DNA of 64,000 bases from Fibrobacter succinogenes. Its GTDB lineage: Bacteria > Fibrobacterota > Fibrobacteria > Fibrobacterales > Fibrobacteraceae. The translations under genes and the position numbers were made by a program. Location: assembly GCA_902791475.1 (NCBI GenBank), contig CADAWC010000015.1, forward strand, positions 1-64,000, written 5' to 3'. Positions 1 through 64,000 of this stretch are shown here, in pieces. The notes under the pieces were generated by a model. It was not told the DNA's origin. It did not search any database and saw nothing but the letters and a program-made list of their open reading frames with translations. The first letter of the stretch is position 1; the number at the start of each line of letters is the position of its first letter.

Positions 1-77
1 GGTCCCCAAGGACCGGTTTTAAACGTTTTCGAGGATGTTCGAGGGGTTATTTGATGGCGAGCATCGCCCTCGTCACT
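1..77. repeat. 77-bp direct repeat, copy A (copy B at 1724-1800)
   Basis: The first 77 bases recur without a mismatch that I can see at 1724-1800. Both copies begin inside a GC-rich hairpin (core GGTCC/GGACC) and end at the 3' tip of an Rpn gene on the minus strand. After the repeat the copies diverge for about 30 bases here, then become similar again through the C-terminal coding segment. It marks a duplicated terminator plus gene-end cassette. Confidence 0.9.
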
Positions 78-81
78 ATGC

Positions 82-377
82 CTATTGTTTCTCGATTTCA
101 GCCTTAATCGCCAAGACATCTGATTCTGGAAGTTCTGTAAACTCAACAATTTCTTCGATAGGTTCGTTTTTCAACAGCATTTTCTTTGCTATTTCACGAG
201 CTTTTTGATAGGCTCCTTGCGTAACACCTTTCATCTTAATCCAGGCGAGATAATCCTGTTCTTCTTCTGTCAAAACCATACTATTAACCTGTTCTCTCAA
301 AAGTGTTTCCGATGCATAATTAACCAAGATTCGACGAATAGCCTTAGCGATGATGGGACCTATAGTTTCGACTTCAA
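82..377 (-). pseudogene. C-terminal remnant of an Rpn family nuclease/transposase
   Basis: The frame is open from about 377 (just after a TGA) to the stop at 82. It reads like only the last third of an Rpn family (PDDEXK_2) protein. The segment around IIAKAIRRILVN and the following REQ-acidic stretch align by eye with the C-terminal third of the intact gene at 36687-37721 (IAKAIHRILVN). It ends with the module ELPESDV, also present at the end of the gene at 1770. No PD-(D/E)XK core remains and there is no plausible start with a ribosome site. I read it as a 5'-truncated fragment. Confidence 0.8.
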
Positions 378-548
378 AGCTTCAAGAAGAGCTTTCGCCT
401 CCGCGATTTGCTCTGGAGGCAAGCCCATAACATTCAAAACACTAATAGCATTGGCTTTACCTTTTTCCACGCCCTTGAGGAAATTCCCGGCTATGACCGC
501 ATCGTATGCATGCATTTCGTCGAACCTATCCCTTTGATTCCGAATATT
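360..548 (-). pseudogene. C-terminal remnant of a second Rpn family gene
   Basis: An open frame runs from just after the TAG at 549-551 to a TAG at 360-362. It contains the segment HAYDAVIAGNFLKG, then a Gly/Lys-rich turn and an LPPEQIAEAKALLEAL helix. This matches the usual C-terminal tail of Rpn proteins (G-rich repeats followed by a GL-E-I-A helix). It overlaps, in another frame, the 3' end of the gene at 526-1563 and the 5' end of the remnant at 82-377, so three gene ends are collapsed onto one another. An in-frame ATG exists at 515 but has no visible ribosome site. Confidence 0.65.
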
Positions 549-1563
549 CTAAACATTCCTTTATAACATCTGGAGAAAGTTTTTTCTTTTGCATATTTCG
601 CTTTATTGCGTTTTTCACCTTTTCCTCGATTTTCTTGATAAAATCAGGATTATCCTCCGCAAAAGCCAACTGTTGAGCATATCTGTCCCATTTTAAATGC
701 ATAATATACCTGTACCTTTTTAGTTCCTTTTTATTAAATCTAGCTAGTTTAGCAAACGGAAGCAAGCCCTCGAACTTTTCCGTTTTCAGAGCGGGAGGAA
801 ACTCCTTGAGGCGGTCCAAATAGCGGAAAATAAACATCCACTTGGCAACCTCCGAATCATTAGGACGAATCATTCTAGCAACCTTCGGAAGCTCTACAAC
901 TGTGAAATTAGCACTATCAATTAGACGATCGGCTGTTTCATAATCAAGAATTCCGGCACGATGGAGCGGGCGATTATCATCAAATACCCGAAACCGCGCA
1001 AAAGAAATCACATAGACCGGCTTGACATCGTAATCCCAATCAGGACCCGGCTCCCCCTGTTGCACAATCATCTGGCTTGAATAGAACACCAAGCGCTTCA
1101 AGAAATTGGTTTCACGTTGAATCTGCACCTCAATTTCAATAAAATTATCCCGCTCGTCACGACAATGCAAATCAAGGATTGAAGATTTGGAAACCTTGCT
1201 ACCGGATTCATTCAATTCCGGCTGTTGCGAAGCCACATCCTTGATTTTTTGCGGGATTTGCCCTTCGAGCATATCGTTCAGCAGGTTCAACAAGTTACGT
1301 TTTCCGCACACTGTATCCGGAGAAAACGCCTTCTTGAAAGTCTTATCGTACAGGAAGCTTGCGTAAGGTCCAAATTCACCTTCCTTGACAAAATACTGCG
1401 AAAGGTCGCATTCTTCGCCATTATACGGAGCAACATTTTCGTGAAGTCCATTCGACTTTGGAGAATCTGAAATCCAAACAAGCGGTTTATCTCCATTGTA
1501 AAAATTTCCGAGTCGTAGTTTTTCAAGAATCGGGTCTGCACATCTTTTATTTTGAACGTCCAT
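526..1563 (-). CDS. Rpn family recombination-promoting nuclease/putative transposase
   Basis: This 345-aa protein belongs to the Rpn/PDDEXK_2 family, putative recombination-promoting DNA endonucleases related to RpnA. The PD-(D/E)XK core is visible: D131 in SSILDLHC, then E145 and Q147 in IEIEVQ. A LYDKTFKKAF segment stands before it (around 72-80) and a helical charged C-terminus follows. The family's usual Gly-rich C-terminal tail is missing: the frame ends where the remnant at 360-548 begins in another frame, so the 3' end may be a recombination junction. The upstream region at 1606-1661 shares a motif with three other Rpn genes in the window. Family assignment is firm; activity is unknown. 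Confidence 0.85.
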   Translation of the reverse strand: MDVQNKRCADPILEKLRLGNFYNGDKPLVWISDSPKSNGLHENVAPYNGEECDLSQYFVKEGEFGPYASFLYDKTFKKAFSPDTVCGKRNLLNLLNDMLEGQIPQKIKDVASQQPELNESGSKVSKSSILDLHCRDERDNFIEIEVQIQRETNFLKRLVFYSSQMIVQQGEPGPDWDYDVKPVYVISFARFRVFDDNRPLHRAGILDYETADRLIDSANFTVVELPKVARMIRPNDSEVAKWMFIFRYLDRLKEFPPALKTEKFEGLLPFAKLARFNKKELKRYRYIMHLKWDRYAQQLAFAEDNPDFIKKIEEKVKNAIKRNMQKKKLSPDVIKECLEYSESKG

Positions 1564-1605
1564 TTTATCCTCTGTTTACGTGGGTCGAAGCAATTTAAAC
1601 ACGCC

Positions 1606-1661
1606 CTATTACATTAACACGCTTTTTTCGCCAAAATATTTCGGTTAAATTTTGGATACAA
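1606..1661 (-). promoter_or_regulatory. Conserved Rpn upstream motif, copy 1
   Basis: On the coding strand this reads AAAATTTAACCGAAA, then an A-rich stretch, then GCGTGTTAATGTAATAGGG, ending 43 bases before the start of the Rpn gene. Related motifs precede the genes at 1770-2579, 3890 and 36687. The TAATRTAAT core could be a -10 region. It may be a promoter or the 5' boundary of a mobile unit. Confidence 0.55.
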
Positions 1662-1673
1662 ACGTATAAAAAG

Positions 1674-1706
1674 GCGATCCCCGCCTTCGCGGGGATGACA
1701 ACGTAA
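1674..1706. repeat. Dispersed GC-rich palindrome (33 bp), exact copy at 44807
   Basis: The palindrome ATCCCCGCCTTCGCGGGGAT followed by GACAACGTAA. The same 33 bases occur at 44807-44839. It belongs to a wider family with variable stems and the constant end ATGACA. Confidence 0.9.
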
Positions 1707-1743
1707 GAAAAAACGCAAAAACCGGTCCCCAAGGACCGGTTTT
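1705..1743 (-). terminator. Rho-independent terminator downstream of the Rpn gene at 1770
   Basis: A perfect 11-bp stem AAAACCGGTCC (1718-1728) pairs with GGACCGGTTTT (1733-1743) around a 4-base loop. Read on the minus strand it is followed by a T-rich tail (TTTTT, GCG, TTTTTT). The + strand side also carries TTTT, so it could act weakly both ways. It lies 26 bases beyond the stop at 1770. The truncated copy at position 1 is the same structure cut by the window edge. Confidence 0.85.
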
Positions 1744-1800
1744 AAACGTTTTCGAGGATGTTCGAGGGGTTATTTGATGGCGAGCATCGCCCTCGTCACT
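1724..1800. repeat. 77-bp direct repeat, copy B (copy A at 1-77)
   Basis: Identical by eye to bases 1-77. It covers part of the terminator hairpin and the last codons of the Rpn gene ending at 1770. The shared sequence resumes beyond the repeat in the ELPESDV coding segment, which points to gene conversion or duplication of Rpn 3' ends. Confidence 0.9.
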
Positions 1801-2579
1801 ACCAAGACATCTGATTCTGGAAGTTCTGTAAACTCAACAATTTCTTCGATAGGCTTGTTTTTCAACAGCATATTCTTCGCTATTTCGCATCTAGCTATAT
1901 TCTGACCACGATCTATAGCAGCCTTATTGATTGCATATTCATCCCATTTGGCTTTTTGCGCTTCGTCAATCATTTTCTGTTCCTCTTTCGATAATTTAGC
2001 CAAATATGCCGTCGAAAACAAGAGTTCAAATACCGTATTGGCATACTGCTTGGGCATCTGCGTCAAGTTTTTCATGTTCTTGAGAACGTAAAGCCCCTTG
2101 TCCAGCGTAGTTTCTAGCTGATCCAGAGGTTTGTTGAACTTCGGGAGTTCCACAAACGCGAAAGAAAGGACATCGCTAACGCTAGCCCCATTGATTTCAC
2201 GGAGCTTGGCACGGCGAATGTAGCGGTCATCGACAAATACGTTGAATTCCATAAATACGACTGTAACGACCGGCTTCAGCTCATAATTGTACTTTTGCCC
2301 GCGTTCGCCCTGCGCAATGACCGTCTGCGATGCGTAATAAATTGCACGGTTGACTATGTTTTCTTGCATAAGGAGCTGCACTTCGATTATGAAACGCCGT
2401 TGCGCCGAATCAATGCAGTACAAGTCAAAGACTGTTGTCCGGTTTTCATTTGACCCGTCATTGAATTCCTTGTCACGGGACTGTACGTCCACAATCGGTG
2501 ATGATTATTCCTCATAAGTTCTAGCCTCGCTAATTGTTTTACCCCAATGGATTTCTGCAATGTTGTTATTGTTTTCCAT
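1770..2579 (-). pseudogene. Internally deleted Rpn family gene with an in-frame stop
   Basis: The gene begins at ATG 2579 with a normal-looking leader peptide (MENNNNIAEIHWGKTISEA) and stops at TAA 2505-2507. The same frame then reopens and runs to 1770 as a 240-aa Rpn protein body, possibly started at GTG 2492. The catalytic core is kept: D in VFDLYC, E and Q in FIIEVQ. The N-terminal region before the core that full-length relatives have (DKTFKKAF-type helix and about 80 residues) is missing. The simplest reading is an internal deletion leaving a premature stop. The C-terminus ELPESDV...MLAIK ends within the repeat at 1724-1800. Translation of the body from GTG cannot be excluded. Confidence 0.75.
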
Positions 2580-2636
2580 AGATATCCTTTATTAAACTCC
2601 CGATAATATCGGGTTCATAGACAGGAAAAAATCCTA

Positions 2637-2693
2637 CCCGCTATATTAACACGCGATTTTCCCGGAAAAGTTTCGGTTAAATTTTGGATACAT
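2637..2693 (-). promoter_or_regulatory. Conserved Rpn upstream motif, copy 2
   Basis: On the minus strand: ATCCAAAATTTAACCGAAA, a short variable stretch, then CGCGTGTTAATATAGCGGG, ending 58 bases before ATG 2579. It is the closest match to copy 1. A small hairpin (CCCGAT, AAT, ATCGGG) at 2599-2613 lies between the motif and the start codon. Confidence 0.55.
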
Positions 2694-2809
2694 TGCAATT
2701 AGTCCCAAAAACAACTAATAGCGGTTTGTCAAAGAAATAAAACATTTATTCGTCTCATTTTATATTAAATTTTCATGAGTACGTAACAGGGACTTTTTCA
2801 AGGTTTAGG

Positions 2810-3877
2810 ATGGATTCGGCAGGACCGCACAAGTTAGAGCGTTCAAGGAACTTGGACATTATCAAGGGCATCGGGATTGTCCTTGTGGTTCTTGGACATT
2901 GCGAGTGCGCGGCGAAGAATTTCATCTACTTGTTCCACATGCCGATGTTCTTCATGGCTTCGGGCCTTGTCCTGAATTCGGGCTACAGCGATAGCTTCCC
3001 CAAGTTTCTGGATTTGCTCCGGAAGAGGTTCAAGAGTCTGTGGTTGCCGTGTTTCTTTTTCAACACGCTGTTCCTTTTGCTCTCCGGGGCGTTCATCAGG
3101 TACGAGATTTACCCCATCGACGTAAAGACGGCCCCGACTCTTGCAAGCGGGATTCTGTTTAACGCGCTTTTGTACATGAAGGGCGGGCCGCTGGCGGGTG
3201 CCTGCTGGTTCCTCGGGATGTTGTTCGAGGTCACGATTCTTTACGTGTTTGTGGATTATTTGCTCAAGCGTCTGCACGTGCGGTTCCGGGAAATTGTGAA
3301 CGTTGTGCTGGGGCTCGTGCTGTTTTTGGTTTCGTTCTACCTGATCCAGCGGGGAATCCGGCTTCATAGCATTTTCGAGCGCATCGCGGGGGCTTATGTG
3401 ATGTTTGCCATCGGGGTTTTGCAGAAAAGATTGCCGTTTAGCGCCATTTCGTCAAGGATTTGGATGTCGGTTTTCGTGGTGACGCTCGCGATTTTGCTCG
3501 TCTGCAACCAGTTCGGTTCGGTGGAGCTGAGCTCGGGGGTCTACACCTCCCCCGCATTTTACTTGCTATGCGCGGTCGCGGGGTGGTTCCTGATTTACTC
3601 CGTTTCGGTCGGGGTGTCGCGTTTTTCTCGGGCGACGAGCTTTTTCTGTTATCTCGGGCAAAACACGGTTTGCATCATTGGGCTCCACTTTTTGACGTTC
3701 AAGATTGTGACGTACATCCAGGTTTGCCTGTACAATTTGCCGCACGAGACTCTGAGCGTGTTCCCGGTTTTGGCGGATAGGCCGTTCTGGTGGTTGGCGT
3801 ACACGGTCGTCGGTGTTGGGGCGCCGCTGCTGATTAACCTGGGGTACAAAAATGTCAAGCGGAAAGTTTTGGCTTGA
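2810..3877 (+). CDS. Acyltransferase 3 family membrane protein (fucose 4-O-acetylase-like)
   Basis: This 355-aa polytopic protein has about ten hydrophobic segments. The N-terminus carries the acyltransferase-3 signature LDIIKGIGIVLVVLGHC (about 15-31) with the conserved His, followed by YLFHMPMFFMASG. This layout fits the O-acetyltransferase branch that modifies surface polysaccharides (COG3594, fucose 4-O-acetylase-like) at the inner membrane. The start ATG follows AAGGTTTAGG. It stands alone between Rpn genes, on the opposite strand and with higher GC than them, so it looks like resident genome interrupted by Rpn insertions. The sugar substrate cannot be told from sequence. Confidence 0.85.
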   Translation: MDSAGPHKLERSRNLDIIKGIGIVLVVLGHCECAAKNFIYLFHMPMFFMASGLVLNSGYSDSFPKFLDLLRKRFKSLWLPCFFFNTLFLLLSGAFIRYEIYPIDVKTAPTLASGILFNALLYMKGGPLAGACWFLGMLFEVTILYVFVDYLLKRLHVRFREIVNVVLGLVLFLVSFYLIQRGIRLHSIFERIAGAYVMFAIGVLQKRLPFSAISSRIWMSVFVVTLAILLVCNQFGSVELSSGVYTSPAFYLLCAVAGWFLIYSVSVGVSRFSRATSFFCYLGQNTVCIIGLHFLTFKIVTYIQVCLYNLPHETLSVFPVLADRPFWWLAYTVVGVGAPLLINLGYKNVKRKVLA

Positions 3878-3889
3878 CCCATAAATTAG

Positions 3890-4816
3890 CTACTTCAGGG
3901 CAAGCATAGCCGCAATTACGCGGTCAGGCACGTTCTGCGAACGCAGAAAATCTGCACGTTTTGATGTCAGAACATCATTTTTCTTGCGTTCCTTTTCTGC
4001 GCCCTTAAGGAAGGCTTCGGCTTCAAGAGCTTCGTTTTCATGATGGTCAAACATGTTAGCCTCCAATGCTTTCAAAAGTTCAGGTTTCATGCGGCTTACG
4101 CGCAAACGTTCACGAGCATTCACGAAAATTGGGTCTTCCGTTTCCGGAACCTGAAGCGGACCTCGAGAAATAAGACGGAGCCAAAAATCCTCGCGGGTTT
4201 TCACGCCCTTACGCAAGCGCAAAAAGTTGGGCAAGTCCACTACAATATACCTATTTTTCCGAGAAATAGGAAGTGCGCTCCCCGACTTAACCTCATATTC
4301 ACTATACGTGGACCAAACATCCTTGTAGATATCCTTTGACCTAAGAATAGAATCGTTGCAGAGCCAAATAGATACTGTTTCTGGAAGCTCATAATAGCGA
4401 TACTTACGATCTTCTTCCGACAGTCCTTGAAAATACGGCGAACGATTAAATTCATACTTGCCACGTAACGTAAGGTAAGAATTATAGAGTTGCATGCGAT
4501 CAAAGAAGAACGAGTGCACCTTATTCTGCATTTCAATATTAAGATACCGATTGTCCTTGGTATGTACCCAGACATCAAGACGCGCAGGGTCATTTTCCGG
4601 CATAAAGATGTCAATGGGCTTCTCGAATTCGTATTCGAGATCAACAATTTCATGGTCATGATCCAGCTGAAGTAAGCTATTAAGGACATCACGAATAGTA
4701 TCCTTGTCATCCATTAAAATACGGAAGATTGCCGCGTATTTAGGCAGCAAGAATTCCTCGCCTTGTTCGTTCCTGACTATGTATTTTTTAGTCGATTGAT
4801 TAGCGTTATTAGACAT
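3890..4816 (-). CDS. Rpn family nuclease/putative transposase
   Basis: This 308-aa protein belongs to the Rpn/PDDEXK_2 family. It has an N-terminal LLPKYAAIFRILM segment, the core Asp in ARLDVWVHTKD, and E-x-Q in YLNIEMQNK, followed by a long helical region. The C-terminus RVIAAMLALK is the usual short I-x-x-x-L tail. I choose ATG 4816, preceded by AAAGGGAAAATAC, over an in-frame GTG ten codons earlier. It converges with the acyltransferase gene, 12 bases apart. The next fragment upstream (5033-5242) repeats its C-terminus, suggesting local duplication of Rpn 3' ends. Confidence 0.85.
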   Translation of the reverse strand: MSNNANQSTKKYIVRNEQGEEFLLPKYAAIFRILMDDKDTIRDVLNSLLQLDHDHEIVDLEYEFEKPIDIFMPENDPARLDVWVHTKDNRYLNIEMQNKVHSFFFDRMQLYNSYLTLRGKYEFNRSPYFQGLSEEDRKYRYYELPETVSIWLCNDSILRSKDIYKDVWSTYSEYEVKSGSALPISRKNRYIVVDLPNFLRLRKGVKTREDFWLRLISRGPLQVPETEDPIFVNARERLRVSRMKPELLKALEANMFDHHENEALEAEAFLKGAEKERKKNDVLTSKRADFLRSQNVPDRVIAAMLALK

Positions 4817-4847
4817 GTATTTTCCCTTTTTGTTAAGATATTGCACC

Positions 4848-4900
4848 CGCCCCTATTACTTAACACGCTTTTTTGCGGAATTTATTCCGCTAAACTTTTG
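4848..4900 (-). promoter_or_regulatory. Conserved Rpn upstream motif, copy 3
   Basis: On the minus strand: AAAAGTTTAGCGGAA, then AAAAAAGCGTGTTAAGTAAT and AGGGG, ending about 32 bases before ATG 4816. The GCGTGTTAA core is identical to the other copies. The segment TGCGGAATTTATTCCGC forms a small inverted repeat within it. Confidence 0.5.
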
Positions 4901-5032
4901 TAAATTTTTCAATGCGAAGATTTTCGTTGCGAAAAATTTCGCATAACAGCACACATTCCACATACAGCCGATACAAAAGCACCCGAATCCAGAGGATCCG
5001 GGCGAAAAGATTTTTTTGGGCAATGATTTCAG

Positions 5033-5242
5033 CTACTTCAGGGCAAACGCCTCGGAAATAATCTCTTCGGAAATGCCCTTAGAGCGGAGAAATTCTGCAA
5101 TTTTAGATTCTCTTGCAGCGAACCACTTATGTGCACTAAACATGCCATCTTCCCACCCCAAGGCCCTACCTCTGAAATAGGCTTCCGCTTCAAAAACTTC
5201 ATATTCATGAGGATCAAACATATACTTCTCCAATTTTTTCAT
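5033..5242 (-). pseudogene. C-terminal fragment of an Rpn family gene
   Basis: A 69-codon frame equivalent only to the C-terminus of the gene at 3890-4816. The pairs EKYMFDPHEYEVFEAEA versus EANMFDHHENEALEAEA, and AEFLRSKG versus ADFLRSQN, line up without gaps, and both end in ALK. No catalytic core and no good ribosome site precede the first ATG. It is most likely a decayed leftover, though a short expressed peptide cannot be ruled out. Confidence 0.75.
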
Positions 5243-5279
5243 AAAGTTTTAGATTTATGATTCAACTTTTTCTCAACAA

Positions 5280-6857
5280 CTAAAGTCCTTGACACAGTTC
5301 GTAAAAATCATCATTTTCGACGTACGCCCTGAGAAGATCATGGATGACTTCGCTATTGACCACAATCCGAGCCATAGGATAATACCGCTTGAAGTTTTCA
5401 GGATTATTCTTGACATCCTCAAAAATACGCAACCACGTATAGTTCATCAATTTGAGAGACCGACAATGGGATACAAGAAAGTTGCATTTTTTCTCATATT
5501 CTCCCTCAGAAAGTTCTTTAAACTGAGGCTCCTCTAATACATCTTTAAAGAATTTCATTCCCGTTTTAAGGCTATCCAGAATGCCGGGCACAAACGAGTT
5601 CCCCTTTTCATAAAAAACAAAATGTTCCGAATCGCATATATCGTACTTTTTCCTTCTCTCCGCAATTAACTTATCCATTCTATCGTGCCAGTCGTTCAAA
5701 TTCGTGCGAGCATCCTTCTCCCCTGTATTTTGCTTTTTATCCTTTTCATTTAAATATTCATCAATAATCCCACCAACATCGCACTTGTCCCCAATAGATT
5801 CTACAAGTTGCTCTTTCAAATTCTCCAAAGGTACATAACGAGCTACACTATGATTGTGAGCATTATAAAACAAAAATCCAGCCATAAGTTTTTCCACACT
5901 CATAGTTTCGCCTGATGTTTCATCTACATTCAAGCAATCACGCAGGTCTTTTTCCTTCAAATAAATATTCGTATCAAGGATATTTTCAACAAATTTTTTA
6001 AACGGATTTTCTCCGTTTTCAAGAATTTTATTTTCTGGAGGCATTTCCAAAAAGGCTGAACAAGCACTAGCAATTGGGATGTTATACGAAAGAACTTCTT
6101 GCAAACAATCCACAAAGCCAACTGTACCTAAATAGCGATTACACATCCGTTTTTTGATAAAGAAATTTTGTTCTTCTTCAGAAAAATGTTCTTCGACAAA
6201 TTTATAGTATTGTTCATCCTTGATGCCCAAATACGTTGCTGCAAAAGCCTCAAGCATTTGTTCCTTTTTAATGGGCAATTTGCGAACCCTTTTATACAGG
6301 TCTTCCATTCGGCAACGAAGGGGCATACCAATTTTCTTCTTCAGAATTTTATTCGCCACTTCCACGGCATGTTTGCACTGTCCATAAGTTATGTCATCAC
6401 TACACAACACTTCGCCATTTAGGCGGTCATCCAAAAGGCAACCAATAGCAAGAAGTCCTACATGATAAGGAGCCCCTTGTGTTTTACCGCCCCAAAAACT
6501 GCGCAAACCATTAACATACGGATTATCGAAGTCAATGCTTCCATTCTGAGCATAAATATACATCAGAGGGTCGCAGTAATTTTCATTTTCCTTAGGATTT
6601 GCAATTTTACGAGGCATAAAGAAATCCTCCGCAGTCATCAAGTAATGGCCTTCACCCACTGTAATCCAACCTATTCCTGCAGGGCACTCACGTTCTTTAC
6701 TTTTTACAGCAGCTGTATACTCACCTTCAAATTTATTGAATTTCTGAAATTCGATAAAATTAAATTTATCAACAAGAATGAGGGATTCTTCATAAGCCTT
6801 TTCCCACTGTGCAGGGTCAACCATATTCGATGCGTGAAGGGATATTTGTACGCCCAT
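5280..6857 (-). CDS. Hypothetical protein, 525 aa, no family recognised
   Basis: I do not recognise this protein. The start ATG 6857 is well supported by AAAGGAG seven bases upstream; the frame stays open 31 codons further but without a ribosome site. The protein is soluble-looking, rich in Lys, Glu and Asn, with no signal peptide or membrane segment. Several Cys residues are scattered (CRMEDLYKRV, NYCDPL). A highly charged segment (around 370-420, KKQNTGEKDARTN) may link two helical halves. GC is clearly lower than in the following ruv genes, and it sits beside Rpn remnants, so it is probably accessory DNA. A defence, immunity or phage-derived role is possible but nothing in the sequence shows it. 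Confidence 0.7.
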   Translation of the reverse strand: MGVQISLHASNMVDPAQWEKAYEESLILVDKFNFIEFQKFNKFEGEYTAAVKSKERECPAGIGWITVGEGHYLMTAEDFFMPRKIANPKENENYCDPLMYIYAQNGSIDFDNPYVNGLRSFWGGKTQGAPYHVGLLAIGCLLDDRLNGEVLCSDDITYGQCKHAVEVANKILKKKIGMPLRCRMEDLYKRVRKLPIKKEQMLEAFAATYLGIKDEQYYKFVEEHFSEEEQNFFIKKRMCNRYLGTVGFVDCLQEVLSYNIPIASACSAFLEMPPENKILENGENPFKKFVENILDTNIYLKEKDLRDCLNVDETSGETMSVEKLMAGFLFYNAHNHSVARYVPLENLKEQLVESIGDKCDVGGIIDEYLNEKDKKQNTGEKDARTNLNDWHDRMDKLIAERRKKYDICDSEHFVFYEKGNSFVPGILDSLKTGMKFFKDVLEEPQFKELSEGEYEKKCNFLVSHCRSLKLMNYTWLRIFEDVKNNPENFKRYYPMARIVVNSEVIHDLLRAYVENDDFYELCQGL

Positions 6858-7072
6858 ATCGGCTCCTTTGTTAATGTTTTTGTTTTGAGCCAAAAATATT
6901 TTCAACGAAAACACAGGCGCAAGGGGTCCAAGTTTTCCGTAGGAAATCACGTCGAAAGCCCGTAGCTATTGGGTTTAACGAATATATAGCGACTAAGGGT
7001 TGCGTTTTTTTAGCAAAAAAGAGCGCTAAAAACAATATGTAAATTTTCTATTACAAAAAAACATTTGATAAC

Positions 7073-7104
7073 GCGGTTTTGTTTCGCTTGTAAACCGCAG
7101 GAGG
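7073..7104 (+). promoter_or_regulatory. Hairpin abutting the ribosome-binding site
   Basis: GCGGTTT (7073-7079) and AAACCGC (7092-7098) form a perfect 7-bp inverted repeat. The Shine-Dalgarno AGGAGG (7099-7104) starts at the next base, ten bases before ATG 7115. The structure could modulate translation of the small gene at 7115 or be an operator. Confidence 0.5.
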
Positions 7105-7114
7105 TATAAAGAGA

Positions 7115-7354
7115 ATGTTGACGCGTATACAGAATAAATCTAATTTGCAGACTAGAGATACACAGATGATCAAGCTAAACAAAAAGATGTTCGAACCATT
7201 CGAAGGACCCGTGACTATAAAAAAGGGGAACGGTCGTCGCGTGTCATACATTACAGTAAAGCGCTTCACGGATAATCTTAAAGAAATCGCCGCAAAAAAA
7301 CGCACTTCTATCGCCGCCATCCTTAGCGAACTCTCCCAAAACAAAGAATCCTGA
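7115..7354 (+). CDS. Small protein with ribbon-helix-helix-like C-terminus
   Basis: A 79-aa basic protein with an optimal AGGAGG ribosome site. The C-terminal half has a beta strand (RRVSYITV), then a helix (RFTDNLKEIAAKKRT) and a second helix (SIAAILSELSQ). This is the layout of ribbon-helix-helix DNA-binding proteins (strand, helix ending K-R/G-T-S, helix with AI-SEL). That makes a small autoregulated DNA-binding protein plausible, and the hairpin just upstream fits. No toxin partner lies beside it. The family call is an inference from pattern only. Confidence 0.6.
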   Translation: MLTRIQNKSNLQTRDTQMIKLNKKMFEPFEGPVTIKKGNGRRVSYITVKRFTDNLKEIAAKKRTSIAAILSELSQNKES

Positions 7355-7375
7355 TCCAAGATAAAAAGTTTTCTC

Positions 7376-7404
7376 TTGACACGCGTACAAAAATAGTGTA
7401 TATT
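7376..7404 (+). promoter_or_regulatory. Sigma-70-type promoter for ruvA
   Basis: TTGACA (7376-7381), a 17-base spacer, then TATATT (7399-7404). It lies 38 bases before ruvA ATG 7443 and downstream of the preceding stop at 7354, so ruvA has its own start of transcription. Confidence 0.75.
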
Positions 7405-7442
7405 CGTGCAGTAGCACAAAAGTGCATATTTTTGGAGATTTT

Positions 7443-8051
7443 ATGATTGAGCGGATTCGAGGCGTTTTGGTGCAGAAATCCCCCACGTTTGTGGTTGTGG
7501 AGTGTGCGGGTGTCGGTTACGGCATCAATATTTCGGCTTTTACAGCGGGCAAGCTGCCCGAAGAAGGTGCCGAGATCATTTTGCACACGAATCTTGTGGT
7601 GCGCGAAGATTCCATGACGCTCTTCGGATTTGCGGATACGACTGAAAAGAACCTGTTTTTGATGCTTTTGGAGGTCAACGGAGTCGGCCCGAAGCTTGCA
7701 CAGCGGATTTTGAGCGGGAGCACGCCTGCGGACTTGCTGAACATGATTGCAAGCGACAATAAGGCATCGCTTGGAAAGATCAAGGGGCTCGGCAAAAAGA
7801 CTTGCGAACAGATGACGCTTACGCTTAAGGAAAAGGCGGCGAACATGCTGCAGGCGCTCGGCGATGTCGAGGGCAGCGGGATTACAAGTGTCGGGGCGCT
7901 GACGGGAGCAAAGCTCGAGGCTGTTCTGGCGCTGCATACGCTCGGGGTGAAGGATCCGGCGGCGGAAAAGGCTGTTGTAAAGGCGGTCGAGGTTCTTGGG
8001 GACGGGGCGGATGCCGCAGCCCTCATACCGGAGGCGCTAAAGTATTTATAA
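7443..8051 (+). CDS. ruvA: Holliday junction branch migration protein RuvA
   Basis: RuvA forms the tetrameric scaffold that holds a Holliday junction for the RuvB motor. This protein is 202 aa, the normal length. The N-terminal OB domain begins MIERIRGVL and includes GVGYGI. Two helix-hairpin-helix motifs follow, LEVNGVGPKLAQRIL (about 76-90) and IKGLGKKTCEQM (about 113-124). The C-terminal RuvB-binding domain (about 155-202) follows an acidic, Gly-rich hinge. I start at ATG 7443 with TGGAG five bases upstream, not at the in-frame ATG 7422. ruvB follows 109 bases downstream; the gap holds two repeat elements. Confidence 0.97.
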   Translation: MIERIRGVLVQKSPTFVVVECAGVGYGINISAFTAGKLPEEGAEIILHTNLVVREDSMTLFGFADTTEKNLFLMLLEVNGVGPKLAQRILSGSTPADLLNMIASDNKASLGKIKGLGKKTCEQMTLTLKEKAANMLQALGDVEGSGITSVGALTGAKLEAVLALHTLGVKDPAAEKAVVKAVEVLGDGADAAALIPEALKYL

Positions 8052-8054
8052 GGA

Positions 8055-8080
8055 GATGCCCGGTCAAGCCGGGCATGACA
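8055..8080. repeat. Dispersed GC-rich palindrome in the ruvA-ruvB gap
   Basis: ATGCCCGG, a TCAAG loop, CCGGGCAT, then GACA. It starts four bases after the ruvA stop. It belongs to the same family as the elements near 1674, 9254, 24268, 26680, 42364 and 44807. It could act as a weak terminator or as an mRNA stabiliser between the two ruv genes. Confidence 0.8.
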
Positions 8081-8123
8081 AGGATAAATGGTGACCCCAG
8101 AACAAACAAGCCTCCAATACAAT

Positions 8124-8158
8124 AACTATTGACTACTGACCAATGACTAAGAACTAAA
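8124..8158 (+). repeat. Heptad repeat array before ruvB (AACTATT/GACTACT type)
   Basis: Five degenerate units of seven bases (aactatt, gactact, gaccaat, gactaag, aactaaa) end two bases before the ruvB start codon. No Shine-Dalgarno is visible in the array, so it replaces the usual ribosome-site region. Arrays of the same period occur at seven other places in the window. Confidence 0.75.
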
Positions 8159-8160
8159 AT

Positions 8161-9198
8161 ATGGAAGATCAGCGTATAATTTCACCGCAGAAGTGTTCTT
8201 TTGACGAGGGCGATACAGACCGCAACTTGCGACCGCCTAGTTTGAGCGAATTTACGGGGCAAGACGATATCAAGGAAAGCCTTTCGATTGCGATTGAAGC
8301 CGCGAAACAGCGCGGCGATGCGCTCGACCACTGTTTGTTTGCGGGCCCTCCGGGACTCGGAAAGACGACTCTTTCGAGCATTATCGCTAAAGAAATGGGA
8401 GTAAACATCCACATTACAAGCGGTCCCGTGCTCGAGAAGGCAAGCGACCTTGCGGGGCTCCTCACGAGCCTGCAAGAGAACGACATTTTGTTCATCGACG
8501 AGATTCACCGTTTGAATCGCGTGGTCGAGGAGTACCTCTACCCCGCCATGGAAGATTTTCGCCTCGACATTATGTTGGATTCTGGGCCTGCGGCAAGGAG
8601 CGTGAACCTCCCCCTCAAGCATTTTACGCTCGTGGGTGCGACCACTCGCAGCGGGCTTTTGACCGGACCGCTCCGTGACCGCTTCGGGTTGCAGTACCGC
8701 CTGGAGCTGTACAACGAAAAGGACATCGTCAAGATTCTCATGCGTAGCGCTCGCATTTTAGGCGTTGAGCTCTCGGAAGAGGCGGCCAAGATTCTCGGCG
8801 GACGCTGCCGCGGGACGCCACGTGTGGCAAACCGTGTGCTCAGACGTTGTCGAGATGTGGCTCAGGTGCGCGGAACAGGCGTGATTGACGAACGCGCCGC
8901 ACTCAAGACGCTCGAAATGCTCGGAATCGATAGCGAAGGGTTGGACCCGACGGACCGCAAGATTCTTGCGATGATGATTGACAAATTTAACGGGGGGCCT
9001 GTCGGTCTCGGGACGATCAGTGCTGCCATGGGCGAAGAGCCGGACACGCTCGAAGAGGTCTACGAGCCGTACCTACTCCAGAAGGGGCTAATTTCAAGGA
9101 CGCCGCGCGGACGCATCGCAACGCCAAACGCCTACAAGATGCTACACAAGTCAATACCAAAGTCTCTCATCAACGAGCAGACGGAACTGATGCTATAA
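8161..9198 (+). CDS. ruvB: Holliday junction branch migration DNA helicase RuvB
   Basis: RuvB is the hexameric AAA+ motor that drives branch migration with RuvA. It is 345 aa, the normal length. Walker A is GPPGLGKTT (62-70), Walker B FIDEIHRL (111-118, D113/E114), and the sensor region is GATTRSGLLTGPLRDRFG. The arginine-finger region and C-terminal winged helix (GLISRTPRGRIATPNAY) are complete. The start is ATG 8161, right after the heptad array and without a clear ribosome site; translation may depend on coupling or an A-rich leader. No ruvC is in the window. Confidence 0.97.
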   Translation: MEDQRIISPQKCSFDEGDTDRNLRPPSLSEFTGQDDIKESLSIAIEAAKQRGDALDHCLFAGPPGLGKTTLSSIIAKEMGVNIHITSGPVLEKASDLAGLLTSLQENDILFIDEIHRLNRVVEEYLYPAMEDFRLDIMLDSGPAARSVNLPLKHFTLVGATTRSGLLTGPLRDRFGLQYRLELYNEKDIVKILMRSARILGVELSEEAAKILGGRCRGTPRVANRVLRRCRDVAQVRGTGVIDERAALKTLEMLGIDSEGLDPTDRKILAMMIDKFNGGPVGLGTISAAMGEEPDTLEEVYEPYLLQKGLISRTPRGRIATPNAYKMLHKSIPKSLINEQTELML

Positions 9199-9209
9199 AA
9201 AATAACTGG

Positions 9210-9386
9210 ATCCTTCGACTACGCACCTACGGTGCTTCGCTCAGGATGACAAGTGGGAGGAGCCCGCTCGGTGGCGGGCATGACAGCATTGTGATTCGAG
9301 AATGGCGATGCCGGCACAGTGGCCGGCATGACAGCGTCGTGATTCGAGAATGGCGATGCCGGCTCGGTGGCGGGCATGACAGCGTC
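9210..9386. repeat. Cluster of dispersed palindromes with a 48-bp tandem repeat
   Basis: The spacer between ruvB and the outer-membrane gene is almost wholly repeats. First comes a GGATCCTTCGACTACG-type element ending TCAGGATGAC. Then come three copies of the GCCCG/GCCGG...GGGCATGACAGC element. The last two share a 48-bp unit (starts 9291 and 9339) beginning GTGATTCGAGAATGGCGATG. It lies between convergent genes and may serve as a bidirectional terminator zone. Confidence 0.85.
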
Positions 9387-9387
9387 A

Positions 9388-10839
9388 TTAACGGAATTCT
9401 GGGGCGATGGTGATGATGAGGCTGATGCCGTGCCAACTGTGGAAGGCGAACTGCAGGCGGAACAGGAACATGTCGGGCTTACGCACGCGCACGCCAAAGC
9501 CCCACGAATTGTAGAGATGATCCTTTGACCAGTGGTTCACCTTATCGCTAATCATAGCGTATTCGTCGAACACCACGCCATCCACCAAGCGGTCCACCGG
9601 CCAGCGGTATTCCGCCGAAAGGCCCATCAAGAACGGAGCCACCCACGCGTCCGTATAACCGCGCAACGGGAACCTCGCGTTCAACGCCGGGAAAGCCGAA
9701 TACGGCGCACCGCCTTTTTCCAATTCCCAAACGCCCTGGAAGCGAAACTGGAACGCAAAAACACGACGTTCAAAAAGCGTTTCTACGAGATTTTCAGGGC
9801 GCCACACGCGGAGCGCTTCGTTCCACGAAAAGTCCGTATAAAATTTTCTCGTCTTGCGGCCTTCTTTTGCCGAAAGCACGTACTTATCCGCACTCCCGAT
9901 GAAGAAATAGATTTGATAAAACGCATCGATACTGATAAAGTCATGGTTTTTGCCACCATCCCTTAAATCGCCCGGGCGGTCCACCCCCACTAGCGCCAAA
10001 TCATCGGAACTGATGCCGCCGTACTCGCTCACAAACACGTAAGACGCCCTCAAGCTCAAGCGTTGGCCCCTCGACGGCGCGTACGGGAAATCCAAATTAT
10101 CGTAAACGAGGTTCATGAAAATGGGAAATTCAAAGTGGGTCTGATACAAGCCGCGGTCTTCTATCCGGTATTTTGGGTCATCGAGCACGGAATCCTTTGT
10201 ATCCGTAAAATCAGCCCAATGGTAATAGAATTCGCCACCAAAACTAAAGTTCCAATTTCGCGATTCCGTGAGCGGAAAGCCCAATTGCACGCCCCAATTC
10301 AAGGTCGTATCGGCCTGCTTGAACGACTCCTTGGTCATCGGCAGGACAAATCCGTTATCGCGGTCCATATAGAGGTTAAAATTCGTCGCACCGTACAGTT
10401 TTTTCCCGAAAAGGGACTGCTTTGAATAGCGCAACTTGACATCAAGATCGCTATTGGCGTAAAAATGCTCCTCAATAACGGTATAGTCGCTCTGCAAAAA
10501 CAGGTTCCGGTGGCGGTAGCACACGCCAATCATCGTGGAGCTCCCCGGTTTCAGGTTAAACACCGGGTAAATGAGGATATTGCGCTTGCTTCCGAACGTG
10601 ATAAGCTCGACCGCCTTGTCGGCAACGCCATTGTCAATCGCATAAAGCATCGGAGCCGCAATCGGGTAAACGAGCGAGCTAAAAAACGGCTGGATGACAT
10701 GGACAAAGGGCCAAGAAATGATTTCAAGGAACGACGAGGAACCCGAAGAAGTATCCTGCACCGCCTCGCTAGACTCATTTGCGTGCGATGGCAAACACAG
10801 CACGCCCACAAGCACCAGTAATGTTACCAAACGAATCAT
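9388..10839 (-). CDS. Outer-membrane beta-barrel protein, BamA/TamA (D15)-like
   Basis: This 483-aa protein has a signal peptide (MIRLVTLLVLVGVLCLPSHA) followed by about 70 residues and then a region of alternating amphipathic strands that reads as a 16-strand-like barrel. The segment FPLRGYTDAWV carries the RGY of Omp85 barrels, and the protein ends on strands finishing IAPEFR. It has no clear POTRA domains, so it resembles the barrel-only, surface-antigen D15 group. ATG 10839 follows AGGGTGG. It is divergent from the RND exporter at 10869 with only 29 bases between the starts, so the two promoters must overlap. I infer a joint export or envelope role with that exporter; the substrate is unknown. 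Confidence 0.75.
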   Translation of the reverse strand: MIRLVTLLVLVGVLCLPSHANESSEAVQDTSSGSSSFLEIISWPFVHVIQPFFSSLVYPIAAPMLYAIDNGVADKAVELITFGSKRNILIYPVFNLKPGSSTMIGVCYRHRNLFLQSDYTVIEEHFYANSDLDVKLRYSKQSLFGKKLYGATNFNLYMDRDNGFVLPMTKESFKQADTTLNWGVQLGFPLTESRNWNFSFGGEFYYHWADFTDTKDSVLDDPKYRIEDRGLYQTHFEFPIFMNLVYDNLDFPYAPSRGQRLSLRASYVFVSEYGGISSDDLALVGVDRPGDLRDGGKNHDFISIDAFYQIYFFIGSADKYVLSAKEGRKTRKFYTDFSWNEALRVWRPENLVETLFERRVFAFQFRFQGVWELEKGGAPYSAFPALNARFPLRGYTDAWVAPFLMGLSAEYRWPVDRLVDGVVFDEYAMISDKVNHWSKDHLYNSWGFGVRVRKPDMFLFRLQFAFHSWHGISLIITIAPEFR

Positions 10840-10868
10840 TTCCACCCTAATATATAGTTATATTGAGT

Positions 10869-13289
10869 ATGATGTTTTCACTTTTTGCAAAAATTATCAA
10901 AAAATTAGCGACTTATCCCAAGATTATCCTGACGGTATTCCTTGCGGTAGGAATTTTGAGCATTTACCCCATCATGCACTTGCGCTGGGATTTGCAGCTG
11001 CAAGACACGATTACGAGTGCGCGTGAACCGAGCAACGTCCAAAAGATTGAAGACGAATTTGGCGGGCTCGGGAGCCTCATCGTCATTCTGCAATCGGCGG
11101 ATTCGAGTGCGAACTACCGCATCGCTAAAGACCTCGCGCAAAAGATGCAGACGAGTCCGGCGGTCCATTTTGCAGACTTCGAGACCGACATCGATTATTA
11201 CAAGAAAAACAAATTCTTGTACGCTAGTGAAAACGATATTGATATCATGGTGCATCGCATCGAGCAGCTCAAGCACGACTACATCATGAAGAACAACCCG
11301 CTGTTCATCGACCTCAAAAGCGCGATTGATTCCATCACGCAGACGACTTCAGAACAGCGCGAACAGCTTTTGAGCGACCTCGAAAAGAAGTACTTTGACA
11401 AGCTCGCGGTGAGCCATTCCAACAGAACCGGGACCATCCGCATTGTCGAGATTTACCCGACGCATTCCATCTCGGATTTGCAGGCGAACCGGAACTTGTT
11501 CTATGAAGTTACCGAGCAATTGAAAAAAGAAAAAACGCCTAGCGATTTCCAGGTACATTACGCGGGCAAGGTCTACGAATCGATCCAGACCGGCAAGCGG
11601 CTTTTGCCCGAAGCAAAGATGGTGGGCTTTGTCACGGCGGGGCTGATTATTCTGCTTTTGATCCTCAATTTCTTTAGGCAGCCGCAATTGATTTTTATTT
11701 CGGCACTGCCGATTGCAACGCCGATTTTCACGACGATGGCGTGCTCGTACATGTTCTACGGGCGCATCAACCTGTTTACGCTTTTGCTTGCGATTGTGCT
11801 TCCGGGGCAAGCGCTGCAAATTATCAACCACGTTCTGAACAGATACTTTTTGGAACGCGAACAGAACTTGAGTCCGCAGCTTTGCATTGAAAGTGCGCTG
11901 CTCGGCATTGGGCCCTCCACCGCTGTTTCGACATTTGCGTTCGCCACGTTGTTCGCAAGCCTTATCTTGATTCCGCTGCCAGGCCTCCAGGAACTCGGCG
12001 TGCTCGGATCGACGGGTTGCATTTTGAACTGGGCGATTACGCTACTTTTCTCGACGGCACTTTTGCAGGTGGCACAGCGCAAAAAACCGTTCTCCATCAG
12101 GCATTCGCAAATCCATCCTGAATACAAAATTTCGATGCTTTCGAACCGTTTGAACTGGACGATTTTCTCGATTATCATCGCGGCAAGCCTTGTGGGGCTT
12201 TACATTGGCGGAACTCGCCTGCACATCCGCAACGACTTTTCGGCAACAGAAATCAACTACAAGGACGCGACGATTGATTCCCTGATTGCAGAGACGGGAT
12301 TCATGAACAAGACGCCTGTGATCGTGATGCTCCCGGAAAGTGCCGAAAGCGAGAACCTGCTGGAACAATTCACCAAGCTCAAGAACGACGGTGAACTTTC
12401 GACCGTCAATTCGATTTTTACGCTCGCGCAGTTCTCCCCCAACTTGCAGCAGAAGAAAATGGAAAAGCTCCGCCAGCTGCATAGCTTGGTCACAAAAGAA
12501 TTCCGCGAAGCGCTCTCCAAGAGCGAACTCGAAAATCTCGAAAAGGTGGAACAGGCGCTGGAATTTGACGAAACGGACGATTTTGAACCGCCCGAGTACA
12601 TCGCCAAGAAGTTCCGCGACAAACACGGCAAGCAAGGGCGTTTTGCTTTTATCTTCACGGACATCAAGGAAAATTTCGGCAGCGAATGCGTGAAGTTGTA
12701 CAAGGAACTCCACCAGATTGAAGGGATTGATAACGGAAAATACTTGGTGGCGGGCATACCGATTACACGCGCTATTTTCTTGGACAGGATTACAAATAAC
12801 TTTAGTAGGCCCTTGCAAGTGGGCGGTATTCTCGTATTCCTGTTCATGCTCGTTTACTACAACCGCTTTAGCCGCGCCTTGTTTACCGCACTCCCGTCTG
12901 TATTTGCCGCAAGCTGGTTCCTTGCGGCGCTCAACTTTTTTGACGTGAAGATTTCAGCCTACAGCGCACTCACCTTTCCAATTCTCATTGGCGCAAGCAT
13001 CGATGGTTCTCTCCAGTTCTTCACGGCTTATTACGAGAAGCAAAAAGGGACGGCGCTCACGATTCTTAGGGACAAGTTCTTTACGATTTTTCTCTCGCAG
13101 ATGGCTGCGTTTATCGGTACTTACGGCATGCTCGTTTCGTCCCACCCGGGGTTGCGTAGCATGGGTTATGTCTCGTTGACAGGCCTTATCTGCATATTCA
13201 TTTCTCAATTCACCATCTTCCCCCTCATCGCAGGATCGCTCGACCAATACCGTCTGAGACAGAAAAGGAAAAAGGAAGCTAAAAAATGA
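10869..13289 (+). CDS. RND superfamily exporter, MMPL/HAE3 type
   Basis: An 806-aa inner-membrane protein with the RND layout: one N-terminal membrane helix (IIKKLATYPKIILTVFLAVG), a large periplasmic domain (about 45-235), five or so helices, a second periplasmic domain (about 440-640), and a final helix block. The single-polypeptide, about 800-residue size with two sterol-sensing-like helix bundles fits the MMPL/HAE3 (COG1033) branch, which moves lipids or other hydrophobic molecules to the outer membrane. The start could be TTG 10863, ATG 10869 or ATG 10872; none has a strong ribosome site. Its last four bases overlap the start of the aminotransferase gene, and it is divergent from the outer-membrane barrel gene. 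Confidence 0.85.
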   Translation: MMFSLFAKIIKKLATYPKIILTVFLAVGILSIYPIMHLRWDLQLQDTITSAREPSNVQKIEDEFGGLGSLIVILQSADSSANYRIAKDLAQKMQTSPAVHFADFETDIDYYKKNKFLYASENDIDIMVHRIEQLKHDYIMKNNPLFIDLKSAIDSITQTTSEQREQLLSDLEKKYFDKLAVSHSNRTGTIRIVEIYPTHSISDLQANRNLFYEVTEQLKKEKTPSDFQVHYAGKVYESIQTGKRLLPEAKMVGFVTAGLIILLLILNFFRQPQLIFISALPIATPIFTTMACSYMFYGRINLFTLLLAIVLPGQALQIINHVLNRYFLEREQNLSPQLCIESALLGIGPSTAVSTFAFATLFASLILIPLPGLQELGVLGSTGCILNWAITLLFSTALLQVAQRKKPFSIRHSQIHPEYKISMLSNRLNWTIFSIIIAASLVGLYIGGTRLHIRNDFSATEINYKDATIDSLIAETGFMNKTPVIVMLPESAESENLLEQFTKLKNDGELSTVNSIFTLAQFSPNLQQKKMEKLRQLHSLVTKEFREALSKSELENLEKVEQALEFDETDDFEPPEYIAKKFRDKHGKQGRFAFIFTDIKENFGSECVKLYKELHQIEGIDNGKYLVAGIPITRAIFLDRITNNFSRPLQVGGILVFLFMLVYYNRFSRALFTALPSVFAASWFLAALNFFDVKISAYSALTFPILIGASIDGSLQFFTAYYEKQKGTALTILRDKFFTIFLSQMAAFIGTYGMLVSSHPGLRSMGYVSLTGLICIFISQFTIFPLIAGSLDQYRLRQKRKKEAKK

Positions 13290-14476
13290 AAACGCTTTCT
13301 GATAGAACGCAAAATATTGCAGCATCGCTCACAGTCGCCATCGACACGATGGCAAAACAGATGATCGCAGACGGCAAGGACGTCGTGAGTCTCGGCGCAG
13401 GCGAACCCGACTTTGGAACGCCCACTCCCATTCAAGATGCGGCTATCGAAGCTATCCGCGCAGGCAAGACACGCTATACCGCCCCCGTCGGGATTTTGGA
13501 CGTGCGTAAGGCTGTCGCAAAGAAATTGGAAGAAGAAAACGGGCTCCATTACGACGCATCGCAAATCATCATGACGAGCGGTGCAAAGCACGCCGTGTTC
13601 AACGCACTCGCCGCCTTGATTAATCCGGGTGACGAAGTGATTATCCCCGCCCCGTACTGGGTCACGTATCCGGAGCTTGTGAAGTGGCTTGGCGGTACGC
13701 CTGTGTTTGTTGAAGCGGGCATTGAAAAGAACTTCAAGATCGATGCCGAAGACTTGCGCAAGGCATGCTCGCCGCGCACGAAGGCGATTCTCTTGAACAA
13801 TCCGTGCAACCCTACTGGCGCCGTTTACAGCAAGAGCGAACTTGAAGCGTTGGCAAAAGAAATTGTCGCACAGGACATCTACTGCATTTCGGACGAAGTT
13901 TACGAATACTTTGTCTACGATACAGAATTTACAAGTGCCGCAGTATTCCCCGGCATGGCAGAACGCACGATTGTGATTAACGGTTTCTCGAAATCGCATT
14001 GCATGACCGGCTGGAGAATCGGTTACGATGCTGCCCCCGCTCCGATTGCAAAGATCATCGGCAAAATCCAGGGACAAGCCACGCACCACCCGAGCAATGT
14101 GGCGCAGTACGCCGCCCTCGGCGCGCTCAACATGGACAAGAGTAACGTTCACGCCATGCAAGCAGCCTTCCGCAAGCGCAGAGCTTACATGCTCGAACGC
14201 ACTTCGTTCCTCTCGACCAAGCCGCGCGCACCCGAAGGCGCATTCTACCTGTTTGCACCGGTGAGCGATTACTACGGCAAAAAGACTCCGGACGGCAAGG
14301 TGATTGCAGGCTCGATTGATTTTTGCAGCGCACTTTTGGAAAGCAAGGGACTTGCGATTGTACCGGGAGCCGCCTTTGGCGACGACTCATGCGTTCGATT
14401 CTCGTACGCCGCAAGCGACGAAAATCTCGCGAAGGCTTGCGACCGCTTTGAAGCGTTCGTGAAAGAATTACAATAA
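13286..14476 (+). CDS. Aspartate aminotransferase (class I, PLP-dependent)
   Basis: It transfers the amino group of aspartate (or a related amino acid) to 2-oxoglutarate in the cytoplasm. The 396-aa protein has the fold-type I features: LGAGEPDFGTP near the N-terminus, NNPCNPTGAVY (171-181), ISDEVYEYFVY with D203, and the PLP lysine K236 in NGFSKSHCMTGWRIGY. These match the subgroup Ib aspartate aminotransferases common in Gram-positive bacteria and thermophiles. The ATG overlaps the exporter stop by four bases (ATGA), which implies translational coupling. The FHA-ABC gene follows 12 bases downstream, so the three genes are probably one transcript. Confidence 0.92.
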   Translation: MKTLSDRTQNIAASLTVAIDTMAKQMIADGKDVVSLGAGEPDFGTPTPIQDAAIEAIRAGKTRYTAPVGILDVRKAVAKKLEEENGLHYDASQIIMTSGAKHAVFNALAALINPGDEVIIPAPYWVTYPELVKWLGGTPVFVEAGIEKNFKIDAEDLRKACSPRTKAILLNNPCNPTGAVYSKSELEALAKEIVAQDIYCISDEVYEYFVYDTEFTSAAVFPGMAERTIVINGFSKSHCMTGWRIGYDAAPAPIAKIIGKIQGQATHHPSNVAQYAALGALNMDKSNVHAMQAAFRKRRAYMLERTSFLSTKPRAPEGAFYLFAPVSDYYGKKTPDGKVIAGSIDFCSALLESKGLAIVPGAAFGDDSCVRFSYAASDENLAKACDRFEAFVKELQ

Positions 14477-14488
14477 CAGGCAAACGCG

Positions 14489-16588
14489 ATGTTCCCATTC
14501 CGCCTCGTCAATCCAGACCCATCGAAACCGTTTACCATCGGGCGCAAATCGGATAACGTTTTGCAATTCGACAACCTGATGGTTTCGAGGTATCATGCGG
14601 TTCTGAATTTTACGGACGGCAAATGGATTTTGCAAAGTTTGACCCAGAACAGCATCACGATGCTGAATGGGAAAGACGTGACGACCGCCGTTTTGAATGA
14701 TGGCGACGTGATTCTCATTGGGCCAAGGCAGTTGCGAGCGACGCTCCGTGGTGCGGATTTGACGCTCTTGATTATGGAGCGAGAAGCGGAAAGCGATATG
14801 CAGACCGTAACACTCACGACGGAATGGAGAGAAGTCGAGATTCCGGGAATCGGGAAAGCGAAGTGCCGCAGGATTGTGAGCCGAGAAGCGCGCAGTTCTG
14901 GAAGTGCCGAGTGCCGCGAAAATCGTGCCGAGATAAAATTCGCGAAAGCGATTGTGGACGAGGGTGGCAAGCGCACACGCACGATTACAATTGCAAGCGG
15001 TGACGCCTGTCGATTTGAATCGGCCGTAGTCGGGGTCCGCAACAACGATTTGCTGATTGAAGCGCAAAATTCGGGCTTTGATGTTTTCGCGCAAAACGTG
15101 AATGTATTCGCAGGCAAAAAACAGCTACTGAAAGGGATTGATTTCGAACTCCCCGCAGGCGAGATTCTCGCAATTATCGGGCGTTCCGGGCAGGGTAAAT
15201 CTTCGCTTCTGAAGATGATTCAAGGCATCAACAGTTGCGACAAGCAAAGCATTGTGCGCATTGGCGGCGTCGATTACCGCAAAAACGAGATTCGCAGGCG
15301 CATTGCAATATTGCCGCAAGACCCGCCGCTCCGCCCGGAGCTGACCGTCGAGGAAACTATTCTCGACGGTGCGCGGTCGTCGATGGACGTGCGGAACTTC
15401 AAGCAAGATGCACTTGCGCGACTCGAAAAGTTCTGCGAACTTTTCGGGCTGAGCGGACGCAAGCATAACCTCGTGAAGACGCTCAGCGGCGGCGAAATGC
15501 GCCGCGTCGCGCTCGCACGCGAGCTCATGGGCAATCCGGGCCTCGTGATTCTCGACGAACCGCTCTCGGGTCTTGACCCGTACAATTCGAGAATCCTTTG
15601 TACGCACTTGAAGCAGCTAGCGTTCCTCGGCCATACGATTATCCTCACGACTCACAGTTACGAGGCCTTGCAGATTGCAAATAAAGTTCTCGTACTGCAC
15701 CAGGGCGAAGAAGCGTTCTTCGGTACCGTTCAGGCGGCATACATGCACTTCAATACGAACGACCCGCAAGCGCTCCTTACGAGCATCACACAAAGCAAGG
15801 CGGCGGAATTTCACGAGAGCTACAAGCACGAGCAAAAAGTGCGCGACAGCAAGTATTACTTTGAACGCACCAAGCTCCCCCGCAATTTTGCCTACACCGT
15901 ATGCCTCACCGCGAAGCAGTGGTTCCGCGACAAAGGCCGCATTGCAGCACTTTTTGTGCAACCCGCGATTATAGGATTTTTGCTCTCGCAAATATTCTCT
16001 GACCAAAGTTCTCTATGGACCGTTGCCTTCGCGATTATCCTTTGTGCGAACTGGTTTGCACTCTCGCTTTCTATCCGTGAAATCGTGCAGGAGAAAGACA
16101 TTCTCCGCGACAAGTTCCGCCGAGGCGTATCGGCACTTTCGACGCTGACTGCAAAATGCACGCTCCCCATCATTTTCACGATGATGCAGACCGCCATTGT
16201 ATATGCGTTTATCAGTAGTCGCATTAGCCCCACCCCCCACCTAGCGCTTATCGCCTGCGTTTTCGCCTGCATCGCCGTCCCCGCAACCACCGTCGGGCTT
16301 TTCACGAGTACGCTCGCCAAGAACACGAGCCAGGCAAATGCCTTCTTGCCGCTCCTCATCATCCCGCAGGTCGCCCTCGCCGGAGCCCTCGTGCCGCTTG
16401 ACCAAATGCAGCCCATTGGCCGCGCGCTTTCGAGCGTCATCTGGTCGCGCTACAACCAAGCTTCGCTCCTCAACATTTTGCTAGAACGAAAAGACGACAT
16501 TTTCAACGCGATTTTCGCCATCGCCATCGCGCTTAGTTTCTATATTGTAACTGCAATTTTACTACACAAATTAAAGAAGCCAAGATGA
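14489..16588 (+). CDS. FHA-domain ABC transporter (ATPase and permease fused)
   Basis: A 699-aa protein. It starts with an FHA phosphothreonine-binding domain (about 1-95: FTIGRKSDNVLQF, VSRYHAVL, LNDGDVILIG). A middle segment with some similarity to a second FHA follows. Then comes an ABC ATPase: Walker A GRSGQGKSS (231-239), signature LSGGE (332-336), Walker B LVILDEP (352-358). The C-terminus has six membrane helices of the ABC-2/ABCG type. The start of the Ser/Thr kinase overlaps its stop by four bases. The pair suggests that kinase phosphorylation on Thr is read by the FHA domain to control transport. Substrate unknown. FHA-ABCG proteins are known in some bacteria, and direct kinase coupling supports the regulatory reading. 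Confidence 0.9.
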   Translation: MFPFRLVNPDPSKPFTIGRKSDNVLQFDNLMVSRYHAVLNFTDGKWILQSLTQNSITMLNGKDVTTAVLNDGDVILIGPRQLRATLRGADLTLLIMEREAESDMQTVTLTTEWREVEIPGIGKAKCRRIVSREARSSGSAECRENRAEIKFAKAIVDEGGKRTRTITIASGDACRFESAVVGVRNNDLLIEAQNSGFDVFAQNVNVFAGKKQLLKGIDFELPAGEILAIIGRSGQGKSSLLKMIQGINSCDKQSIVRIGGVDYRKNEIRRRIAILPQDPPLRPELTVEETILDGARSSMDVRNFKQDALARLEKFCELFGLSGRKHNLVKTLSGGEMRRVALARELMGNPGLVILDEPLSGLDPYNSRILCTHLKQLAFLGHTIILTTHSYEALQIANKVLVLHQGEEAFFGTVQAAYMHFNTNDPQALLTSITQSKAAEFHESYKHEQKVRDSKYYFERTKLPRNFAYTVCLTAKQWFRDKGRIAALFVQPAIIGFLLSQIFSDQSSLWTVAFAIILCANWFALSLSIREIVQEKDILRDKFRRGVSALSTLTAKCTLPIIFTMMQTAIVYAFISSRISPTPHLALIACVFACIAVPATTVGLFTSTLAKNTSQANAFLPLLIIPQVALAGALVPLDQMQPIGRALSSVIWSRYNQASLLNILLERKDDIFNAIFAIAIALSFYIVTAILLHKLKKPR

Positions 16589-18090
16589 TACGTCCAGAAC
16601 AACCGCTAAATTTTCCGTACCCCTTTAACGAAAACTACGAACTATTGGGAACGCTCGGCAAAGGTGGAATGGGCTATGTCTACAAGGCTCTCGATAAAAG
16701 GCTAAACCGCGAAGTAGCCTTCAAGATTCTCGACTCCACCTCCGATGTCGAAGCTATCAAGCGTTTCTATCTCGAAGCGCAGGCCATGAAGGAACTCGAC
16801 CACCAGAACATTGTTCACGTGTTCGACTTTGGACAGCAAGAGAACCAGCTTTTTATCTCGATGACTTACGTGCAAGGTATTTCACTTGCCGAAATTTTGC
16901 AGAACAAGAGCAAGCTTTCGTTCGAAGCGATTGAAGTCATCATCAAACAAATTGCACGCGGTTTACTTTATGCGCACAGCAAGGGCATCGTCCACCGCGA
17001 CGTGAAGCCCTCGAACATCATGCTCACGCGCGACAACCGCGTCTACATCATGGACTTTGGCATTTCGTACATCCAGGAGATGGAAAAGGAACGCCTCACC
17101 CGCACCGGCATGACGATGGGTACGCCCGAATACATGTCGCCCGAACAGTGCCACGGTGACGAGGTCACGCTCCAGTCCGACATTTACAGCATGGGCGTGA
17201 TCCTTTACGAAATGACTTGCGGACGTTTGCCGTTCGAAGGCAGCCGCCCTGTGGAAATTGCGCTCAAGCACGTGCAGGAACCGCCTCCGGCTCCGGAACT
17301 TTTCCGCGAAGATATCCCAGACGGACTTTCGGCGCTGATCCTCAAGTGCCTCAAGAAAAAGCTGAACGAGCGCTTCCACGACATGCAGGAATTCTTGGAC
17401 GAATGCGACCAGGTGTTCCCGCAGCACGACACGCCTTACCAGAATTCTTCCGTCGGACGCAAGACCGGCAGCCACCGCAGCGTGCCTTCCATTGCAGAAG
17501 CAGCCAAGCGATTCGGAAGCAACCTCACTCCGCACAAGCTCATGTTAGTGGCATTCTCGGTACTGTTCCCGCTTATCGTGATTTTGCTCATGCTGCTCAT
17601 GTTCACGCACAAGCCGCAGAATATGTTGCACGAAATCGAGTGGAACGAGGTCATCGCAAACTACGAAACGAGAGCGATCGAGCCCGAAATGAAAAAGGGC
17701 TACCCGATCGAGAACTTGACCGACGGCGACCTTACCACGGCATGGCTCAACAAGATGCCGCTCAAGCCACTGAACCCGGTGCTCGCCATGTACTTCGACC
17801 AGAACACGCTCATCACAAACATCGGCATTGCCGTTGGCTACCAGAAGTCCGTGGATGACGCATTCGGCGACCGCTTCCGCATTTTCAAGAAGCCGCGCAC
17901 GCTCACCATCGAGACGAAGGACGGGTTCAAGCAACGTATCAAGCTTGAGAACATCAAGGGGATGCAGTACCCGAACATCCAGGCGGTTGAAACAACGGAG
18001 CTCAGGTTCTACCTCGAAGATGTGCACGAAGCCGACAACGACGACTACGCTATTTCCGAGATTAGATTGCTCGGAATGGAAGTGAAATAG
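16585..18090 (+). CDS. Ser/Thr protein kinase with membrane anchor and discoidin-like sensor
   Basis: A 501-aa Hanks-type kinase. The Gly loop is LGKGGMGYVYK (24-34), the ATP lysine K47 (VAFK), the catalytic loop HRDVKPSN (137-144), DFG 157-159, and the APE-like segment GTPEYMSPEQ. One membrane helix (about 314-336, LMLVAFSVLFPLIVILLMLLMF) follows a short juxtamembrane stretch. The extracytoplasmic C-terminal 150 residues read as an F5/8-like or NADase-type glycan-binding beta-sandwich: ENLTDGDLTTAW, GIAVGYQK, then TIETKDG and AISEIRLLGMEVK. So the domain may sense a cell-wall or surface glycan and report to the FHA-ABC transporter encoded just upstream, with which it is translationally coupled. 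Confidence 0.88.
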   Translation: MIRPEQPLNFPYPFNENYELLGTLGKGGMGYVYKALDKRLNREVAFKILDSTSDVEAIKRFYLEAQAMKELDHQNIVHVFDFGQQENQLFISMTYVQGISLAEILQNKSKLSFEAIEVIIKQIARGLLYAHSKGIVHRDVKPSNIMLTRDNRVYIMDFGISYIQEMEKERLTRTGMTMGTPEYMSPEQCHGDEVTLQSDIYSMGVILYEMTCGRLPFEGSRPVEIALKHVQEPPPAPELFREDIPDGLSALILKCLKKKLNERFHDMQEFLDECDQVFPQHDTPYQNSSVGRKTGSHRSVPSIAEAAKRFGSNLTPHKLMLVAFSVLFPLIVILLMLLMFTHKPQNMLHEIEWNEVIANYETRAIEPEMKKGYPIENLTDGDLTTAWLNKMPLKPLNPVLAMYFDQNTLITNIGIAVGYQKSVDDAFGDRFRIFKKPRTLTIETKDGFKQRIKLENIKGMQYPNIQAVETTELRFYLEDVHEADNDDYAISEIRLLGMEVK

Positions 18091-18091
18091 A

Positions 18092-18140
18092 GACGAGAGA
18101 ACGGCTCAGTGAGCCTACAGACGAAAGACGAGAGGGGATA
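18092..18140 (+). repeat. Heptad repeat array before yraN (GACGAAA/GACGAGA type)
   Basis: Seven heptads fill the gap between the kinase stop and ATG 18141. The first, fifth and sixth are gacgaga, gacgaaa and gacgaga; the middle three are diverged and include the inverted repeat GGCTCA-G-TGAGCC. The last heptad, ggggata, provides the ribosome site. The same heptads form a cleaner array at 31761-31802. Confidence 0.7.
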
Positions 18141-18557
18141 ATGCAAAAAAAGATTGTGCAAAGAACATGCAACCGCGCTAAAGGAAATTTTATCGAGACG
18201 CAGGCGGTGGCATTCTTGATGCGCGAAGGCTATCAAGTAGTCTCGCGTAATTACGCCTACCACGGCGGAGAGCTCGACATTGTCGCCCGCGATAACGGGA
18301 CGCTCGTTTTCGTCGAAGTCAAGTCTGTTTGGAACAACCAAGAAGGCAACCCCGCAGCCCGCGTAAACGGTCTCAAGCAAAAGAAGATTTGGCAAACCGC
18401 TTGCCACTTTTTGGCAACGCAAAAAACAATCGCGCCCAAAGGGTTCGACACGCCGTGCCGTTTCGACGTTCTGAGCATCCGCGCCTACCAGGAGCCGCTC
18501 CAGTTCGCGCACTTTAAAAACGCCTTCGAAGCAAGCGAAGTCCTCCCGAGGATTTAA
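18141..18557 (+). CDS. YraN family (UPF0102) endonuclease-like protein
   Basis: This 138-aa protein matches the YraN/UPF0102 family, small cytosolic proteins with a PD-(D/E)XK nuclease fold and unclear function, often encoded near ribosomal or rnhB genes. The core is visible: GNFIETQAVAFLMREGY, then GGELDIVARDNGTLVFVEVK with D46, E59 and K61. ATG 18141 follows GAGGGGATA. It is separated from the kinase by the heptad array and may still be on the same transcript. Confidence 0.92.
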   Translation: MQKKIVQRTCNRAKGNFIETQAVAFLMREGYQVVSRNYAYHGGELDIVARDNGTLVFVEVKSVWNNQEGNPAARVNGLKQKKIWQTACHFLATQKTIAPKGFDTPCRFDVLSIRAYQEPLQFAHFKNAFEASEVLPRI

Positions 18558-18658
18558 CGATAGCATCATCGCGATTAACGCGATTTTCGTCACAGCTTTT
18601 TCCCGACTTTTTTTGTATATTATTCCCTCAAAAAGCGAAAATACAGATAAAGAATAAT

Positions 18659-19246
18659 ATGCGACTCGAAGTACATCCAGAAAATCCGCAGACCCGCATC
18701 GTGAAGCAGGCCGCCAAGATCCTCGAAGACGACGGACTAGTCCTCTACCCTACTGAATCCGGCTACGCCATCGGCTGCAACGCCGAATCTTCCAAGGCCA
18801 TCCACAAGCTTTACGCCCTCAAGAAGCCCATGAAAAAATTCTTCATGGCGCTCATCGTCCCAGACATTCGCTTTGCCACCGGCTACGCCCACGTGAGCAA
18901 CTTCGCGTTCAACATCATCAAGCAGCGCGTGCCCGGTCCGTACACGTTCATCCTCCCCGCCGACCCGCACATTGCGCGCAAGCTCGACGTGAAGCGCCCG
19001 GAAATCGGCATTCGCATCCCGACGCACCCGTTTTTCAAGGAACTCTTCCAGCACTTTGACAAGCCCATCTTGAGCACTGCCGCCAAGCTCAGCGACGAAG
19101 ACATCTACGAAACCGACGAACTCTGGAAAACGTTCCAGCACTCCGTCGACATGATGGTCGACTGCGGCAACATCGAAATCAACCCGACCAACGTCGTAAG
19201 TCTCGTTGGCGACTCCGTCGAAGTCATCCGCGGGGAACTCGTGTAA
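18659..19246 (+). CDS. Sua5/YciO/YrdC family protein (threonylcarbamoyl-AMP synthase-like)
   Basis: A 195-aa cytosolic protein of the Sua5/YciO/YrdC fold. The best known members make threonylcarbamoyl-AMP for the t6A37 tRNA modification. N-terminal features: VLYPTESGYAIGCNA (the usual YPTET-YGLGC with Ser in place of Thr), LKKPMKKFF (KxR/K ATP site) and PGPYTFILPA. Then RPEIGIRIPTHP and the C-terminal STAAKLS and NPTNVVSLVGD. The YPTES variant and GRKPxK-less loop point to the YciO subgroup, so enzymatic activity is likely but not certain. It begins a new transcription unit 100 bases after yraN and ends at the terminator at 19302. Confidence 0.88.
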   Translation: MRLEVHPENPQTRIVKQAAKILEDDGLVLYPTESGYAIGCNAESSKAIHKLYALKKPMKKFFMALIVPDIRFATGYAHVSNFAFNIIKQRVPGPYTFILPADPHIARKLDVKRPEIGIRIPTHPFFKELFQHFDKPILSTAAKLSDEDIYETDELWKTFQHSVDMMVDCGNIEINPTNVVSLVGDSVEVIRGELV

Positions 19247-19301
19247 GGCGCGCGATTTACACTGCCGCAATTCACAAATGCCGCGATTTTTGACGCAATA
19301 G

Positions 19302-19328
19302 AAAAGGGCCGCACAAAGCGACCCTTTT
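19302..19328 (+). terminator. Terminator after the YciO-like gene
   Basis: Stem AAAAGGG-C-CGC pairs with GCG-A-CCCTTTT around a five-base loop, with one C-A mismatch. A/T tracts stand on both sides, so it may work both ways and also stop the tRNA transcript coming from the other strand. Confidence 0.7.
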
Positions 19329-19332
19329 GCTA

Positions 19333-19405
19333 TACCCGGTTCGCGAGTCGAACGCGAGTTTAATCCTTAGGAGGGACTCGTTCTATCCATCTGAACTAAC
19401 CAGGC
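19333..19405 (-). tRNA. tRNA-Arg, anticodon CCU
   Basis: On the minus strand the 73 bases fold as a cloverleaf. The acceptor GCCTGGT pairs with ACCGGGT with two G-U pairs, one at position 1-72. The D arm is GTTC/GAAC. The anticodon stem AGTCC/GGATT holds loop CTCCTAA (anticodon CCT, codon AGG). The T arm is TCGCG, TTCGACT, CGCGA, with discriminator A. CCA is not encoded. Confidence 0.9.
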
Positions 19406-19486
19406 GAGTAAGCGGGTGTGAATATAGTAATATTTTAAAGATTCATCAAGCGGAATTAGCCAAATAGCCGAATGTCGATATAAAGA

Positions 19487-19516
19487 AATCCCGAAAGCAA
19501 TCATGCTCTCGGGATT
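19487..19516 (-). terminator. Terminator of the 982-aa gene
   Basis: AATCCCGAAAGCA pairs with TGCTCTCGGGATT with one mismatch around a short loop. On the minus strand it is followed by TCTTTATAT. It lies 24 bases after the stop at 19540. Confidence 0.75.
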
Positions 19517-19539
19517 CAAATTATACACGCTTAAAAGAT

Positions 19540-22488
19540 TTACTTTTCTAGCCAAATCAAGTTATTTGTGCTGCGGATTCGACCGTCAGAATCAGCGCCA
19601 ACACCGATAATGCAAACCTTATTGTATTTTTTCACAATATCGTAAATTCTTTTAGCATCAGCTTGGTTATGAGCATAGAAACGATAAACTATACTTGCCG
19701 AAGGATTCAACTTTACAACCCAACGTTCCTTTTCCTGAACATAAGTAGCTTTCGACCCTGTATAGCTTATAGTATTGCAACCCGTTTTAGACATGACGCT
19801 ACTACTTTCAATCGCACTAAATTCGTAATTATGATTCGGCGAAGATGTCAACAACCAACCAATCGTGCTAATCTTTTTAAAGTTCTTTAATATATTTAAC
19901 GCGTTTTTGGCTGCAGCCTGTGTATTAAAGCGTTTTACAAGAATTTTATTATCAAGAATATCACACCCACTAACCTTTAGGTTAGACGGATCATAATAAA
20001 TATTTTTCAGTTCCGTTTCACGATATCTATGGTAATAGCTCTTCATATAAACGCTATCTACCAAGCTAACAGCATTATCTAACAAACCAATGTGAAGAGA
20101 AGTATCCTTCATAGTATCATGATAAGGCGCGATTGCATTATTTGCGAAATCAAAATATGTCAAGCCTTCAGGTTCATCACGATAGGTTCCACTGCTATCA
20201 AATTTATACTTAAAAGTACCGCTCTGCGAAGAACGAGCTATAAGCACGGCCTTAACACAATCAAAAGGCAAATCCAAGCTATTCGATTTATAGGCTTCAT
20301 AAACTTGAGACTTTGCGGCATCACCTGAAACTCGATTCAACGCATCGTTAAGATATGTAGAGTCATCTCGAACTAATTTAAATACATGAACGCCTTCACT
20401 GTCTTTTTTACCATAGCCACTGGTTAAATAAAGATTGTTATAGTAATCGAAGCATCCGCCCTGCATAGCTTCTTTTTTACACGGTGAACCATATTGGTCA
20501 AATAAATAGATTTTGCGTTCGCTATTTTTGAGGAATATTTCTTTAGAAGTCCCAATGTTATTCCATTCTATCTTGTAAGAATAAACAGGAGAATCTGATG
20601 TGATATAACTTTCCGATGTATACAGGCGGCCATCACAAGGATTTACGGCACACCATCCAAGCGAGCTAAAATAAGTTCCATCAGCTTTTTGCAACTGGCA
20701 TTTACAAATAAGTTTCGGTTTTGCCTTATCAAAAATCCAAATTTCAGGATGTTTAGTTTCATCAACAGATATAAACAAATAATTTCCATAACAATCAAGA
20801 TCACCAAAATGGATACCTGTTGTCGAATAATCATTACTAATGCTTCTATCTAAAGATCTATTAATATGCCCCTTCGTTAAACGGGTATATTCCCCAGTTC
20901 TAGAAACGCCATTTGTTATATACCACCATTGTCCATCAGTCGTTATCCCCTGGAAATCTCTAGTCCAGTTTTTCCCCGGCTGACGAGCAATTGCATAGAC
21001 CTGATCTTTATACGAATAAGCATCGTTAAATATTTTACCCGGAAATTCATTCGCTATATAAACATCTTGATAACGGGCATTCGATTTACCCCATCCATTT
21101 TTAGCAACAATTTTATACAGATACGGAACACCACTTTTTATTTTATCATCTTTCACATAATTTTCATTACTTTTTAACGAAGACCAGCTTCTGTCACATG
21201 CAATTGTATCCTGATCAATTTTATTAAAGTCTTTATCATTTGAATTATCAAATCTTTTTACTTCATAAGATTTAACATTATTCGAACGAGTCCATTGAAT
21301 CGTACAGAATCTCCCTGGATCAAGCATTCGAGGCATTTGAGGAACATCATTTGTCATCTTTACAGTAACAATTGCAGAATACGTATAGCCCCATTCATTG
21401 GCGTACTTTACGCGATAATCATAAGAAGCGCCCTTCTTAAGGACTTTATCATTATCAGACTCGTCAATATCCTTATAACTACATCCAATTGGATTATTGC
21501 AAATTACAGTCCAAGAACTATTTGTAGACAATTTACGTTCAACAACAGATACAGAGCCATTTGATATCGATGGCCAACGTAATGTAACACCACGTTCTAT
21601 AGGATCCATCTCATAAGTAATTTTCCCTACAGACGGTTTCAAATTCTTACATTCGGCCACAGCTGTCGCTTTTACAGTATCCCAATTGTTAGAAGCGGTC
21701 AAAACATATTCATATTTTTTATTCAACTCTACATTTGTGTCCTCATAAGGGCTTAATAGCTCCTTGCCATTATCACTTCGAACGACTTTTATTGTAGATG
21801 CATTTTTCACATCAACAGTCAACACAATTTTTTTCTTATTCGAATCAGGTTTTGCTCCAAATTTTACAACCTGAATACTTAATTTTTTATAGGTAATTGA
21901 CTGAGTAATAGGATCCAAAGAATTAATTGTCACACGGTAATCATAACTGTAGCCTTCTTCCACAGATGAATCAAGAACCGCTGCGTAGCCAATAGTTGAG
22001 GACGACGCAATAGTAGCCCATAATCCAAAAACTTTTTTAGACAATTCATTTTTACTTAAAGATCCAACAACTCTTGGCTTATTTATTTTACGTTCGAGCC
22101 TATATGAAAAAAATTTAAGGTCATAGCTTATTTTACATAAAATGCCACCAGCAGGGCTAATTTCTAAAGAAAGTTTAGGAGATTTGTCCACAATAGTAGA
22201 CATATCAATCACAGCATGTTCTAGAGCATTTTGTAGAATCACTTCTTTGGATTCATCAATATGCCTATCTGCTATGTTCTTAATTGTATTGATTAAATCA
22301 TCTCTAGACAATTCTTTAGACAAATCAAGTCTCGAGATATTTTCAGCTGAAACAATCTGAAAAGGTTCACTTTTTAAAGTTCCTGTGGTTCGTCCCGCAA
22401 CGGTAAATCCTTTAGTTTTTGCAGACTTTACACGTTCTGTTACACGCGATGTTTTTGATGAAAAAGCAGTCTTTTTTGTTGTAGCCAT
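19540..22488 (-). CDS. Large Fn3-repeat, propeller-like protein without signal peptide
   Basis: A 982-aa protein I cannot assign to a named family. After a basic, Ser/Thr-rich N-terminus (1-45) and a helical stretch, several Fn3-like units can be seen: SYDYRVTIN (about 180), KYEYVLTASNNWDTVKA (about 260), GASYDYRVKYANEWGYT (about 355) and VPYLYKIVAKNGWGKS (about 450). Each has a Y-x-Y-x-V strand followed by an N-x-W-G turn. Residues about 490-830 look like a beta-propeller (GQWWYITNGVSR, FGDLDCYGNYLFISVDE, PCDGRLYTSE, YYNNLYLTSGYG, PEGLTYFDF). The C-terminal 140 residues hold two copies of a roughly 65-residue unit. The ribosome site is CAGGAG. No signal peptide or sorting tail is seen. GC is low. 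It shares the opening MATT and a similar leader with the calpain gene upstream. Confidence 0.75.
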   Translation of the reverse strand: MATTKKTAFSSKTSRVTERVKSAKTKGFTVAGRTTGTLKSEPFQIVSAENISRLDLSKELSRDDLINTIKNIADRHIDESKEVILQNALEHAVIDMSTIVDKSPKLSLEISPAGGILCKISYDLKFFSYRLERKINKPRVVGSLSKNELSKKVFGLWATIASSSTIGYAAVLDSSVEEGYSYDYRVTINSLDPITQSITYKKLSIQVVKFGAKPDSNKKKIVLTVDVKNASTIKVVRSDNGKELLSPYEDTNVELNKKYEYVLTASNNWDTVKATAVAECKNLKPSVGKITYEMDPIERGVTLRWPSISNGSVSVVERKLSTNSSWTVICNNPIGCSYKDIDESDNDKVLKKGASYDYRVKYANEWGYTYSAIVTVKMTNDVPQMPRMLDPGRFCTIQWTRSNNVKSYEVKRFDNSNDKDFNKIDQDTIACDRSWSSLKSNENYVKDDKIKSGVPYLYKIVAKNGWGKSNARYQDVYIANEFPGKIFNDAYSYKDQVYAIARQPGKNWTRDFQGITTDGQWWYITNGVSRTGEYTRLTKGHINRSLDRSISNDYSTTGIHFGDLDCYGNYLFISVDETKHPEIWIFDKAKPKLICKCQLQKADGTYFSSLGWCAVNPCDGRLYTSESYITSDSPVYSYKIEWNNIGTSKEIFLKNSERKIYLFDQYGSPCKKEAMQGGCFDYYNNLYLTSGYGKKDSEGVHVFKLVRDDSTYLNDALNRVSGDAAKSQVYEAYKSNSLDLPFDCVKAVLIARSSQSGTFKYKFDSSGTYRDEPEGLTYFDFANNAIAPYHDTMKDTSLHIGLLDNAVSLVDSVYMKSYYHRYRETELKNIYYDPSNLKVSGCDILDNKILVKRFNTQAAAKNALNILKNFKKISTIGWLLTSSPNHNYEFSAIESSSVMSKTGCNTISYTGSKATYVQEKERWVVKLNPSASIVYRFYAHNQADAKRIYDIVKKYNKVCIIGVGADSDGRIRSTNNLIWLEK

Positions 22489-22750
22489 TTATATATCTCC
22501 TGATATTATTTTAACGTTATTGTTAAATAACAAATTATGGTTACCAAAAGAATATAAAAAACTACCACAAATATTCATAAATTTATTTATATTTACAAAC
22601 AAATGTAATATTTACTTTTCAAGCATACATTTTCGCAAATAAATTATATAACATCTTCTTTTTCATTTAAAATCAAAAAAAAACATTCACCACCAAATTA
22701 TTGGCGATGAATGTCTTATCAACAAATAAAAAGGTTAACAAAGCTGCACT
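22489..22750. other. AT-rich spacer between the 982-aa and calpain genes
   Basis: Very AT-rich, with the calpain terminator at its calpain end. No open frame or clear promoter hexamers can be defended; the promoter of the 982-aa gene must lie here on the minus strand. Confidence 0.5.
22673..22714 (-). terminator. Terminator of the calpain-like gene
   Basis: On the minus strand ACATTCATCGCCAA and TTGGTGGTGAATGT form a stem with two mismatches around a 4-base loop, followed by a run of at least eight T. It ends transcription about 40 bases after the stop at 22751, so the 982-aa gene downstream needs its own promoter. Confidence 0.85.
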
Positions 22751-23929
22751 TTAGACAAAATAAATATACAAGAAGTATTCAAGGAATTTATCAAACTTCA
22801 TTGAAAAAATACCATTATCATTCAGTTTCAAGCCATTCCAAGAACCACTCCGGCAATATTTTTTCACAGGATCAGAAGCCCAGGGATTACGAACAATGAT
22901 ATACTTAACCCCATTATACTTTTCTATCCCCAAAACAGAATACACATGATGAGGAATCGTACCAATAGTATCTCTTCTATTTCTACCAGAAGTATTCACC
23001 GCCACTGGGTATATCGTCTTACCAGAAGAATTCGTTCTAAGTTCAAGCATTCTCCAAATTTTATTAGAATTACTTGAACTGCAATAATAGTCATCAAACC
23101 TATAACCAGTAAGACGACGCAGGGCCACATCTCCCTTACCCCCCGCGATTTTCTGCATATTGGGATGATCAGAAGTCGTTCCCGTCATCCATTTGGCAAA
23201 AGCTTTCTCCCACAAAGCAGGCCATGTTTCGTTATATGTATTAGAACGACCATACAACCACGCACTATCCGATTTACGAACTTCAACACTCTGAGAAACA
23301 GTAACCCACTCCTCTCCTAAATGTTTATTCCAAAAACAGAATTTATAATTTCCATTACTCAATTTTTTATAATTAAGCATTTCCGGTCTAGACCACTGAA
23401 CAGAAGCTAAAGCCGCCAAGAAATAGCAATCGCCCAAAGTTCCCTGCTGCACTTCTTCACCAATCATTGTATTGACAATAAAATCGCCCTTCACCATCCA
23501 CTTTGTCTGAACATTAGATGATTTGGTTTTAGAGGTATCCAAATTAGGGAACAACACCGAGCTAACTTTTGACAAAGTCAAATCAGTCTGCACAGTCCTG
23601 GTTTGCTTCACATTTTTGCTCTTAAGCGTTTTTTTGACTACTACAGCATTCTTTTTATAAAAGCTTTTTAGGCGTTCAACATCCTTAGCCGCTGAAACTG
23701 CAGTCACTTTTTCCGTTTCAGCATCATATTTCAATTTCATCGGAAACAAAAAAGGACTATCTGCATCAAAGATGGCCTTAGGATTCTTAATTCCTAAAAT
23801 TTCAGCCAATTTTTTATCAGGATCTTTTTCTTTGTTCCAATTAATTGTTTTTCCGGATACAGCTTCCGCCAAAGCAAATGGGTTGATCGCCGAGCAAAAG
23901 CCATCATCTTTTTCTTCTGTTGTAGCCAT
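22751..23929 (-). CDS. Calpain-like cysteine protease (peptidase C2)
   Basis: A 392-aa protein with the calpain catalytic core. Cys168 lies in QGTLGDCYFLAALASV, His328 in IPHHVYSVLG and Asn348 in IIVRNPWA. The spacing (160 and 20 residues) is close to that of animal calpains. Other core signatures are WPALWEKAFAKWMTG and GGKGDVALRRLTG. The N-terminal 130 residues are charged and without known domains, and no EF-hand or C2 domain is present. There is no signal peptide, so it acts in the cytoplasm or is exported by an unusual route. I start at ATG 23929 (AAGGAG upstream) rather than at the earlier in-frame start at 23980. Bacterial calpain domains are patchy and sometimes occur in toxins or effectors. 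The Fn3/propeller protein downstream may be a partner, substrate or homologously secreted protein. Confidence 0.9.
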   Translation of the reverse strand: MATTEEKDDGFCSAINPFALAEAVSGKTINWNKEKDPDKKLAEILGIKNPKAIFDADSPFLFPMKLKYDAETEKVTAVSAAKDVERLKSFYKKNAVVVKKTLKSKNVKQTRTVQTDLTLSKVSSVLFPNLDTSKTKSSNVQTKWMVKGDFIVNTMIGEEVQQGTLGDCYFLAALASVQWSRPEMLNYKKLSNGNYKFCFWNKHLGEEWVTVSQSVEVRKSDSAWLYGRSNTYNETWPALWEKAFAKWMTGTTSDHPNMQKIAGGKGDVALRRLTGYRFDDYYCSSSNSNKIWRMLELRTNSSGKTIYPVAVNTSGRNRRDTIGTIPHHVYSVLGIEKYNGVKYIIVRNPWASDPVKKYCRSGSWNGLKLNDNGIFSMKFDKFLEYFLYIYFV

Positions 23930-24134
23930 ATAGATTCTCCTTAAATGTGTTCTATTCAATTCATTTGTAAAACAATTCAACAGATTCTGTTTAAAAACAA
24001 ATTACTAGAAAAATAAAAAGGCAGAATATCGTAAATAAAAAATTGCATTTATAACATTTTTCTAAAACATTTACTTCAAACAAAAGAATTCATTCATAGA
24101 AACCATACAAGCCACCAAATACAAACTAACACCC

Positions 24135-24163
24135 ACCGATTACAAATCGGTGTTTTTTTTTTC
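24135..24163 (+). terminator. Orphan + strand rho-independent terminator
   Basis: CACCGATT (24135-24142), loop ACA, AATCGGTG (24146-24153), then ten T. It is a textbook terminator in the + direction, but genes on both sides are on the minus strand. Nothing T-rich follows it in the minus direction. Confidence 0.85.
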
Positions 24164-24175
24164 AAGAGTTCACAG

Positions 24176-24296
24176 GATCCTTCAAGGCTTCGCCTTTCAG
24201 GATGACGCGAAAAAAAAGCTTTCAGGATAACGCAAAAAAATTTCAGAATAACAAGAATGTGCAAGTTGATCCCGGCACAAGGCCGGGATGACAATG
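24176..24296. repeat. Two dispersed palindrome elements
   Basis: GGATCCTTCAAGGCTTCGCC...TTCAGGATGAC near 24176-24206, and GATCCCGGC...GCCGGGATGACAATGC near 24269-24296. Both are members of the families found after ruvB (9210-9386). Confidence 0.8.
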
Positions 24297-24321
24297 CTTC
24301 AGTCGGGATAACGCCTCGGAT

Positions 24322-26589
24322 CTACAGTTTCACAGGTGCGGATTCTGACGGGGTTTCGTCGGGCTTGATTTGCGTGCGGGCATCGTACAGGCTCTTGGAA
24401 ATGTGCGTAAACGCTTCGACAATGACGGGGTCAAAGTGTTTGCCAGCCCCTTCGGTGATTATTGCCATAGCCTTTTCGTACGGGAATCCCTTCTTGTACA
24501 CGCGTTCGGCGATGAGGGCGTCGAACACGTCTGCAACGGCCATGATTCGCGCGGAGAGCGGAATTTCCTCGCCTTTGAGGTGGTTCGGGTAACCGGTGCC
24601 ATCCCACTTTTCGTGGTGGAAGCTCGCCATTTCGATAGATTCCGTCAAGTAATCGGCATCAAAAGCGCCCTTGCCATCATCGACGATTTTCTGGAGAATT
24701 TTGCCGCCTTCGGTCGTATGGCTCTTCATGATAGCGAATTCTTCGTCAGTCAATTTGCCGTTCTTATTCAAAATCAAGTCAGAGACCGCAATCTTACCGA
24801 TATCGTGGAGCGGCGCTGCCTGCTTAAGCTTGCGGACATAGCCATCCGTAAGTTTGTCCTTAAATTGGCCTTCGGCCTTAAGCTCTTGCGCGATAGCTTC
24901 CACATATTCGGCCGTCTTTTTAATATGGTCACCCGTATTCTTGTCGCGGGCTTCAACCATCTCGGCGAATTCCATAATGAGGACTTCTTGCATTCGCTGA
25001 ATACGTTTGTTTTGTTCTTGAATGTTCTCGCTCTGTTCATGCACGTTTTTGATTAGACCAAAAGCCGTTTCTGCCATCGTGTAGAGAGATTCGTACAAAT
25101 GCCCAATTTCATCTTTAGCATTGATCCCGAGGCTTGCCACATCATTCACGGCCTTGCGCATATTGGACAAGTCCAAATTTGCACCCATGTCCAGCGCATA
25201 GTTAGCACGCATCGTGGCACCGGAAATTTTCATGGCTGCATAAGACATCTTGTTCACGGGCGCAACAAAGCCACGCTTCATCACTTCGATAATCACCATC
25301 ATGATAATTAGCGAAAGCCCAAAGAACAGCGAAAGGAGCTTGATAAAGAACATCGCCTCGTCGCGGATGATGGATTCCATGGAAATGTCCGCGCCCACGT
25401 AAGCAACCGTCTTCCCGGCGGCATTTTTGAGGGGCCTATACACCGTGAGGAGCCAGCCAAACTGGTCATCCGAAATAATGGGTTCAACTTCCTCGCCGTT
25501 CAAAAGCTTCGGCAGATATTCTTTAAACGAAGGTTCAACGTCAAAGACTTCGCCCGGTGCGTTAGCCGGCACGCCTTCGGTATCGAGGTCAAAAACCACA
25601 TGGCAGCCATCAGGCAAAATTTTGTACACATATATATACTTTGTCTGCGAGAAACTTTCTCGAATGCCTGAAAGAACTTCGCGCGTGCGCTGGTAGCCTT
25701 CGACCTCGTAACCCCGAGCCAGGTAATCATCCACCTTTTCGGCATCGATTGCAATAGAGGCAGCCTCGGTCACCCCCCTTGCAATACTGACAAAATTATT
25801 GATGCAGTTGTCACGGTACAAGAAAAAGCCAATCATGCTCGCAAGTCCACCCAAAAGGACTTCGGCGACAATCACCATGATCACAACCTTGTTCAGCAAG
25901 GAATGGCGGATAGACTTTTTGTCCGAATTAAATCCCTTATCCGCATTCTTGTGCTGGAAAAACTGGACATCTTTCAGCTCGTCCTTGATATTACGCGGAA
26001 TAAACCTGTAAATAAGCGCAGACAAAAGAACGATAACACTTTTGTCAAAAATATCAATCACGATATCTGCAACGAGCTGAGCGTTAAAACGATTCCAGTG
26101 CAGAACGTCATAGAACGCAATCGCGAACGGCGCAGAGATGCCTTCGCCAAAATTAAACCCGTACAAAGCGTAAGTAAAGATAGAGCCAATGCCTCCGCCT
26201 ATCAACGCAAACAGCAAGATGACAATGAGCAGTTTCCAGATGCTATGGAAGAACCCGCGGCGGAAAAGGAAAGTCGCTAATGTCGCAATCAAGACGCTCA
26301 GGACGCCGTAATACATCGCGACCGGCTCTGCAATTCCGTTGATGGCATTCACGCCAAAGCCGACGATGACTGCAGGCAGGTAACCGCCGAGCATTGCCGT
26401 TAGCACGGTCCCCAGGCTGTCCAAGAAGAGTGGTATTCCAAAGAAAATCGCAAGTTTAGCGGGAATAACGTTCAGGAGCAGGCCCACAAGCATCAACAAG
26501 AGGATGTTCCTCGACCGCGAGAAAAATTCCTTAACAGAGCCCCACTTTTGTTTCAGGCTCAGTTTCAATTTCAAAACATACTTTCTCAT
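24322..26589 (-). CDS. Membrane HD-GYP cyclic-di-GMP phosphodiesterase
   Basis: A 755-aa membrane receptor expected to hydrolyse cyclic di-GMP. The N-terminus has about six helices (about 28-205), which look like an ECF-transporter or MASE-type sensor. A further helix (about 237-262) leads to a periplasmic Cache-like domain (about 265-420; KYIYVYKILPDGCHVVFDLD, DQFGWLLTVYRPLKN, VAYVGADIS), another helix, a HAMP-like coiled linker, and a C-terminal HD-GYP domain. HD is at about 595-596 (PLHDIGKI), followed by MKSHTTEGGKIL and HHEKWDGTGYP (complete GYP-type motif), then RIMAVADVFDAL. ATG 26589 is preceded by AAGGAAG. It is a stand-alone gene; signal and target are unknown. Confidence 0.93.
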   Translation of the reverse strand: MRKYVLKLKLSLKQKWGSVKEFFSRSRNILLLMLVGLLLNVIPAKLAIFFGIPLFLDSLGTVLTAMLGGYLPAVIVGFGVNAINGIAEPVAMYYGVLSVLIATLATFLFRRGFFHSIWKLLIVILLFALIGGGIGSIFTYALYGFNFGEGISAPFAIAFYDVLHWNRFNAQLVADIVIDIFDKSVIVLLSALIYRFIPRNIKDELKDVQFFQHKNADKGFNSDKKSIRHSLLNKVVIMVIVAEVLLGGLASMIGFFLYRDNCINNFVSIARGVTEAASIAIDAEKVDDYLARGYEVEGYQRTREVLSGIRESFSQTKYIYVYKILPDGCHVVFDLDTEGVPANAPGEVFDVEPSFKEYLPKLLNGEEVEPIISDDQFGWLLTVYRPLKNAAGKTVAYVGADISMESIIRDEAMFFIKLLSLFFGLSLIIMMVIIEVMKRGFVAPVNKMSYAAMKISGATMRANYALDMGANLDLSNMRKAVNDVASLGINAKDEIGHLYESLYTMAETAFGLIKNVHEQSENIQEQNKRIQRMQEVLIMEFAEMVEARDKNTGDHIKKTAEYVEAIAQELKAEGQFKDKLTDGYVRKLKQAAPLHDIGKIAVSDLILNKNGKLTDEEFAIMKSHTTEGGKILQKIVDDGKGAFDADYLTESIEMASFHHEKWDGTGYPNHLKGEEIPLSARIMAVADVFDALIAERVYKKGFPYEKAMAIITEGAGKHFDPVIVEAFTHISKSLYDARTQIKPDETPSESAPVKL

Positions 26590-26674
26590 ACCCAAATTCT
26601 TCCTTTTTACTTACATAAAATAAATAAAAAACAGGCCACTATCACGAGCTTGCAATAAAAAACATCATATAAAA

Positions 26675-26725
26675 GGAGATGCCCGCTCGGAGGCGGGCAT
26701 GACACAACGTCAAGACAGGCATGAC
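26675..26725. repeat. Dispersed GC-rich palindrome upstream of the HD-GYP gene
   Basis: GGAGATGCCCGCTCGGAGGC... then GGGCATGACAC, followed by a degenerate half copy (AGGCATGACAATC). Same family as at 8055 and 9254. Confidence 0.8.
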
Positions 26726-26755
26726 AATCACATTCGTTCAAAAAGACGAAGATGA

Positions 26756-27310
26756 TTAGCGGTATTCGAACTTGGCCTTGAACAAATGTTTGCAATTGTT
26801 GGAATCGTTGCCCCAATGGTCCGAGGCCCCCGCAAAAATGTAGATGCCAAGGTCAGCCGCACCTGCAACCAAGCGGCTCATGCCTGCGATACGCCAGATG
26901 CCGCGGAGAACATCGTCGCATTCTTCGCGAGTGAGGTCAGCACCTTCGATGGTGCCCCTGCACATGTACAAGCCGTCGTGGATAAACGGAGCCGAGTTGT
27001 AGACATCGTTACCGGCCTTGATATCCGGGACAACAAACTGGGCAAAAGACGGAGCCGAAGCGCCATCGGACATAAAGCCACGCTTGAACAGGCAGGTCAT
27101 CAAAAAGTCGCGGGTCTTGCCATCGGCCTTGGTGTAGCGCGTTCCCTTGACGTACACGTAACGGTCAAGCTTAAAGAAATACATCTTGCCGTTGCCATCA
27201 AACACGAGCGGGAAGTCGATCGTGACATCGTCCACGGTAATGGAATTTCTTTCTTTTTGCAAATAGGTTCGACTTTTTACCTTGTCGATATACATTTTTA
27301 AGTTAGCCAT
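26756..27310 (-). CDS. DUF1353 family protein
   Basis: This 184-aa protein shows the DUF1353 pattern: GFMSDGASAPSFAQFVVP (about 87-104), YNSAPFIHDGLYMCRG, then a helical end. The family is common in phages and accessory loci and its role is not established; the conserved S/T-D-x-A-S-x-P and HD-x-LY residues suggest an enzyme or a structural fold. The start is ATG 27310 with AAGGAG three bases upstream, four codons inside the longest frame. It follows the unknown gene at 27408 by 97 bases on the same strand, so the two are probably co-transcribed. Confidence 0.75.
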   Translation of the reverse strand: MANLKMYIDKVKSRTYLQKERNSITVDDVTIDFPLVFDGNGKMYFFKLDRYVYVKGTRYTKADGKTRDFLMTCLFKRGFMSDGASAPSFAQFVVPDIKAGNDVYNSAPFIHDGLYMCRGTIEGADLTREECDDVLRGIWRIAGMSRLVAGAADLGIYIFAGASDHWGNDSNNCKHLFKAKFEYR

Positions 27311-27407
27311 AAACTCCTTCACGGTGCAACGCTATTGTGCACACGAAGTAAAAGATACGATTTTATTTGCAAGATGAAAGTAAAATAATTTGAATTTAGT
27401 CTAAAAA

Positions 27408-28139
27408 TCACGGGTTCACGAAGCATTCGGCGACGATAGCCCTTGAGCCATCATCGAGACTTGCCTTGGCAATCGATTTGGCACTTGCATTTGGGAGGCT
27501 TTTCACAAGAACTTTCGATGTTGCAGAATCGAGCAACTGGAATCGTGGAGGCGCCCCGCTTACAATCGGGATTTCCGTTCGCGACACGTAAAGCGAGACT
27601 CGTGGCGTTTTTTCCACGCAATCAAACTGTACAGGATGTTCGCCATTCAGCGAATCGTTTATTTGCAAGTCACGTTCAGCAAAACTGCCCGAGACGCAGT
27701 AACACCACCTCAATTTCTTTGTTGGAACTTTCACGGTGCAGGTCAGCATTTTGCGGGGAGTCAAATGGAGTTCGAGTGCAAAAATAACGCCAAACATTCG
27801 TTGCAATTCGGGCATGGAATCCTTCTTGCGCCCTTCAAAACACGTTCCATTTCCAGAAACCACGGCTACCGGAAACTCGTCATGCGCAATGCAATCGAAG
27901 TTCGTCACGTTCCAGACTTCGGCAATGGAGGCCTTGACGTAAAAGAAAAGCGTCGTCTCTTGCGAAAAAGCAGCTGCAGGTGCCATTATACGAACTTTTC
28001 CGTCGTATATGCGGCACAAGGCTTCTTCCCTTTTTAAGATTTCAGCGGTCTCGGGAGAAGCGAGAACCTTAAAGCCACAAGAACTCCCATTATAATATTC
28101 GTGACAAAGCGATACATCTACAATTCTTGCGTATTCCAC
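27408..28139 (-). CDS. Hypothetical protein upstream of the DUF1353 gene
   Basis: A 243-aa soluble protein. It starts at GTG 28139 with a perfect AGGAGG seven bases upstream, so the unusual start is well supported. The N-terminus (VSLCHEYYNGSSCGFKVLAS, then ETAEILKREEAL) has a Y-Y/F-x-x-G...P-ET-x-x-L pattern. It reminds me of small proteins encoded in contractile-injection-system loci of Bacteroidetes, which begin with H-x-Y-F and P-x-x-T-x-x-L; that comparison is from memory and weak. The rest is beta-rich with several Cys (CFEGRKKDS, WCYCVSG). No signal peptide or membrane helix. I do not assign a function. Confidence 0.65.
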   Translation of the reverse strand: MEYARIVDVSLCHEYYNGSSCGFKVLASPETAEILKREEALCRIYDGKVRIMAPAAAFSQETTLFFYVKASIAEVWNVTNFDCIAHDEFPVAVVSGNGTCFEGRKKDSMPELQRMFGVIFALELHLTPRKMLTCTVKVPTKKLRWCYCVSGSFAERDLQINDSLNGEHPVQFDCVEKTPRVSLYVSRTEIPIVSGAPPRFQLLDSATSKVLVKSLPNASAKSIAKASLDDGSRAIVAECFVNP

Positions 28140-28755
28140 TAAACAACCTCCTTTGGGGGCCTAAGAGATTGTCGCATGCCGACTTTATGATACAATCCAA
28201 AACTACCAAGAGCATGCTTCTTTGGTATTTTATTCAACACCTCAAACATTTTTTGCATCCCTTACATTTTATACAAATTTCCCCATTTGTATTATAAGTT
28301 TATTTGCATCACATACACCTAACGCCGCAATATAATTATAAGTACAGCGTTTTGCAAATTGTAAAATTTATTTTTCTAAATTTCAGTTGTTTTTAAAGAC
28401 AAAATATTGTAATCGAGCAGACAAGCTAGAAGAAATTTATCACAAAACGAAGTTTAGAACAACATTTTTCACAAAAAAGACAAATTCAAGTAAATAAAAG
28501 TTTTCGAACAGCTGTAAAAAGAACATATTCAAAGGCAAAACAGGCCTCATAAAAAGCCAAAAAGTATACTAAATACTATACGTATCATGTTATGATACAG
28601 CCCTATAATACAATTTGGAGCGAAAACCGCCCAAAAAGGCTCAAAAACGCGTTTTTTAAGCCTAAAGCGCCATCTTTACCATTTTGTAATAAAAATAACA
28701 CATTAATTACAGCATGCTCCATAATAATAGAACCCACATTTATTAAATTATAACC
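28140..28755. other. 616-base AT-rich divergent spacer
   Basis: It lies between the minus-strand unknown gene and the LuxR-type regulator. It holds a palindrome next to a TATAAT box (28582-28609) and an isolated ATGATAC half site near 28187, close to the other gene's leader. I see no coding frame, RNA gene or repeat of the window's other families. Confidence 0.6.
28582..28609 (+). promoter_or_regulatory. Palindromic operator next to a -10 box
   Basis: GTATCAT, GTT, ATGATAC (28582-28598) is a perfect 7-bp inverted repeat with a 3-base centre. TATAAT follows at 28604-28609 with no recognisable -35 hexamer; the palindrome sits where one would be. It fits an activator or repressor site for the LuxR-type gene at 28756, which would have a leader of about 140 bases. 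Confidence 0.5.
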
Positions 28756-30096
28756 ATGTTTGAGCAAAATAAGCAGTCTGAGTTAACAGCCCGCCAAAAA
28801 GAGATATTGTCTCTACTACGCAAGGGACTCACCAATAACGAAATTTGTAAGACTTTGAATATTTCGGCGAATACCGTCAAAGCGCACCTCGCCAACATCT
28901 ATAAAATTCTCGAAGTTACAAATAGAACTGAGGCCGCTTCTATAAAAGCCGACGAAAAAAATTTTAGCGACGATATCAAAAAAGACCTCAACATCATTTT
29001 TCTCAAGAAAAACGACATTTCTGCGTTTCCAAAAGCCAACGGGCTTTACTACGCGCTCGTAGAATCGCTCCATCAGTACCATATTTTTCGCATTTCAGAC
29101 ACGGCCGAGGCAACCGTAGAACCCGCATTTTCCATTGATGTTTCCGCCGCCGAAGACAAAGACGAAACTTTATTCTTATCTATCAGAATTGGCTCGACAC
29201 ACGAAATACTTTGGACAACCTCTGTCAAGATCAGCTCAGACAACATTCTAGAGATTGCCCAGAAAGCGGCAATGCTTTTGTTCCGACACATCGTGCTTGC
29301 GACGGCCAATATAAAGTATACTCCCCAAAGTCCCATTCCCTATTGGTGGTACGCGACCGCGCATTGCAACATCAAGTTCGAAAACCGCAGCAAGGAAACA
29401 TTCAACTACTGCAAGGACATGCTCACGCCTCTTGCCACTGGCGAAATCTACAGCGAACAGGCGGCATACACGCTCGCGCTGGTCTACTACGTTGCGATTC
29501 TTGACAACTGGGGCAATTCCGCCGCCTACACAAAGCAGCTCGCCGAGCTCGCCCGCAAGACCATGTTCAACGCCCCCTACTCCATCTATTCCCAGATGGT
29601 CGTGGCGTTCTACAACATCGTTATCGGCAACAAGAGCGAAGCAATTGCTTATTTCAAGCAGGTCATCGAGGCAAACCCGCAGACGATCATCGCACGTACC
29701 ATCCTTATCCAGATTTACATGCTGATTGGCCAGAACGAAAACGCGTTGAACCTCATCAACGAATGCGAGCGCCTGATTCCAGCAACTGCGGCACAAGCCT
29801 CCATCAAGCAAGGCAAAGCGTTCATCCTGCTTTTACAGGGCAAGTACGAGGAATGCATCAACCTTGCAAACCAGATTTTGCTTTACACCCCCAAAGCGAC
29901 CGTTTTGCGCCTGTTTATCATTTTCTGCAACAATAAACTGGGTAAAAAGGTCGAAAGCGAAGTTCAAATCAAGGAACTCTACGAGCAACACCCGGATTTT
30001 GATAAGCCGTACCTCGAACAAATCCTGAAAGGGGTCAATCCGCAAATACAAAAGCTGTTCATGGACAACCTCCAGAACCTTTTTTTGCAAAAATAA
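28756..30096 (+). CDS. LuxR-type HTH regulator with TPR-like C-terminus
   Basis: A 446-aa protein that begins directly with a LuxR/GerE helix-turn-helix: LTARQKEILSLLRKGLTNNEICKTLNIS...TVKAHLANIYKIL (about 10-55). The usual order is reversed, with the DNA-binding domain first. A middle domain (about 70-200, ALVESLHQYHIFRI to LFRHIVLATANI) follows, then alpha-helical TPR-like repeats (about 220-440; CKDMLTPLATGEIYSEQAAYTL, AIAYFKQVIEANPQT, LLQGKYEECINLANQIL). No receiver or kinase motif is seen. It is alone on the + strand, with a long leader holding a palindrome. Target genes unknown; the start has no clear ribosome site. Confidence 0.85.
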   Translation: MFEQNKQSELTARQKEILSLLRKGLTNNEICKTLNISANTVKAHLANIYKILEVTNRTEAASIKADEKNFSDDIKKDLNIIFLKKNDISAFPKANGLYYALVESLHQYHIFRISDTAEATVEPAFSIDVSAAEDKDETLFLSIRIGSTHEILWTTSVKISSDNILEIAQKAAMLLFRHIVLATANIKYTPQSPIPYWWYATAHCNIKFENRSKETFNYCKDMLTPLATGEIYSEQAAYTLALVYYVAILDNWGNSAAYTKQLAELARKTMFNAPYSIYSQMVVAFYNIVIGNKSEAIAYFKQVIEANPQTIIARTILIQIYMLIGQNENALNLINECERLIPATAAQASIKQGKAFILLLQGKYEECINLANQILLYTPKATVLRLFIIFCNNKLGKKVESEVQIKELYEQHPDFDKPYLEQILKGVNPQIQKLFMDNLQNLFLQK

Positions 30097-30184
30097 CCCA
30101 TAAAACTACCCAAATGGGCTATTGCAATATAACCCATGGGGAATATATCTTTGGTCTATGCTTTTCACGGAGTGCAGGACCAAA

Positions 30185-30292
30185 ATGACGATAATAGACA
30201 AAATTATCGAAATAATCGATAAACCGCAGGCGGCAAGACTTAACGGCAAGCCCAAAGACAGCAAGCCTCGTTTGTCATCCCAGACGAGCTAA
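30185..30292 (+). CDS. Possible 35-aa small protein
   Basis: ATG 30185 is preceded by AGGA five bases away. It encodes a basic 35-residue peptide with an amphipathic start (MTIIDKIIEIIDKP) and a polar tail (LNGKPKDSKPRLSSQ). Upstream, TTGCAA and TATATC 16 bases apart could be a promoter; downstream a strong hairpin (30331) ends the transcript. Its last third lies in a TTTGTCATCCCAGACG segment resembling the dispersed palindromes, so it might be chance. It could instead be part of the 3' UTR of the regulator gene. Confidence 0.35.
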   Translation: MTIIDKIIEIIDKPQAARLNGKPKDSKPRLSSQTS

Positions 30293-30330
30293 GCCTTCAA
30301 GCGTAAAAAAGATTAACACCTCAAACATAG

Positions 30331-30390
30331 TGCTGCAAGGACCTGAATTTGGCCACCTCCGGATTCTCGGCCTTGCAGCATTTTTGTTTT
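30331..30390 (+). terminator. + strand terminator overlapping the pmbA stop
   Basis: TGCTGCAAGG (30331-30340) pairs perfectly with CCTTGCAGCA (30371-30380), followed by TTTTTGTTTT. The 30-base loop can pair further (GAAT/ATTC). The tail reaches the stop codon of the convergent pmbA gene at 30389. No T-run follows on the minus strand. Confidence 0.8.
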
Positions 30391-31717
30391 AAGCGCTCAC
30401 GCTGAGTTCGCTTACCGCGAGAGCGGGCACCTTGTAACTTGCAAACGGGTCGCGGTATTCGTTACCGACCGCCACAATGTTCTTGAGAATGTCGAAGAAA
30501 TTACCGCTGAGGGTAACGCCATCCACCGGATGCTGGATGATGCCGTTCTCGCACCAGAAGCCGTGTGCTCCGATGCTGAGTTCACCACTCACGGAACTGC
30601 AACCGGAATTGCCTTCCAGGCGCACAATAAGCAGGCACTTCGGGAAGAGCTTGAGGAGTTCCATCGTGGTCATGCTTCCGGGCGGCACGAGCAAGTTGTA
30701 GAAGCTCGTGGACATTTTGCTGCCAAAGCCACGGTCACCATTGCCGGTCGTTTCGCGCCCTGCCTTTGCAGCCGTTTCGAGGTTGTAAAGTGCAGAATTG
30801 AAAACGCCATTTTCGATAACCTTCACGCGCTTGGTGAGGCAGCCTTCGGAATCAAAATAGCTCTTGTGTTCGAACATTTCGCCGGTCGGATCGTTCCACA
30901 TCGAGAACACATCACTTGCGATCTTTTCGCCTTCCTTGCCATCGAGGCGGGACTGTCCCTTCTGCATGGCTCCCGCATAGAACGGACGAGTGTACATGCC
31001 AATGAAGCGAGACGAGACGCGTTCCGAGAGGATCACCGGAATCTTGCCGCTTTCGATTTTTTTAGCGCCAAAGAGCTCCGTCGCATATTCGGCGGTCTTG
31101 CTTGCGATTTCTTCAACAGAAAAATCGTTCCAGTTGCGGCCGTTCTTGACAAAGTTGCCAAGCTTCTTGATGCCACCCCGGCTTGCGACTGCACCGGCAC
31201 CCGCAGAAGCGCAGTTCGAACGAGCTTCGTAGAAAAGTCCCGTGTTGTTTGCGACGATGGAATAATCCTTTTCAATATCGCCACCGAGGTACGGGATATT
31301 CTCGATTTCCTTGGACTTTGCAAAAGTCGCCTTTTCAAGCTCGATGCAGAAGTCCTTCACCGTTGCAAGGTCGAGCGATTCGAGCGCCGGGTTGTAGTTC
31401 GGTTCGCCCTTCGGGAGTTCCACCGCCTGCGGGAGCGTTATGTCGATTTTTTCGGTCCACTGCGTGTGGCAAAGAGCGTCCTTGAGCGTCTGGCGCAAGG
31501 CTTCGTCGGTGAGGCGTTCCGTATGAGCGTAACCCGGACGACCGTCCTTGATGACGCGGACCCCGAGACCTACGGAATCCGAGATTTCTGTGCTCTGGAC
31601 CTGCCCCTGGAAGACGGACAAGCCTTCGGAATGGGTGTTAGAAGCGATAACATCGAACTGTTCGGCTTCGCCCTTGGCGAGGTCACACATGAAAGAAACG
31701 GCATCTTTAATATTCAT
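30389..31717 (-). CDS. pmbA: TldD/PmbA family protein, PmbA (TldE)
   Basis: A 442-aa protein of the TldD/PmbA family. In well studied bacteria TldD and PmbA (TldE) form a heterodimeric metalloprotease that processes ribosomally made peptides; the metal-binding HExxxH is in TldD. This protein has no HExxxH and has the PmbA marks: FQGQVQSTEISDSVGLGVRVIKDGRPGYA (about 37-65), EARSNCASAGAGAVA, and the C-terminal VRLEGNSGCSSVSGELSIGAHGFWCENG. No tldD is in the window. It stands alone; the upstream spacer carries a heptad array. Confidence 0.93.
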   Translation of the reverse strand: MNIKDAVSFMCDLAKGEAEQFDVIASNTHSEGLSVFQGQVQSTEISDSVGLGVRVIKDGRPGYAHTERLTDEALRQTLKDALCHTQWTEKIDITLPQAVELPKGEPNYNPALESLDLATVKDFCIELEKATFAKSKEIENIPYLGGDIEKDYSIVANNTGLFYEARSNCASAGAGAVASRGGIKKLGNFVKNGRNWNDFSVEEIASKTAEYATELFGAKKIESGKIPVILSERVSSRFIGMYTRPFYAGAMQKGQSRLDGKEGEKIASDVFSMWNDPTGEMFEHKSYFDSEGCLTKRVKVIENGVFNSALYNLETAAKAGRETTGNGDRGFGSKMSTSFYNLLVPPGSMTTMELLKLFPKCLLIVRLEGNSGCSSVSGELSIGAHGFWCENGIIQHPVDGVTLSGNFFDILKNIVAVGNEYRDPFASYKVPALAVSELSVSA

Positions 31718-31760
31718 ATCGCAAGTATAATAAATCTACAAGGTATATATTGCGAGCTCA

Positions 31761-31802
31761 GACGAAAGACGAGAGACGAAAGACGAAAGACGAGAGACGA
31801 AA
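31761..31802. repeat. Heptad repeat array (GACGAAA/GACGAGA)
   Basis: Six perfect-phase units: gacgaaa, gacgaga, gacgaaa, gacgaaa, gacgaga, gacgaaa. It lies between the pmbA start and the HigA-like gene. Same type as at 18092-18140. Confidence 0.9.
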
Positions 31803-31863
31803 GAGGTTGTTCTCGGCATTCGTCATTCTAGAATTCACGCACGATAGAGGCTATACATCATCG

Positions 31864-32100
31864 TTATCGAGATGCGCGGCTTTTGCGTTCAAGCATTTTC
31901 CAGTAAGCGGCGGGGCTTCCCGTCACCGATTCAAGAGCGTTCGCCATCTCGGTCGAGATGCTGATCTCACCCGCAATCAGCTGGTCAAGCATTTCTACAG
32001 AAACGCCCACCCTGCGGGCAAATTCAGGCTTATCAATCTTGAGCCATTCAATTCCTTCGAGGATCGCCTGTCCCGGCGTCGGGGTTCCATGTCTTGGCAT
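31864..32100 (-). CDS. HigA-like antitoxin/XRE regulator, orphan
   Basis: This 78-aa protein matches the HigA addiction-module antitoxin pattern: TPGQAILEGIEWLKIDKPEFARRVGVSVEMLDQLIAGEISISTEMANALESVTGSPAAYWKMLE. This is the P-G-x-x-L-x-E start, helix-turn-helix and the terminal GS/TP-x-x-W segment. No HigB-type toxin lies on either side within the spacing typical of the module. Its start codon is immediately downstream of a heptad array and lacks a ribosome site. It may be an orphan regulator or the survivor of a decayed toxin-antitoxin pair. Confidence 0.8.
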   Translation of the reverse strand: MPRHGTPTPGQAILEGIEWLKIDKPEFARRVGVSVEMLDQLIAGEISISTEMANALESVTGSPAAYWKMLERKSRASR

Positions 32101-32101
32101 T

Positions 32102-32143
32102 GGTATTAGGTGTTAGGTTTTAGGGTTTAGGGGTTAAGGGTTA
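32102..32143 (-). repeat. Heptad repeat array abutting the HigA-like start codon
   Basis: Six units on the + strand: ggtatta, ggtgtta, ggtttta, gggttta, ggggtta, agggtta. In the gene's direction they read TAACCC...CCTAATACC up to one base before the ATG. This is the same type and orientation as the array abutting rdgB at 62833-62867. Confidence 0.9.
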
Positions 32144-32205
32144 TTCGATGCACTTTGTCAACATACAGCATAACAAATCAAATAAACTCATTATTCAAAT
32201 AAATT

Positions 32206-32868
32206 TCAATATTGAAAACTTTGTATAAAATTTTGATTAAACTCGTTCTCTGTATATGCTTGCGCAGATTTAAAAATATACGATTCAAGCTTTTTTAAAA
32301 AAGTAAACGAGTCTGGAAGTGGAAGATTAGCTTTTTTTGCTTCCCTCATTTTCGCAAGATATTGTATATCTTCGCCATTATCCCAAGCCACTAAAACAAA
32401 GTGACAATGTTCTTTTACAAAATCAAACGGATTTATCCCAGATGAACATGAGCTATATTTTTCAAATAAAAAAAGTCCCTCTTCTTTCATTTCTTCGAGA
32501 ATTTTCAACAGCCAAAAGACATTAGAATACGATTTTTCGATACATTTTTCTTTAGTCTTAGCTAGTTTTTGGTTTTTATATTCGATAAAATACCATTTCC
32601 CACTCGCATCAATTAAAAAAGCATCAACAGATGCCGGAGAATCGCTATTTTTCGTAGAACCCGCAAAATAAATTTTTCGCACTACATTCTGAGCAATCGA
32701 ATCCATTGAAATAGCATTTAAATTTTGAGCCAGCGTAATATACTTTGGATTAGAAAGATCAGTATCATTAAGAGACGCATCTCTCAGAGTAGTTTCAATA
32801 TCGGTAGGACAATTCTTTTTTGCGCAATAAGACTTTAACAATTGCAAAAAATCTTGATATTTGCTCAT
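32206..32868 (-). CDS. PD-(D/E)XK nuclease-like partner of an ATPase
   Basis: A 220-aa, AT-rich gene of no named family. The middle carries a nuclease-like signature: D82 in VDAFLIDASGKWYFIEYKNQ, with E96 and K98 after a strand, which is the D-x(n)-E-x-K core of the PD-(D/E)XK superfamily. The flanks are helical (N-terminus MSKYQDFLQLLKSY; C-terminus KKLESYIFKSAQAY). The start codon overlaps the stop of the ATPase gene by one base (TAATG), so the two are translated together. I infer a two-component ATPase/nuclease system, probably for defence against phage or plasmids. The nuclease call rests on motif spacing only. Confidence 0.65.
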   Translation of the reverse strand: MSKYQDFLQLLKSYCAKKNCPTDIETTLRDASLNDTDLSNPKYITLAQNLNAISMDSIAQNVVRKIYFAGSTKNSDSPASVDAFLIDASGKWYFIEYKNQKLAKTKEKCIEKSYSNVFWLLKILEEMKEEGLFLFEKYSSCSSGINPFDFVKEHCHFVLVAWDNGEDIQYLAKMREAKKANLPLPDSFTFLKKLESYIFKSAQAYTENEFNQNFIQSFQY

Positions 32869-34160
32869 TATTCAATGCCTTTTTCTTCTTTTATTTTATC
32901 TATAAGAAAATTTGGTTCAACAAGACTACGATAAATCACATCTAAATTTCCTGCAATATTTTCAAAAACACTTCTTTGAGATTGGTCTAACGAAGCAAAA
33001 TAATACGAGCAAGATCCATTTGTTTTATGAATTTTTGAATATAAATCCAAAGCTTCCAAGAAATGAGAACTATGAGTTGTAACAACAACAGTTAAATTAC
33101 AAATTTTCTGCAAAAGTACAATTATCTCAGCATATTTCAGCTGCCACGCAGGGTGCAAATGAACTTCAGGTTCATCAAGAATCAAAACGTCTCGTTCACG
33201 CAATTGTTGATTCAACAACAGCTGTTTGACCAAAGCGAAGGACTTAAAACCTGTAGATAGCGAGCTAACATTCAAAGGCTGTCCACCTTCTTCTTTATAC
33301 ACATACTCACCATCGGAGTAATCAATATTCCCTGGAACAATACCATTTAATTCAGCCGTTATCTGTTCAATTTTTTTCAAAGCAAGCTGTTTAGACAAAA
33401 CCCGATCTTCAACACTTTCAGAAACAACATCTTCGTCATCATCATCGTCATAATACGTATTGTTTATTTTTTCTGTTAAATTTTCCAGCAAAGACGATCC
33501 ATAAATAGAATCGTTTAAACTATCTAATACAGATGGATTTTCAATATACGTAGCAGAATTTATTAAAGAAATTTCCTTATTAAAAGACTCTAATTCGTTT
33601 TTTCTAAAAGTAAAATCCAAATTTTTCTGTTTAATTTTTAAATGTATTTGCGCATCTAAATCATTTTTTCGAACATCATTTATTTGACCATTGAAAATAT
33701 CACGAAATTGTTCCGTTACTATAGACTTACCAAATTGTTCATTAGAAATTGACAATATGTCATTAACAGATTTCTGTATTCGTGTTTTAATATTTTCACT
33801 CAAAACAAATTTGTAATTAGATTCCTTCTTTTTTAAATATTCAAATAGAGCATCAAAATCCACTTTATTTTCTTTAACAGAATACCAATCATCCGCAAAA
33901 CTATAAATGCTTCGTTCCAGTCTATATCGAATAGAGCCTTCAGGATCATTTAGAAGACTTTCCCAAATTGCTTTTTGAAGAGCACGTTTTTTAGCTTTTG
34001 TTATAGCTCTATCGATATTTTTTACAGAATTAAAGATGCCATATAAAATTTTTCCAATGGTACTTTTCCCTGTATCATTCAAACCAGCAATAACAGTTAA
34101 GCCTTTTAAATCAATTTCTGCTGATTTAATTTTTCCAAAATTATAGACACTCAAATTCAT
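32868..34160 (-). CDS. SMC/OLD-like ATPase (AAA15/AAA21 type), defence-type
   Basis: A 430-aa ATPase of the ABC/SMC-like, OLD-related class. Walker A is GLNDTGKST (26-34), after the usual N-terminal strand pair (LSVYNFGKIKSAEIDLKGLTVIAG). The central 200 residues are helical and charged, with an acidic run near DDDDDEDVV. The C-terminus has STGFKSFALV (signature-like), Walker B VLILDEPEVHLHP (D329/E330) and the H-loop TTHSSHFLEAL. There is no TOPRIM domain, so it is not an OLD nuclease; the nuclease function would lie in the coupled downstream gene. GC is much lower than in flanking genes. The ribosome site is GAGGATAGAGA. Similar ATPases power Septu, PARIS and retron systems, but the partner here differs. 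Confidence 0.85.
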   Translation of the reverse strand: MNLSVYNFGKIKSAEIDLKGLTVIAGLNDTGKSTIGKILYGIFNSVKNIDRAITKAKKRALQKAIWESLLNDPEGSIRYRLERSIYSFADDWYSVKENKVDFDALFEYLKKKESNYKFVLSENIKTRIQKSVNDILSISNEQFGKSIVTEQFRDIFNGQINDVRKNDLDAQIHLKIKQKNLDFTFRKNELESFNKEISLINSATYIENPSVLDSLNDSIYGSSLLENLTEKINNTYYDDDDDEDVVSESVEDRVLSKQLALKKIEQITAELNGIVPGNIDYSDGEYVYKEEGGQPLNVSSLSTGFKSFALVKQLLLNQQLRERDVLILDEPEVHLHPAWQLKYAEIIVLLQKICNLTVVVTTHSSHFLEALDLYSKIHKTNGSCSYYFASLDQSQRSVFENIAGNLDVIYRSLVEPNFLIDKIKEEKGIE

Positions 34161-34257
34161 TCTCTATCCTCATTTTAAATATATATAATTTGAAGATGTA
34201 AACAACAAACGGACAATCAAGGTTGAATAAATCATTCAATACCAACTTTTCTTTCTT

Positions 34258-35964
34258 CTAAAAATTTACGTCCTTCCAGCCTTCGGCGCCAAAGCGGAGG
34301 TCGCGTTCGACGAATTCCCAGATGAGGAGTTTTTTGCCTTTGAGCACGCTAGCCTTGCGAGCAAGCTTTTCACGGACAAGCGTCGAGGCGCCACCGTCAC
34401 TCACGATGGATGCGACCGGGCGGTTCATGTTCTTCGCAAAGTGCGCAATCCATCCGGCGTTCACGGGGGAATCAGTCTGGTAAATGCGGCTAAAACTGTC
34501 GCCGAGAATCAGGATTTCGGACTTGCGGAAATCGTCCTTGAACGGAGTGATTGTGGTGTCGTAAAGCACAGTGTCTCGTTCGCAAAGTGCAGACTGAGCC
34601 GTAAAGCAAGAATCGTTCTTTTTGCAAGCATTTTTTGCCGCTTCAACACAAGTCGAATCCACCGGGAGCTTTTCGGTGCGTTCCTTGATATTCTGCTGAG
34701 AAACCACATGTCCCGTCACCTTCTGCATCTTGAACACACCGAACTTGTTGAGTCCGCTCATCTCGCCCACATCGCCCATGCGGTCCGCAAGGGAATCAGA
34801 TGCAATATAGCGCGCATCATCCTTTCCGCGGAATTTAACAATTCCTGCATCCACCATTTCGCGGACCTTCTTCGCGATTTCAGCAGCAGCTAGCTCAGCA
34901 CCGCGCGGGGTCCAGTGCGTGTCGTCGTTCAGGTAGAGCGCACCCAGCTTGTCTTCGTCAGCCTTCGCCGCCAAAAGCGGCGTGTATAAATCCACCGTGT
35001 TAAAGCCAGCTCGAGTAAGCGAATCCAATATTTTCTTGCCATGCGACTGGAGCCCGGCAGCGTTCTCAGCACCCGCGACTCGAGAATCGCTCCCCGTCAA
35101 GCGTTCGGTATAGATGCTCGGCTTGCCCGGAGTAATCACCACCAAGAGTTCCACGCCCTTCGCCTTGAGCTGGTTGCGGAACCTTTCAATCGCCTTCACC
35201 GGATTGTCTAGCTTAGCACTGCGCACATCCAGCGGCGACGGCTGCACCAGGAATTCCACATCCTGGCGGTAGAAAAGCCACTTGTCTTCAGGCTTGGCCT
35301 CTTCCCTGCCGCACGACTTGCCGATGCAATCGCCTGCAGCGCCGAGAACGACCTTCTCGCCCGGATCGCTAAAGAGGTTCCACACTGCAAGCTGGTACTT
35401 TGGACGCAGAGCCAACACAATAGCGCTCTCGTCATCAATCTTATTTTCGAAAGCACGCAAATAGCGGCTCGTCCACACACCGTAATGCTTCACATCCAAG
35501 AACGCACGCCACAGCGACACATGTCCAAGGTCCGCCACAAGCGACTTGATACAAGAATCCGCCTGCGGGAACGATTCCGGTTCGTCCTCCAGCTTCGAGA
35601 GGAGCGTATCTGCCAACTTGAGGCTCTTGTAACGAGCTTCAGCCGTATCAAGTTCGGCATACGTATTCACCGAAAGCACCGCCGCTTCCAAATCCGAAAG
35701 CGAAGATGTCACAGGCTCCAATGCATCAGCGACCTCTGCTCCAGCCGCAATCGCCTCGCGAGCCGCACGCCACTTGGCATCGAGCGAGTCCGCAGCCGCA
35801 GCGACCTTTTTCTCGCGCACAATCGGAGTGTAAACCACGTCCTTGAAAATGTCAAACGGCTGGAAGCGCTTTTCGCCACGCAGATCGGCAACCGTCTGCA
35901 CGCCAAACGGGAGCAACAACAAAATCGAAAAAATAACAACGGGGATAATGTATTTCTTATTCAC
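34258..35964 (-). CDS. AlgX/AlgJ-like SGNH (DHHW) protein, membrane anchored
   Basis: A 568-aa protein with an N-terminal signal anchor (IIPVVIFSILLLLPFGV) and a periplasmic C-terminal SGNH domain related to AlgX/AlgJ, O-acetyltransferase-type enzymes of exopolysaccharide. Core motifs: WLFYRQDVEFLV, VVITPGKPSIYTE, DDTHWTPRGAELAA (DHHW-type Asp-His) and LILGDSFSRIY (nucleophile Ser in GDS). The N-terminal 200 residues are Ala/Glu-rich and helical, probably a spacer. A second member of the same family is the lipoprotein at 60365-62320. The acyltransferase partner (MBOAT type) is not in the window. Likely role: acetylating a surface polysaccharide. Confidence 0.8.
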   Translation of the reverse strand: MNKKYIIPVVIFSILLLLPFGVQTVADLRGEKRFQPFDIFKDVVYTPIVREKKVAAAADSLDAKWRAAREAIAAGAEVADALEPVTSSLSDLEAAVLSVNTYAELDTAEARYKSLKLADTLLSKLEDEPESFPQADSCIKSLVADLGHVSLWRAFLDVKHYGVWTSRYLRAFENKIDDESAIVLALRPKYQLAVWNLFSDPGEKVVLGAAGDCIGKSCGREEAKPEDKWLFYRQDVEFLVQPSPLDVRSAKLDNPVKAIERFRNQLKAKGVELLVVITPGKPSIYTERLTGSDSRVAGAENAAGLQSHGKKILDSLTRAGFNTVDLYTPLLAAKADEDKLGALYLNDDTHWTPRGAELAAAEIAKKVREMVDAGIVKFRGKDDARYIASDSLADRMGDVGEMSGLNKFGVFKMQKVTGHVVSQQNIKERTEKLPVDSTCVEAAKNACKKNDSCFTAQSALCERDTVLYDTTITPFKDDFRKSEILILGDSFSRIYQTDSPVNAGWIAHFAKNMNRPVASIVSDGGASTLVREKLARKASVLKGKKLLIWEFVERDLRFGAEGWKDVNF

Positions 35965-35989
35965 GGGAGATAAGATAGAATTTTGTGAA

Positions 35990-36024
35990 GTAGTTACTAG
36001 TTAATAGTTAGTAGTTTCTAGTGA
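35990..36024. repeat. Heptad repeat array overlapping a stop codon
   Basis: Five units: gtagtta, ctagtta, atagtta, gtagttt, ctagtga. The stop codon and last residues (TTNY) of the gene at 36001-36507 are encoded inside the array, so the repeat has rewritten or supplied the protein's C-terminus. Confidence 0.8.
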
Positions 36025-36507
36025 TATATCGTAGGAATATATGTCGTTATAGAAGTTGATGTAGTAAGGCATGTATTCTTTATAGAAATGCACCCTAAGT
36101 GTTTCAACACCAACAAGCGTCGGCGTTTGGAAAGCCAGGCACGAATCGCTAGATATAATCGCCTTTAAGGAAGTTTCCCATGCGACAACAGGCGCGTCAA
36201 CACAAATTTTAACGATTTCGTTTTTTTCTACTTCGAGCCAAAGCTCCTTGTGCAACGAATCGCGGTTCACATCAAAAGTTCTTTGGATTTTATTTTCAGG
36301 AATCTTTTCCAAATTTTTTCTTGGCTTGACGCCTTCAACCGGCTTTTTCACCAAAATCGGGCCATGGAATCTTTTTGCAAGCCCAACAAGCGTCGCGTAG
36401 TCCAAGCTGTCCTTATACGCACCGCGACTTTCTCCATGCTTGTCGTAATAGAATTGAGCATTCGCAAACGCAACGCATATCGTTAGAAACAACAAAATCT
36501 TTCTCAT
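36001..36507 (-). CDS. Hypothetical secreted protein
   Basis: A 168-aa protein with a clear signal peptide (MRKILLFLTICVAFANA). The mature part is basic and then beta-rich, with two Cys (CVDAP, SDSCLAF) that could form a disulfide. No family is recognised. The last four residues and the stop are encoded by the heptad array at 35990-36024, so the natural C-terminus may be shorter or different in relatives. It is 36 bases upstream of the AlgX/AlgJ-like gene on the same strand and may share its transcript. Confidence 0.7.
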   Translation of the reverse strand: MRKILLFLTICVAFANAQFYYDKHGESRGAYKDSLDYATLVGLAKRFHGPILVKKPVEGVKPRKNLEKIPENKIQRTFDVNRDSLHKELWLEVEKNEIVKICVDAPVVAWETSLKAIISSDSCLAFQTPTLVGVETLRVHFYKEYMPYYINFYNDIYSYDISLETTNY

Positions 36508-36602
36508 ACAACAGAATATACAAAAGTAGCGTCATTTGCAATTGTCAGCGCATGCCCCGCTCCTGTCTAAAAATATTTTACAAAGAATTCTTGGAACAAA
36601 AG

Positions 36603-36634
36603 GCTAAAAAACGCGTGTTAATATAATGGAGGGT
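36603..36634 (+). promoter_or_regulatory. Conserved Rpn upstream motif, copy 4
   Basis: GCTAAAAAACGCGTGTTAAT followed by ATAATGGAGGGT, ending about 53 bases before ATG 36687. The core CGTGTTAATATAAT gives the best -10-like sequence among the copies. The upstream half of the motif (AAATTTAACCG) is not conserved here. Confidence 0.55.
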
Positions 36635-36686
36635 AAACTCTGCAAACTTGCCTTCCAAGATTTATACATGATAAAGCAGGAGAACT

Positions 36687-37721
36687 ATGTCAGAAAAACA
36701 AAATACGCTCGAATTTTCCATTTCCTCATCTCGCGATCAACTGGTCGAGAAAACAATTGAAGAAATCAAGAAACACACCTATCTCGATCCGCTCTTTGAT
36801 GCCGCATTCAAGGCTTTTCTGAGTGATGAAGAAGCATTGGTCAATTTTCTGAATGGGGTATTTCATCTGAATGAAGACAACAAGATTGAATCCGTTGTCA
36901 TCAAGAATTCCGAAATCAACATCATTTTTCCATCGGCAAAGCAATTCAGGCTCGACATTCGTGCCAAAACTTCGAAAGGAATTTGCATAAACATAGAGAT
37001 GCAAAAGGCAAGGCCCGACTACTTTGTCGACCGAGTTCTTTTACAGCAATCTGCATTCATGCTCCAGAGTAAATACGAATGGGACAAGCTGAATTTCGGA
37101 GACCTTCCATCCTGTCTAACTAAAGAACAACGCGCCGAACGCGAAATCCACCGTTACGAGGTCCCGCCAACCTACGCCATTTGGATTTGCGACTTTCCCA
37201 TAAGCGAACAGACGCTTTTCCGAGGCGATTGGGCCATCCGCAGCAAGGAGGGCTTGACGCTGAGCGACAAGATGATGTATATTCTATATGACCTGACGAA
37301 GTTCAACAAAACCTTCGAAGAAATCGTGACCGCAGAGGATCGCTGGCTTTACCTGCTCAAACACGCTGGCAAAGCAGAAAAGCTCCCTGACTTCAACGAT
37401 TCCGTTATTGCGAAAGCTATTCACAGGATCTTAGTGAACCGAGCGTCAGAAAAACTCATCAGGGAACAGGCTAACGATATGGTATGGACAGAAGAGGAAT
37501 TGGATCACTTGGCTTTGCTGGAAGTCCGTGCCGAAAAGAAAGGACTTAAACAGGGACTTAAACAAGGTCTCGAACAAGGTCTCGAACAAGGGCGTGTCGA
37601 AATGGCTCTCGCCATGCTTGCCGATAACGAACCTATCGGAAAAATCGTCAAGTATTCGCATTTGCCTGAAAGCAAGATTCTTGAGCTGAAGGCTTCATTG
37701 ATGGGAGATGCTATCAAATAA
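36687..37721 (+). CDS. Rpn family nuclease/putative transposase, full length
   Basis: A 344-aa complete Rpn/PDDEXK_2 protein. It has LDPLFDAAFKAFLSDEEALVNFLN (about 33-56), the core D90 (FRLDIRA) and E104/Q106 (INIEMQ), RVLLQQSAFML and YAIWICDFP, then a helical region. The tail has four imperfect (L)KQGLEQG repeats and the helix IVKYSHLPESKI. The repeats are encoded by near-identical 12-base units and may vary in number. The ribosome site is AGGAG, the upstream motif is at 36603 and the terminator at 37750, so this is the best preserved complete unit in the window. It serves as the reference for the fragments at 82-551 and 5033. Confidence 0.9.
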   Translation: MSEKQNTLEFSISSSRDQLVEKTIEEIKKHTYLDPLFDAAFKAFLSDEEALVNFLNGVFHLNEDNKIESVVIKNSEINIIFPSAKQFRLDIRAKTSKGICINIEMQKARPDYFVDRVLLQQSAFMLQSKYEWDKLNFGDLPSCLTKEQRAEREIHRYEVPPTYAIWICDFPISEQTLFRGDWAIRSKEGLTLSDKMMYILYDLTKFNKTFEEIVTAEDRWLYLLKHAGKAEKLPDFNDSVIAKAIHRILVNRASEKLIREQANDMVWTEEELDHLALLEVRAEKKGLKQGLKQGLEQGLEQGRVEMALAMLADNEPIGKIVKYSHLPESKILELKASLMGDAIK

Positions 37722-37749
37722 CAGCTCAATCCACCCCTGAAGTGCATAT

Positions 37750-37780
37750 AAAAAGAGGTCTGCAGGCCTCTTTTTGTTTT
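37750..37780 (+). terminator. Terminator of the Rpn gene
   Basis: AAAAAGAGG (37750-37758) pairs with CCTCTTTTT (37767-37775), followed by GTTTT. It lies 28 bases after the stop. A-rich on the left side, so it may also work in reverse. Confidence 0.8.
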
Positions 37781-37907
37781 GCGCGGTCCCTTATAATAAT
37801 CTGCACATGCGAGCAATTACCTAAAATTCGCCAAATTGCGCGTTTTATCGCCTTAAACGCCAAAAAACATTTTCAAATAATGAAAAAAAACTAAATTTGG
37901 CTTCACT

Positions 37908-40900
37908 ATGAATACTTCTATGAACGATTTATGGGTGGGTGTCGACGTAGGCTCCACCACTGTGAAAATTGCTGTAGTCGATCCCGAGACATCTAAGCTT
38001 TTACACTATACATATCAGCGTCATAACGCCATGCAGGCGAAAAAGGTCTACGAGGTCCTGCGCGAAGCCCATGCCCTTTTCCCGGGCAAGAACTTCAGGG
38101 TCACGTTCTGCGGTAGCGGCGGTCAGCCGTTCGCCGAGGCCACTCACGCCTTCTTTGTGCAAGAAGTAGTCGCAAACGCACTTGCCGTGCGTGCCACCTA
38201 CCCCGATTCCAGGGTCGCCATCGAACTCGGCGGTCAGGACGCCAAGGTCGTCTTCTTCGAAAAGGACAAGACCACCGGTAAGCTCATCGCCTCCGACATG
38301 CGCATGAACGGCGTGTGCGCCGGCGGTACGGGTGCATTTATCGACCAGGTCGCGGAACTCCTCCGCATCAAGACAGAAGTATTCGAAAGCTACGCCAAGC
38401 GTGGCCAAAAAGTTTATGAAATCTCGGGCCGTTGCGGCGTGTTCGCAAAGACAGACATCCAGCCGATGCTCAACAACGGCATCGCCAAGGAAGATATCGC
38501 TCTTTCCAGTTTCCACGCCATTGCAAAGCAGACCATCGGTGGCCTTGCCCAGGGCATGGAAATCAAGCCGCCTGTCATTTTTGAAGGTGGCCCCTTAACG
38601 TTCAACCCGACTCTCGTCCGCGCCTTCAAGGAACGCTTGGGCATTTCTGACGAACAGGCGATTGTCCCGGAACATTCCGAAGTGCTCGTGGCCATGGGTG
38701 CCGCTCTCGCTAACGGTTCCATGTTCGCGAACCAGGAATGCATGTACCGCGAAGAGGGTTCTCTTGACGCTCTCGTGCACTTCAACGAAATCCGCCAAGC
38801 TGAGAACAAGGCAAAGGCAGCCTCCGACCTCTTCTTCCAGAGCGAAGCGGAATACAAGTTGTTCCTCGAAGAACACAAGATGGCGGACAACCATTACCCG
38901 CAGCCGCCTTCCGGCTCGACCATCAACGCCTACTTGGGCATTGACGCGGGCTCTACTACCACGAAGTTCGTGCTCATCGACGAAAACGAAAAGGTCATCG
39001 ACGGCTTCTACGCCAGTAACGACGGTGAACCGCTCGCCGTCTTGAAGCGAGCCATGGTAGATCTCGCCGACCGCTACGAAGAATACGGCGTGAAGCTCAA
39101 CATCTTGGGCGTGGGTACAACCGGCTACGGCGAACAGCTCTTTGCAAAGGCCGTGCACGCCGACTACCACACTGTGGAAACAGTCGCCCATGCCAACGCG
39201 GCCCAGCGCCTCTGCCCCGACGTCTCGTTCATCTTGGACATCGGCGGTCAGGACATGAAGGCCATTTCCGTGCAAGACGGTGTCGTCACCGGCATCATCC
39301 TCAACGAAGCCTGCTCCTCGGGTTGCGGTTCATTCATCGAAACGTACGCCCGCAGCCTCGGCATCCCGATGGAAAAGATTGCGGAACTCGCTTTCAACTC
39401 CAAGAGTCCGTCTCAGCTCGGCAGCCGCTGCACCGTGTTCATGAACAGTTCCATCATCACGGAACAGCGCGACGGCAAGCAGCCCGAAGACATCATCGCG
39501 GGCATCTGCCGCTCCATCATCAATAACGTTTTCACGAAGGTCATCCGTATCCGCAACCTGAACACGCTCGGTAAGAAGGTTGTGGTACAGGGCGGTACGT
39601 TCAAGAACAACGCCGTTCTCCGCGCCTTCGAACAGTACACAGGCCTCAAGGCCATCCGTCCGGAACGCCCGGGCGAAATGGGCGCTATCGGTATCGCACT
39701 TTTGACCAAGAAATTCATGGAAGAAAAGCGTGCCGCCGACCCGAACGTGCAAAGTAAGTTTATCGGGCTTGAAGCCATGCGCACCTTCAGCTGGCACAAC
39801 CAGCCGGGACAGCTCTGCCAGTACTGCACCAACCACTGCTCCCGCACCATCGTCACGTTCAGTGACGGCCAGAGCTTTGTGACGGGCAACCGCTGCGAAC
39901 GCGGCGAAGTCACCGCCGACCCGAACGATCCGGCAACGAAGAAGCTCATCGCCGAAATCAACAAGAAGATGCAGGCCGTGCCGGACATGATCAAGCGCAC
40001 GAACCAACTCTTGGTCAAGGACTACGCTCCGCAGATTCTCTTGCCGCAGAACGGAAAGACCATTGGTATCCCGCGCGTGCTCGAATTCTGGAACAGCCTC
40101 CCCTACTGGAAAGCATTCTTCACGGCCCTTGGCTACACCGTTGTCGTAAGTCGTCAGAGCGACTACAAGATGTTCGAAGCGGGCCTCCACAGCGTGCCTA
40201 GCGACACGGTCTGCTTCCCGGCCAAGCTCGTTCACGGTCACGTGCTCAGCCTCATTGAAAAGAAGGTCGACCGCATCTTCTTCCCGATGATGATTTCGCT
40301 CCCGAGTGACCACACCAAATTTAACGCCACGACGGTCTGCCCGGTCGTGCAAGGCTACCCGAACATCTGCCAGAACACGGACGAACCAGAAAAGAATTAC
40401 GGCATCCCGATGGACCAGCCGATTTTCCACTGGGCAAACACCAAGCTCCGCAGAAGCCAAACGATTGACTGGTTCCACGACAACTGGAACATCGATAAGA
40501 AGATTTTGGACAAGGCCGTCACGGAAGGCGAAAAGGCTCTTAATAATTACCGCACCACGCTCCTCGAAGAAGGCCAAAAGATTCTCGACGACGTGAAGGC
40601 AAACGACAGCTTTGCCGTGGTGATTGCAGGCCGCCCCTACCATGCCGACTTGCTCATCAACCACAACATTGCAAGCCACTTTACCGCCATGGGCATTCCG
40701 GTGCTCACCACCGAATCGCTCCCGGGCGTTTACGATCAGGACGTTCCGAGCCATACCCGCGTGGAAATCAAGAATACGTTCCACTTGCGCATGCTCGGTG
40801 CAACGATGATTGCTTCGAGAGACCCGCACGTTGAACTTGCCCAGATCGTGAGCTTCGGTTGCGGACACGACTCCATTTTGACCGACGAAATGATGCGCAT

Positions 40901-42353
40901 GATGCACCGCGATTCCAACAAGGAAATGCTCATGCTCAAGCTCGACGAAGGCGACGCAAGAGGCCCGGTGGGCATCCGCATCAAGAGCTTTATCGAAACC
41001 GTGAAGGCCCGCCGTGCGGCGAACCTCCCGGAAAAGCCGATTTCGAACGAACCGCAGTTCCACACGCCGTACGTGGCAAGCGACAAGACGAAGCGTATTA
41101 TTTTAACGCCGAACCTCTCGCCTGCATTTGCCATTCTCGCCAGTTCCTACATCCAGGGCAAGGGTTACCTCTCGGATTACCTCCCAGTTGCAGACAAGCG
41201 CGCTATTGAACTTGGCAAGAAGTTCGTGCACAACGACATTTGCTTCCCCTGCCAGATCAACATCGGCGAATGCCTCAAGTGGCTCGAAGAACACCCGAAC
41301 GTTCCGCAGACGGAAGTTTCGATGTGCCTTGCCAAGAACTGCGAAAACTGCCGCGCCGTGCAGTACTCCGTACTTGGCCGTAAAGCTCTTGACGAAGCGG
41401 GCTACAAGGACGTTTCCATCATCACGACCGGCATCGACTATAAAGGCATGCATCCGGGATTCCAGCTCGGGCTCGATTTCCGCCTCCACACGCTCTGGGG
41501 CCTTGCATTCATGGACGCCATTGAAACGGCTTACCGCGCAGTCCGCCCCTACGAAATCCACAAGGGAGATTCCAAGAAGATTTACAGCAAGTGGATGCCG
41601 GAACTGATGAAGACGGCAGCCACGCTCAAGAAGACGGAACTCGGCTCACCAAAGCGCCTTGTCGAAATGCTGCGCCAGTGCATCGACGAATTCAACAAGG
41701 TCGAAATCACGGAAGCCCGCCAAAAGGGCATCCGCAAGCCACGCGTCGCTGTACTCGGCGAAATCCTCATGAACTACCACCCGAGCGCAAACGGACATGT
41801 CGAAGACTACCTCATGGACAACGGCATGGAAGTTTACCTCCCGGGCATGATGGACTTCTTCCGCGTCGACGAAGTGGTGCGCGCCGAAAAGATCAAGCGC
41901 GGATTCTCGGCGAACCCGATTGCAGACCGAATCGAAGGCAGCGTCACGTCAAAGCTCTTTGCACACGCTGCAGAAACTGCCAAGAAGGTCATGCAGTCGT
42001 TCAAGCTCTACGAACACCACGCCGACTGCTTCGAACTCGTGAACTACATCGACGGTATTATCGACCCGACATACAACACGGGTGAAGGCTGGCTCATCCC
42101 GGCAGAAATCCTTTACAACTCGAAGCACGGCATCAACAGCTTCATCATTGTGCAGCCGTTTGCATGCCTCGCAAACCACATCAGTGGCCGTGGCCTCACG
42201 AAGGCCGTAAAGGAACGTTGCCCGCATGTGCAAATCCTGAGTTTGGACTACGATCCGGATACCAGCTTCGCCAACATCGAGAACCGCTTGCAGATGCTCA
42301 TCATCAACGCTCGCGAACTCGAACGCGCAAATAAAGTAAACGTTAATCGCTAG
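37908..42353 (+). CDS. Acyl-CoA dehydratase activase/reductase fusion (BadF/HgdC-HgdB-like)
   Basis: A 1481-aa cytosolic protein. Two BadF/BadG/BcrA/BcrD-type (HgdC) ATPase domains lie at the N-terminus. Domain 1 (about 5-275) has VDVGSTTVKIAVVD, CGSGGQPFAEATHAFF, IELGGQDAKVV and NGVCAGGTGAFIDQ. Domain 2 (about 342-605) has GIDAGSTTTKFVLID, GVGTTGYGEQLF, DIGGQDMKAI and EACSSGCGSFIETYA. The [4Fe-4S] Cys of each is present. A Cys-rich linker follows (QLCQYCTNHCSRTI...NRCERGEV), then DUF2229/HgdB-like parts. Such proteins activate or reduce 2-hydroxyacyl-CoA dehydratases, but a dehydratase subunit pair is not nearby; the substrate is unknown. The upstream ribosome site is weak. It ends at the terminator at 42425. 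Confidence 0.88.
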   Translation: MNTSMNDLWVGVDVGSTTVKIAVVDPETSKLLHYTYQRHNAMQAKKVYEVLREAHALFPGKNFRVTFCGSGGQPFAEATHAFFVQEVVANALAVRATYPDSRVAIELGGQDAKVVFFEKDKTTGKLIASDMRMNGVCAGGTGAFIDQVAELLRIKTEVFESYAKRGQKVYEISGRCGVFAKTDIQPMLNNGIAKEDIALSSFHAIAKQTIGGLAQGMEIKPPVIFEGGPLTFNPTLVRAFKERLGISDEQAIVPEHSEVLVAMGAALANGSMFANQECMYREEGSLDALVHFNEIRQAENKAKAASDLFFQSEAEYKLFLEEHKMADNHYPQPPSGSTINAYLGIDAGSTTTKFVLIDENEKVIDGFYASNDGEPLAVLKRAMVDLADRYEEYGVKLNILGVGTTGYGEQLFAKAVHADYHTVETVAHANAAQRLCPDVSFILDIGGQDMKAISVQDGVVTGIILNEACSSGCGSFIETYARSLGIPMEKIAELAFNSKSPSQLGSRCTVFMNSSIITEQRDGKQPEDIIAGICRSIINNVFTKVIRIRNLNTLGKKVVVQGGTFKNNAVLRAFEQYTGLKAIRPERPGEMGAIGIALLTKKFMEEKRAADPNVQSKFIGLEAMRTFSWHNQPGQLCQYCTNHCSRTIVTFSDGQSFVTGNRCERGEVTADPNDPATKKLIAEINKKMQAVPDMIKRTNQLLVKDYAPQILLPQNGKTIGIPRVLEFWNSLPYWKAFFTALGYTVVVSRQSDYKMFEAGLHSVPSDTVCFPAKLVHGHVLSLIEKKVDRIFFPMMISLPSDHTKFNATTVCPVVQGYPNICQNTDEPEKNYGIPMDQPIFHWANTKLRRSQTIDWFHDNWNIDKKILDKAVTEGEKALNNYRTTLLEEGQKILDDVKANDSFAVVIAGRPYHADLLINHNIASHFTAMGIPVLTTESLPGVYDQDVPSHTRVEIKNTFHLRMLGATMIASRDPHVELAQIVSFGCGHDSILTDEMMRMMHRDSNKEMLMLKLDEGDARGPVGIRIKSFIETVKARRAANLPEKPISNEPQFHTPYVASDKTKRIILTPNLSPAFAILASSYIQGKGYLSDYLPVADKRAIELGKKFVHNDICFPCQINIGECLKWLEEHPNVPQTEVSMCLAKNCENCRAVQYSVLGRKALDEAGYKDVSIITTGIDYKGMHPGFQLGLDFRLHTLWGLAFMDAIETAYRAVRPYEIHKGDSKKIYSKWMPELMKTAATLKKTELGSPKRLVEMLRQCIDEFNKVEITEARQKGIRKPRVAVLGEILMNYHPSANGHVEDYLMDNGMEVYLPGMMDFFRVDEVVRAEKIKRGFSANPIADRIEGSVTSKLFAHAAETAKKVMQSFKLYEHHADCFELVNYIDGIIDPTYNTGEGWLIPAEILYNSKHGINSFIIVQPFACLANHISGRGLTKAVKERCPHVQILSLDYDPDTSFANIENRLQMLIINARELERANKVNVNR

Positions 42354-42363
42354 GCAGTAGTTT

Positions 42364-42412
42364 GTCATGCCCGCCACTTGTCATCCCGGACCCCGTTCCG
42401 GGAGGGCATCAC
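42364..42412. repeat. Dispersed palindrome, compound
   Basis: GTCATGCCCGCC, then CTTGTCATCCCGG...CCGGGAGGGCATCACC. One palindrome is nested inside a second (ATGCCC...GGGCAT). It sits between the activase stop and its terminator. Confidence 0.75.
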
Positions 42413-42424
42413 CCTTCATTACAC

Positions 42425-42454
42425 AAAGGAACCCCCAACGGGGTTCCTTTTTTT
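42425..42454 (+). terminator. Terminator of the activase gene
   Basis: AAAGGAACCCC pairs with GGGGTTCCTTT around a CAAC-type loop, then TTTT. Confidence 0.85.
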
Positions 42455-42464
42455 GCATTTGCAA

Positions 42465-42491
42465 CAAAAAAGCTTCCTCTTTCGAGGAAGC
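42465..42491 (-). terminator. Terminator of the Trp-rich repeat protein gene
   Basis: On the minus strand GCTTCCTC, loop GAAA, GAGGAAGC, followed by TTTTTTGTT. It is 33 bases after the stop at 42525 and faces the activase terminator. Confidence 0.9.
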
Positions 42492-42524
42492 CCTTTTCAC
42501 AATTCGACTTAAATCGTTAGCAAA

Positions 42525-44471
42525 TTAGCGGACTGCAATGCGCTTCGTGGCGAGGACCTTGCGGCCTTCGACGAGGCGAACAATCACAGCGCCCTTGCCT
42601 GCAAACTGAGCCATGTCAACGGTCTTTGCAGCACCGGAGAATGTTTCAGAGAGGAGCATGTCGCCGCGAACGCTATAGATCTTCACGGACTTCGTGCCGT
42701 TGGAGGTCGTTGCGATGCTCAACATGTTGTTAGCAACAGCCATGCTAGCCTTGGCTGCAACAGCCGTAGCGATGGCAGTCGTGCCATTGTCGCGACCGAT
42801 AACCTTTGCCGGAGCCGGCTTCGGTTCTGCCTTCGGCGCTACAACATCATCACCGCAAGAAACTTCGGACCACCAGTAGGTATCAACAGCGCGGTTATTG
42901 ATCCAAATGTCATTAACCTGACCGCGTTCCGGGTTCAAAGCATAGCACTTGCCTTCAGCCATTTCATTGAGACCGGCGTTAAAGCACTTGCCATTGTAAT
43001 CACCAGAGCCGTTCACGAATTCGACGCACTTGGTGACGACGATTTCGCTAGAGCTAGATTCCGGTTCAGAAGAGCTAGAGGATTCTTCGCTGGAGCTAGA
43101 TTCAACAGAGCTAGAGGATTCTTCGCTAGAGCTGGATTCGACAGAGCTGGAGGATTCTTCGCTGGAGCTGGATTCAACAGAGCTGGAGCTTTCTTCGCTG
43201 GAGCTGGAAACGACGACTTCGCCGCATTCCGTTTCTTCCCACCACCAATTGTCGTTGGCGCGGTCGTTAATCCACTGCTGACCCTTGACATCGTTAGCAC
43301 GGTCATCCTTCAACTTGTAGCACTTGCCTTCTTCCATGTCGGCAAGACCAGCGTTGTAGCACTTGTCCGTCGTGTAGTTGCCTGTGCCGCGAACGAATTC
43401 TTCGCACTTGGAAACGACAACTTCGCTGGAGCTGGATTCTTCAACGGAGCTGGAAGATTCCGGTTCTTCGCTGGAGCTAGAGACTTCTTCAGAGCTAGAG
43501 GATTCCGGTTCTTCGCTAGAGCTAGAGACTTCTTCAGAGCTAGAGGATTCCGGTTCTTCGCTGGAGCTAGAGACTTCTTCAGAGCTAGAGGATTCCGGTT
43601 CTTCGCTGGAGCTAGAAACTTCTTCAGAGCTAGAGGATTCCGGTTCTTCGCTGGAGCTAGAAACTTCTTCAGAGCTAGAGGATTCCAGTTCTTCGCTAGA
43701 GCTAGAAACTTCTTCAGAGCTAGAGGATTCCAGTTCTTCGCTAGAGCTAGAAACTTCTTCAGAGCTAGAGGATTCCGGTTCTTCGCTGGAGCTGGATTCT
43801 TCAACGGAGCTAGAAGATTCTTCAACACTGGAGCTGGAGATTTCCGTACCGCACGGAACAACCTTCCACCACCAGACCTGAGAAGCAACGTTGTTGATCC
43901 AGAGTTGGTTCTTAACATCGTTGTAGCGATCTTCGTTGAGGGCGTAGCACTTGCCTTCTTCCATTTCGAGGAGGCCAGCGTTGTAGCAGTTTTCAGTGAA
44001 GTTGCCAGAGCCGTTCACGAACTCAATGCAATTCGAAACGACGATCGGTTCTGCACTGGAGCTAGAAACCGGCGTTTCGCTGGAGCTGGATTCCGGTTCA
44101 GCAATCTCGCTAGAGCTGGATTCCGGCTCAACAATCTCGCTAGAGCTGGATTCCGGCTCAACGATTTCACTGGAGCTGGATTCCGGTTCGACGCTGGAGC
44201 TAGAAACTTCTTCGATGCAAGGAGTTTCAACCCACCACCAGGTCTGAGAGGCTATGTTGTTGACCCACTGTTGGACAGGGGCTTCAGCAACGCGAGCCGG
44301 ATTGAAGGTGTAGCACTTGCCTTCTTCCATGTCAATGAGGCCTTCGTTATAACAATGTTTGTCATAATTGCCGGATCCGTTGACAAACGGAATGCAAGCA
44401 GAGCCTTCCTGAGCAAAAGCCATTGCAGAGGCCATACCCAAGAAGATGGTTGTTATTTTGGTTGTTTTCAT
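42525..44471 (-). CDS. Secreted protein with four Trp-rich modules and poly-Ser/Glu linkers
   Basis: A 648-aa secreted protein. The signal peptide is MKTTKITTIFLGMASAMAFA. Four copies of a roughly 60-residue module follow, each C-x-x-F-V-x-G-[ST]-G-[ND]-[YF]...C-[YF]-N-x-G-L-x-x-M-x-E-GKCY-x-[FL]...W-[IV]-N-[ND]-x-A...WWW-x-x-x-x-C (copy 4 has YWW). They sit at about 24-84, 146-206, 360-420 and 500-555. The linkers are SSSSE/P-rich; the longest is coded by seven exact 45-bp units. The C-terminal 90 residues (MLSIATTSNGTKSVKIYSVRG...RKVLATKRIAVR) look like a type-A sorting or cell-attachment domain as in other Fibrobacter cellulases. The four-Cys, Trp-rich module suggests carbohydrate binding, but I do not recognise it as a named CBM. 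It is next to a GH8 gene with the same kind of tail. Confidence 0.8.
   Translation of the reverse strand: MKTTKITTIFLGMASAMAFAQEGSACIPFVNGSGNYDKHCYNEGLIDMEEGKCYTFNPARVAEAPVQQWVNNIASQTWWWVETPCIEEVSSSSVEPESSSSEIVEPESSSSEIVEPESSSSEIAEPESSSSETPVSSSSAEPIVVSNCIEFVNGSGNFTENCYNAGLLEMEEGKCYALNEDRYNDVKNQLWINNVASQVWWWKVVPCGTEISSSSVEESSSSVEESSSSEEPESSSSEEVSSSSEELESSSSEEVSSSSEELESSSSEEVSSSSEEPESSSSEEVSSSSEEPESSSSEEVSSSSEEPESSSSEEVSSSSEEPESSSSEEVSSSSEEPESSSSVEESSSSEVVVSKCEEFVRGTGNYTTDKCYNAGLADMEEGKCYKLKDDRANDVKGQQWINDRANDNWWWEETECGEVVVSSSSEESSSSVESSSSEESSSSVESSSSEESSSSVESSSSEESSSSSEPESSSSEIVVTKCVEFVNGSGDYNGKCFNAGLNEMAEGKCYALNPERGQVNDIWINNRAVDTYWWSEVSCGDDVVAPKAEPKPAPAKVIGRDNGTTAIATAVAAKASMAVANNMLSIATTSNGTKSVKIYSVRGDMLLSETFSGAAKTVDMAQFAGKGAVIVRLVEGRKVLATKRIAVR
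43456..43770. repeat. Seven tandem 45-bp units coding Ser/Glu linker
   Basis: Seven units of exactly 45 bases beginning GATTCCGGTTCTTCGCTGGA or close variants. They code (minus strand) SSSSEEV-SSSSEE-P/L-E. Units differ by a few synonymous changes and by Pro/Leu. Exact length repeats of this size are prone to slippage and copy-number change. Confidence 0.95.
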
Positions 44472-44806
44472 TTATTTGACCTTTTTAGTTTGTTTTTAAG
44501 GTCGTATAAATTTAGTAAACAAATCATACAAAATAATTGCAAACATACAAAAATTATATATAATATGGATAAAACGCTTAAATTTTTAAAATTTGAGCAA
44601 AATCACACAAGTTGTAATTTTATTTTTACAACTTGACAACGTATTTTTCGTTTACTTATGAGCACCTGTTTGCAAAAAAGCAAACAAATATTTACACATA
44701 AAGATTGTTCAAAATAATTCGTTAAAAACCGCATTAATTCGTCTTAACACTAAACAATAAAAAACACCCCGAATCCTAATTTTTGAAGTTCTCTATGCGC
44801 TTAATA

Positions 44807-44839
44807 GCGATCCCCGCCTTCGCGGGGATGACAACGTAA
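44807..44839. repeat. Dispersed GC-rich palindrome, exact copy of 1674-1706
   Basis: All 33 bases are identical to the element at 1674. It lies between two terminated genes, suggesting recent spread. Confidence 0.9.
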
Positions 44840-44842
44840 AAC

Positions 44843-44873
44843 AAAAAAGCCCGAGAGCTTGCAGTTCCCGGAC
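44843..44873 (-). terminator. Terminator of the GH8 gene
   Basis: On the minus strand GTCCGGGAAC, TGCAA, GCTCTCGGGC, then TTTTTTG. The stem has two G-U pairs and one mismatch. Confidence 0.75.
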
Positions 44874-44916
44874 TTTTAAAGTTTTCCCGCAGGGGCGGGC
44901 TTCGCTGTTTTAGCTT

Positions 44917-46362
44917 TTAGTCGAGCTTGATCTTCTTGAGGCTCGTCATACCAGCGTTCTTGACGCGTACAACGTAGAGACCGTTCGGAACAGCCTTCAA
45001 GGAGACGTTCAACACTCCATTGGCGTGATTGTCGAACGACTTCAACACGCTACCCGTCATGGAAATCAAATCCACATGGACATTGCCATTGGCAGCAATT
45101 TGGAGCGTTCTACCGGCAAGCGTCATCTTCGGTGCGCTCGTCATTGCGGCGGTCAAGGCTGTCGTTCCGCTGCTGGAGCTGGATTCCGAATTCACAGAGC
45201 TCGAAGAAGTCGGCTGCGAAGGCGTTGCAGCGGCGAGGTTCGGCATGTTACCCGAAACGAGAAGTCCGTTCAAAAGCTTGAGAGACTGGTTGAAGTAGTT
45301 TTCGTCACCGAGAGCGACCGCTTCCTTCCAGTATTCATCGAGCTTTGCCTGATACTTGGCATCGGAGATAAGAGATGTCATGAGGGAGGTCACGAAGGTG
45401 CTGTTGTGATCGTTGCCAAGTTCGCCAGAAGCTCTGCGAACAGGGCCCTTCATGTTGGCGGCACTGACAGTAGAGACAAATTCAGCCATTTTCTTGTCGA
45501 GAGCAAGTGCACGCTTGTCGCCATGCCAGCAGACAGCCTTTGCATTACGCCACGGAGCGCGGGATGCATCGTAACTATAGTAGTCATCTTCACTCTTGCC
45601 GTTTTTATCAGTCCAGTCATCAATGAGACCAGTCGTAACTTCTGCAGAACTAGCTTCGTAAAGCTTCATGTTGGCATCGTAAGCGGTCTTGTTCCAGAAT
45701 TCCGCATTGTCTGTATCGATCAAGGCAAAAACCGGCATGTAGGCAGGGTCAAAATAGCCTGGGTTCTTGCGGTTGAAAGCAGCATCGCCCCACTTGTCGC
45801 CTGGCAAATGCAGACCGTTCGATTCAAATTCGGACTTTTTCATGGACTGGATGAGCTTTTTGGCATCTTCCTTGTACTTTTCGTCGCCAAACTGGTAGTA
45901 CGCCATTGCAAGGGCAGCAGCGGCATCGATATCGCCATCGAGTGCGGCACCGTTACCCGCATCCCACAACTGAGAAAGGTTACCGACCTTCCAAATCATG
46001 AGGCCGTTTTCGTTCATCATCTTCTTGTAGAAGTTCCAAATCTTATCGAATTGCGGCTGATAGCTTGTGGTGTTGTCGCTAAAGTAGACCATCAGGAGCA
46101 TGCCGTAGCCGACACCTTCCGAGAAATACGTATCGGATCCCGGATCAGAACGGACACCGGCCACATCGCCCTGTTCGTTGTACATGGCCTTCATCCAGTA
46201 GGCAAACTGGGACTTCAATTCTTCGGAGGCTTTAGCCTTGTCGCTCAAAAGCGTCGCATTTCCACCGTAATCCGACATCTGCGGGAACGGGAAATTGACC
46301 TTAGCCTGGGCTAGACCAAATGCAAACAGGCCAGCAAGACCCATTTTCACCAAACGATTCAT
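44917..46362 (-). CDS. Glycoside hydrolase family 8 endoglucanase-like enzyme
   Basis: A 481-aa secreted enzyme expected to cleave beta-1,4-glucan (or xylan/chitosan within GH8). The signal peptide is MNRLVKMGLAGLFAFGLAQA. The catalytic domain spans about 22-370. The proton donor is E82 in YFSEGVGYGML, and the second conserved acid is in LDGDIDAAAALAMAY (D142/D144). Arg/Trp-rich ASRAPWRNA is also typical. A short SSSSVNSESSSSSG linker precedes a type-A C-terminal domain (LQIAANGNVHVDLISMTGSVLKSF...GLYVVRVKNAG). I start at ATG 46362 with GGAG six bases upstream; the frame extends 21 codons more without a ribosome site. Together with the Trp-rich protein it may form a fibre-degrading set. Confidence 0.93.
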   Translation of the reverse strand: MNRLVKMGLAGLFAFGLAQAKVNFPFPQMSDYGGNATLLSDKAKASEELKSQFAYWMKAMYNEQGDVAGVRSDPGSDTYFSEGVGYGMLLMVYFSDNTTSYQPQFDKIWNFYKKMMNENGLMIWKVGNLSQLWDAGNGAALDGDIDAAAALAMAYYQFGDEKYKEDAKKLIQSMKKSEFESNGLHLPGDKWGDAAFNRKNPGYFDPAYMPVFALIDTDNAEFWNKTAYDANMKLYEASSAEVTTGLIDDWTDKNGKSEDDYYSYDASRAPWRNAKAVCWHGDKRALALDKKMAEFVSTVSAANMKGPVRRASGELGNDHNSTFVTSLMTSLISDAKYQAKLDEYWKEAVALGDENYFNQSLKLLNGLLVSGNMPNLAAATPSQPTSSSSVNSESSSSSGTTALTAAMTSAPKMTLAGRTLQIAANGNVHVDLISMTGSVLKSFDNHANGVLNVSLKAVPNGLYVVRVKNAGMTSLKKIKLD

Positions 46363-46450
46363 ACACAACTCCATTGCCCACACAGGGCCGTTAAATCTAT
46401 CTAAAAATAAATTATTAGCGACCAAATTTAAATTTTTTTAGTCTTACGTT

Positions 46451-48232
46451 TTAGTACTGTGTGCGGTCCATCACGACAAAAAGGGAATCGCGGTACGCAA
46501 CGTGCCATTTTTCGCTAGAATCAAGCGTTTCAATCAGTTTATCCCACCTGGCATAATAGCGGAGCGGTAGCACCACGCGGTCAATTTCCATCGAATCGGC
46601 ATCTGTCAAGAACAGCCGAGGCATGGTCGCATACGAAAGATAACGTTCAAAGAAATCCGCCGTTTTCAGGATAAAACGTCCATCGATGTATATCGAATCC
46701 AGCGGGTTCATAAAGGCCAAATAGCCTCCCGCGCGGTCGTCGTTGAAAAGCCTGCCCGGGTGCGGATTTTCCATCATCCAATGCGCAGCCCCCACAGGCA
46801 CGCGCTGGTAGGCAATCATGGAATCGTAAGATGAGAGCGATTTTCCCCAAAGCCCCAAAACAAAAGCCAATACGACGGCCGAAAGCAAAAAGTCCATCGT
46901 CATCAGCGGGGCAAAAGTCGTTTTTAACGATACCAAATCTGCACCTGTTTTCCGCAGCTTTTTAGCGAGGCGCTTTTTCAGCTGTAACTTGGCTCCCATT
47001 TTTTTCAAGTTTTCCACATGGCGGTTCTTGGCCTTCGATTTTGCAGCAGAACGTTGCAACGTAAAATGCACGAGGACCGCTAAAAATACCGGGAAAAAGA
47101 GGACAAAGTTACGTTCAGCGACGAGAGTCATAATCGCCGTGATAAAAAGCCAGGAGGGCTGCAATCGGCGACTAAAGATGGCTTCGATGCGCTCTTTGGC
47201 CTGCCATGAGAATTGCCACGACATATAAGGCGCAGGCTGCAAATACCACCGAACCACAGCAAGGATTATCCCACTCACACAAAGTCCAAGCATGAGTACT
47301 GACTGCAACACATTTTCACCATTCATCAAAAGCGTAATCGGCGAACGGTTCTCTGCAATTTCATTTGAAAAGACTATGGCCGAAGACGAAAGTCCTAGCA
47401 AACGATCCAGCAATTCGAACGGGTACGGAATCAGGTTAAAGCCATCACGATGGAACACCGGCACAATAAATAGCAGCACCATAAAAAGCGTCTGCAAAGC
47501 CAAAGACCTAAAGGGGATTCGCACGCCATTCCATTGACGAACTTTTCCAAACTTTCCCCAACGGCGATACCACAATCCGTACAAGAAAGATCCGTACGCA
47601 AAAATCAAGCCCAGAATGTAAAGCCCTTGGCATTTGCTCCAGAACCACTGGATAAAAAGAACTGCCAAGATTCCCCAAAGTTTATTGTAATCCGCCACGT
47701 AATGGAAGGCCCGGCGCATCATGCGGTGCGCGTTTTTAGGTTCTGCGCTATGAGTTTTTTTGCGATCTTCGCGCCATCCATAAAAAAGCCACGGCAACAC
47801 GTTCCAATAAATGCCAAGGAACAGCATGCTCAAAAGTACCGGGCGGATTTCAAACTGATAACGGAATACATACAGGAGAACGACAATCCCTGCAAATGTT
47901 ATCGAAGAAAACGTTTGACTTTTTTCATCGGTCTTTTCGTTACTTGACCAGCGGATCGAAGGCAATAAGAACAGCGCAAAGACTACGCCCCAAAGGAGCG
48001 CCTTAAACGAAACCAATAGCGGCGCCCCGCCTATGTTATAGACAAACGCTACAATTTGCTGGAAATATTCATGCACGTTGACGACAGGTTCACGCACTGG
48101 CGTCCAGGTCGTCACCCATTCACGCGCACAAGCCAAATGCCACCAAATGTCGGTGTCAGTCAGCGGGAAAATCGCAAAAAGCGAAACCGCGGCACATATA
48201 ATCGCTATCACTATGGATATTGGTAACTGCAT
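46451..48232 (-). CDS. Polytopic membrane protein, GT-C glycosyltransferase-like
   Basis: A 593-aa protein with ten or more membrane helices. The N-terminal loop TDTDIWWHLACAREWV is the D-x-D-x-W-W-H motif seen after helix 1 in membrane proteins of the GT-C type (lipid-linked sugar transferases). The extracytoplasmic C-terminal domain has RLFNDDRAGGYLAF and SIYIDGRFILKTADFFERYL, also usual for that group. The ATG overlaps the stop of the last TIGR02171 lipoprotein (TGATG), so they are translated together, which ties a possible glycan-transfer step to the lipoproteins. Not a firm family assignment. Confidence 0.65.
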   Translation of the reverse strand: MQLPISIVIAIICAAVSLFAIFPLTDTDIWWHLACAREWVTTWTPVREPVVNVHEYFQQIVAFVYNIGGAPLLVSFKALLWGVVFALFLLPSIRWSSNEKTDEKSQTFSSITFAGIVVLLYVFRYQFEIRPVLLSMLFLGIYWNVLPWLFYGWREDRKKTHSAEPKNAHRMMRRAFHYVADYNKLWGILAVLFIQWFWSKCQGLYILGLIFAYGSFLYGLWYRRWGKFGKVRQWNGVRIPFRSLALQTLFMVLLFIVPVFHRDGFNLIPYPFELLDRLLGLSSSAIVFSNEIAENRSPITLLMNGENVLQSVLMLGLCVSGIILAVVRWYLQPAPYMSWQFSWQAKERIEAIFSRRLQPSWLFITAIMTLVAERNFVLFFPVFLAVLVHFTLQRSAAKSKAKNRHVENLKKMGAKLQLKKRLAKKLRKTGADLVSLKTTFAPLMTMDFLLSAVVLAFVLGLWGKSLSSYDSMIAYQRVPVGAAHWMMENPHPGRLFNDDRAGGYLAFMNPLDSIYIDGRFILKTADFFERYLSYATMPRLFLTDADSMEIDRVVLPLRYYARWDKLIETLDSSEKWHVAYRDSLFVVMDRTQY

Positions 48233-51009
48233 CACTTCAACCTTTTCAACAAGGAATCTAGACGAGTCGAAACAACGATACTACCTTCGGAGCACAAATG
48301 GTCTTCATCAAAGAAGTCCTTGCTAGAATAGTCATGATGGCCATCATGGTATTCATCAAGCACTGTAAAATTCGGATACCTTTTCTCAAGTTCCTGAACA
48401 GCGTCCTGCATCTCCTTAGCCGCTTCGCGCGTAGGCCCATACCTACCCCACCCTTTCGTCTTGAGGAAGTTTGGCGACTGCGGGAAAACTATACCCACGA
48501 CATGGGCTCCATAATTTTGGGCAAGGTCCAGGATTTCCGCCAAACGCTGCAAGTTAAAGACAAAACCCGATTTATCCTGATCAAACCAGTTAGGATCATG
48601 GACGACATCAGGGACATCATCGCCCCACCCTTCCGACGGCTGTTTCATCAGGCCACGATGATAACCAAAAGCTTCGTACTCGTAATCGTTCAGGCTCATG
48701 GCATATTGTGATGCTTCATACATGTCGCCAAGTAGGCCATCTTTCCAGTATCCGTGATTTTTATCGTATTCATAGCCTGGGATATTCGCATTTGCAAACC
48801 AATCGTTCCAATTTTCACCTTTGACATACCAGCGGTCATAATCCAAAGCCAACACAACAACTTTCAGCTTGGGCATCAATGGCAAAATGTAGTTCTTGAC
48901 AAAGAAAAGCGTACTTTCCATATCCTGTGCGGAATAAGACATGTTTATGGCGAACATGGATTTAATGTATTCAGGATCGACGCCTGCAAAAGTTCTCGAA
49001 GAGCCGATGATTACAAGTTCCGTTGTATCGCGGTACTTCCAGAAAAGCTCCATCTTGGCCTTCATAATTCTTGATGCCACCCCGGTCGACAAGGTGATGT
49101 AGGCACAAGCGCTATCTAAATCCAGCGCTCCATATCTGTCATCTACAGCCGATGATTTTACCCACAAGCTCGGATGCCACAGTTCATCGCCTTCAGCAAG
49201 TTCAACAACGGAACTATCGGACAAGTTCACAAGAACAATCTTGGAATGAGCGCCATTTGCATTCGTAAGCGTTGCCACGGCGAGATTTTCACCACCCGTC
49301 GCCCATTCGCTATGATCAAAAGAAAATCCCTTCGGAGATGCAAAAGAGTTCACCAGCGTTCCGGTAGAATCCATCATGAGCAGGCGTTCATGCGTGATGT
49401 AATTTTCACCTACAAACTTTTGACCCGTTTCGCCAGCAAAGTCGAGGAACAGCGTACGCTTGCTACCGTCTTTCGCCAGAGACACATTGCAGGCCTGTTC
49501 GCCACCGTACCAAAGTGTATCGCGAGCGTTATCCTTAACTGTCGAACCCGATTTTGCAATGCGGGCACGCAGCAATCGAGCGCCCGTTACCGCAAGCGCA
49601 TTATCGTCACTAATGCCGCCGTGATAAGCGCCATCGAAAAGTTTTTCGGGCTTGCCAAACTTGCCATTGACTAGCTTTACCTGCCACGTGCTCGTCGCTG
49701 CAAAAGCGGCATCGTCTTTATTGTTGCCCGCATCCGTCACATAGACAATCGCCGTATCGCCATTGTCAAGCACGCGCCAACGCGGGATTGAAGCACTTTC
49801 GACATCGAGCTTCACGAGATTTGTTCCGTCCGCATTCAAGTCACGCACATAAAGGCTAGACTTGCCAGAAACGCCTTCGAGACGCGTACAGAACGCCACG
49901 CGCTTTCCGTCTGGCGAGATTTCAGGGTGATAAACTTCGATAGAATCTGCAATTTCTGTCACAGACAAAATACCGCTAGAATAATCGATGTAAGCGAGGT
50001 TCCCTGACACATCGTTACGGAAAGCAAGCTTCACCCTGTACGTTCCCGTCAACGAGCGCAATTTTGCAGAATTTGCAAGAGGCACAATCAAACTTGTCGC
50101 CGCCTTGCCATCGGCGCCCATCCAGGTCGCAGCGGGGATTGCCCCATAAGCCAAGCGAAATCCGACGTATTCGGCACGAGTGGAAGATGTTACAATATAG
50201 ACATCGCCTCGGCTGTACAAATTAATCGAATTCATGGAGTTGCGATAGCTACCGCCCTTGACAATGCGTTCCCCTAAGGAACCGCCATCAGGTGCGCCTG
50301 CAAAATTCGTCAAAGTCGTATCGCGGAAACTGCTAAACCAGTCGTTTACCCATTCCATCGCATTTCCAATCAGGTCACAAACGCGCTTGCTCGAATCTGT
50401 TTTGCTACAGACTTTGTGAACTTTGTAATCCGAGTTTTCTGCGGTCCATGCTTCAGAGAGGTTCCAATACGATTTTGCAACAAGCAACCATTCCGCTTCG
50501 GTCGGCAAGCGGTACGCATTTACTTCTGGACGGAAAACAAAGCCTTCAAGATTCTTGCAATGCTTATCGTTATCGAAAGACGCTTTGCTATAAGTGTAAG
50601 CCGTATCGAGCTTTTCGGCCTTGCTGCGTTCGTTAGCAAAGAGCACCGCATCGTAATACGTGAGGTCTGTCGCGGGCAAATCCTCATCGCATTCAAGCTT
50701 GAGCCCTGTCGAAGGTTTCATGAGCTTGTTAAACTCGCCACAGGTCACCTCGTGCTTCCCTATCGAGAAATCATAATCAAGCACGACATTCATTTGCGGG
50801 CGTTCGCTGAGTTTTGCAGAAGTATAATTCGTGCCAAGCGCTACAGTCTTATTCTCTGCAAAAACGCGAACCATTCCCACCAAAGAATCGTTCGAGACAA
50901 AATCAACAGCTTCGTCAGAGTGATTCCCAAGCGAATCATTCCCGGAATCAAAACATCCCAGGAAAGATATCATCAAGAGCAAATTCGCTATAGCAAACAG
51001 TTTTTTCAT
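48232..51009 (-). CDS. TIGR02171-family lipoprotein, paralogue 4 (FGE-like, propeller, SGNH-like)
   Basis: A 925-aa lipoprotein (lipobox SFLGC). Three domains can be seen. An FGE/SUMF1-like fold (about 45-290) has YRLPTEAEW, GNAMEWVNDW, IVKGGSYRN and YVGFRLAYG; the Cys pair that makes formylglycine is absent. A TolB/WD40-like propeller (about 325-640) has HPEISPDGKRVAFCTR, LYVRDLNADG and FDHSEWATGGENLAVATL. A C-terminal domain begins VIIGSSRT (S671) and ends DEDHLCSEG (H904), which fits an SGNH-type hydrolase fold. I recognise the whole as the Fibrobacter family TIGR02171, function unknown. It is the last of four tandem copies, three bases after its neighbour, and coupled to the GT-C-like gene. 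Confidence 0.85.
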   Translation of the reverse strand: MKKLFAIANLLLMISFLGCFDSGNDSLGNHSDEAVDFVSNDSLVGMVRVFAENKTVALGTNYTSAKLSERPQMNVVLDYDFSIGKHEVTCGEFNKLMKPSTGLKLECDEDLPATDLTYYDAVLFANERSKAEKLDTAYTYSKASFDNDKHCKNLEGFVFRPEVNAYRLPTEAEWLLVAKSYWNLSEAWTAENSDYKVHKVCSKTDSSKRVCDLIGNAMEWVNDWFSSFRDTTLTNFAGAPDGGSLGERIVKGGSYRNSMNSINLYSRGDVYIVTSSTRAEYVGFRLAYGAIPAATWMGADGKAATSLIVPLANSAKLRSLTGTYRVKLAFRNDVSGNLAYIDYSSGILSVTEIADSIEVYHPEISPDGKRVAFCTRLEGVSGKSSLYVRDLNADGTNLVKLDVESASIPRWRVLDNGDTAIVYVTDAGNNKDDAAFAATSTWQVKLVNGKFGKPEKLFDGAYHGGISDDNALAVTGARLLRARIAKSGSTVKDNARDTLWYGGEQACNVSLAKDGSKRTLFLDFAGETGQKFVGENYITHERLLMMDSTGTLVNSFASPKGFSFDHSEWATGGENLAVATLTNANGAHSKIVLVNLSDSSVVELAEGDELWHPSLWVKSSAVDDRYGALDLDSACAYITLSTGVASRIMKAKMELFWKYRDTTELVIIGSSRTFAGVDPEYIKSMFAINMSYSAQDMESTLFFVKNYILPLMPKLKVVVLALDYDRWYVKGENWNDWFANANIPGYEYDKNHGYWKDGLLGDMYEASQYAMSLNDYEYEAFGYHRGLMKQPSEGWGDDVPDVVHDPNWFDQDKSGFVFNLQRLAEILDLAQNYGAHVVGIVFPQSPNFLKTKGWGRYGPTREAAKEMQDAVQELEKRYPNFTVLDEYHDGHHDYSSKDFFDEDHLCSEGSIVVSTRLDSLLKRLK

Positions 51010-51012
51010 AGC

Positions 51013-53769
51013 TTACTTCAACGTTTTTAAGAGAGAATCTAGGCGCGAAGTCAGCTGTTCTGCACCCAAATAGCACAAATGGTCCTTATTCGTCGCCATT
51101 TCATCGGTATAATCGTGGTCGCCCATTTTATTTTCATCCATGAAAACGAAATGAGGGTATTCCTTTTCTAATTCCTGGATTTCTTTCAGCAATTTCGGTG
51201 CTTCGCTCCGGCGAATGCCATAACGCCCAAACGAACCCGTTTTTTTGAAATTCGGGTTCTGCGGGAACACAACGCCCACGACATAGACTCCATAATTTTC
51301 GGCATTCTGCAAGATATTTTTCAGATAATTAAAGCTAGAATAGAAATTGGCAGACGCATAATCCATCCAAGTGCTATCGTTATCTGCCGTAGGAGTTCCG
51401 CCCCATGTTCCGGATTCCCCATAGCTGAAACCGCGCGATTCCATAAGGACGTCATAGTACTCGTAAATACCCATGGATTCGCTCGTCAAGCTCGCCAACT
51501 GATTCGGGACACCATCTTTCCAGAAATCATGGTTCCGGTCATAGACATAACCCGGATAACTTTCATATTCCTTATTAAAGAAGTTGTACGTTTCCGTTTC
51601 ACCGTGGTACCACAAATCAATATCCAGCGATATAATAACGTACTTCAATTTTTTCACATGCGGGAATGCGTAATTAGTCAAGAGGTAATCCGAAACAGCC
51701 ACCATGTTCGGGACATTGGCAAGATTAATTGCAAAGAACTTGTCACTAAACACGGAGGGTGCTATGCCATCGAGCGGGCGTGAAGAACCCACAATGACCA
51801 CATTCGCCGTATCCATGTACTTCCACAGGAGTTCCATCTTGTAACGGAGAATGATAGCCGCTTCGCCACCCTGTTCTGTAAAATAGACACCGGCACTATC
51901 CGCATCGAGTTTGACATCAGAATCAGCGCCATCGGTTTTCTTGACCCACAGGCTCGGATGCCAAAGTTCTTCACCTTCGGCAAGTTCTACAATGGAGCTG
52001 TCATCAACATTTACAAGAACAATCTTGGTATGGGCGCCATTGGCATTCGTAAGCGTTGCGACAGCGAGATTTTCGCCACCAGTCGTCCATTCGCTATGGT
52101 CAAAGGTATAGCCTTTAGGGGCTGCAATCGAGTTCACAAGCTTTCCGCTGGAATCCGCCATGAACAAGCGTTCGTGCGTGCTATACTCCTTCCCCACAAA
52201 CTTCTTCCCCGTTTTGCCAGCAAAGTCGAGGAACAGCGTGCGCTTGCTACCGTCTTTGGAAAGAGATGCGTTGCAAGCCTGTTCGTCATTATACCAGACC
52301 GTATCGCGAGCCTTGCCCGTAACGGTCGAGCCCGATTTTGCAATGCGGGCACGCAACAAACGAGCTCCCGTCACCGCAAGCGTATTGTCTTCGCTGATGC
52401 CGCCGTGGTATGCGCCATCGAAAAGCTTTTCGGGCTTGCCAAACTTGCCCTTTGCAAATTTCACCTGCCACGTGCTCGTAGAAGCAAAAGCAGCATCATC
52501 TTTATTGTTGCCCGCATCCGTCACATAGACAATTGCCGTATCGCCGTTGTCAAGCACGCGCCAACGCGGAATGGCAGCACTTTCGACATCGAGCTTTACA
52601 AGATTCGAGCCATCAGCATTCAAATCGCGCACATAAAGGTCCGATTTTCCAGAAACGCCTTCGATACGTGTGCAGAATGCGACATGCTTTCCGTCAGGAG
52701 AAATTTCAGGATGGTAAACATCAATCGAATCGGCAATTTCTGTAACCGTCAAAATACCACTCAAGTAATCAATGTAAGCGAGATTGCCCGTCACATCGTT
52801 ACGGAACGCGAGCTTTACCTTGTACGTTCCCGTTTCAGAACGGATCTTTGCTGAATTTGCAAGCGGAACAATACGGTTTTTCGACGCCCTGCCATCCGAG
52901 CCCATCCACGTGGCCCCGGGGATTGCACCGAAAGCGAGGCGGAAGCCCACATAATCCGCACGAGTCGAAGATGTCACCGTGTAGATATCGCCACGGCTAT
53001 AAAGGTTGATCGATTCCGAAGAATTGCGATAGCTACCGCCCTTGACAACGCGTTCCCCCATGGAGCCACCATCAGGAGCCCCCACAAAGTTCGTCAAAGT
53101 CGTATCGCGGAAGCCACCGAGCCAGTCATTGACCCATTCCATGGCATTGCCAGCGATATCGCAAATTTGATTATCGAATTTTTCGTTGCTGCAAACTTTA
53201 TGGAGCTTGTAGTCCGAATTTTCGGCAGTCCAAGCTTCCGATGTATTCCAAAAAGCCATTGCCGCAAGCACCCATTCCGCTTCGGTCGGCAAGCGGTACG
53301 CATTCACGTCTGGATGGAACGCAAAACCTTCCATGTTCGTGCAATGTTTATCCTTATCAAAATACGCCTTGCTATAGGTATAAGCGGTATCGAATTTTTC
53401 GGCCTTGCTACGTTCATTGGCAAAGAGCACTGCATCGTAATACGTGATGTCTGTCGCAGGCAAGTCCTTGCTATCGCAATTGAGCTTAAGTCCTGTCGCA
53501 GGTTTCATCAAATCGTTGAACTCACCACAAGTGACCTCGTGCTTGCCTACAGAAAAACCATAATCCAGCACAACTTTCATCTGCGGACGTTCATTCGCTT
53601 TTGCTGTGGCGTCATTGGTCCCCAGTGTCACAACCGCATCATTCACAGAAAACCGCATCATCCCAGAAAGAGAATCGGCAACCACGTCCATAGAGCCTGC
53701 AGCAGAATCATGATCCGATTCGGTACAGGCATTCAACAAAACAACTAAAAGAACTAGCAAAAACTTCAT
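51013..53769 (-). CDS. TIGR02171-family lipoprotein, paralogue 3
   Basis: A 918-aa lipoprotein (MKFLLVLLVVLLNAC, lipobox LLNAC). It has the same three-domain layout and is the closest relative of paralogue 4: NAYRLPTEAEW, GNAMEWVNDW, VVKGGSYRN, HPEISPDGKHVAFCTR and FDHSEWTTGGENLAVATL are nearly identical. The C-terminal domain starts VVIVGSSRPLDGI and ends NKDHLCYLGAEQL, so the Asp three residues before the His is Asn here. The two copies differ most in the SGNH-like part. I start at ATG 53769, eight bases after AAGGA, rather than at ATG 53778. The 40-base gap from paralogue 2 is too short for a terminator. Confidence 0.85.
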   Translation of the reverse strand: MKFLLVLLVVLLNACTESDHDSAAGSMDVVADSLSGMMRFSVNDAVVTLGTNDATAKANERPQMKVVLDYGFSVGKHEVTCGEFNDLMKPATGLKLNCDSKDLPATDITYYDAVLFANERSKAEKFDTAYTYSKAYFDKDKHCTNMEGFAFHPDVNAYRLPTEAEWVLAAMAFWNTSEAWTAENSDYKLHKVCSNEKFDNQICDIAGNAMEWVNDWLGGFRDTTLTNFVGAPDGGSMGERVVKGGSYRNSSESINLYSRGDIYTVTSSTRADYVGFRLAFGAIPGATWMGSDGRASKNRIVPLANSAKIRSETGTYKVKLAFRNDVTGNLAYIDYLSGILTVTEIADSIDVYHPEISPDGKHVAFCTRIEGVSGKSDLYVRDLNADGSNLVKLDVESAAIPRWRVLDNGDTAIVYVTDAGNNKDDAAFASTSTWQVKFAKGKFGKPEKLFDGAYHGGISEDNTLAVTGARLLRARIAKSGSTVTGKARDTVWYNDEQACNASLSKDGSKRTLFLDFAGKTGKKFVGKEYSTHERLFMADSSGKLVNSIAAPKGYTFDHSEWTTGGENLAVATLTNANGAHTKIVLVNVDDSSIVELAEGEELWHPSLWVKKTDGADSDVKLDADSAGVYFTEQGGEAAIILRYKMELLWKYMDTANVVIVGSSRPLDGIAPSVFSDKFFAINLANVPNMVAVSDYLLTNYAFPHVKKLKYVIISLDIDLWYHGETETYNFFNKEYESYPGYVYDRNHDFWKDGVPNQLASLTSESMGIYEYYDVLMESRGFSYGESGTWGGTPTADNDSTWMDYASANFYSSFNYLKNILQNAENYGVYVVGVVFPQNPNFKKTGSFGRYGIRRSEAPKLLKEIQELEKEYPHFVFMDENKMGDHDYTDEMATNKDHLCYLGAEQLTSRLDSLLKTLK

Positions 53770-53809
53770 AAGAAACATCCTTTTTTACCAATCTATAAAA
53801 AAGTCTTCA

Positions 53810-56572
53810 TCATTCCAAAGTCTTAAGCAAAGAATCTATCCTATGCGTAAACACCTTTGCTCCGGCGGCGGCTAAATGGTCCACATTATACGCCATATTG
53901 TCTGTATAATCGTGATCTCCAAATTTATTTTCGTCAAAATACACGATATTATCGATTTTTTGCACCGAATCTAAAACGATTTTAGCGTAGCTTCTACGCG
54001 GTCCATAAACGCCAAAGGATCCGGTATTCTTATAGGCAGGATTTTGTGGGTAAACAGCCACGACCACTTTAAGCCCCTTCGCAAGAGCTGTTTTAATGAT
54101 CCAATGGAATGTCGCAAAATTTTCTTGATAAACCGGAGAATCCCAATTAAATGCAGCCGTATCATTTTGAATGTAAGGGACACCCCATTGTACACTCGCC
54201 ATCAAGAAATCTTCAAGATCATAAGGATGCAACAAAGCCGTTTCCGGGCGAGGAGTCACTTTCACAGCATCAACGAAATGTTCCGGCAAGCCATCGACCC
54301 AGAAATTGTGATTTTCATCGTACTTATAGCCTGGAACTTTATCATAAATCACGTTATACCAGGTTCCATAACCATCATACCACAAAAAGTCCGGAGACAT
54401 TTCAAGCACAAGGACTTTTAGATTTTTCAGATGGTTCAACACGTAATTTACAAACAAGTACTTGATACCTGTCATCTGCGCTGCAGAAAACGCCATGTTC
54501 AAGAGTTTATACGACGTGATTTCCTTTTCATACAAGGCAAGCATCGTTCTCGAAGAACCCAATGCCACAGCTGTAACGCTGTCGCGTCTTTCCCAAAAGT
54601 GTTCCATTTTCACGCGCAACTCGAGGGCGCTAAAGTAAGCACTCGAGAGGTAGTAAACACCTGCGCTATCCGTATCCAGTTCTTCGCTATCGTATTTGTT
54701 TCTAGAATGCCAAAAACACGGATGCCAAAGTTCATCGCCCTCAGCGATGATTTTCACAGAGCTATCGGCGAAATTCACCAAAGCGATTTTTTCGTGCACA
54801 CCGTTCACATTGACCAATGTCGCCACAGCCATGTTCGAGCCGCCCAGCACCCACTCCGTATGGTCAAAGGTATAGCCCTTTGGAGCTTCGACACTTTGAA
54901 TCAACTGGCCTTTAGAATTCATGACCAGGAGACGTTCGTGCGTACGGTAATTCTGCCCGACAAATTCTTGGCCTGTCTTGCCACCAAAATCAAGGAACAG
55001 CGTTCTATTGCTGCCATCATTGGCGAGAGAAACATTGCAAGCCTGTTCACCATTGTACCAAACAGAATCAACTCCATGGAATACCATTTTACTGCTTGTC
55101 GCCATCTTTGCGCGCAAAAGCCTTGCACCCGTAACGGCAAGTTGCTTATCGAGACTGACTCCGCCATGGTAAGCGCCATCAAGAATTTGCTTAGGAGTAC
55201 CAAATTGCCCATTTTTGAACGGGACCTGCCAAGTACTCGTCGATGCAAAAGCAGCATTATCCTTGTTGTTGCCCGCGCTCGTCACATACACAATCGACGT
55301 ATCGCCATTTTCCATCAATCGCCAACGCGGGATGACTGCATTTTCGACATTCAACTTGACCAGGCCCGAGCCTTCAGCATCTAGATTGCGCACATAAACG
55401 CTCGACGGTCCCGAAACGCCCTCGACGCCCGTGCAGAACGCAACGCGTTTGCCATCAGGAGAAATGTCAGGATGGTATGCATGTATAGTATCCTTGATTT
55501 CAACAACAGAATTCACACCAGTTCCAAAATCGACAAATGCCAAATTGCCCGACACTTCGTTGACGAAAGCCATCTTGGTTTCAAAAGTTCCCGTCAAATG
55601 CTTCATTTCAAAAGTAGCAGTTGTAACCTTTGCGACAGACTCCCTGACAGAACCACTTTCGTCAAGCCACGTTGCATTCGGGATTGCACCCAACGCCAAA
55701 CGGAAGCCAAGATATGCCCCCTTTGACGAAGAGGTCACCGTATAGATATCTCCACGACTGTACGTATTCATCTGCAAAGGTTCTGTACGATAGCTACCGC
55801 CTTTGACAACACGTTCTCCAAGACTTCCGCCATCGACGCCCCCTACAAAATTTAATACGGGCTCATCTTTGAAATACGTCAGCCAGTCATTGACCCATTC
55901 CAGCACATTACCGGCCATATCGTATACGCCGACATTGTTTGCAGGCGACGTCGCCACATCATGAAATCCATAGCCCGAATTTTCGCTATTCCAGCTTTTT
56001 CCCGGATTCCAGCCCAAGTTTGCGACCAAAACCCATTCCGCTTCTGTCGGCAAGCGATAGCCTGCCACCTTTTCGTGGAATACAAGCCCGGACAAATTAT
56101 CACAACTACCGGATTCATCAAACGTGGCGTTCGTATATGTATAGACTGTATCGAGATTTTGGGACTTGCTCAAAGCATTCGCATAAAGCACCGCATCATA
56201 ATAAGTAACATTGGTCACAGGGCTATTGTCATGGCACTGTCCTTCACATTCAGCACCCGCATTGGGGCGCAAAGCTTTATACTCCCCACGAGTCACTTCA
56301 TGTTCGCCAATGTAAAATTCGTACGAAAAGGTAACCTTCATTTGAGGCGTTTCGCTATTACGCACGCCTTTTGCATATGTTCCAAGCATCGTCGTTTTAT
56401 CAATGGAGGCAATTTTAACAAATCCGTCAAATGACGATTCTTTTTCCTCGACATCGATAACATCTTCCTTCACAGGGAACGGAGGATTTTCCTCTGTACA
56501 GGAGTTCAAAAATGCAAGAAGCAGTAGCAATAGAGAACTGTATTTCAAATTCTCTAGAAGTTTACTTTTCAT
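53810..56572 (-). CDS. TIGR02171-family lipoprotein, paralogue 2
   Basis: A 920-aa lipoprotein (LLLLLLAFLNSC, lipobox FLNSC). It is more diverged: FGE-like YRLPTEAEWVLVANLGWN, GNVLEWVNDW, VVKGGSYRTE; propeller HPDISPDGKRVAFCTG and FDHTEWVLGGSNMAVATL; C-terminal ALGSSRTMLAL and NVDHLAAAGAKVF. ATG 56572 overlaps the stop of paralogue 1 by four bases (ATGA) and follows AAGGGGAAAA, so the longer in-frame start upstream is not used. The SGNH-like domain lacks the Asp at -3 from His, as in paralogue 3. Confidence 0.85.
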   Translation of the reverse strand: MKSKLLENLKYSSLLLLLLAFLNSCTEENPPFPVKEDVIDVEEKESSFDGFVKIASIDKTTMLGTYAKGVRNSETPQMKVTFSYEFYIGEHEVTRGEYKALRPNAGAECEGQCHDNSPVTNVTYYDAVLYANALSKSQNLDTVYTYTNATFDESGSCDNLSGLVFHEKVAGYRLPTEAEWVLVANLGWNPGKSWNSENSGYGFHDVATSPANNVGVYDMAGNVLEWVNDWLTYFKDEPVLNFVGGVDGGSLGERVVKGGSYRTEPLQMNTYSRGDIYTVTSSSKGAYLGFRLALGAIPNATWLDESGSVRESVAKVTTATFEMKHLTGTFETKMAFVNEVSGNLAFVDFGTGVNSVVEIKDTIHAYHPDISPDGKRVAFCTGVEGVSGPSSVYVRNLDAEGSGLVKLNVENAVIPRWRLMENGDTSIVYVTSAGNNKDNAAFASTSTWQVPFKNGQFGTPKQILDGAYHGGVSLDKQLAVTGARLLRAKMATSSKMVFHGVDSVWYNGEQACNVSLANDGSNRTLFLDFGGKTGQEFVGQNYRTHERLLVMNSKGQLIQSVEAPKGYTFDHTEWVLGGSNMAVATLVNVNGVHEKIALVNFADSSVKIIAEGDELWHPCFWHSRNKYDSEELDTDSAGVYYLSSAYFSALELRVKMEHFWERRDSVTAVALGSSRTMLALYEKEITSYKLLNMAFSAAQMTGIKYLFVNYVLNHLKNLKVLVLEMSPDFLWYDGYGTWYNVIYDKVPGYKYDENHNFWVDGLPEHFVDAVKVTPRPETALLHPYDLEDFLMASVQWGVPYIQNDTAAFNWDSPVYQENFATFHWIIKTALAKGLKVVVAVYPQNPAYKNTGSFGVYGPRRSYAKIVLDSVQKIDNIVYFDENKFGDHDYTDNMAYNVDHLAAAGAKVFTHRIDSLLKTLE

Positions 56573-59415
56573 TTTTCCCCTTCCCAGGACAGCAACAATT
56601 CGTTCAGGCGCGATGTCAATTGGATTGCACCGGCATAGCACAAGTGGTCTTCATCAATCGCCATCGCATCGACGTAATCGTGTTCGCCCATTTTATTTTC
56701 GTCCATCAAGACAAAATTCGGATACTTCTTCTTTAAGCTTTCAAGTTCTGCAATCAACTTTTTGGCAGATGTACGTTTCATGCCATAACGACCAAACGAA
56801 TCTGATTCTCTATAAGCAGGGCTCTGCGGGAAAATAAGCCCCACCACACGAATATTGCGCTTTGCCGATTCTTCAATAATCGTGAGGAGAGCATCCATGC
56901 TATCGTCAACCAAATTCCAATGTTCATCGATGTTGTTGCGTTCAATTTCGGGTTCATCATTCCAGGAATTGCAAACCGCACTCGTATAGCGACCGCGATC
57001 CTTCATGTAATAGCTTTCATCAGATGAGCCTACAGAATTTTCCGTATGTTCGAGCAGGCCCTCCGGGTAACCGTCTTTCCAATAGTCGTGATTGGCATCG
57101 TACACATAACCCGGATAATTTACGAAAGTCGTATAGAACATATTATCACCATCCGGGCCATCAATTTTGTTCCAGAAATCGATATCCAGCGACACGACGA
57201 TATACTTGAGCTTTTTCATGTGGTTAAACACATAATGGTTCAAATAATCTCGGGTCATGTAAATGGAATTTGGAGTTTGTCCAAAGTTCACGGCAAAGAA
57301 CTGTTTACTGAACTGCGCGGGACTCACACCGAACATCGGCCTTGAAGAACCGAATATAGCCACATTCGCAGAATCGCGGTATTTCCAGAGGAGTTCCATC
57401 TTAAAGCGCATAATGACAGATTCCCACTTATCCGACGGATGCAAATAAATGCCCGCACTATCCGGATCCAGCTCGGAAGATTCTGGAATATAGACATCTT
57501 GGCGCCAAATGCTCGGGTGCCAAAGTTCATCGCCTTCCACCAAATCCAGGATTGAGCTATCCTTGACGTTTACAAGCACAATCTTTGTGTGGGCACCATT
57601 TGTATTTGCAAGAGTGGCGACAATATAACCGCCATCAGCTTCAGGGCTGTTAAAATTCAACGCCCACTCCACATGATCAAAAGTATATCCCCCCGGAGCA
57701 GCAATAGTCTTGATAAGACGCCCTGTACTATCGGCAATCAACAAACGTTCATGCGTTGCATAGCTTTCGCCCACAAAATCAGCCCCGGTCTTTCCGCCAA
57801 AATCAAGGAATGCGACACGCTTTGAACCATCATTGGCGAGAGACACATTACAAGCTTGTTCTCCGTTGTACCAAACTGTATCACGTCCATTGGCAAGAGA
57901 GCCTCCCTTCGCCACTCGAGCGCGCAACAAGCGAGCCCCCGTCACCGCAAGCGTATTGTCATCAGACACGCCACCATGATAAGCCCCATCAAAAAGCTTT
58001 ACTGGTGTACCAAAACGGCCTCCGGAGTACTTCACCTGCCATGTGCTTGTAGACTTAAACGAGGACGCATTCTTATTGTTGCCCGCATCGGACACATAGA
58101 CAAGCACCGTATCGCCATTTTCTAACACGCGCCAGCGCGGGATCGCAGCGTTCCCCTTAATTTTAAGCTTTATCGGTTTTGTTTTTGACCCTGTAATGGG
58201 GCGGATGTAGACATCAGAAGCTCCCGAGACGCCCTCCATCCCTGTGCAATACGCGACAAAGCGGCCATCAGGCGAAATATCCGGGTGATAATAATCAATC
58301 GTATCCGCAAGTTCCGAAACAGTCAAAGTTCCATTGACATAGTCAATATAAGCTATGTTGCCCGAATTATCGTTACGGAAGGCAAGCTTTGTTCGATACG
58401 TTCCCAAATTATTCTTGACCGCGGTCGCACCCGCCAATGGGATAATTCGGCTTTCGCGAGCGTTACCATCACGTCCCATCCAAACTGCATTGGGGATTTT
58501 TCCAAACGCCAAACGGAACCCGAGGTACTCCGATTTCGTTGCCGAAGTTACAATGTAAACATCGCCACGTCCATAAATCTTAATAGCCGAGGGCTCATTG
58601 CGATAGCTACCGCCCTTGATTACACGTTCTCCAACGGAACCGCCGTCAGGAGCCCCCACGTAGTTCGTAATCGTCGTGTCTTTAAAATAGCCTAGCCAAT
58701 CCGAGACCCACTCCTTGACATTCCCCGCCATATCGCAGAAATCACCATGCATACGCGGATACGAGCAAACTTCTTTAGGTTCAAAATCTGAATTTATAGA
58801 ATTCCATTCTTTAGAAGGTTCCCAATCGCGATCGGCGGCCAAAACCCATTCCGCTTCGGTAGGCATTCTGTACCCCTCGATTTCGGGATGAAACGCAAGC
58901 CCATCCATCGCAATGCAATTTCCAACAGCATCAAACGTTGTCGAAGTATAAGTGTAGACGGTATCATAGCCTTCGCGCTTACTACGTTCATTGGCAAAAA
59001 GCACAACATCGTAATAAGTCACCATCGTGACAGGCAACAAGTCCGAATCTTCTTTTTTGCAGCGGGAATCAAACGTTGTACCCATGACTCTCTTAAATTC
59101 TGCACAAGTGACTTCGTGCATGCCTATGGAAAAATCGTAATTCAAAGCCACACGAAACCTCGGGCGTTCATTCACCTTCGCCATCGTCGAATACGTGCCC
59201 AAATACGATAACGCACCGCCACTCGAATTTTTAATTTTCGATGCTCTTACAGCAATCAAGCCATCGTGAACGTTATCCGTTTCAACAGGGGCGTTCAGCC
59301 AGACATGTTCCCCTAAAAATGTATCGCAACCTAAAAGGATAAAAAGAACAAAAATACAGGGTACTAAAAAAAGCACCTTCATTAAAAAAGAGGAGTTATT
59401 AAAACGTGTCGACAT
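56569..59415 (-). CDS. TIGR02171-family lipoprotein, paralogue 1 (first of the operon)
   Basis: A 948-aa lipoprotein with a longer n-region (MSTRFNNSSFLMKV) and lipobox LLGC30. The start is supported by GAGGGGAA before ATG 59415. FGE-like part: YRMPTEAEWVLAADRDWEPS, GNVKEWVSDW, VIKGGSYRNEPS, YLGFRLAFG. Propeller: HPDISPDGRFVAYCTG and FDHVEWALN. SGNH-like part: VAIFGSSRPMFGV and DEDHLCYAGAIQL (DxxHLxxxG complete, as in paralogue 4). A repeated SlDiDfW-type segment (VVSLDIDFWNKID) and a KNxNHDYWKDG-type segment recur in all four. It heads the operon, 98 bases after the SirB1/transglutaminase-like gene. Confidence 0.85.
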   Translation of the reverse strand: MSTRFNNSSFLMKVLFLVPCIFVLFILLGCDTFLGEHVWLNAPVETDNVHDGLIAVRASKIKNSSGGALSYLGTYSTMAKVNERPRFRVALNYDFSIGMHEVTCAEFKRVMGTTFDSRCKKEDSDLLPVTMVTYYDVVLFANERSKREGYDTVYTYTSTTFDAVGNCIAMDGLAFHPEIEGYRMPTEAEWVLAADRDWEPSKEWNSINSDFEPKEVCSYPRMHGDFCDMAGNVKEWVSDWLGYFKDTTITNYVGAPDGGSVGERVIKGGSYRNEPSAIKIYGRGDVYIVTSATKSEYLGFRLAFGKIPNAVWMGRDGNARESRIIPLAGATAVKNNLGTYRTKLAFRNDNSGNIAYIDYVNGTLTVSELADTIDYYHPDISPDGRFVAYCTGMEGVSGASDVYIRPITGSKTKPIKLKIKGNAAIPRWRVLENGDTVLVYVSDAGNNKNASSFKSTSTWQVKYSGGRFGTPVKLFDGAYHGGVSDDNTLAVTGARLLRARVAKGGSLANGRDTVWYNGEQACNVSLANDGSKRVAFLDFGGKTGADFVGESYATHERLLIADSTGRLIKTIAAPGGYTFDHVEWALNFNSPEADGGYIVATLANTNGAHTKIVLVNVKDSSILDLVEGDELWHPSIWRQDVYIPESSELDPDSAGIYLHPSDKWESVIMRFKMELLWKYRDSANVAIFGSSRPMFGVSPAQFSKQFFAVNFGQTPNSIYMTRDYLNHYVFNHMKKLKYIVVSLDIDFWNKIDGPDGDNMFYTTFVNYPGYVYDANHDYWKDGYPEGLLEHTENSVGSSDESYYMKDRGRYTSAVCNSWNDEPEIERNNIDEHWNLVDDSMDALLTIIEESAKRNIRVVGLIFPQSPAYRESDSFGRYGMKRTSAKKLIAELESLKKKYPNFVLMDENKMGEHDYVDAMAIDEDHLCYAGAIQLTSRLNELLLSWEGEK

Positions 59416-59512
59416 TTCCCCTCAAAAATAGAAATTTACGCCTAACAAAACCAAATACAAGTTAGCTCAAAAACCCGATAAAACAGGCGAAAAGAGCCAT
59501 AAAATAACGAAA

Positions 59513-60244
59513 CTACAAAGAATCCGGTAAACGGCTTTTGGCAATCGACTGATTTACGGTAATTCCCGGATATTCCGGAAAAAATTCTTCGGCCATGCGG
59601 TACCACGTGAGCGCTCGGGGGACATCGTTTTCAAGGTATAAATTGCCGATATCAAATGCGGCAAGTCCTACGAACTGCCGCGTTTCTAGCGGTTTAAATT
59701 CAAGACCGGTCCACCGGCCTTCTTTATATTTTTCGCGATATTCTTCATCGGTGTATGTAAAGCCACGACGGTTCGGTTCCAAATTCACGAAATTGTCCGA
59801 AGAGCCATAACGCAAAAAAACATGCCCCGGAAGGAGAATGCCATCGAGCTGCAAATGGCGCGATTCAGCCACCATGAGCGCAAGCCAAGAAATTCCCATA
59901 CAACCGGATTTTTTATTTGCAAGAACGCGGAGCGGGAGCACCGATTCTTTTGCAACAGCGGCCTCGCCCGCCCCGGCAAAATCGATATTCCAAAATTGCC
60001 AAAGCAGGTTTTTCAGAGATTGCAAAGTATCGTGATTCACTGCGACACTGCTATCAAAATAAGCGAGGCCTGCATGCCAATCGCTAATAGAATCAAGGCA
60101 ACCCGGCGCACGTTCTTCAAATACGCACGCCATTTCGCGATAGCTCATTTTATCGGTACGCCCGCTCCAAAGCAACAGCGAAAGCGCCGCTACAACAGCT
60201 ATAAAAAGTGCAGGCCAGAAGATTTTAGACAATAGACGAGACAT
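59513..60244 (-). CDS. SirB1/transglutaminase-core-2-like protein with signal anchor
   Basis: A 243-aa protein with an N-terminal membrane anchor (IFWPALFIAVVAALSLLLW). Its core matches the transglutaminase-like SirB1 family: NKKSGCMGISWLALMVAESRHLQL with Cys, then ILLPGHVFLRYG with His and NLEPNRRGF with Asn/Asp-like polar residue. The C-terminus (GLAAFDIGNLYLENDVPRALTWYRMAEEFFPEYPG) is a TPR-like unit that SirB1 proteins often have. Catalysis is possible (Cys-His), but the family has no settled function. It is just upstream of the TIGR02171 operon, same strand, and behind the AlgX/AlgJ-like lipoprotein gene, separated by a heptad array. Confidence 0.75.
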   Translation of the reverse strand: MSRLLSKIFWPALFIAVVAALSLLLWSGRTDKMSYREMACVFEERAPGCLDSISDWHAGLAYFDSSVAVNHDTLQSLKNLLWQFWNIDFAGAGEAAVAKESVLPLRVLANKKSGCMGISWLALMVAESRHLQLDGILLPGHVFLRYGSSDNFVNLEPNRRGFTYTDEEYREKYKEGRWTGLEFKPLETRQFVGLAAFDIGNLYLENDVPRALTWYRMAEEFFPEYPGITVNQSIAKSRLPDSL

Positions 60245-60269
60245 AAATTTAGTTGATAGAACGCAATCA

Positions 60270-60366
60270 GGTTATAGGTTGTAGGGGATAGGAATTAGGT
60301 CAGTCAGGCGGCAAAGCCGCGATTATAAGAACCTAAAACCTAACACCTATTACCTAAGACCTTCTT
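60270..60366. repeat. Inverted pair of heptad arrays around a hairpin
   Basis: Left array: ggttata, ggttgta, ggggata, ggaatta, ggtcagt. Right array: cctaaaa, cctaaca, cctatta, cctaaga, ccttctt. Between them is GCGGC-AAA-GCCGC. The two arrays are roughly reverse complements, so the whole can fold as a long imperfect hairpin. The right array overlaps the stop codon of the lipoprotein gene at 60365 by two bases. Confidence 0.85.
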
Positions 60367-62320
60367 AAATTCCGTCCCATTCCATCGGACTTTGCCAGTA
60401 GTCGCGAGCCGTCATCATGTAAATCACGAGACGCTTGCTCAGCATGTCCTTTTTCATCTTCTTGAGGCGAGCGCGAACGCCAGGGCCACCGCCCCAGCTC
60501 GTAAGCACCTGTACGTCGAGCCCTGTTGCATAAGCAAGCAAGGAACCCGGACCACCGCTCTTCTGGTCCACAGATTCAAACACCCCCGTGAACGAGTCGC
60601 CCATCAAGAGGATTGGAGCATTTTTGCCACCCTTGTAAGCCTTGTCGCCCTTGTAGATTTTCATGCCCGCAAGAGTATCGGCGGCATACTTGGATTTTTC
60701 CTTATCCGGCAAATGAGCGACCAAGTCCCCTTCGCGGAGCACAACCGTATCCTTCATCACGAGGCTACCCGGCTGCGGATTAGCATCGGCATACCAGCTG
60801 TACTGCGTCACGCGAGAAGCAAGCTGTTCCATCGCGGCAAGCATGCCCGGTAATGCCCAGTGCGTATCGTAGCGCTGGTAACTGTAATGCGGAGCTTCAT
60901 CGCCACTGCGGGCCGCCATCAGAGACGGGTAAAGGTCTAGCACGTCGATCCCGGCGGCGAGCATTTCGCGGATAAATTCACGACCATTCACGTTCACGCA
61001 CAAGTCCGCAGGTGTACCCTTTACAAGCTTGTCTGCATAAATTTCTTCTTTCACAGGAACTGGGACCACAAGAAGCTGAACATTCATGGAATCCAAGTAC
61101 TGTTTGAGTTCAATCATTCTCGGGAGCGGATTGTGGAGGCTATCCTGACCGCTAATTTTATCTGCAACGAGGTAGTTTGCATTGCGGCGGAACCAAAGCA
61201 TTCCGTTATCCGCCCAGGCATTCTGTTCCTTCGGGAGCTTCGCCAGTTTTTTCTTGAGCGCTTCGCGGAACTTCTTTGTCGCAGGCGTTGCAGGGCAGCT
61301 ATTTTCCATAGCGGCAAGAGTTTCCAAGCGGGCATAAGAACTCGTATCGAGCGTGCGGTTCACCGGCACAACTTCGCCTGCAGCAGCCAAAGAATCGGCA
61401 ACAGCAGCGGCACGCAACTGTTCATCCGTCAAACGGAACGCCGGAACTTCAAAAGCAACCCACATGGGACTTCCCATCGGGTTTCCGCGCATCACCGCAA
61501 ACGGACGGTTCGCACTAGAGTTTTCCCAAATGGCACCTGGAGTATGTTGTTCCAAGTCCGTATTCAAAGTCGGGTACCAGTAAGACGAAAGCGTACGAGC
61601 CCAATTCATCGCCTCTTCACTGTTCATCTCGGCAGTCATGTAGTAGTTCAAAACTTCGAGAGACTCGCCACCCGAAACAACCTTGAGCTTACCATAGAAC
61701 GGAGCGCGGCCCGTCCATGCAGCAGGCATCACTTCGGCCCACCATTCAATCTTTCCCTGATTTTCACCCGTTCCCGGAATTCCCCACAAACGGCTTACCG
61801 TCTGGAAAGCGCGGAACACTTCGGGTTCATCCCACTTGACCGCTTCAATTTCGTTCAAAGCTTTTACAAGAGATTCATCGCCAGTCTGTGCATAGAGAAT
61901 CTTTGCAAACGGTTCCCAAGCGATGGGCGCTACCCCCGCAACAGCATCCGGCTCATCATCCGAAAGTGAATCGAGCATCGGGAACGGGAATTCTGCAAGC
62001 TTCGCATTCGCCATTTTGCCAGTGTAATTTTCAGGCTTTTCGTCCATACCCGCCAAGCGGATCGGATTCGAAAAATATGCCGCAAAATCAAGAGCGGCAA
62101 GCGTCGGCTTTTCGACAACGCGGACTTGCTTATCCCTGTCGAGCACGCGCATTTCAAAAACGGCGACCGGAGCGGCATAAACCGGAGTATGAGCTACCGG
62201 AGCCACAGATTCTGTAGCCAGCACGGAGGGATTGACAGACGGAGCCGCACAAGATGCAGCGAGGAACATGCCCGCAGAAAGCCCTGCGAGACCCAATAAA
62301 GAAAGAGGTAATTTTTTCAT
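60365..62320 (-). CDS. AlgX/AlgJ-like SGNH (DHHW) lipoprotein
   Basis: A 651-aa lipoprotein (lipobox LAASC). The C-terminal half is an AlgX/AlgJ-type SGNH domain: WFRRNANYLVADKISGQD, VVPVPVKEEIYADKLV, RYDTHWALPGML (Asp-His pair) and ILLMGDSFTGVFE (Ser), with TSWGGGPGVRARLKKM before the end. The N-terminal half (about 60-330) is of no recognised family, rich in Trp/Asp. Paralogue of the gene at 34258. It should act at the outer membrane on acylated surface polysaccharide. The start is ATG 62320 or GTG two codons earlier; no strong ribosome site is seen, only a heptad array farther upstream. Confidence 0.8.
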   Translation of the reverse strand: MKKLPLSLLGLAGLSAGMFLAASCAAPSVNPSVLATESVAPVAHTPVYAAPVAVFEMRVLDRDKQVRVVEKPTLAALDFAAYFSNPIRLAGMDEKPENYTGKMANAKLAEFPFPMLDSLSDDEPDAVAGVAPIAWEPFAKILYAQTGDESLVKALNEIEAVKWDEPEVFRAFQTVSRLWGIPGTGENQGKIEWWAEVMPAAWTGRAPFYGKLKVVSGGESLEVLNYYMTAEMNSEEAMNWARTLSSYWYPTLNTDLEQHTPGAIWENSSANRPFAVMRGNPMGSPMWVAFEVPAFRLTDEQLRAAAVADSLAAAGEVVPVNRTLDTSSYARLETLAAMENSCPATPATKKFREALKKKLAKLPKEQNAWADNGMLWFRRNANYLVADKISGQDSLHNPLPRMIELKQYLDSMNVQLLVVPVPVKEEIYADKLVKGTPADLCVNVNGREFIREMLAAGIDVLDLYPSLMAARSGDEAPHYSYQRYDTHWALPGMLAAMEQLASRVTQYSWYADANPQPGSLVMKDTVVLREGDLVAHLPDKEKSKYAADTLAGMKIYKGDKAYKGGKNAPILLMGDSFTGVFESVDQKSGGPGSLLAYATGLDVQVLTSWGGGPGVRARLKKMKKDMLSKRLVIYMMTARDYWQSPMEWDGI

Positions 62321-62350
62321 TTTCACAAAAGGAATAATAATAAATGTTGA

Positions 62351-62434
62351 GTTATTGGTTGTTGGTTATTAGTCATTAGTTACTAGTTATTGGTCAATAG
62401 TTATTTGTTGATTTTCGGCTATTGACTAACAGAT
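62351..62434. repeat. Heptad repeat array upstream of the lipoprotein gene
   Basis: At least nine units: gttattg, gttgttg, gttatta, gtcatta, gttacta, gttattg, gtcaata, gttattt, gttgatt, then weaker ones (attgact at 62421). It is of the same type as at 8124 and 35990 on the opposite strand (AACTATT/GACTAAT). It fills most of the space between the divergent lipoprotein and TM2 genes. Confidence 0.9.
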
Positions 62435-62530
62435 CATTTTGCAACGCAATTGGATTGACTTCGAAAAAAATTTGCGGTCTTGTAATCTCCATATTTTCTA
62501 AATTGCATATCGTTAAAAAAAGGAGTCTTT

Positions 62531-62722
62531 ATGCCCGCTACTGGTGAACACAACAAATGGATTGCTCTTGCCCTCTGTATTCTGCTCGGATACTTGGGTC
62601 TGCACCGTTTTTACGAAGGAAAAATTTGGACCGGAATTTTGTGGCTTTGCACCGGCGGTCTCTGCGGAGTCGGCATTATCGTTGACGCCATTTTGATAGT
62701 CATGAAACCGGAACATTATTAA
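62531..62722 (+). CDS. TM2 domain protein
   Basis: A 63-aa membrane protein of the TM2 family. It has KWIALALCILLGYLGLHRFYEGK (helix 1, with the conserved GLHRFY), GILWLCTGGLCGVGIIVDAILIV (helix 2) and a short tail. TM2 proteins are widespread, with no established general role. The ribosome site AGGAG and ATG are clear. A heptad array follows its stop. Confidence 0.9.
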   Translation: MPATGEHNKWIALALCILLGYLGLHRFYEGKIWTGILWLCTGGLCGVGIIVDAILIVMKPEHY

Positions 62723-62727
62723 ACAAA

Positions 62728-62867
62728 GGTTACAGGTTTTAGGGAACAGGTTTTAGGACAAATAACGAGCTACGCTCATAATAAAAAAGACGAATCTTTT
62801 TCCTAAATTCAACCTATCACCTGCTTCTATTACCTAAGCCCTAACACCTAATACCTAACACCTAAAA
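62728..62867. repeat. Inverted pair of heptad arrays abutting the rdgB start
   Basis: Left array (62728-62762): ggttaca, ggtttta, gggaaca, ggtttta, ggacaaa. Right array (62833-62867): cctaagc, cctaaca, cctaata, cctaaca, cctaaaa, with looser units back to 62802. The right array ends exactly at the base before rdgB ATG 62868, replacing a normal ribosome site. Left and right are of inverse sense, as at 60270-60366. Confidence 0.9.
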
Positions 62868-63494
62868 ATGAAACGTTTATTTGTTATCGCGACCGGTAGT
62901 GCCGGAAAAATTAGAGACTTCGCTCATATTTTGGGCACCGACCACTACGAATTCAAGACTTTGAAAGATATCGGCTTTGACGAAGATATCATCGAAGATG
63001 GAAATTCCTTTGCCGAAAACGCCATCATCAAGTCGAATACAACCGCTCAATGGCTCGCCAAGCGCAACATCGAAGCGACCGTTCTCGCCGACGATTCCGG
63101 CCTTGAAGTTTTCGCGTTGAACGGCGAACCTGGCATTTACAGCGCCCGCTATTGTGGCAAGCACGGCGATGACGAAGCCAACAACGTCAAGTTGATGCAA
63201 AAGCTCGAAGGCATCGAAGACCGCAAGGCACGTTACTTCTGCGCGCTCTCGTACCAGACCGTGACCAAGAACGAACAAGGTGAATTTGTCATCAGCAAAC
63301 CGATTATTTTTGAAGGCGAATGCCGCGGCGAAATCAATCACGCACCTGTCGGCGACATGGGCTTTGGCTACGATCCGCTGTTCGTGCCCGATGGAGAAAC
63401 GAGAACGTTTGCGCAGATGGAACTTGAAGAGAAAAAGGTCATCAGCCATCGTGGAAACGCCATTAGGGCTTTGAAGAAAGCGCTTGGGAAATAA
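62868..63494 (+). CDS. rdgB: Non-canonical purine NTP pyrophosphatase (RdgB/HAM1)
   Basis: A 208-aa cytosolic enzyme that hydrolyses dITP, dXTP and related non-canonical purine nucleotides, preventing their incorporation into DNA. Motifs: FVIATGSAGKIRDFAHIL (usual ATGNxxK, here Ser for Asn), ENAIIKSNT and VLADDSGLEVFALNGEPGIYSARYCG (catalytic ADDSGL with GxYSAR), then GDMGFGYDPLFVP and ISHRGNAIRALKKAL. Length and end are normal. The start is immediately after the heptad array; no ribosome site is evident. Confidence 0.95.
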   Translation: MKRLFVIATGSAGKIRDFAHILGTDHYEFKTLKDIGFDEDIIEDGNSFAENAIIKSNTTAQWLAKRNIEATVLADDSGLEVFALNGEPGIYSARYCGKHGDDEANNVKLMQKLEGIEDRKARYFCALSYQTVTKNEQGEFVISKPIIFEGECRGEINHAPVGDMGFGYDPLFVPDGETRTFAQMELEEKKVISHRGNAIRALKKALGK

Positions 63495-63738
63495 AGGGAA
63501 TCATCCACCCAAAAGCCGATTCGTACCAAAGAATATGTTTTTAACTGTTATGTGCGACATAAATAAATAACTTAGGGATGTAATGGTATTCGTCGAGAAA
63601 ATAGAAGCGTCGGCCAAGGATGGGGAGGGTGCAGGGAGGGGCCCGTGCGGCCTTCGCAACTCTGAGCTGGGGCCCCGCCCGCGTGACGTACTTTTTGACA
63701 TTCAAAACAAGCCTTCTGCAAGAAATCTAATATAAGCC

Positions 63739-64000
63739 ATGCTAAAAATTTTATTTGCACCGCTACAAGGTTACACGACGGGGATCTACCGCAGAGCCCA
63801 TGCCGAAATCTTTGGCGGTGTTGATGCCTATTATGCCCCCTTCTTGCGAATTGAGAACGGAAAGCCGCGCGAAAAAGATTTGCGGGATTTAGAATGCGCG
63901 AATGCAGAATGTGCAAACGCTAAATGCGCGGGCATCGCAGAAGAAAATGCGCACGAGGGGAATGCGCGCAATTTGAATGTTCACGAGATTCCGCAGATTA
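63739..64000 (+). CDS. tRNA-dihydrouridine synthase-like protein, partial (5' end)
   Basis: The frame starts at ATG 63739 and runs off the window. The N-terminus MLKILFAPLQGYTTGIYRRAH, then GGVDAYYAPFLRIENGK, fits the flavin-dependent dihydrouridine synthase family (P-M/L-x-G-x-T, then AP/TPF). After DLRDLE comes an unusual stretch of about 30 residues made from CANAEC-like repeats (ECANAKCAGIAEENAHEGNA) before EIPQI, where the family has a short loop. The gene is unlikely to be fully judged until its 3' part is seen. Confidence 0.75.
   Translation, partial: MLKILFAPLQGYTTGIYRRAHAEIFGGVDAYYAPFLRIENGKPREKDLRDLECANAECANAKCAGIAEENAHEGNARNLNVHEIPQI

Follow-up and report, generated by a model that had tools for sequence, protein, structure and literature searches.

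Tandem TIGR02171 lipoproteins of Fibrobacter succinogenes combine a shared chassis with exchanged SGNH-fold heads in a hypervariable, putative surface-glycan acylation locus

In a 64,000-nucleotide stretch of Fibrobacter succinogenes DNA (the whole of which is referred to below as the window), four lipoproteins of the TIGR02171 family are encoded as a tandem array that is both mosaic and hypervariable, a combination that is new here, and the strongest feature of this array is a modular, recombining C-terminal "head" of SGNH fold. The gene order around the array is conserved across the Fibrobacteraceae, the head Ser and His are retained in every member aligned, the N-terminal FGE-like domain has lost its cysteines, chassis and heads are combined as a mosaic, the array has diverged far more than its surroundings, and one head has recently been exchanged with a relative. 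The reading preferred for these data, to which a probability of roughly one half is assigned, is that of a locus for surface-glycan acylation that has diversified as its SGNH heads were exchanged.

Results

Layout and conservation of the gene cluster

The window is part of contig 15 in a genome (G000) of 97 contigs and 3.86 Mb that is 95% complete, and the genes of the cluster are all found on its reverse strand. The first of them (60365-62326) encodes a 653-aa protein of the AlgX family, i.e., a circularly permuted SGNH protein (Pfam ALGX, PF16822, 8.8e-19), and is followed by a gene for a membrane-anchored, transglutaminase-like protein of 243 aa (59513-60244; Transglut_core2, PF13369, 7.9e-9). 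The four TIGR02171 genes come next: lipoprotein 1 (56569-59415; 948 aa, lipobox LLGC, 1178 bits, head at 56572-57489), lipoprotein 2 (53810-56572; 1332 bits, head at 53813-54697), lipoprotein 3 (51013-53778; 921 aa, 1333 bits, head at 51016-51930) and lipoprotein 4 (48232-51009; 925 aa, 1248 bits, head at 48235-49146). The open reading frame of lipoprotein 2 extends to 56641, and its first GTG would give 943 aa, whereas the ATG at 56572 gives about 920 aa. A gene for a polytopic, GT-C-like membrane protein of 594 aa (46451-48235) and one for a GH8 glycosidase with a type IX secretion system (T9SS) sorting tail (44917-46425; GH8 8.6e-28, TIGR04183 1.2e-5) complete the cluster.

The preliminary description of this DNA had proposed four tightly spaced tandem TIGR02171-type lipoproteins running into a membrane-protein gene, and this part of it stands: all four proteins match the family model over their full or nearly full length, far above its cut-off of 544 bits, an ATGA overlap joins lipoprotein genes 1 and 2, three bases separate 3 and 4, and the lipoprotein 4 gene ends within the beginning of the membrane-protein gene. 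Its delimitation of the set to these five genes was too narrow, as the operon begins further upstream, with the AlgX-family and transglutaminase-like genes, and takes in the downstream GH8 gene as well.

The order ALGX-TGL-(TIGR02171)1-5-GTC-(GH8) is conserved across the Fibrobacteraceae. A TIGR02171 gene is directly upstream of the GT-C gene in 45 of the 52 gene runs holding the latter, at a spacing of -17 to +36 bp in 43 of these 45, and the transglutaminase-like gene takes that place in three of the 52; GH8 is the last gene in 14 of the 48 runs with both TIGR02171 and GT-C genes (these counts include loci from some redundant genomes, and 44 groups are left after collapsing). At the level of the phylum, the GT-C gene is present in 97 of 168 genomes and a TIGR02171 match over the cut-off in 86. 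Outside the Fibrobacteraceae the order ALGX-TGL-GTC occurs with no intervening TIGR02171 gene (locus L146), so the array appears to be a later addition to an older three-gene core. Two loci from other families of the phylum, L144 and L146, hold the three genes together without TIGR02171.

Eight full-length TIGR02171 members are encoded in G000, namely the four described here, two singletons and one tandem pair. The other four (L102 to L105) are without AlgX-family or GT-C neighbors, and genes for an MFS transporter, a methyltransferase and a phosphopantetheinyl transferase are found near them.

The partner proteins of the array

In the AlgX-family protein, which scores 68.6 bits against PF16822 (gathering score 26.5), a DxH motif precedes the GxS motif, and DTHW followed by GDSFTGVF is shared by 97% or more of 33 relatives; judged by these motifs, the AlgX catalytic residues are kept intact. 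The transglutaminase-like protein likewise has its Cys, PGH and EPN (Cys, His, Asn) conserved. No MBOAT or other acyl donor gene is present in the cluster, the MBOAT genes of G000 being located on contigs 23 and 26. A second AlgX-family protein is encoded outside the operon, at 34258-35964 of the window (PF16822, 2.1e-28).

The membrane protein at 46451-48235 has no matching Pfam family. TDTD-WWH, an acidic motif in its first periplasmic loop, and NDDR-GG...DGR are invariant in 23 relatives, and its AlphaFold2 (AF2) model, of low confidence (pLDDT 68), has DPY19, OST/STT3 and ArnT, all of them GT-C proteins, as leading PDB matches in Foldseek (probability 0.96-1.00, TM-score 0.3), which suggests, at low confidence, the GT-C-like character that had been proposed for this protein.

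The SGNH-fold head

The C-terminal domain had been read as SGNH-type in the preliminary description, and structure prediction followed by fold comparison bears this out. The head of lipoprotein 3 (about 300 C-terminal residues) was modeled by AF2 from an alignment of 76 natural sequences with a pLDDT of 96.7 and a pTM of 0.94, and the Foldseek search with this model returned the SGNH acylhydrolases 2hsj, 4iyj, 3p94 and 4ppy at a probability of about 1.00, the best TM-score against the PDB being 0.68 (normalized by target length). Further fold matches include the peptidoglycan O-acetyltransferase PatB of N. gonorrhoeae (7trr) and the rhamnogalacturonan acetylesterase 1deo. The model places GSS right after the strand 44-47 and H284 ahead of the helix 287-303, as in non-permuted SGNH proteins. 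A profile of the head sequences matched nothing among PDB sequences, and the SGNH likeness is thus visible only by fold comparison; the Pfam matches of single members are weak, but DltD (matched by the most members), SGNH and DUF1574 are the top three and Lipase_GDSL_2 is also found, all four being families of SGNH type.

The Ser of GSS and the His of the HL motif, proposed earlier as the catalytic pair, are each conserved in 169 of 169 TIGR02171 sequences (143 non-redundant ones from the Fibrobacteraceae plus 26 mainly from other genera and families). In lipoprotein 4 they correspond to S671 (codon 48997-48999) and H904 (codon 48298-48300), and in its numbering G669, S671, N689, Y707, D749, W795, P843, G858, G890 and H904 are invariant in all 143 Fibrobacteraceae sequences. 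The remaining SGNH signatures are less regular. The Block II Gly is unconserved in the Fibrobacteraceae heads, with the Asn before that position present in 143 of 143, and N-x-x-x-x-G, containing this Gly, is found in many distant members; the Block III Asn is missing, a D-x-D-x-W region standing in its place. Three residues before the His there is an Asp in 77 sequences and an Asn in 87, and an Asp directly precedes the His in 142. With both its acid and its oxyanion residues non-canonical, the head should be called an SGNH-fold domain, not a canonical SGNH hydrolase. Enzymatic activity of the head is possible nonetheless, since no functional Block III Asn is present in the acyltransferases AlgX, PatB1 and XOAT1 either, and a Ser-His dyad is used by CE2 esterases (PMC9487903).

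The chassis: FGE-like domain and propeller

A Pfam FGE-sulfatase match is present at the N-terminus of all four lipoproteins, and in none of the 169 sequences is there a Cys in the columns aligned to the two catalytic FGE cysteines, in agreement with what had been noted earlier; by this criterion of sequence, the FGE fold is catalytically dead. For the middle domain, PD40 repeats are matched weakly in three of the four lipoproteins and in 31 of 36 members, and a profile matches TolB chains (E 0.0018), so the middle domain is best described, in line with the TolB/WD40-like propeller suggested before, as probably propeller-like (TolB/PD40). A lipobox was recognized in 152 of 217 long TIGR02171 members (by a simple pattern, and with start codons uncertain). 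One 636-aa paralog (L098, 1425-3335) is without the propeller, its FGE-like domain being joined straight to the SGNH head, and there is no N in its sequence.

Chassis/head mosaicism

The mosaic is already visible within the window: DNA identity between the genes for lipoproteins 3 and 4 drops from about 80% to about 50% past codon 620, and their products share 76% of residues in the FGE-like domain, 83% in the propeller and 39% in the head. Among 104 proteins from 44 operon groups (X residues left out), the median head identity of same-operon pairs with a chassis identity of at least 0.75 is 0.41 (n = 14), as opposed to 0.74 for cross-operon pairs at that level of chassis identity (n = 34; p = 0.001), and 13 of the 14 same-operon pairs combine chassis identities of 0.77-0.91 with head identities of 0.34-0.55; the contrast appears only from 0.75 up, head identity being alike in both kinds of pairs at a chassis threshold of 0.70 (p = 0.89). 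Of 92 proteins, 15 have their nearest chassis within their own operon and just one its nearest head, and for 53 the nearest chassis and nearest head neighbors differ. Paralogs in one operon may share their chassis (at up to 91%) yet bear old, distinct heads (about 40%).

Three chassis clades, picked after the identities had been seen, are rejected by the head data (AU p 1e-58, 0.002 and 2e-52). Four head groupings were tried against the chassis data alone and none is rejected (AU p 0.07-0.31); the incongruence is therefore carried by the head data, the identity pairs and the breakpoint. Heads that simply evolve fast do not explain the pattern, because ortholog-like pairs diverge equally in head and chassis (about 0.73 each). 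Most of the comparison genomes are metagenome assemblies. The same mosaic is seen in the near-complete relative G105 (a 2.3-Mb contig), so fragmentation of assemblies is not its cause.

Identical DNA runs of 132-167 bp in pairs of about 85-90% identity (L031, L063) fit gene conversion. A 661-bp identical tract between two paralogs of L090 was discarded as such a case, as it consists of a run of N in the assembly; the equal N runs (11840-12500 and 14544-15204) lie in the propellers of adjacent paralogs and are likely a gap that arose in assembly because the chassis DNA is near-identical. Avoidance of two heads of one type within an operon was also considered and is not seen (4 cases observed vs 4.1 expected by shuffling).

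Divergence of the array and a recent head exchange

Between G000 and G105, identity is mostly about 90-97% outside the array and falls to 78-84% from 46853 to about 59440, which delimits a hypervariable block. The difference recurs in five more locus pairs, with flanks at 89-97% and the array at 71-87% identity; a same-species locus pair is uniform at 97%, the array included. Such a large excess of interspecies variation in the array over the DNA around it would be expected of surface-varying genes. At four-fold sites, G000 and G105 are identical at 0.43-0.67 in the array, 0.93 in the lipoprotein 3 head and 0.88 in GH8; the low synonymous identity indicates that the array alleles are older than their flanks, and points to replacement and recombination, not only to selection at the protein level. 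A separate region of lowered identity is found at 42525-44471, where a 648-aa protein with Trp/Cys repeats of about 35 residues and long EESSSS/PESSSS linkers is encoded (75-84% to G105; its outer flank 94%).

Within the lipoprotein 3 gene, a tract of 886 bp (51950 to 51065, codons 610-905) differs from the G105 ortholog at only 4 of 886 bases (99.5% identity), whereas the rest of the gene is about 87% identical, with 52 differences in the 350 bases before the tract and strong divergence after it. The tract coincides with the SGNH head and is a recently exchanged head. Among eight relatives searched, a near-identical lipoprotein 3 head was found only in G105, and in a scan of 215 TIGR02171 members this was the sole clear recent exchange, with a milder one in L155/L157. 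Variation driven by a diversity-generating retroelement, a candidate prompted by the FGE match to TvpA, was rejected, since no RVT_1 (reverse transcriptase) match exists in the 95% complete G000 genome and the FGE domain is conserved.

Discussion

That an AlgX-family protein, a GT-C-like protein and SGNH-headed lipoproteins are so regularly encoded together suggests that a glycan or glycoconjugate outside the cytoplasm is glycosylated and acyl-modified. In such a scheme, the GT-C membrane glycosyltransferase would work on the periplasmic side and transfer a sugar from a lipid-linked donor, after which the AlgX-family protein and the SGNH-headed lipoproteins, presumably anchored in the outer membrane, would acylate this molecule (or remove acyl groups from it) at different positions. 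The dead FGE fold and the propeller would form a constant docking chassis, by analogy with PorK, whose Cys-less FGE fold serves as a docking hub (PMC12421860), and the head would be the exchangeable, specificity-bearing module; homologous recombination would keep the chassis of neighbors alike while swapping heads between copies and species, and so vary the surface chemistry. Most characterized SGNH families include carbohydrate-active enzymes (PMC9487903), in keeping with this scheme. One candidate substrate, by inference, is the LPS O-antigen, which differs between glucose and cellulose growth in F. succinogenes (PMC6851124). Points against this acylation-locus reading are the lack of an acyl donor gene in the cluster, the poor GT-C model, the four G000 members that stand without a GT-C gene and the indifference of operons to duplicate head types.

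Known systems resemble parts of this arrangement. All four window proteins belong, at full length, to the Fibrobacter family defined by the NCBIfam model TIGR02171, and neither an SGNH third domain nor chassis/head mosaicism appears in the name of that model or in the literature searched (few subscription papers were covered), which yielded nothing on TIGR02171. The likeness to the alginate O-acetyltransferases AlgX/AlgJ (PF16822) resides in the first gene of the cluster with its DxH and GDS motifs; the lipoprotein heads, in contrast, are unpermuted, with Ser 671 before His 904, while AlgX has its His before its Ser (PMC9487903), and an AlgI-type MBOAT is absent from the cluster. PatB, OatA and DltD acyltransferases share the non-permuted SGNH fold with the heads at about 12% identity, but the heads lack the Block III Asn, carry an insert of about 120 residues and are fused to the FGE-propeller chassis. 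O-antigen and capsule modification loci are alike in having a variable block between conserved flanks, genes of GT-C and O-acyltransferase type and allele exchange, but the varied part here is the putatively enzymatic head of a lipoprotein array, and the cluster shows no genes of Wzx/Wzy type. The T9SS ring lipoproteins PorK/GldK/GldJ also have a Cys-less FGE fold on a lipoprotein (PMC12421860), but the window proteins score far under the cut-offs of those families, have propeller and SGNH domains in addition, and are without a PorN-type partner in the cluster.

Of the other explanations, all of them unlikely, the one that survives best holds that the heads are surface-held esterases taking acetyl or other acyl groups off plant polysaccharides and thereby aiding fiber digestion. 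Plant cell walls are the habitat of Fibrobacter, acetylxylan and rhamnogalacturonan esterases of SGNH type abound (PMC9487903), with 1deo among the fold matches of the head, and a GH8 with a T9SS tail is often part of the cluster. Many cluster copies are, however, without GH8, no carbohydrate-binding module or hemicellulase is encoded in the cluster, its constant partners (AlgX-family and GT-C) are of the synthesis side, and hypervariability would be unusual for digestive enzymes.

Slightly less probable still is that the heads have no catalytic role and serve in recognition, on surface proteins (receptors or antigens) that vary, with recombination reflecting only the escape from phages or protozoa, which would agree with the hypervariability and head exchange as well as with the D/N at the catalytic acid position and the missing oxyanion Asn; set against this are the Ser, the His and about eight more head residues, which stay invariant in 143 of 143 sequences spanning many types of head and so speak for a chemical function, and the conserved coupling to AlgX-family and GT-C genes.

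The least probable explanation, in which the SGNH-headed lipoproteins, as relatives of PorK/GldK/GldJ, would belong to the T9SS or handle its cargo and fix exported proteins on the cell surface, draws on the similarity to GldK/PorK (E 5e-11 with the family profile and 5e-6 with PorK in the PDB), the T9SS tail of the adjacent GH8 and the T9SS-mediated cellulase attachment proposed for F. succinogenes (PMC6851124), but is opposed by GldK and GldJ scores (42.5 bits at best and 20) far under the cut-offs of 350 and 458 and by better FGE matches to TvpA (Treponema variable protein) and other FGE proteins. A core component of the T9SS would also be expected neither to be hypervariable nor to range from one to five copies, and it should not be missing from some genomes of the genus, as TIGR02171 is.

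Returning to acylation of a surface glycan, a wider proposal can be offered only tentatively, and with more doubt than the reading of this one locus: TIGR02171 arrays might constitute a modular surface-diversification system of the Fibrobacteraceae, in which conserved Cys-less FGE-propeller chassis carry SGNH acyltransferase heads that are swapped by domain-level recombination within and between species and work with a GT-C glycosyltransferase to alter cell-surface chemistry. TIGR02171 is a hitherto unexplained, expanded family of a major rumen fiber degrader, and the structural identity of its third domain together with the invariant Ser and His opens it to direct assay (e.g., with serine-directed probes or by acyl ester analysis). 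What recombination exchanges at the surface would, given the chassis/head mosaic and the hypervariable block, be an enzymatic domain and not a cytoplasmic glycan gene set, a point relevant to how Fibrobacter may vary its surface against phages and protozoa while its contact with cellulose is kept.
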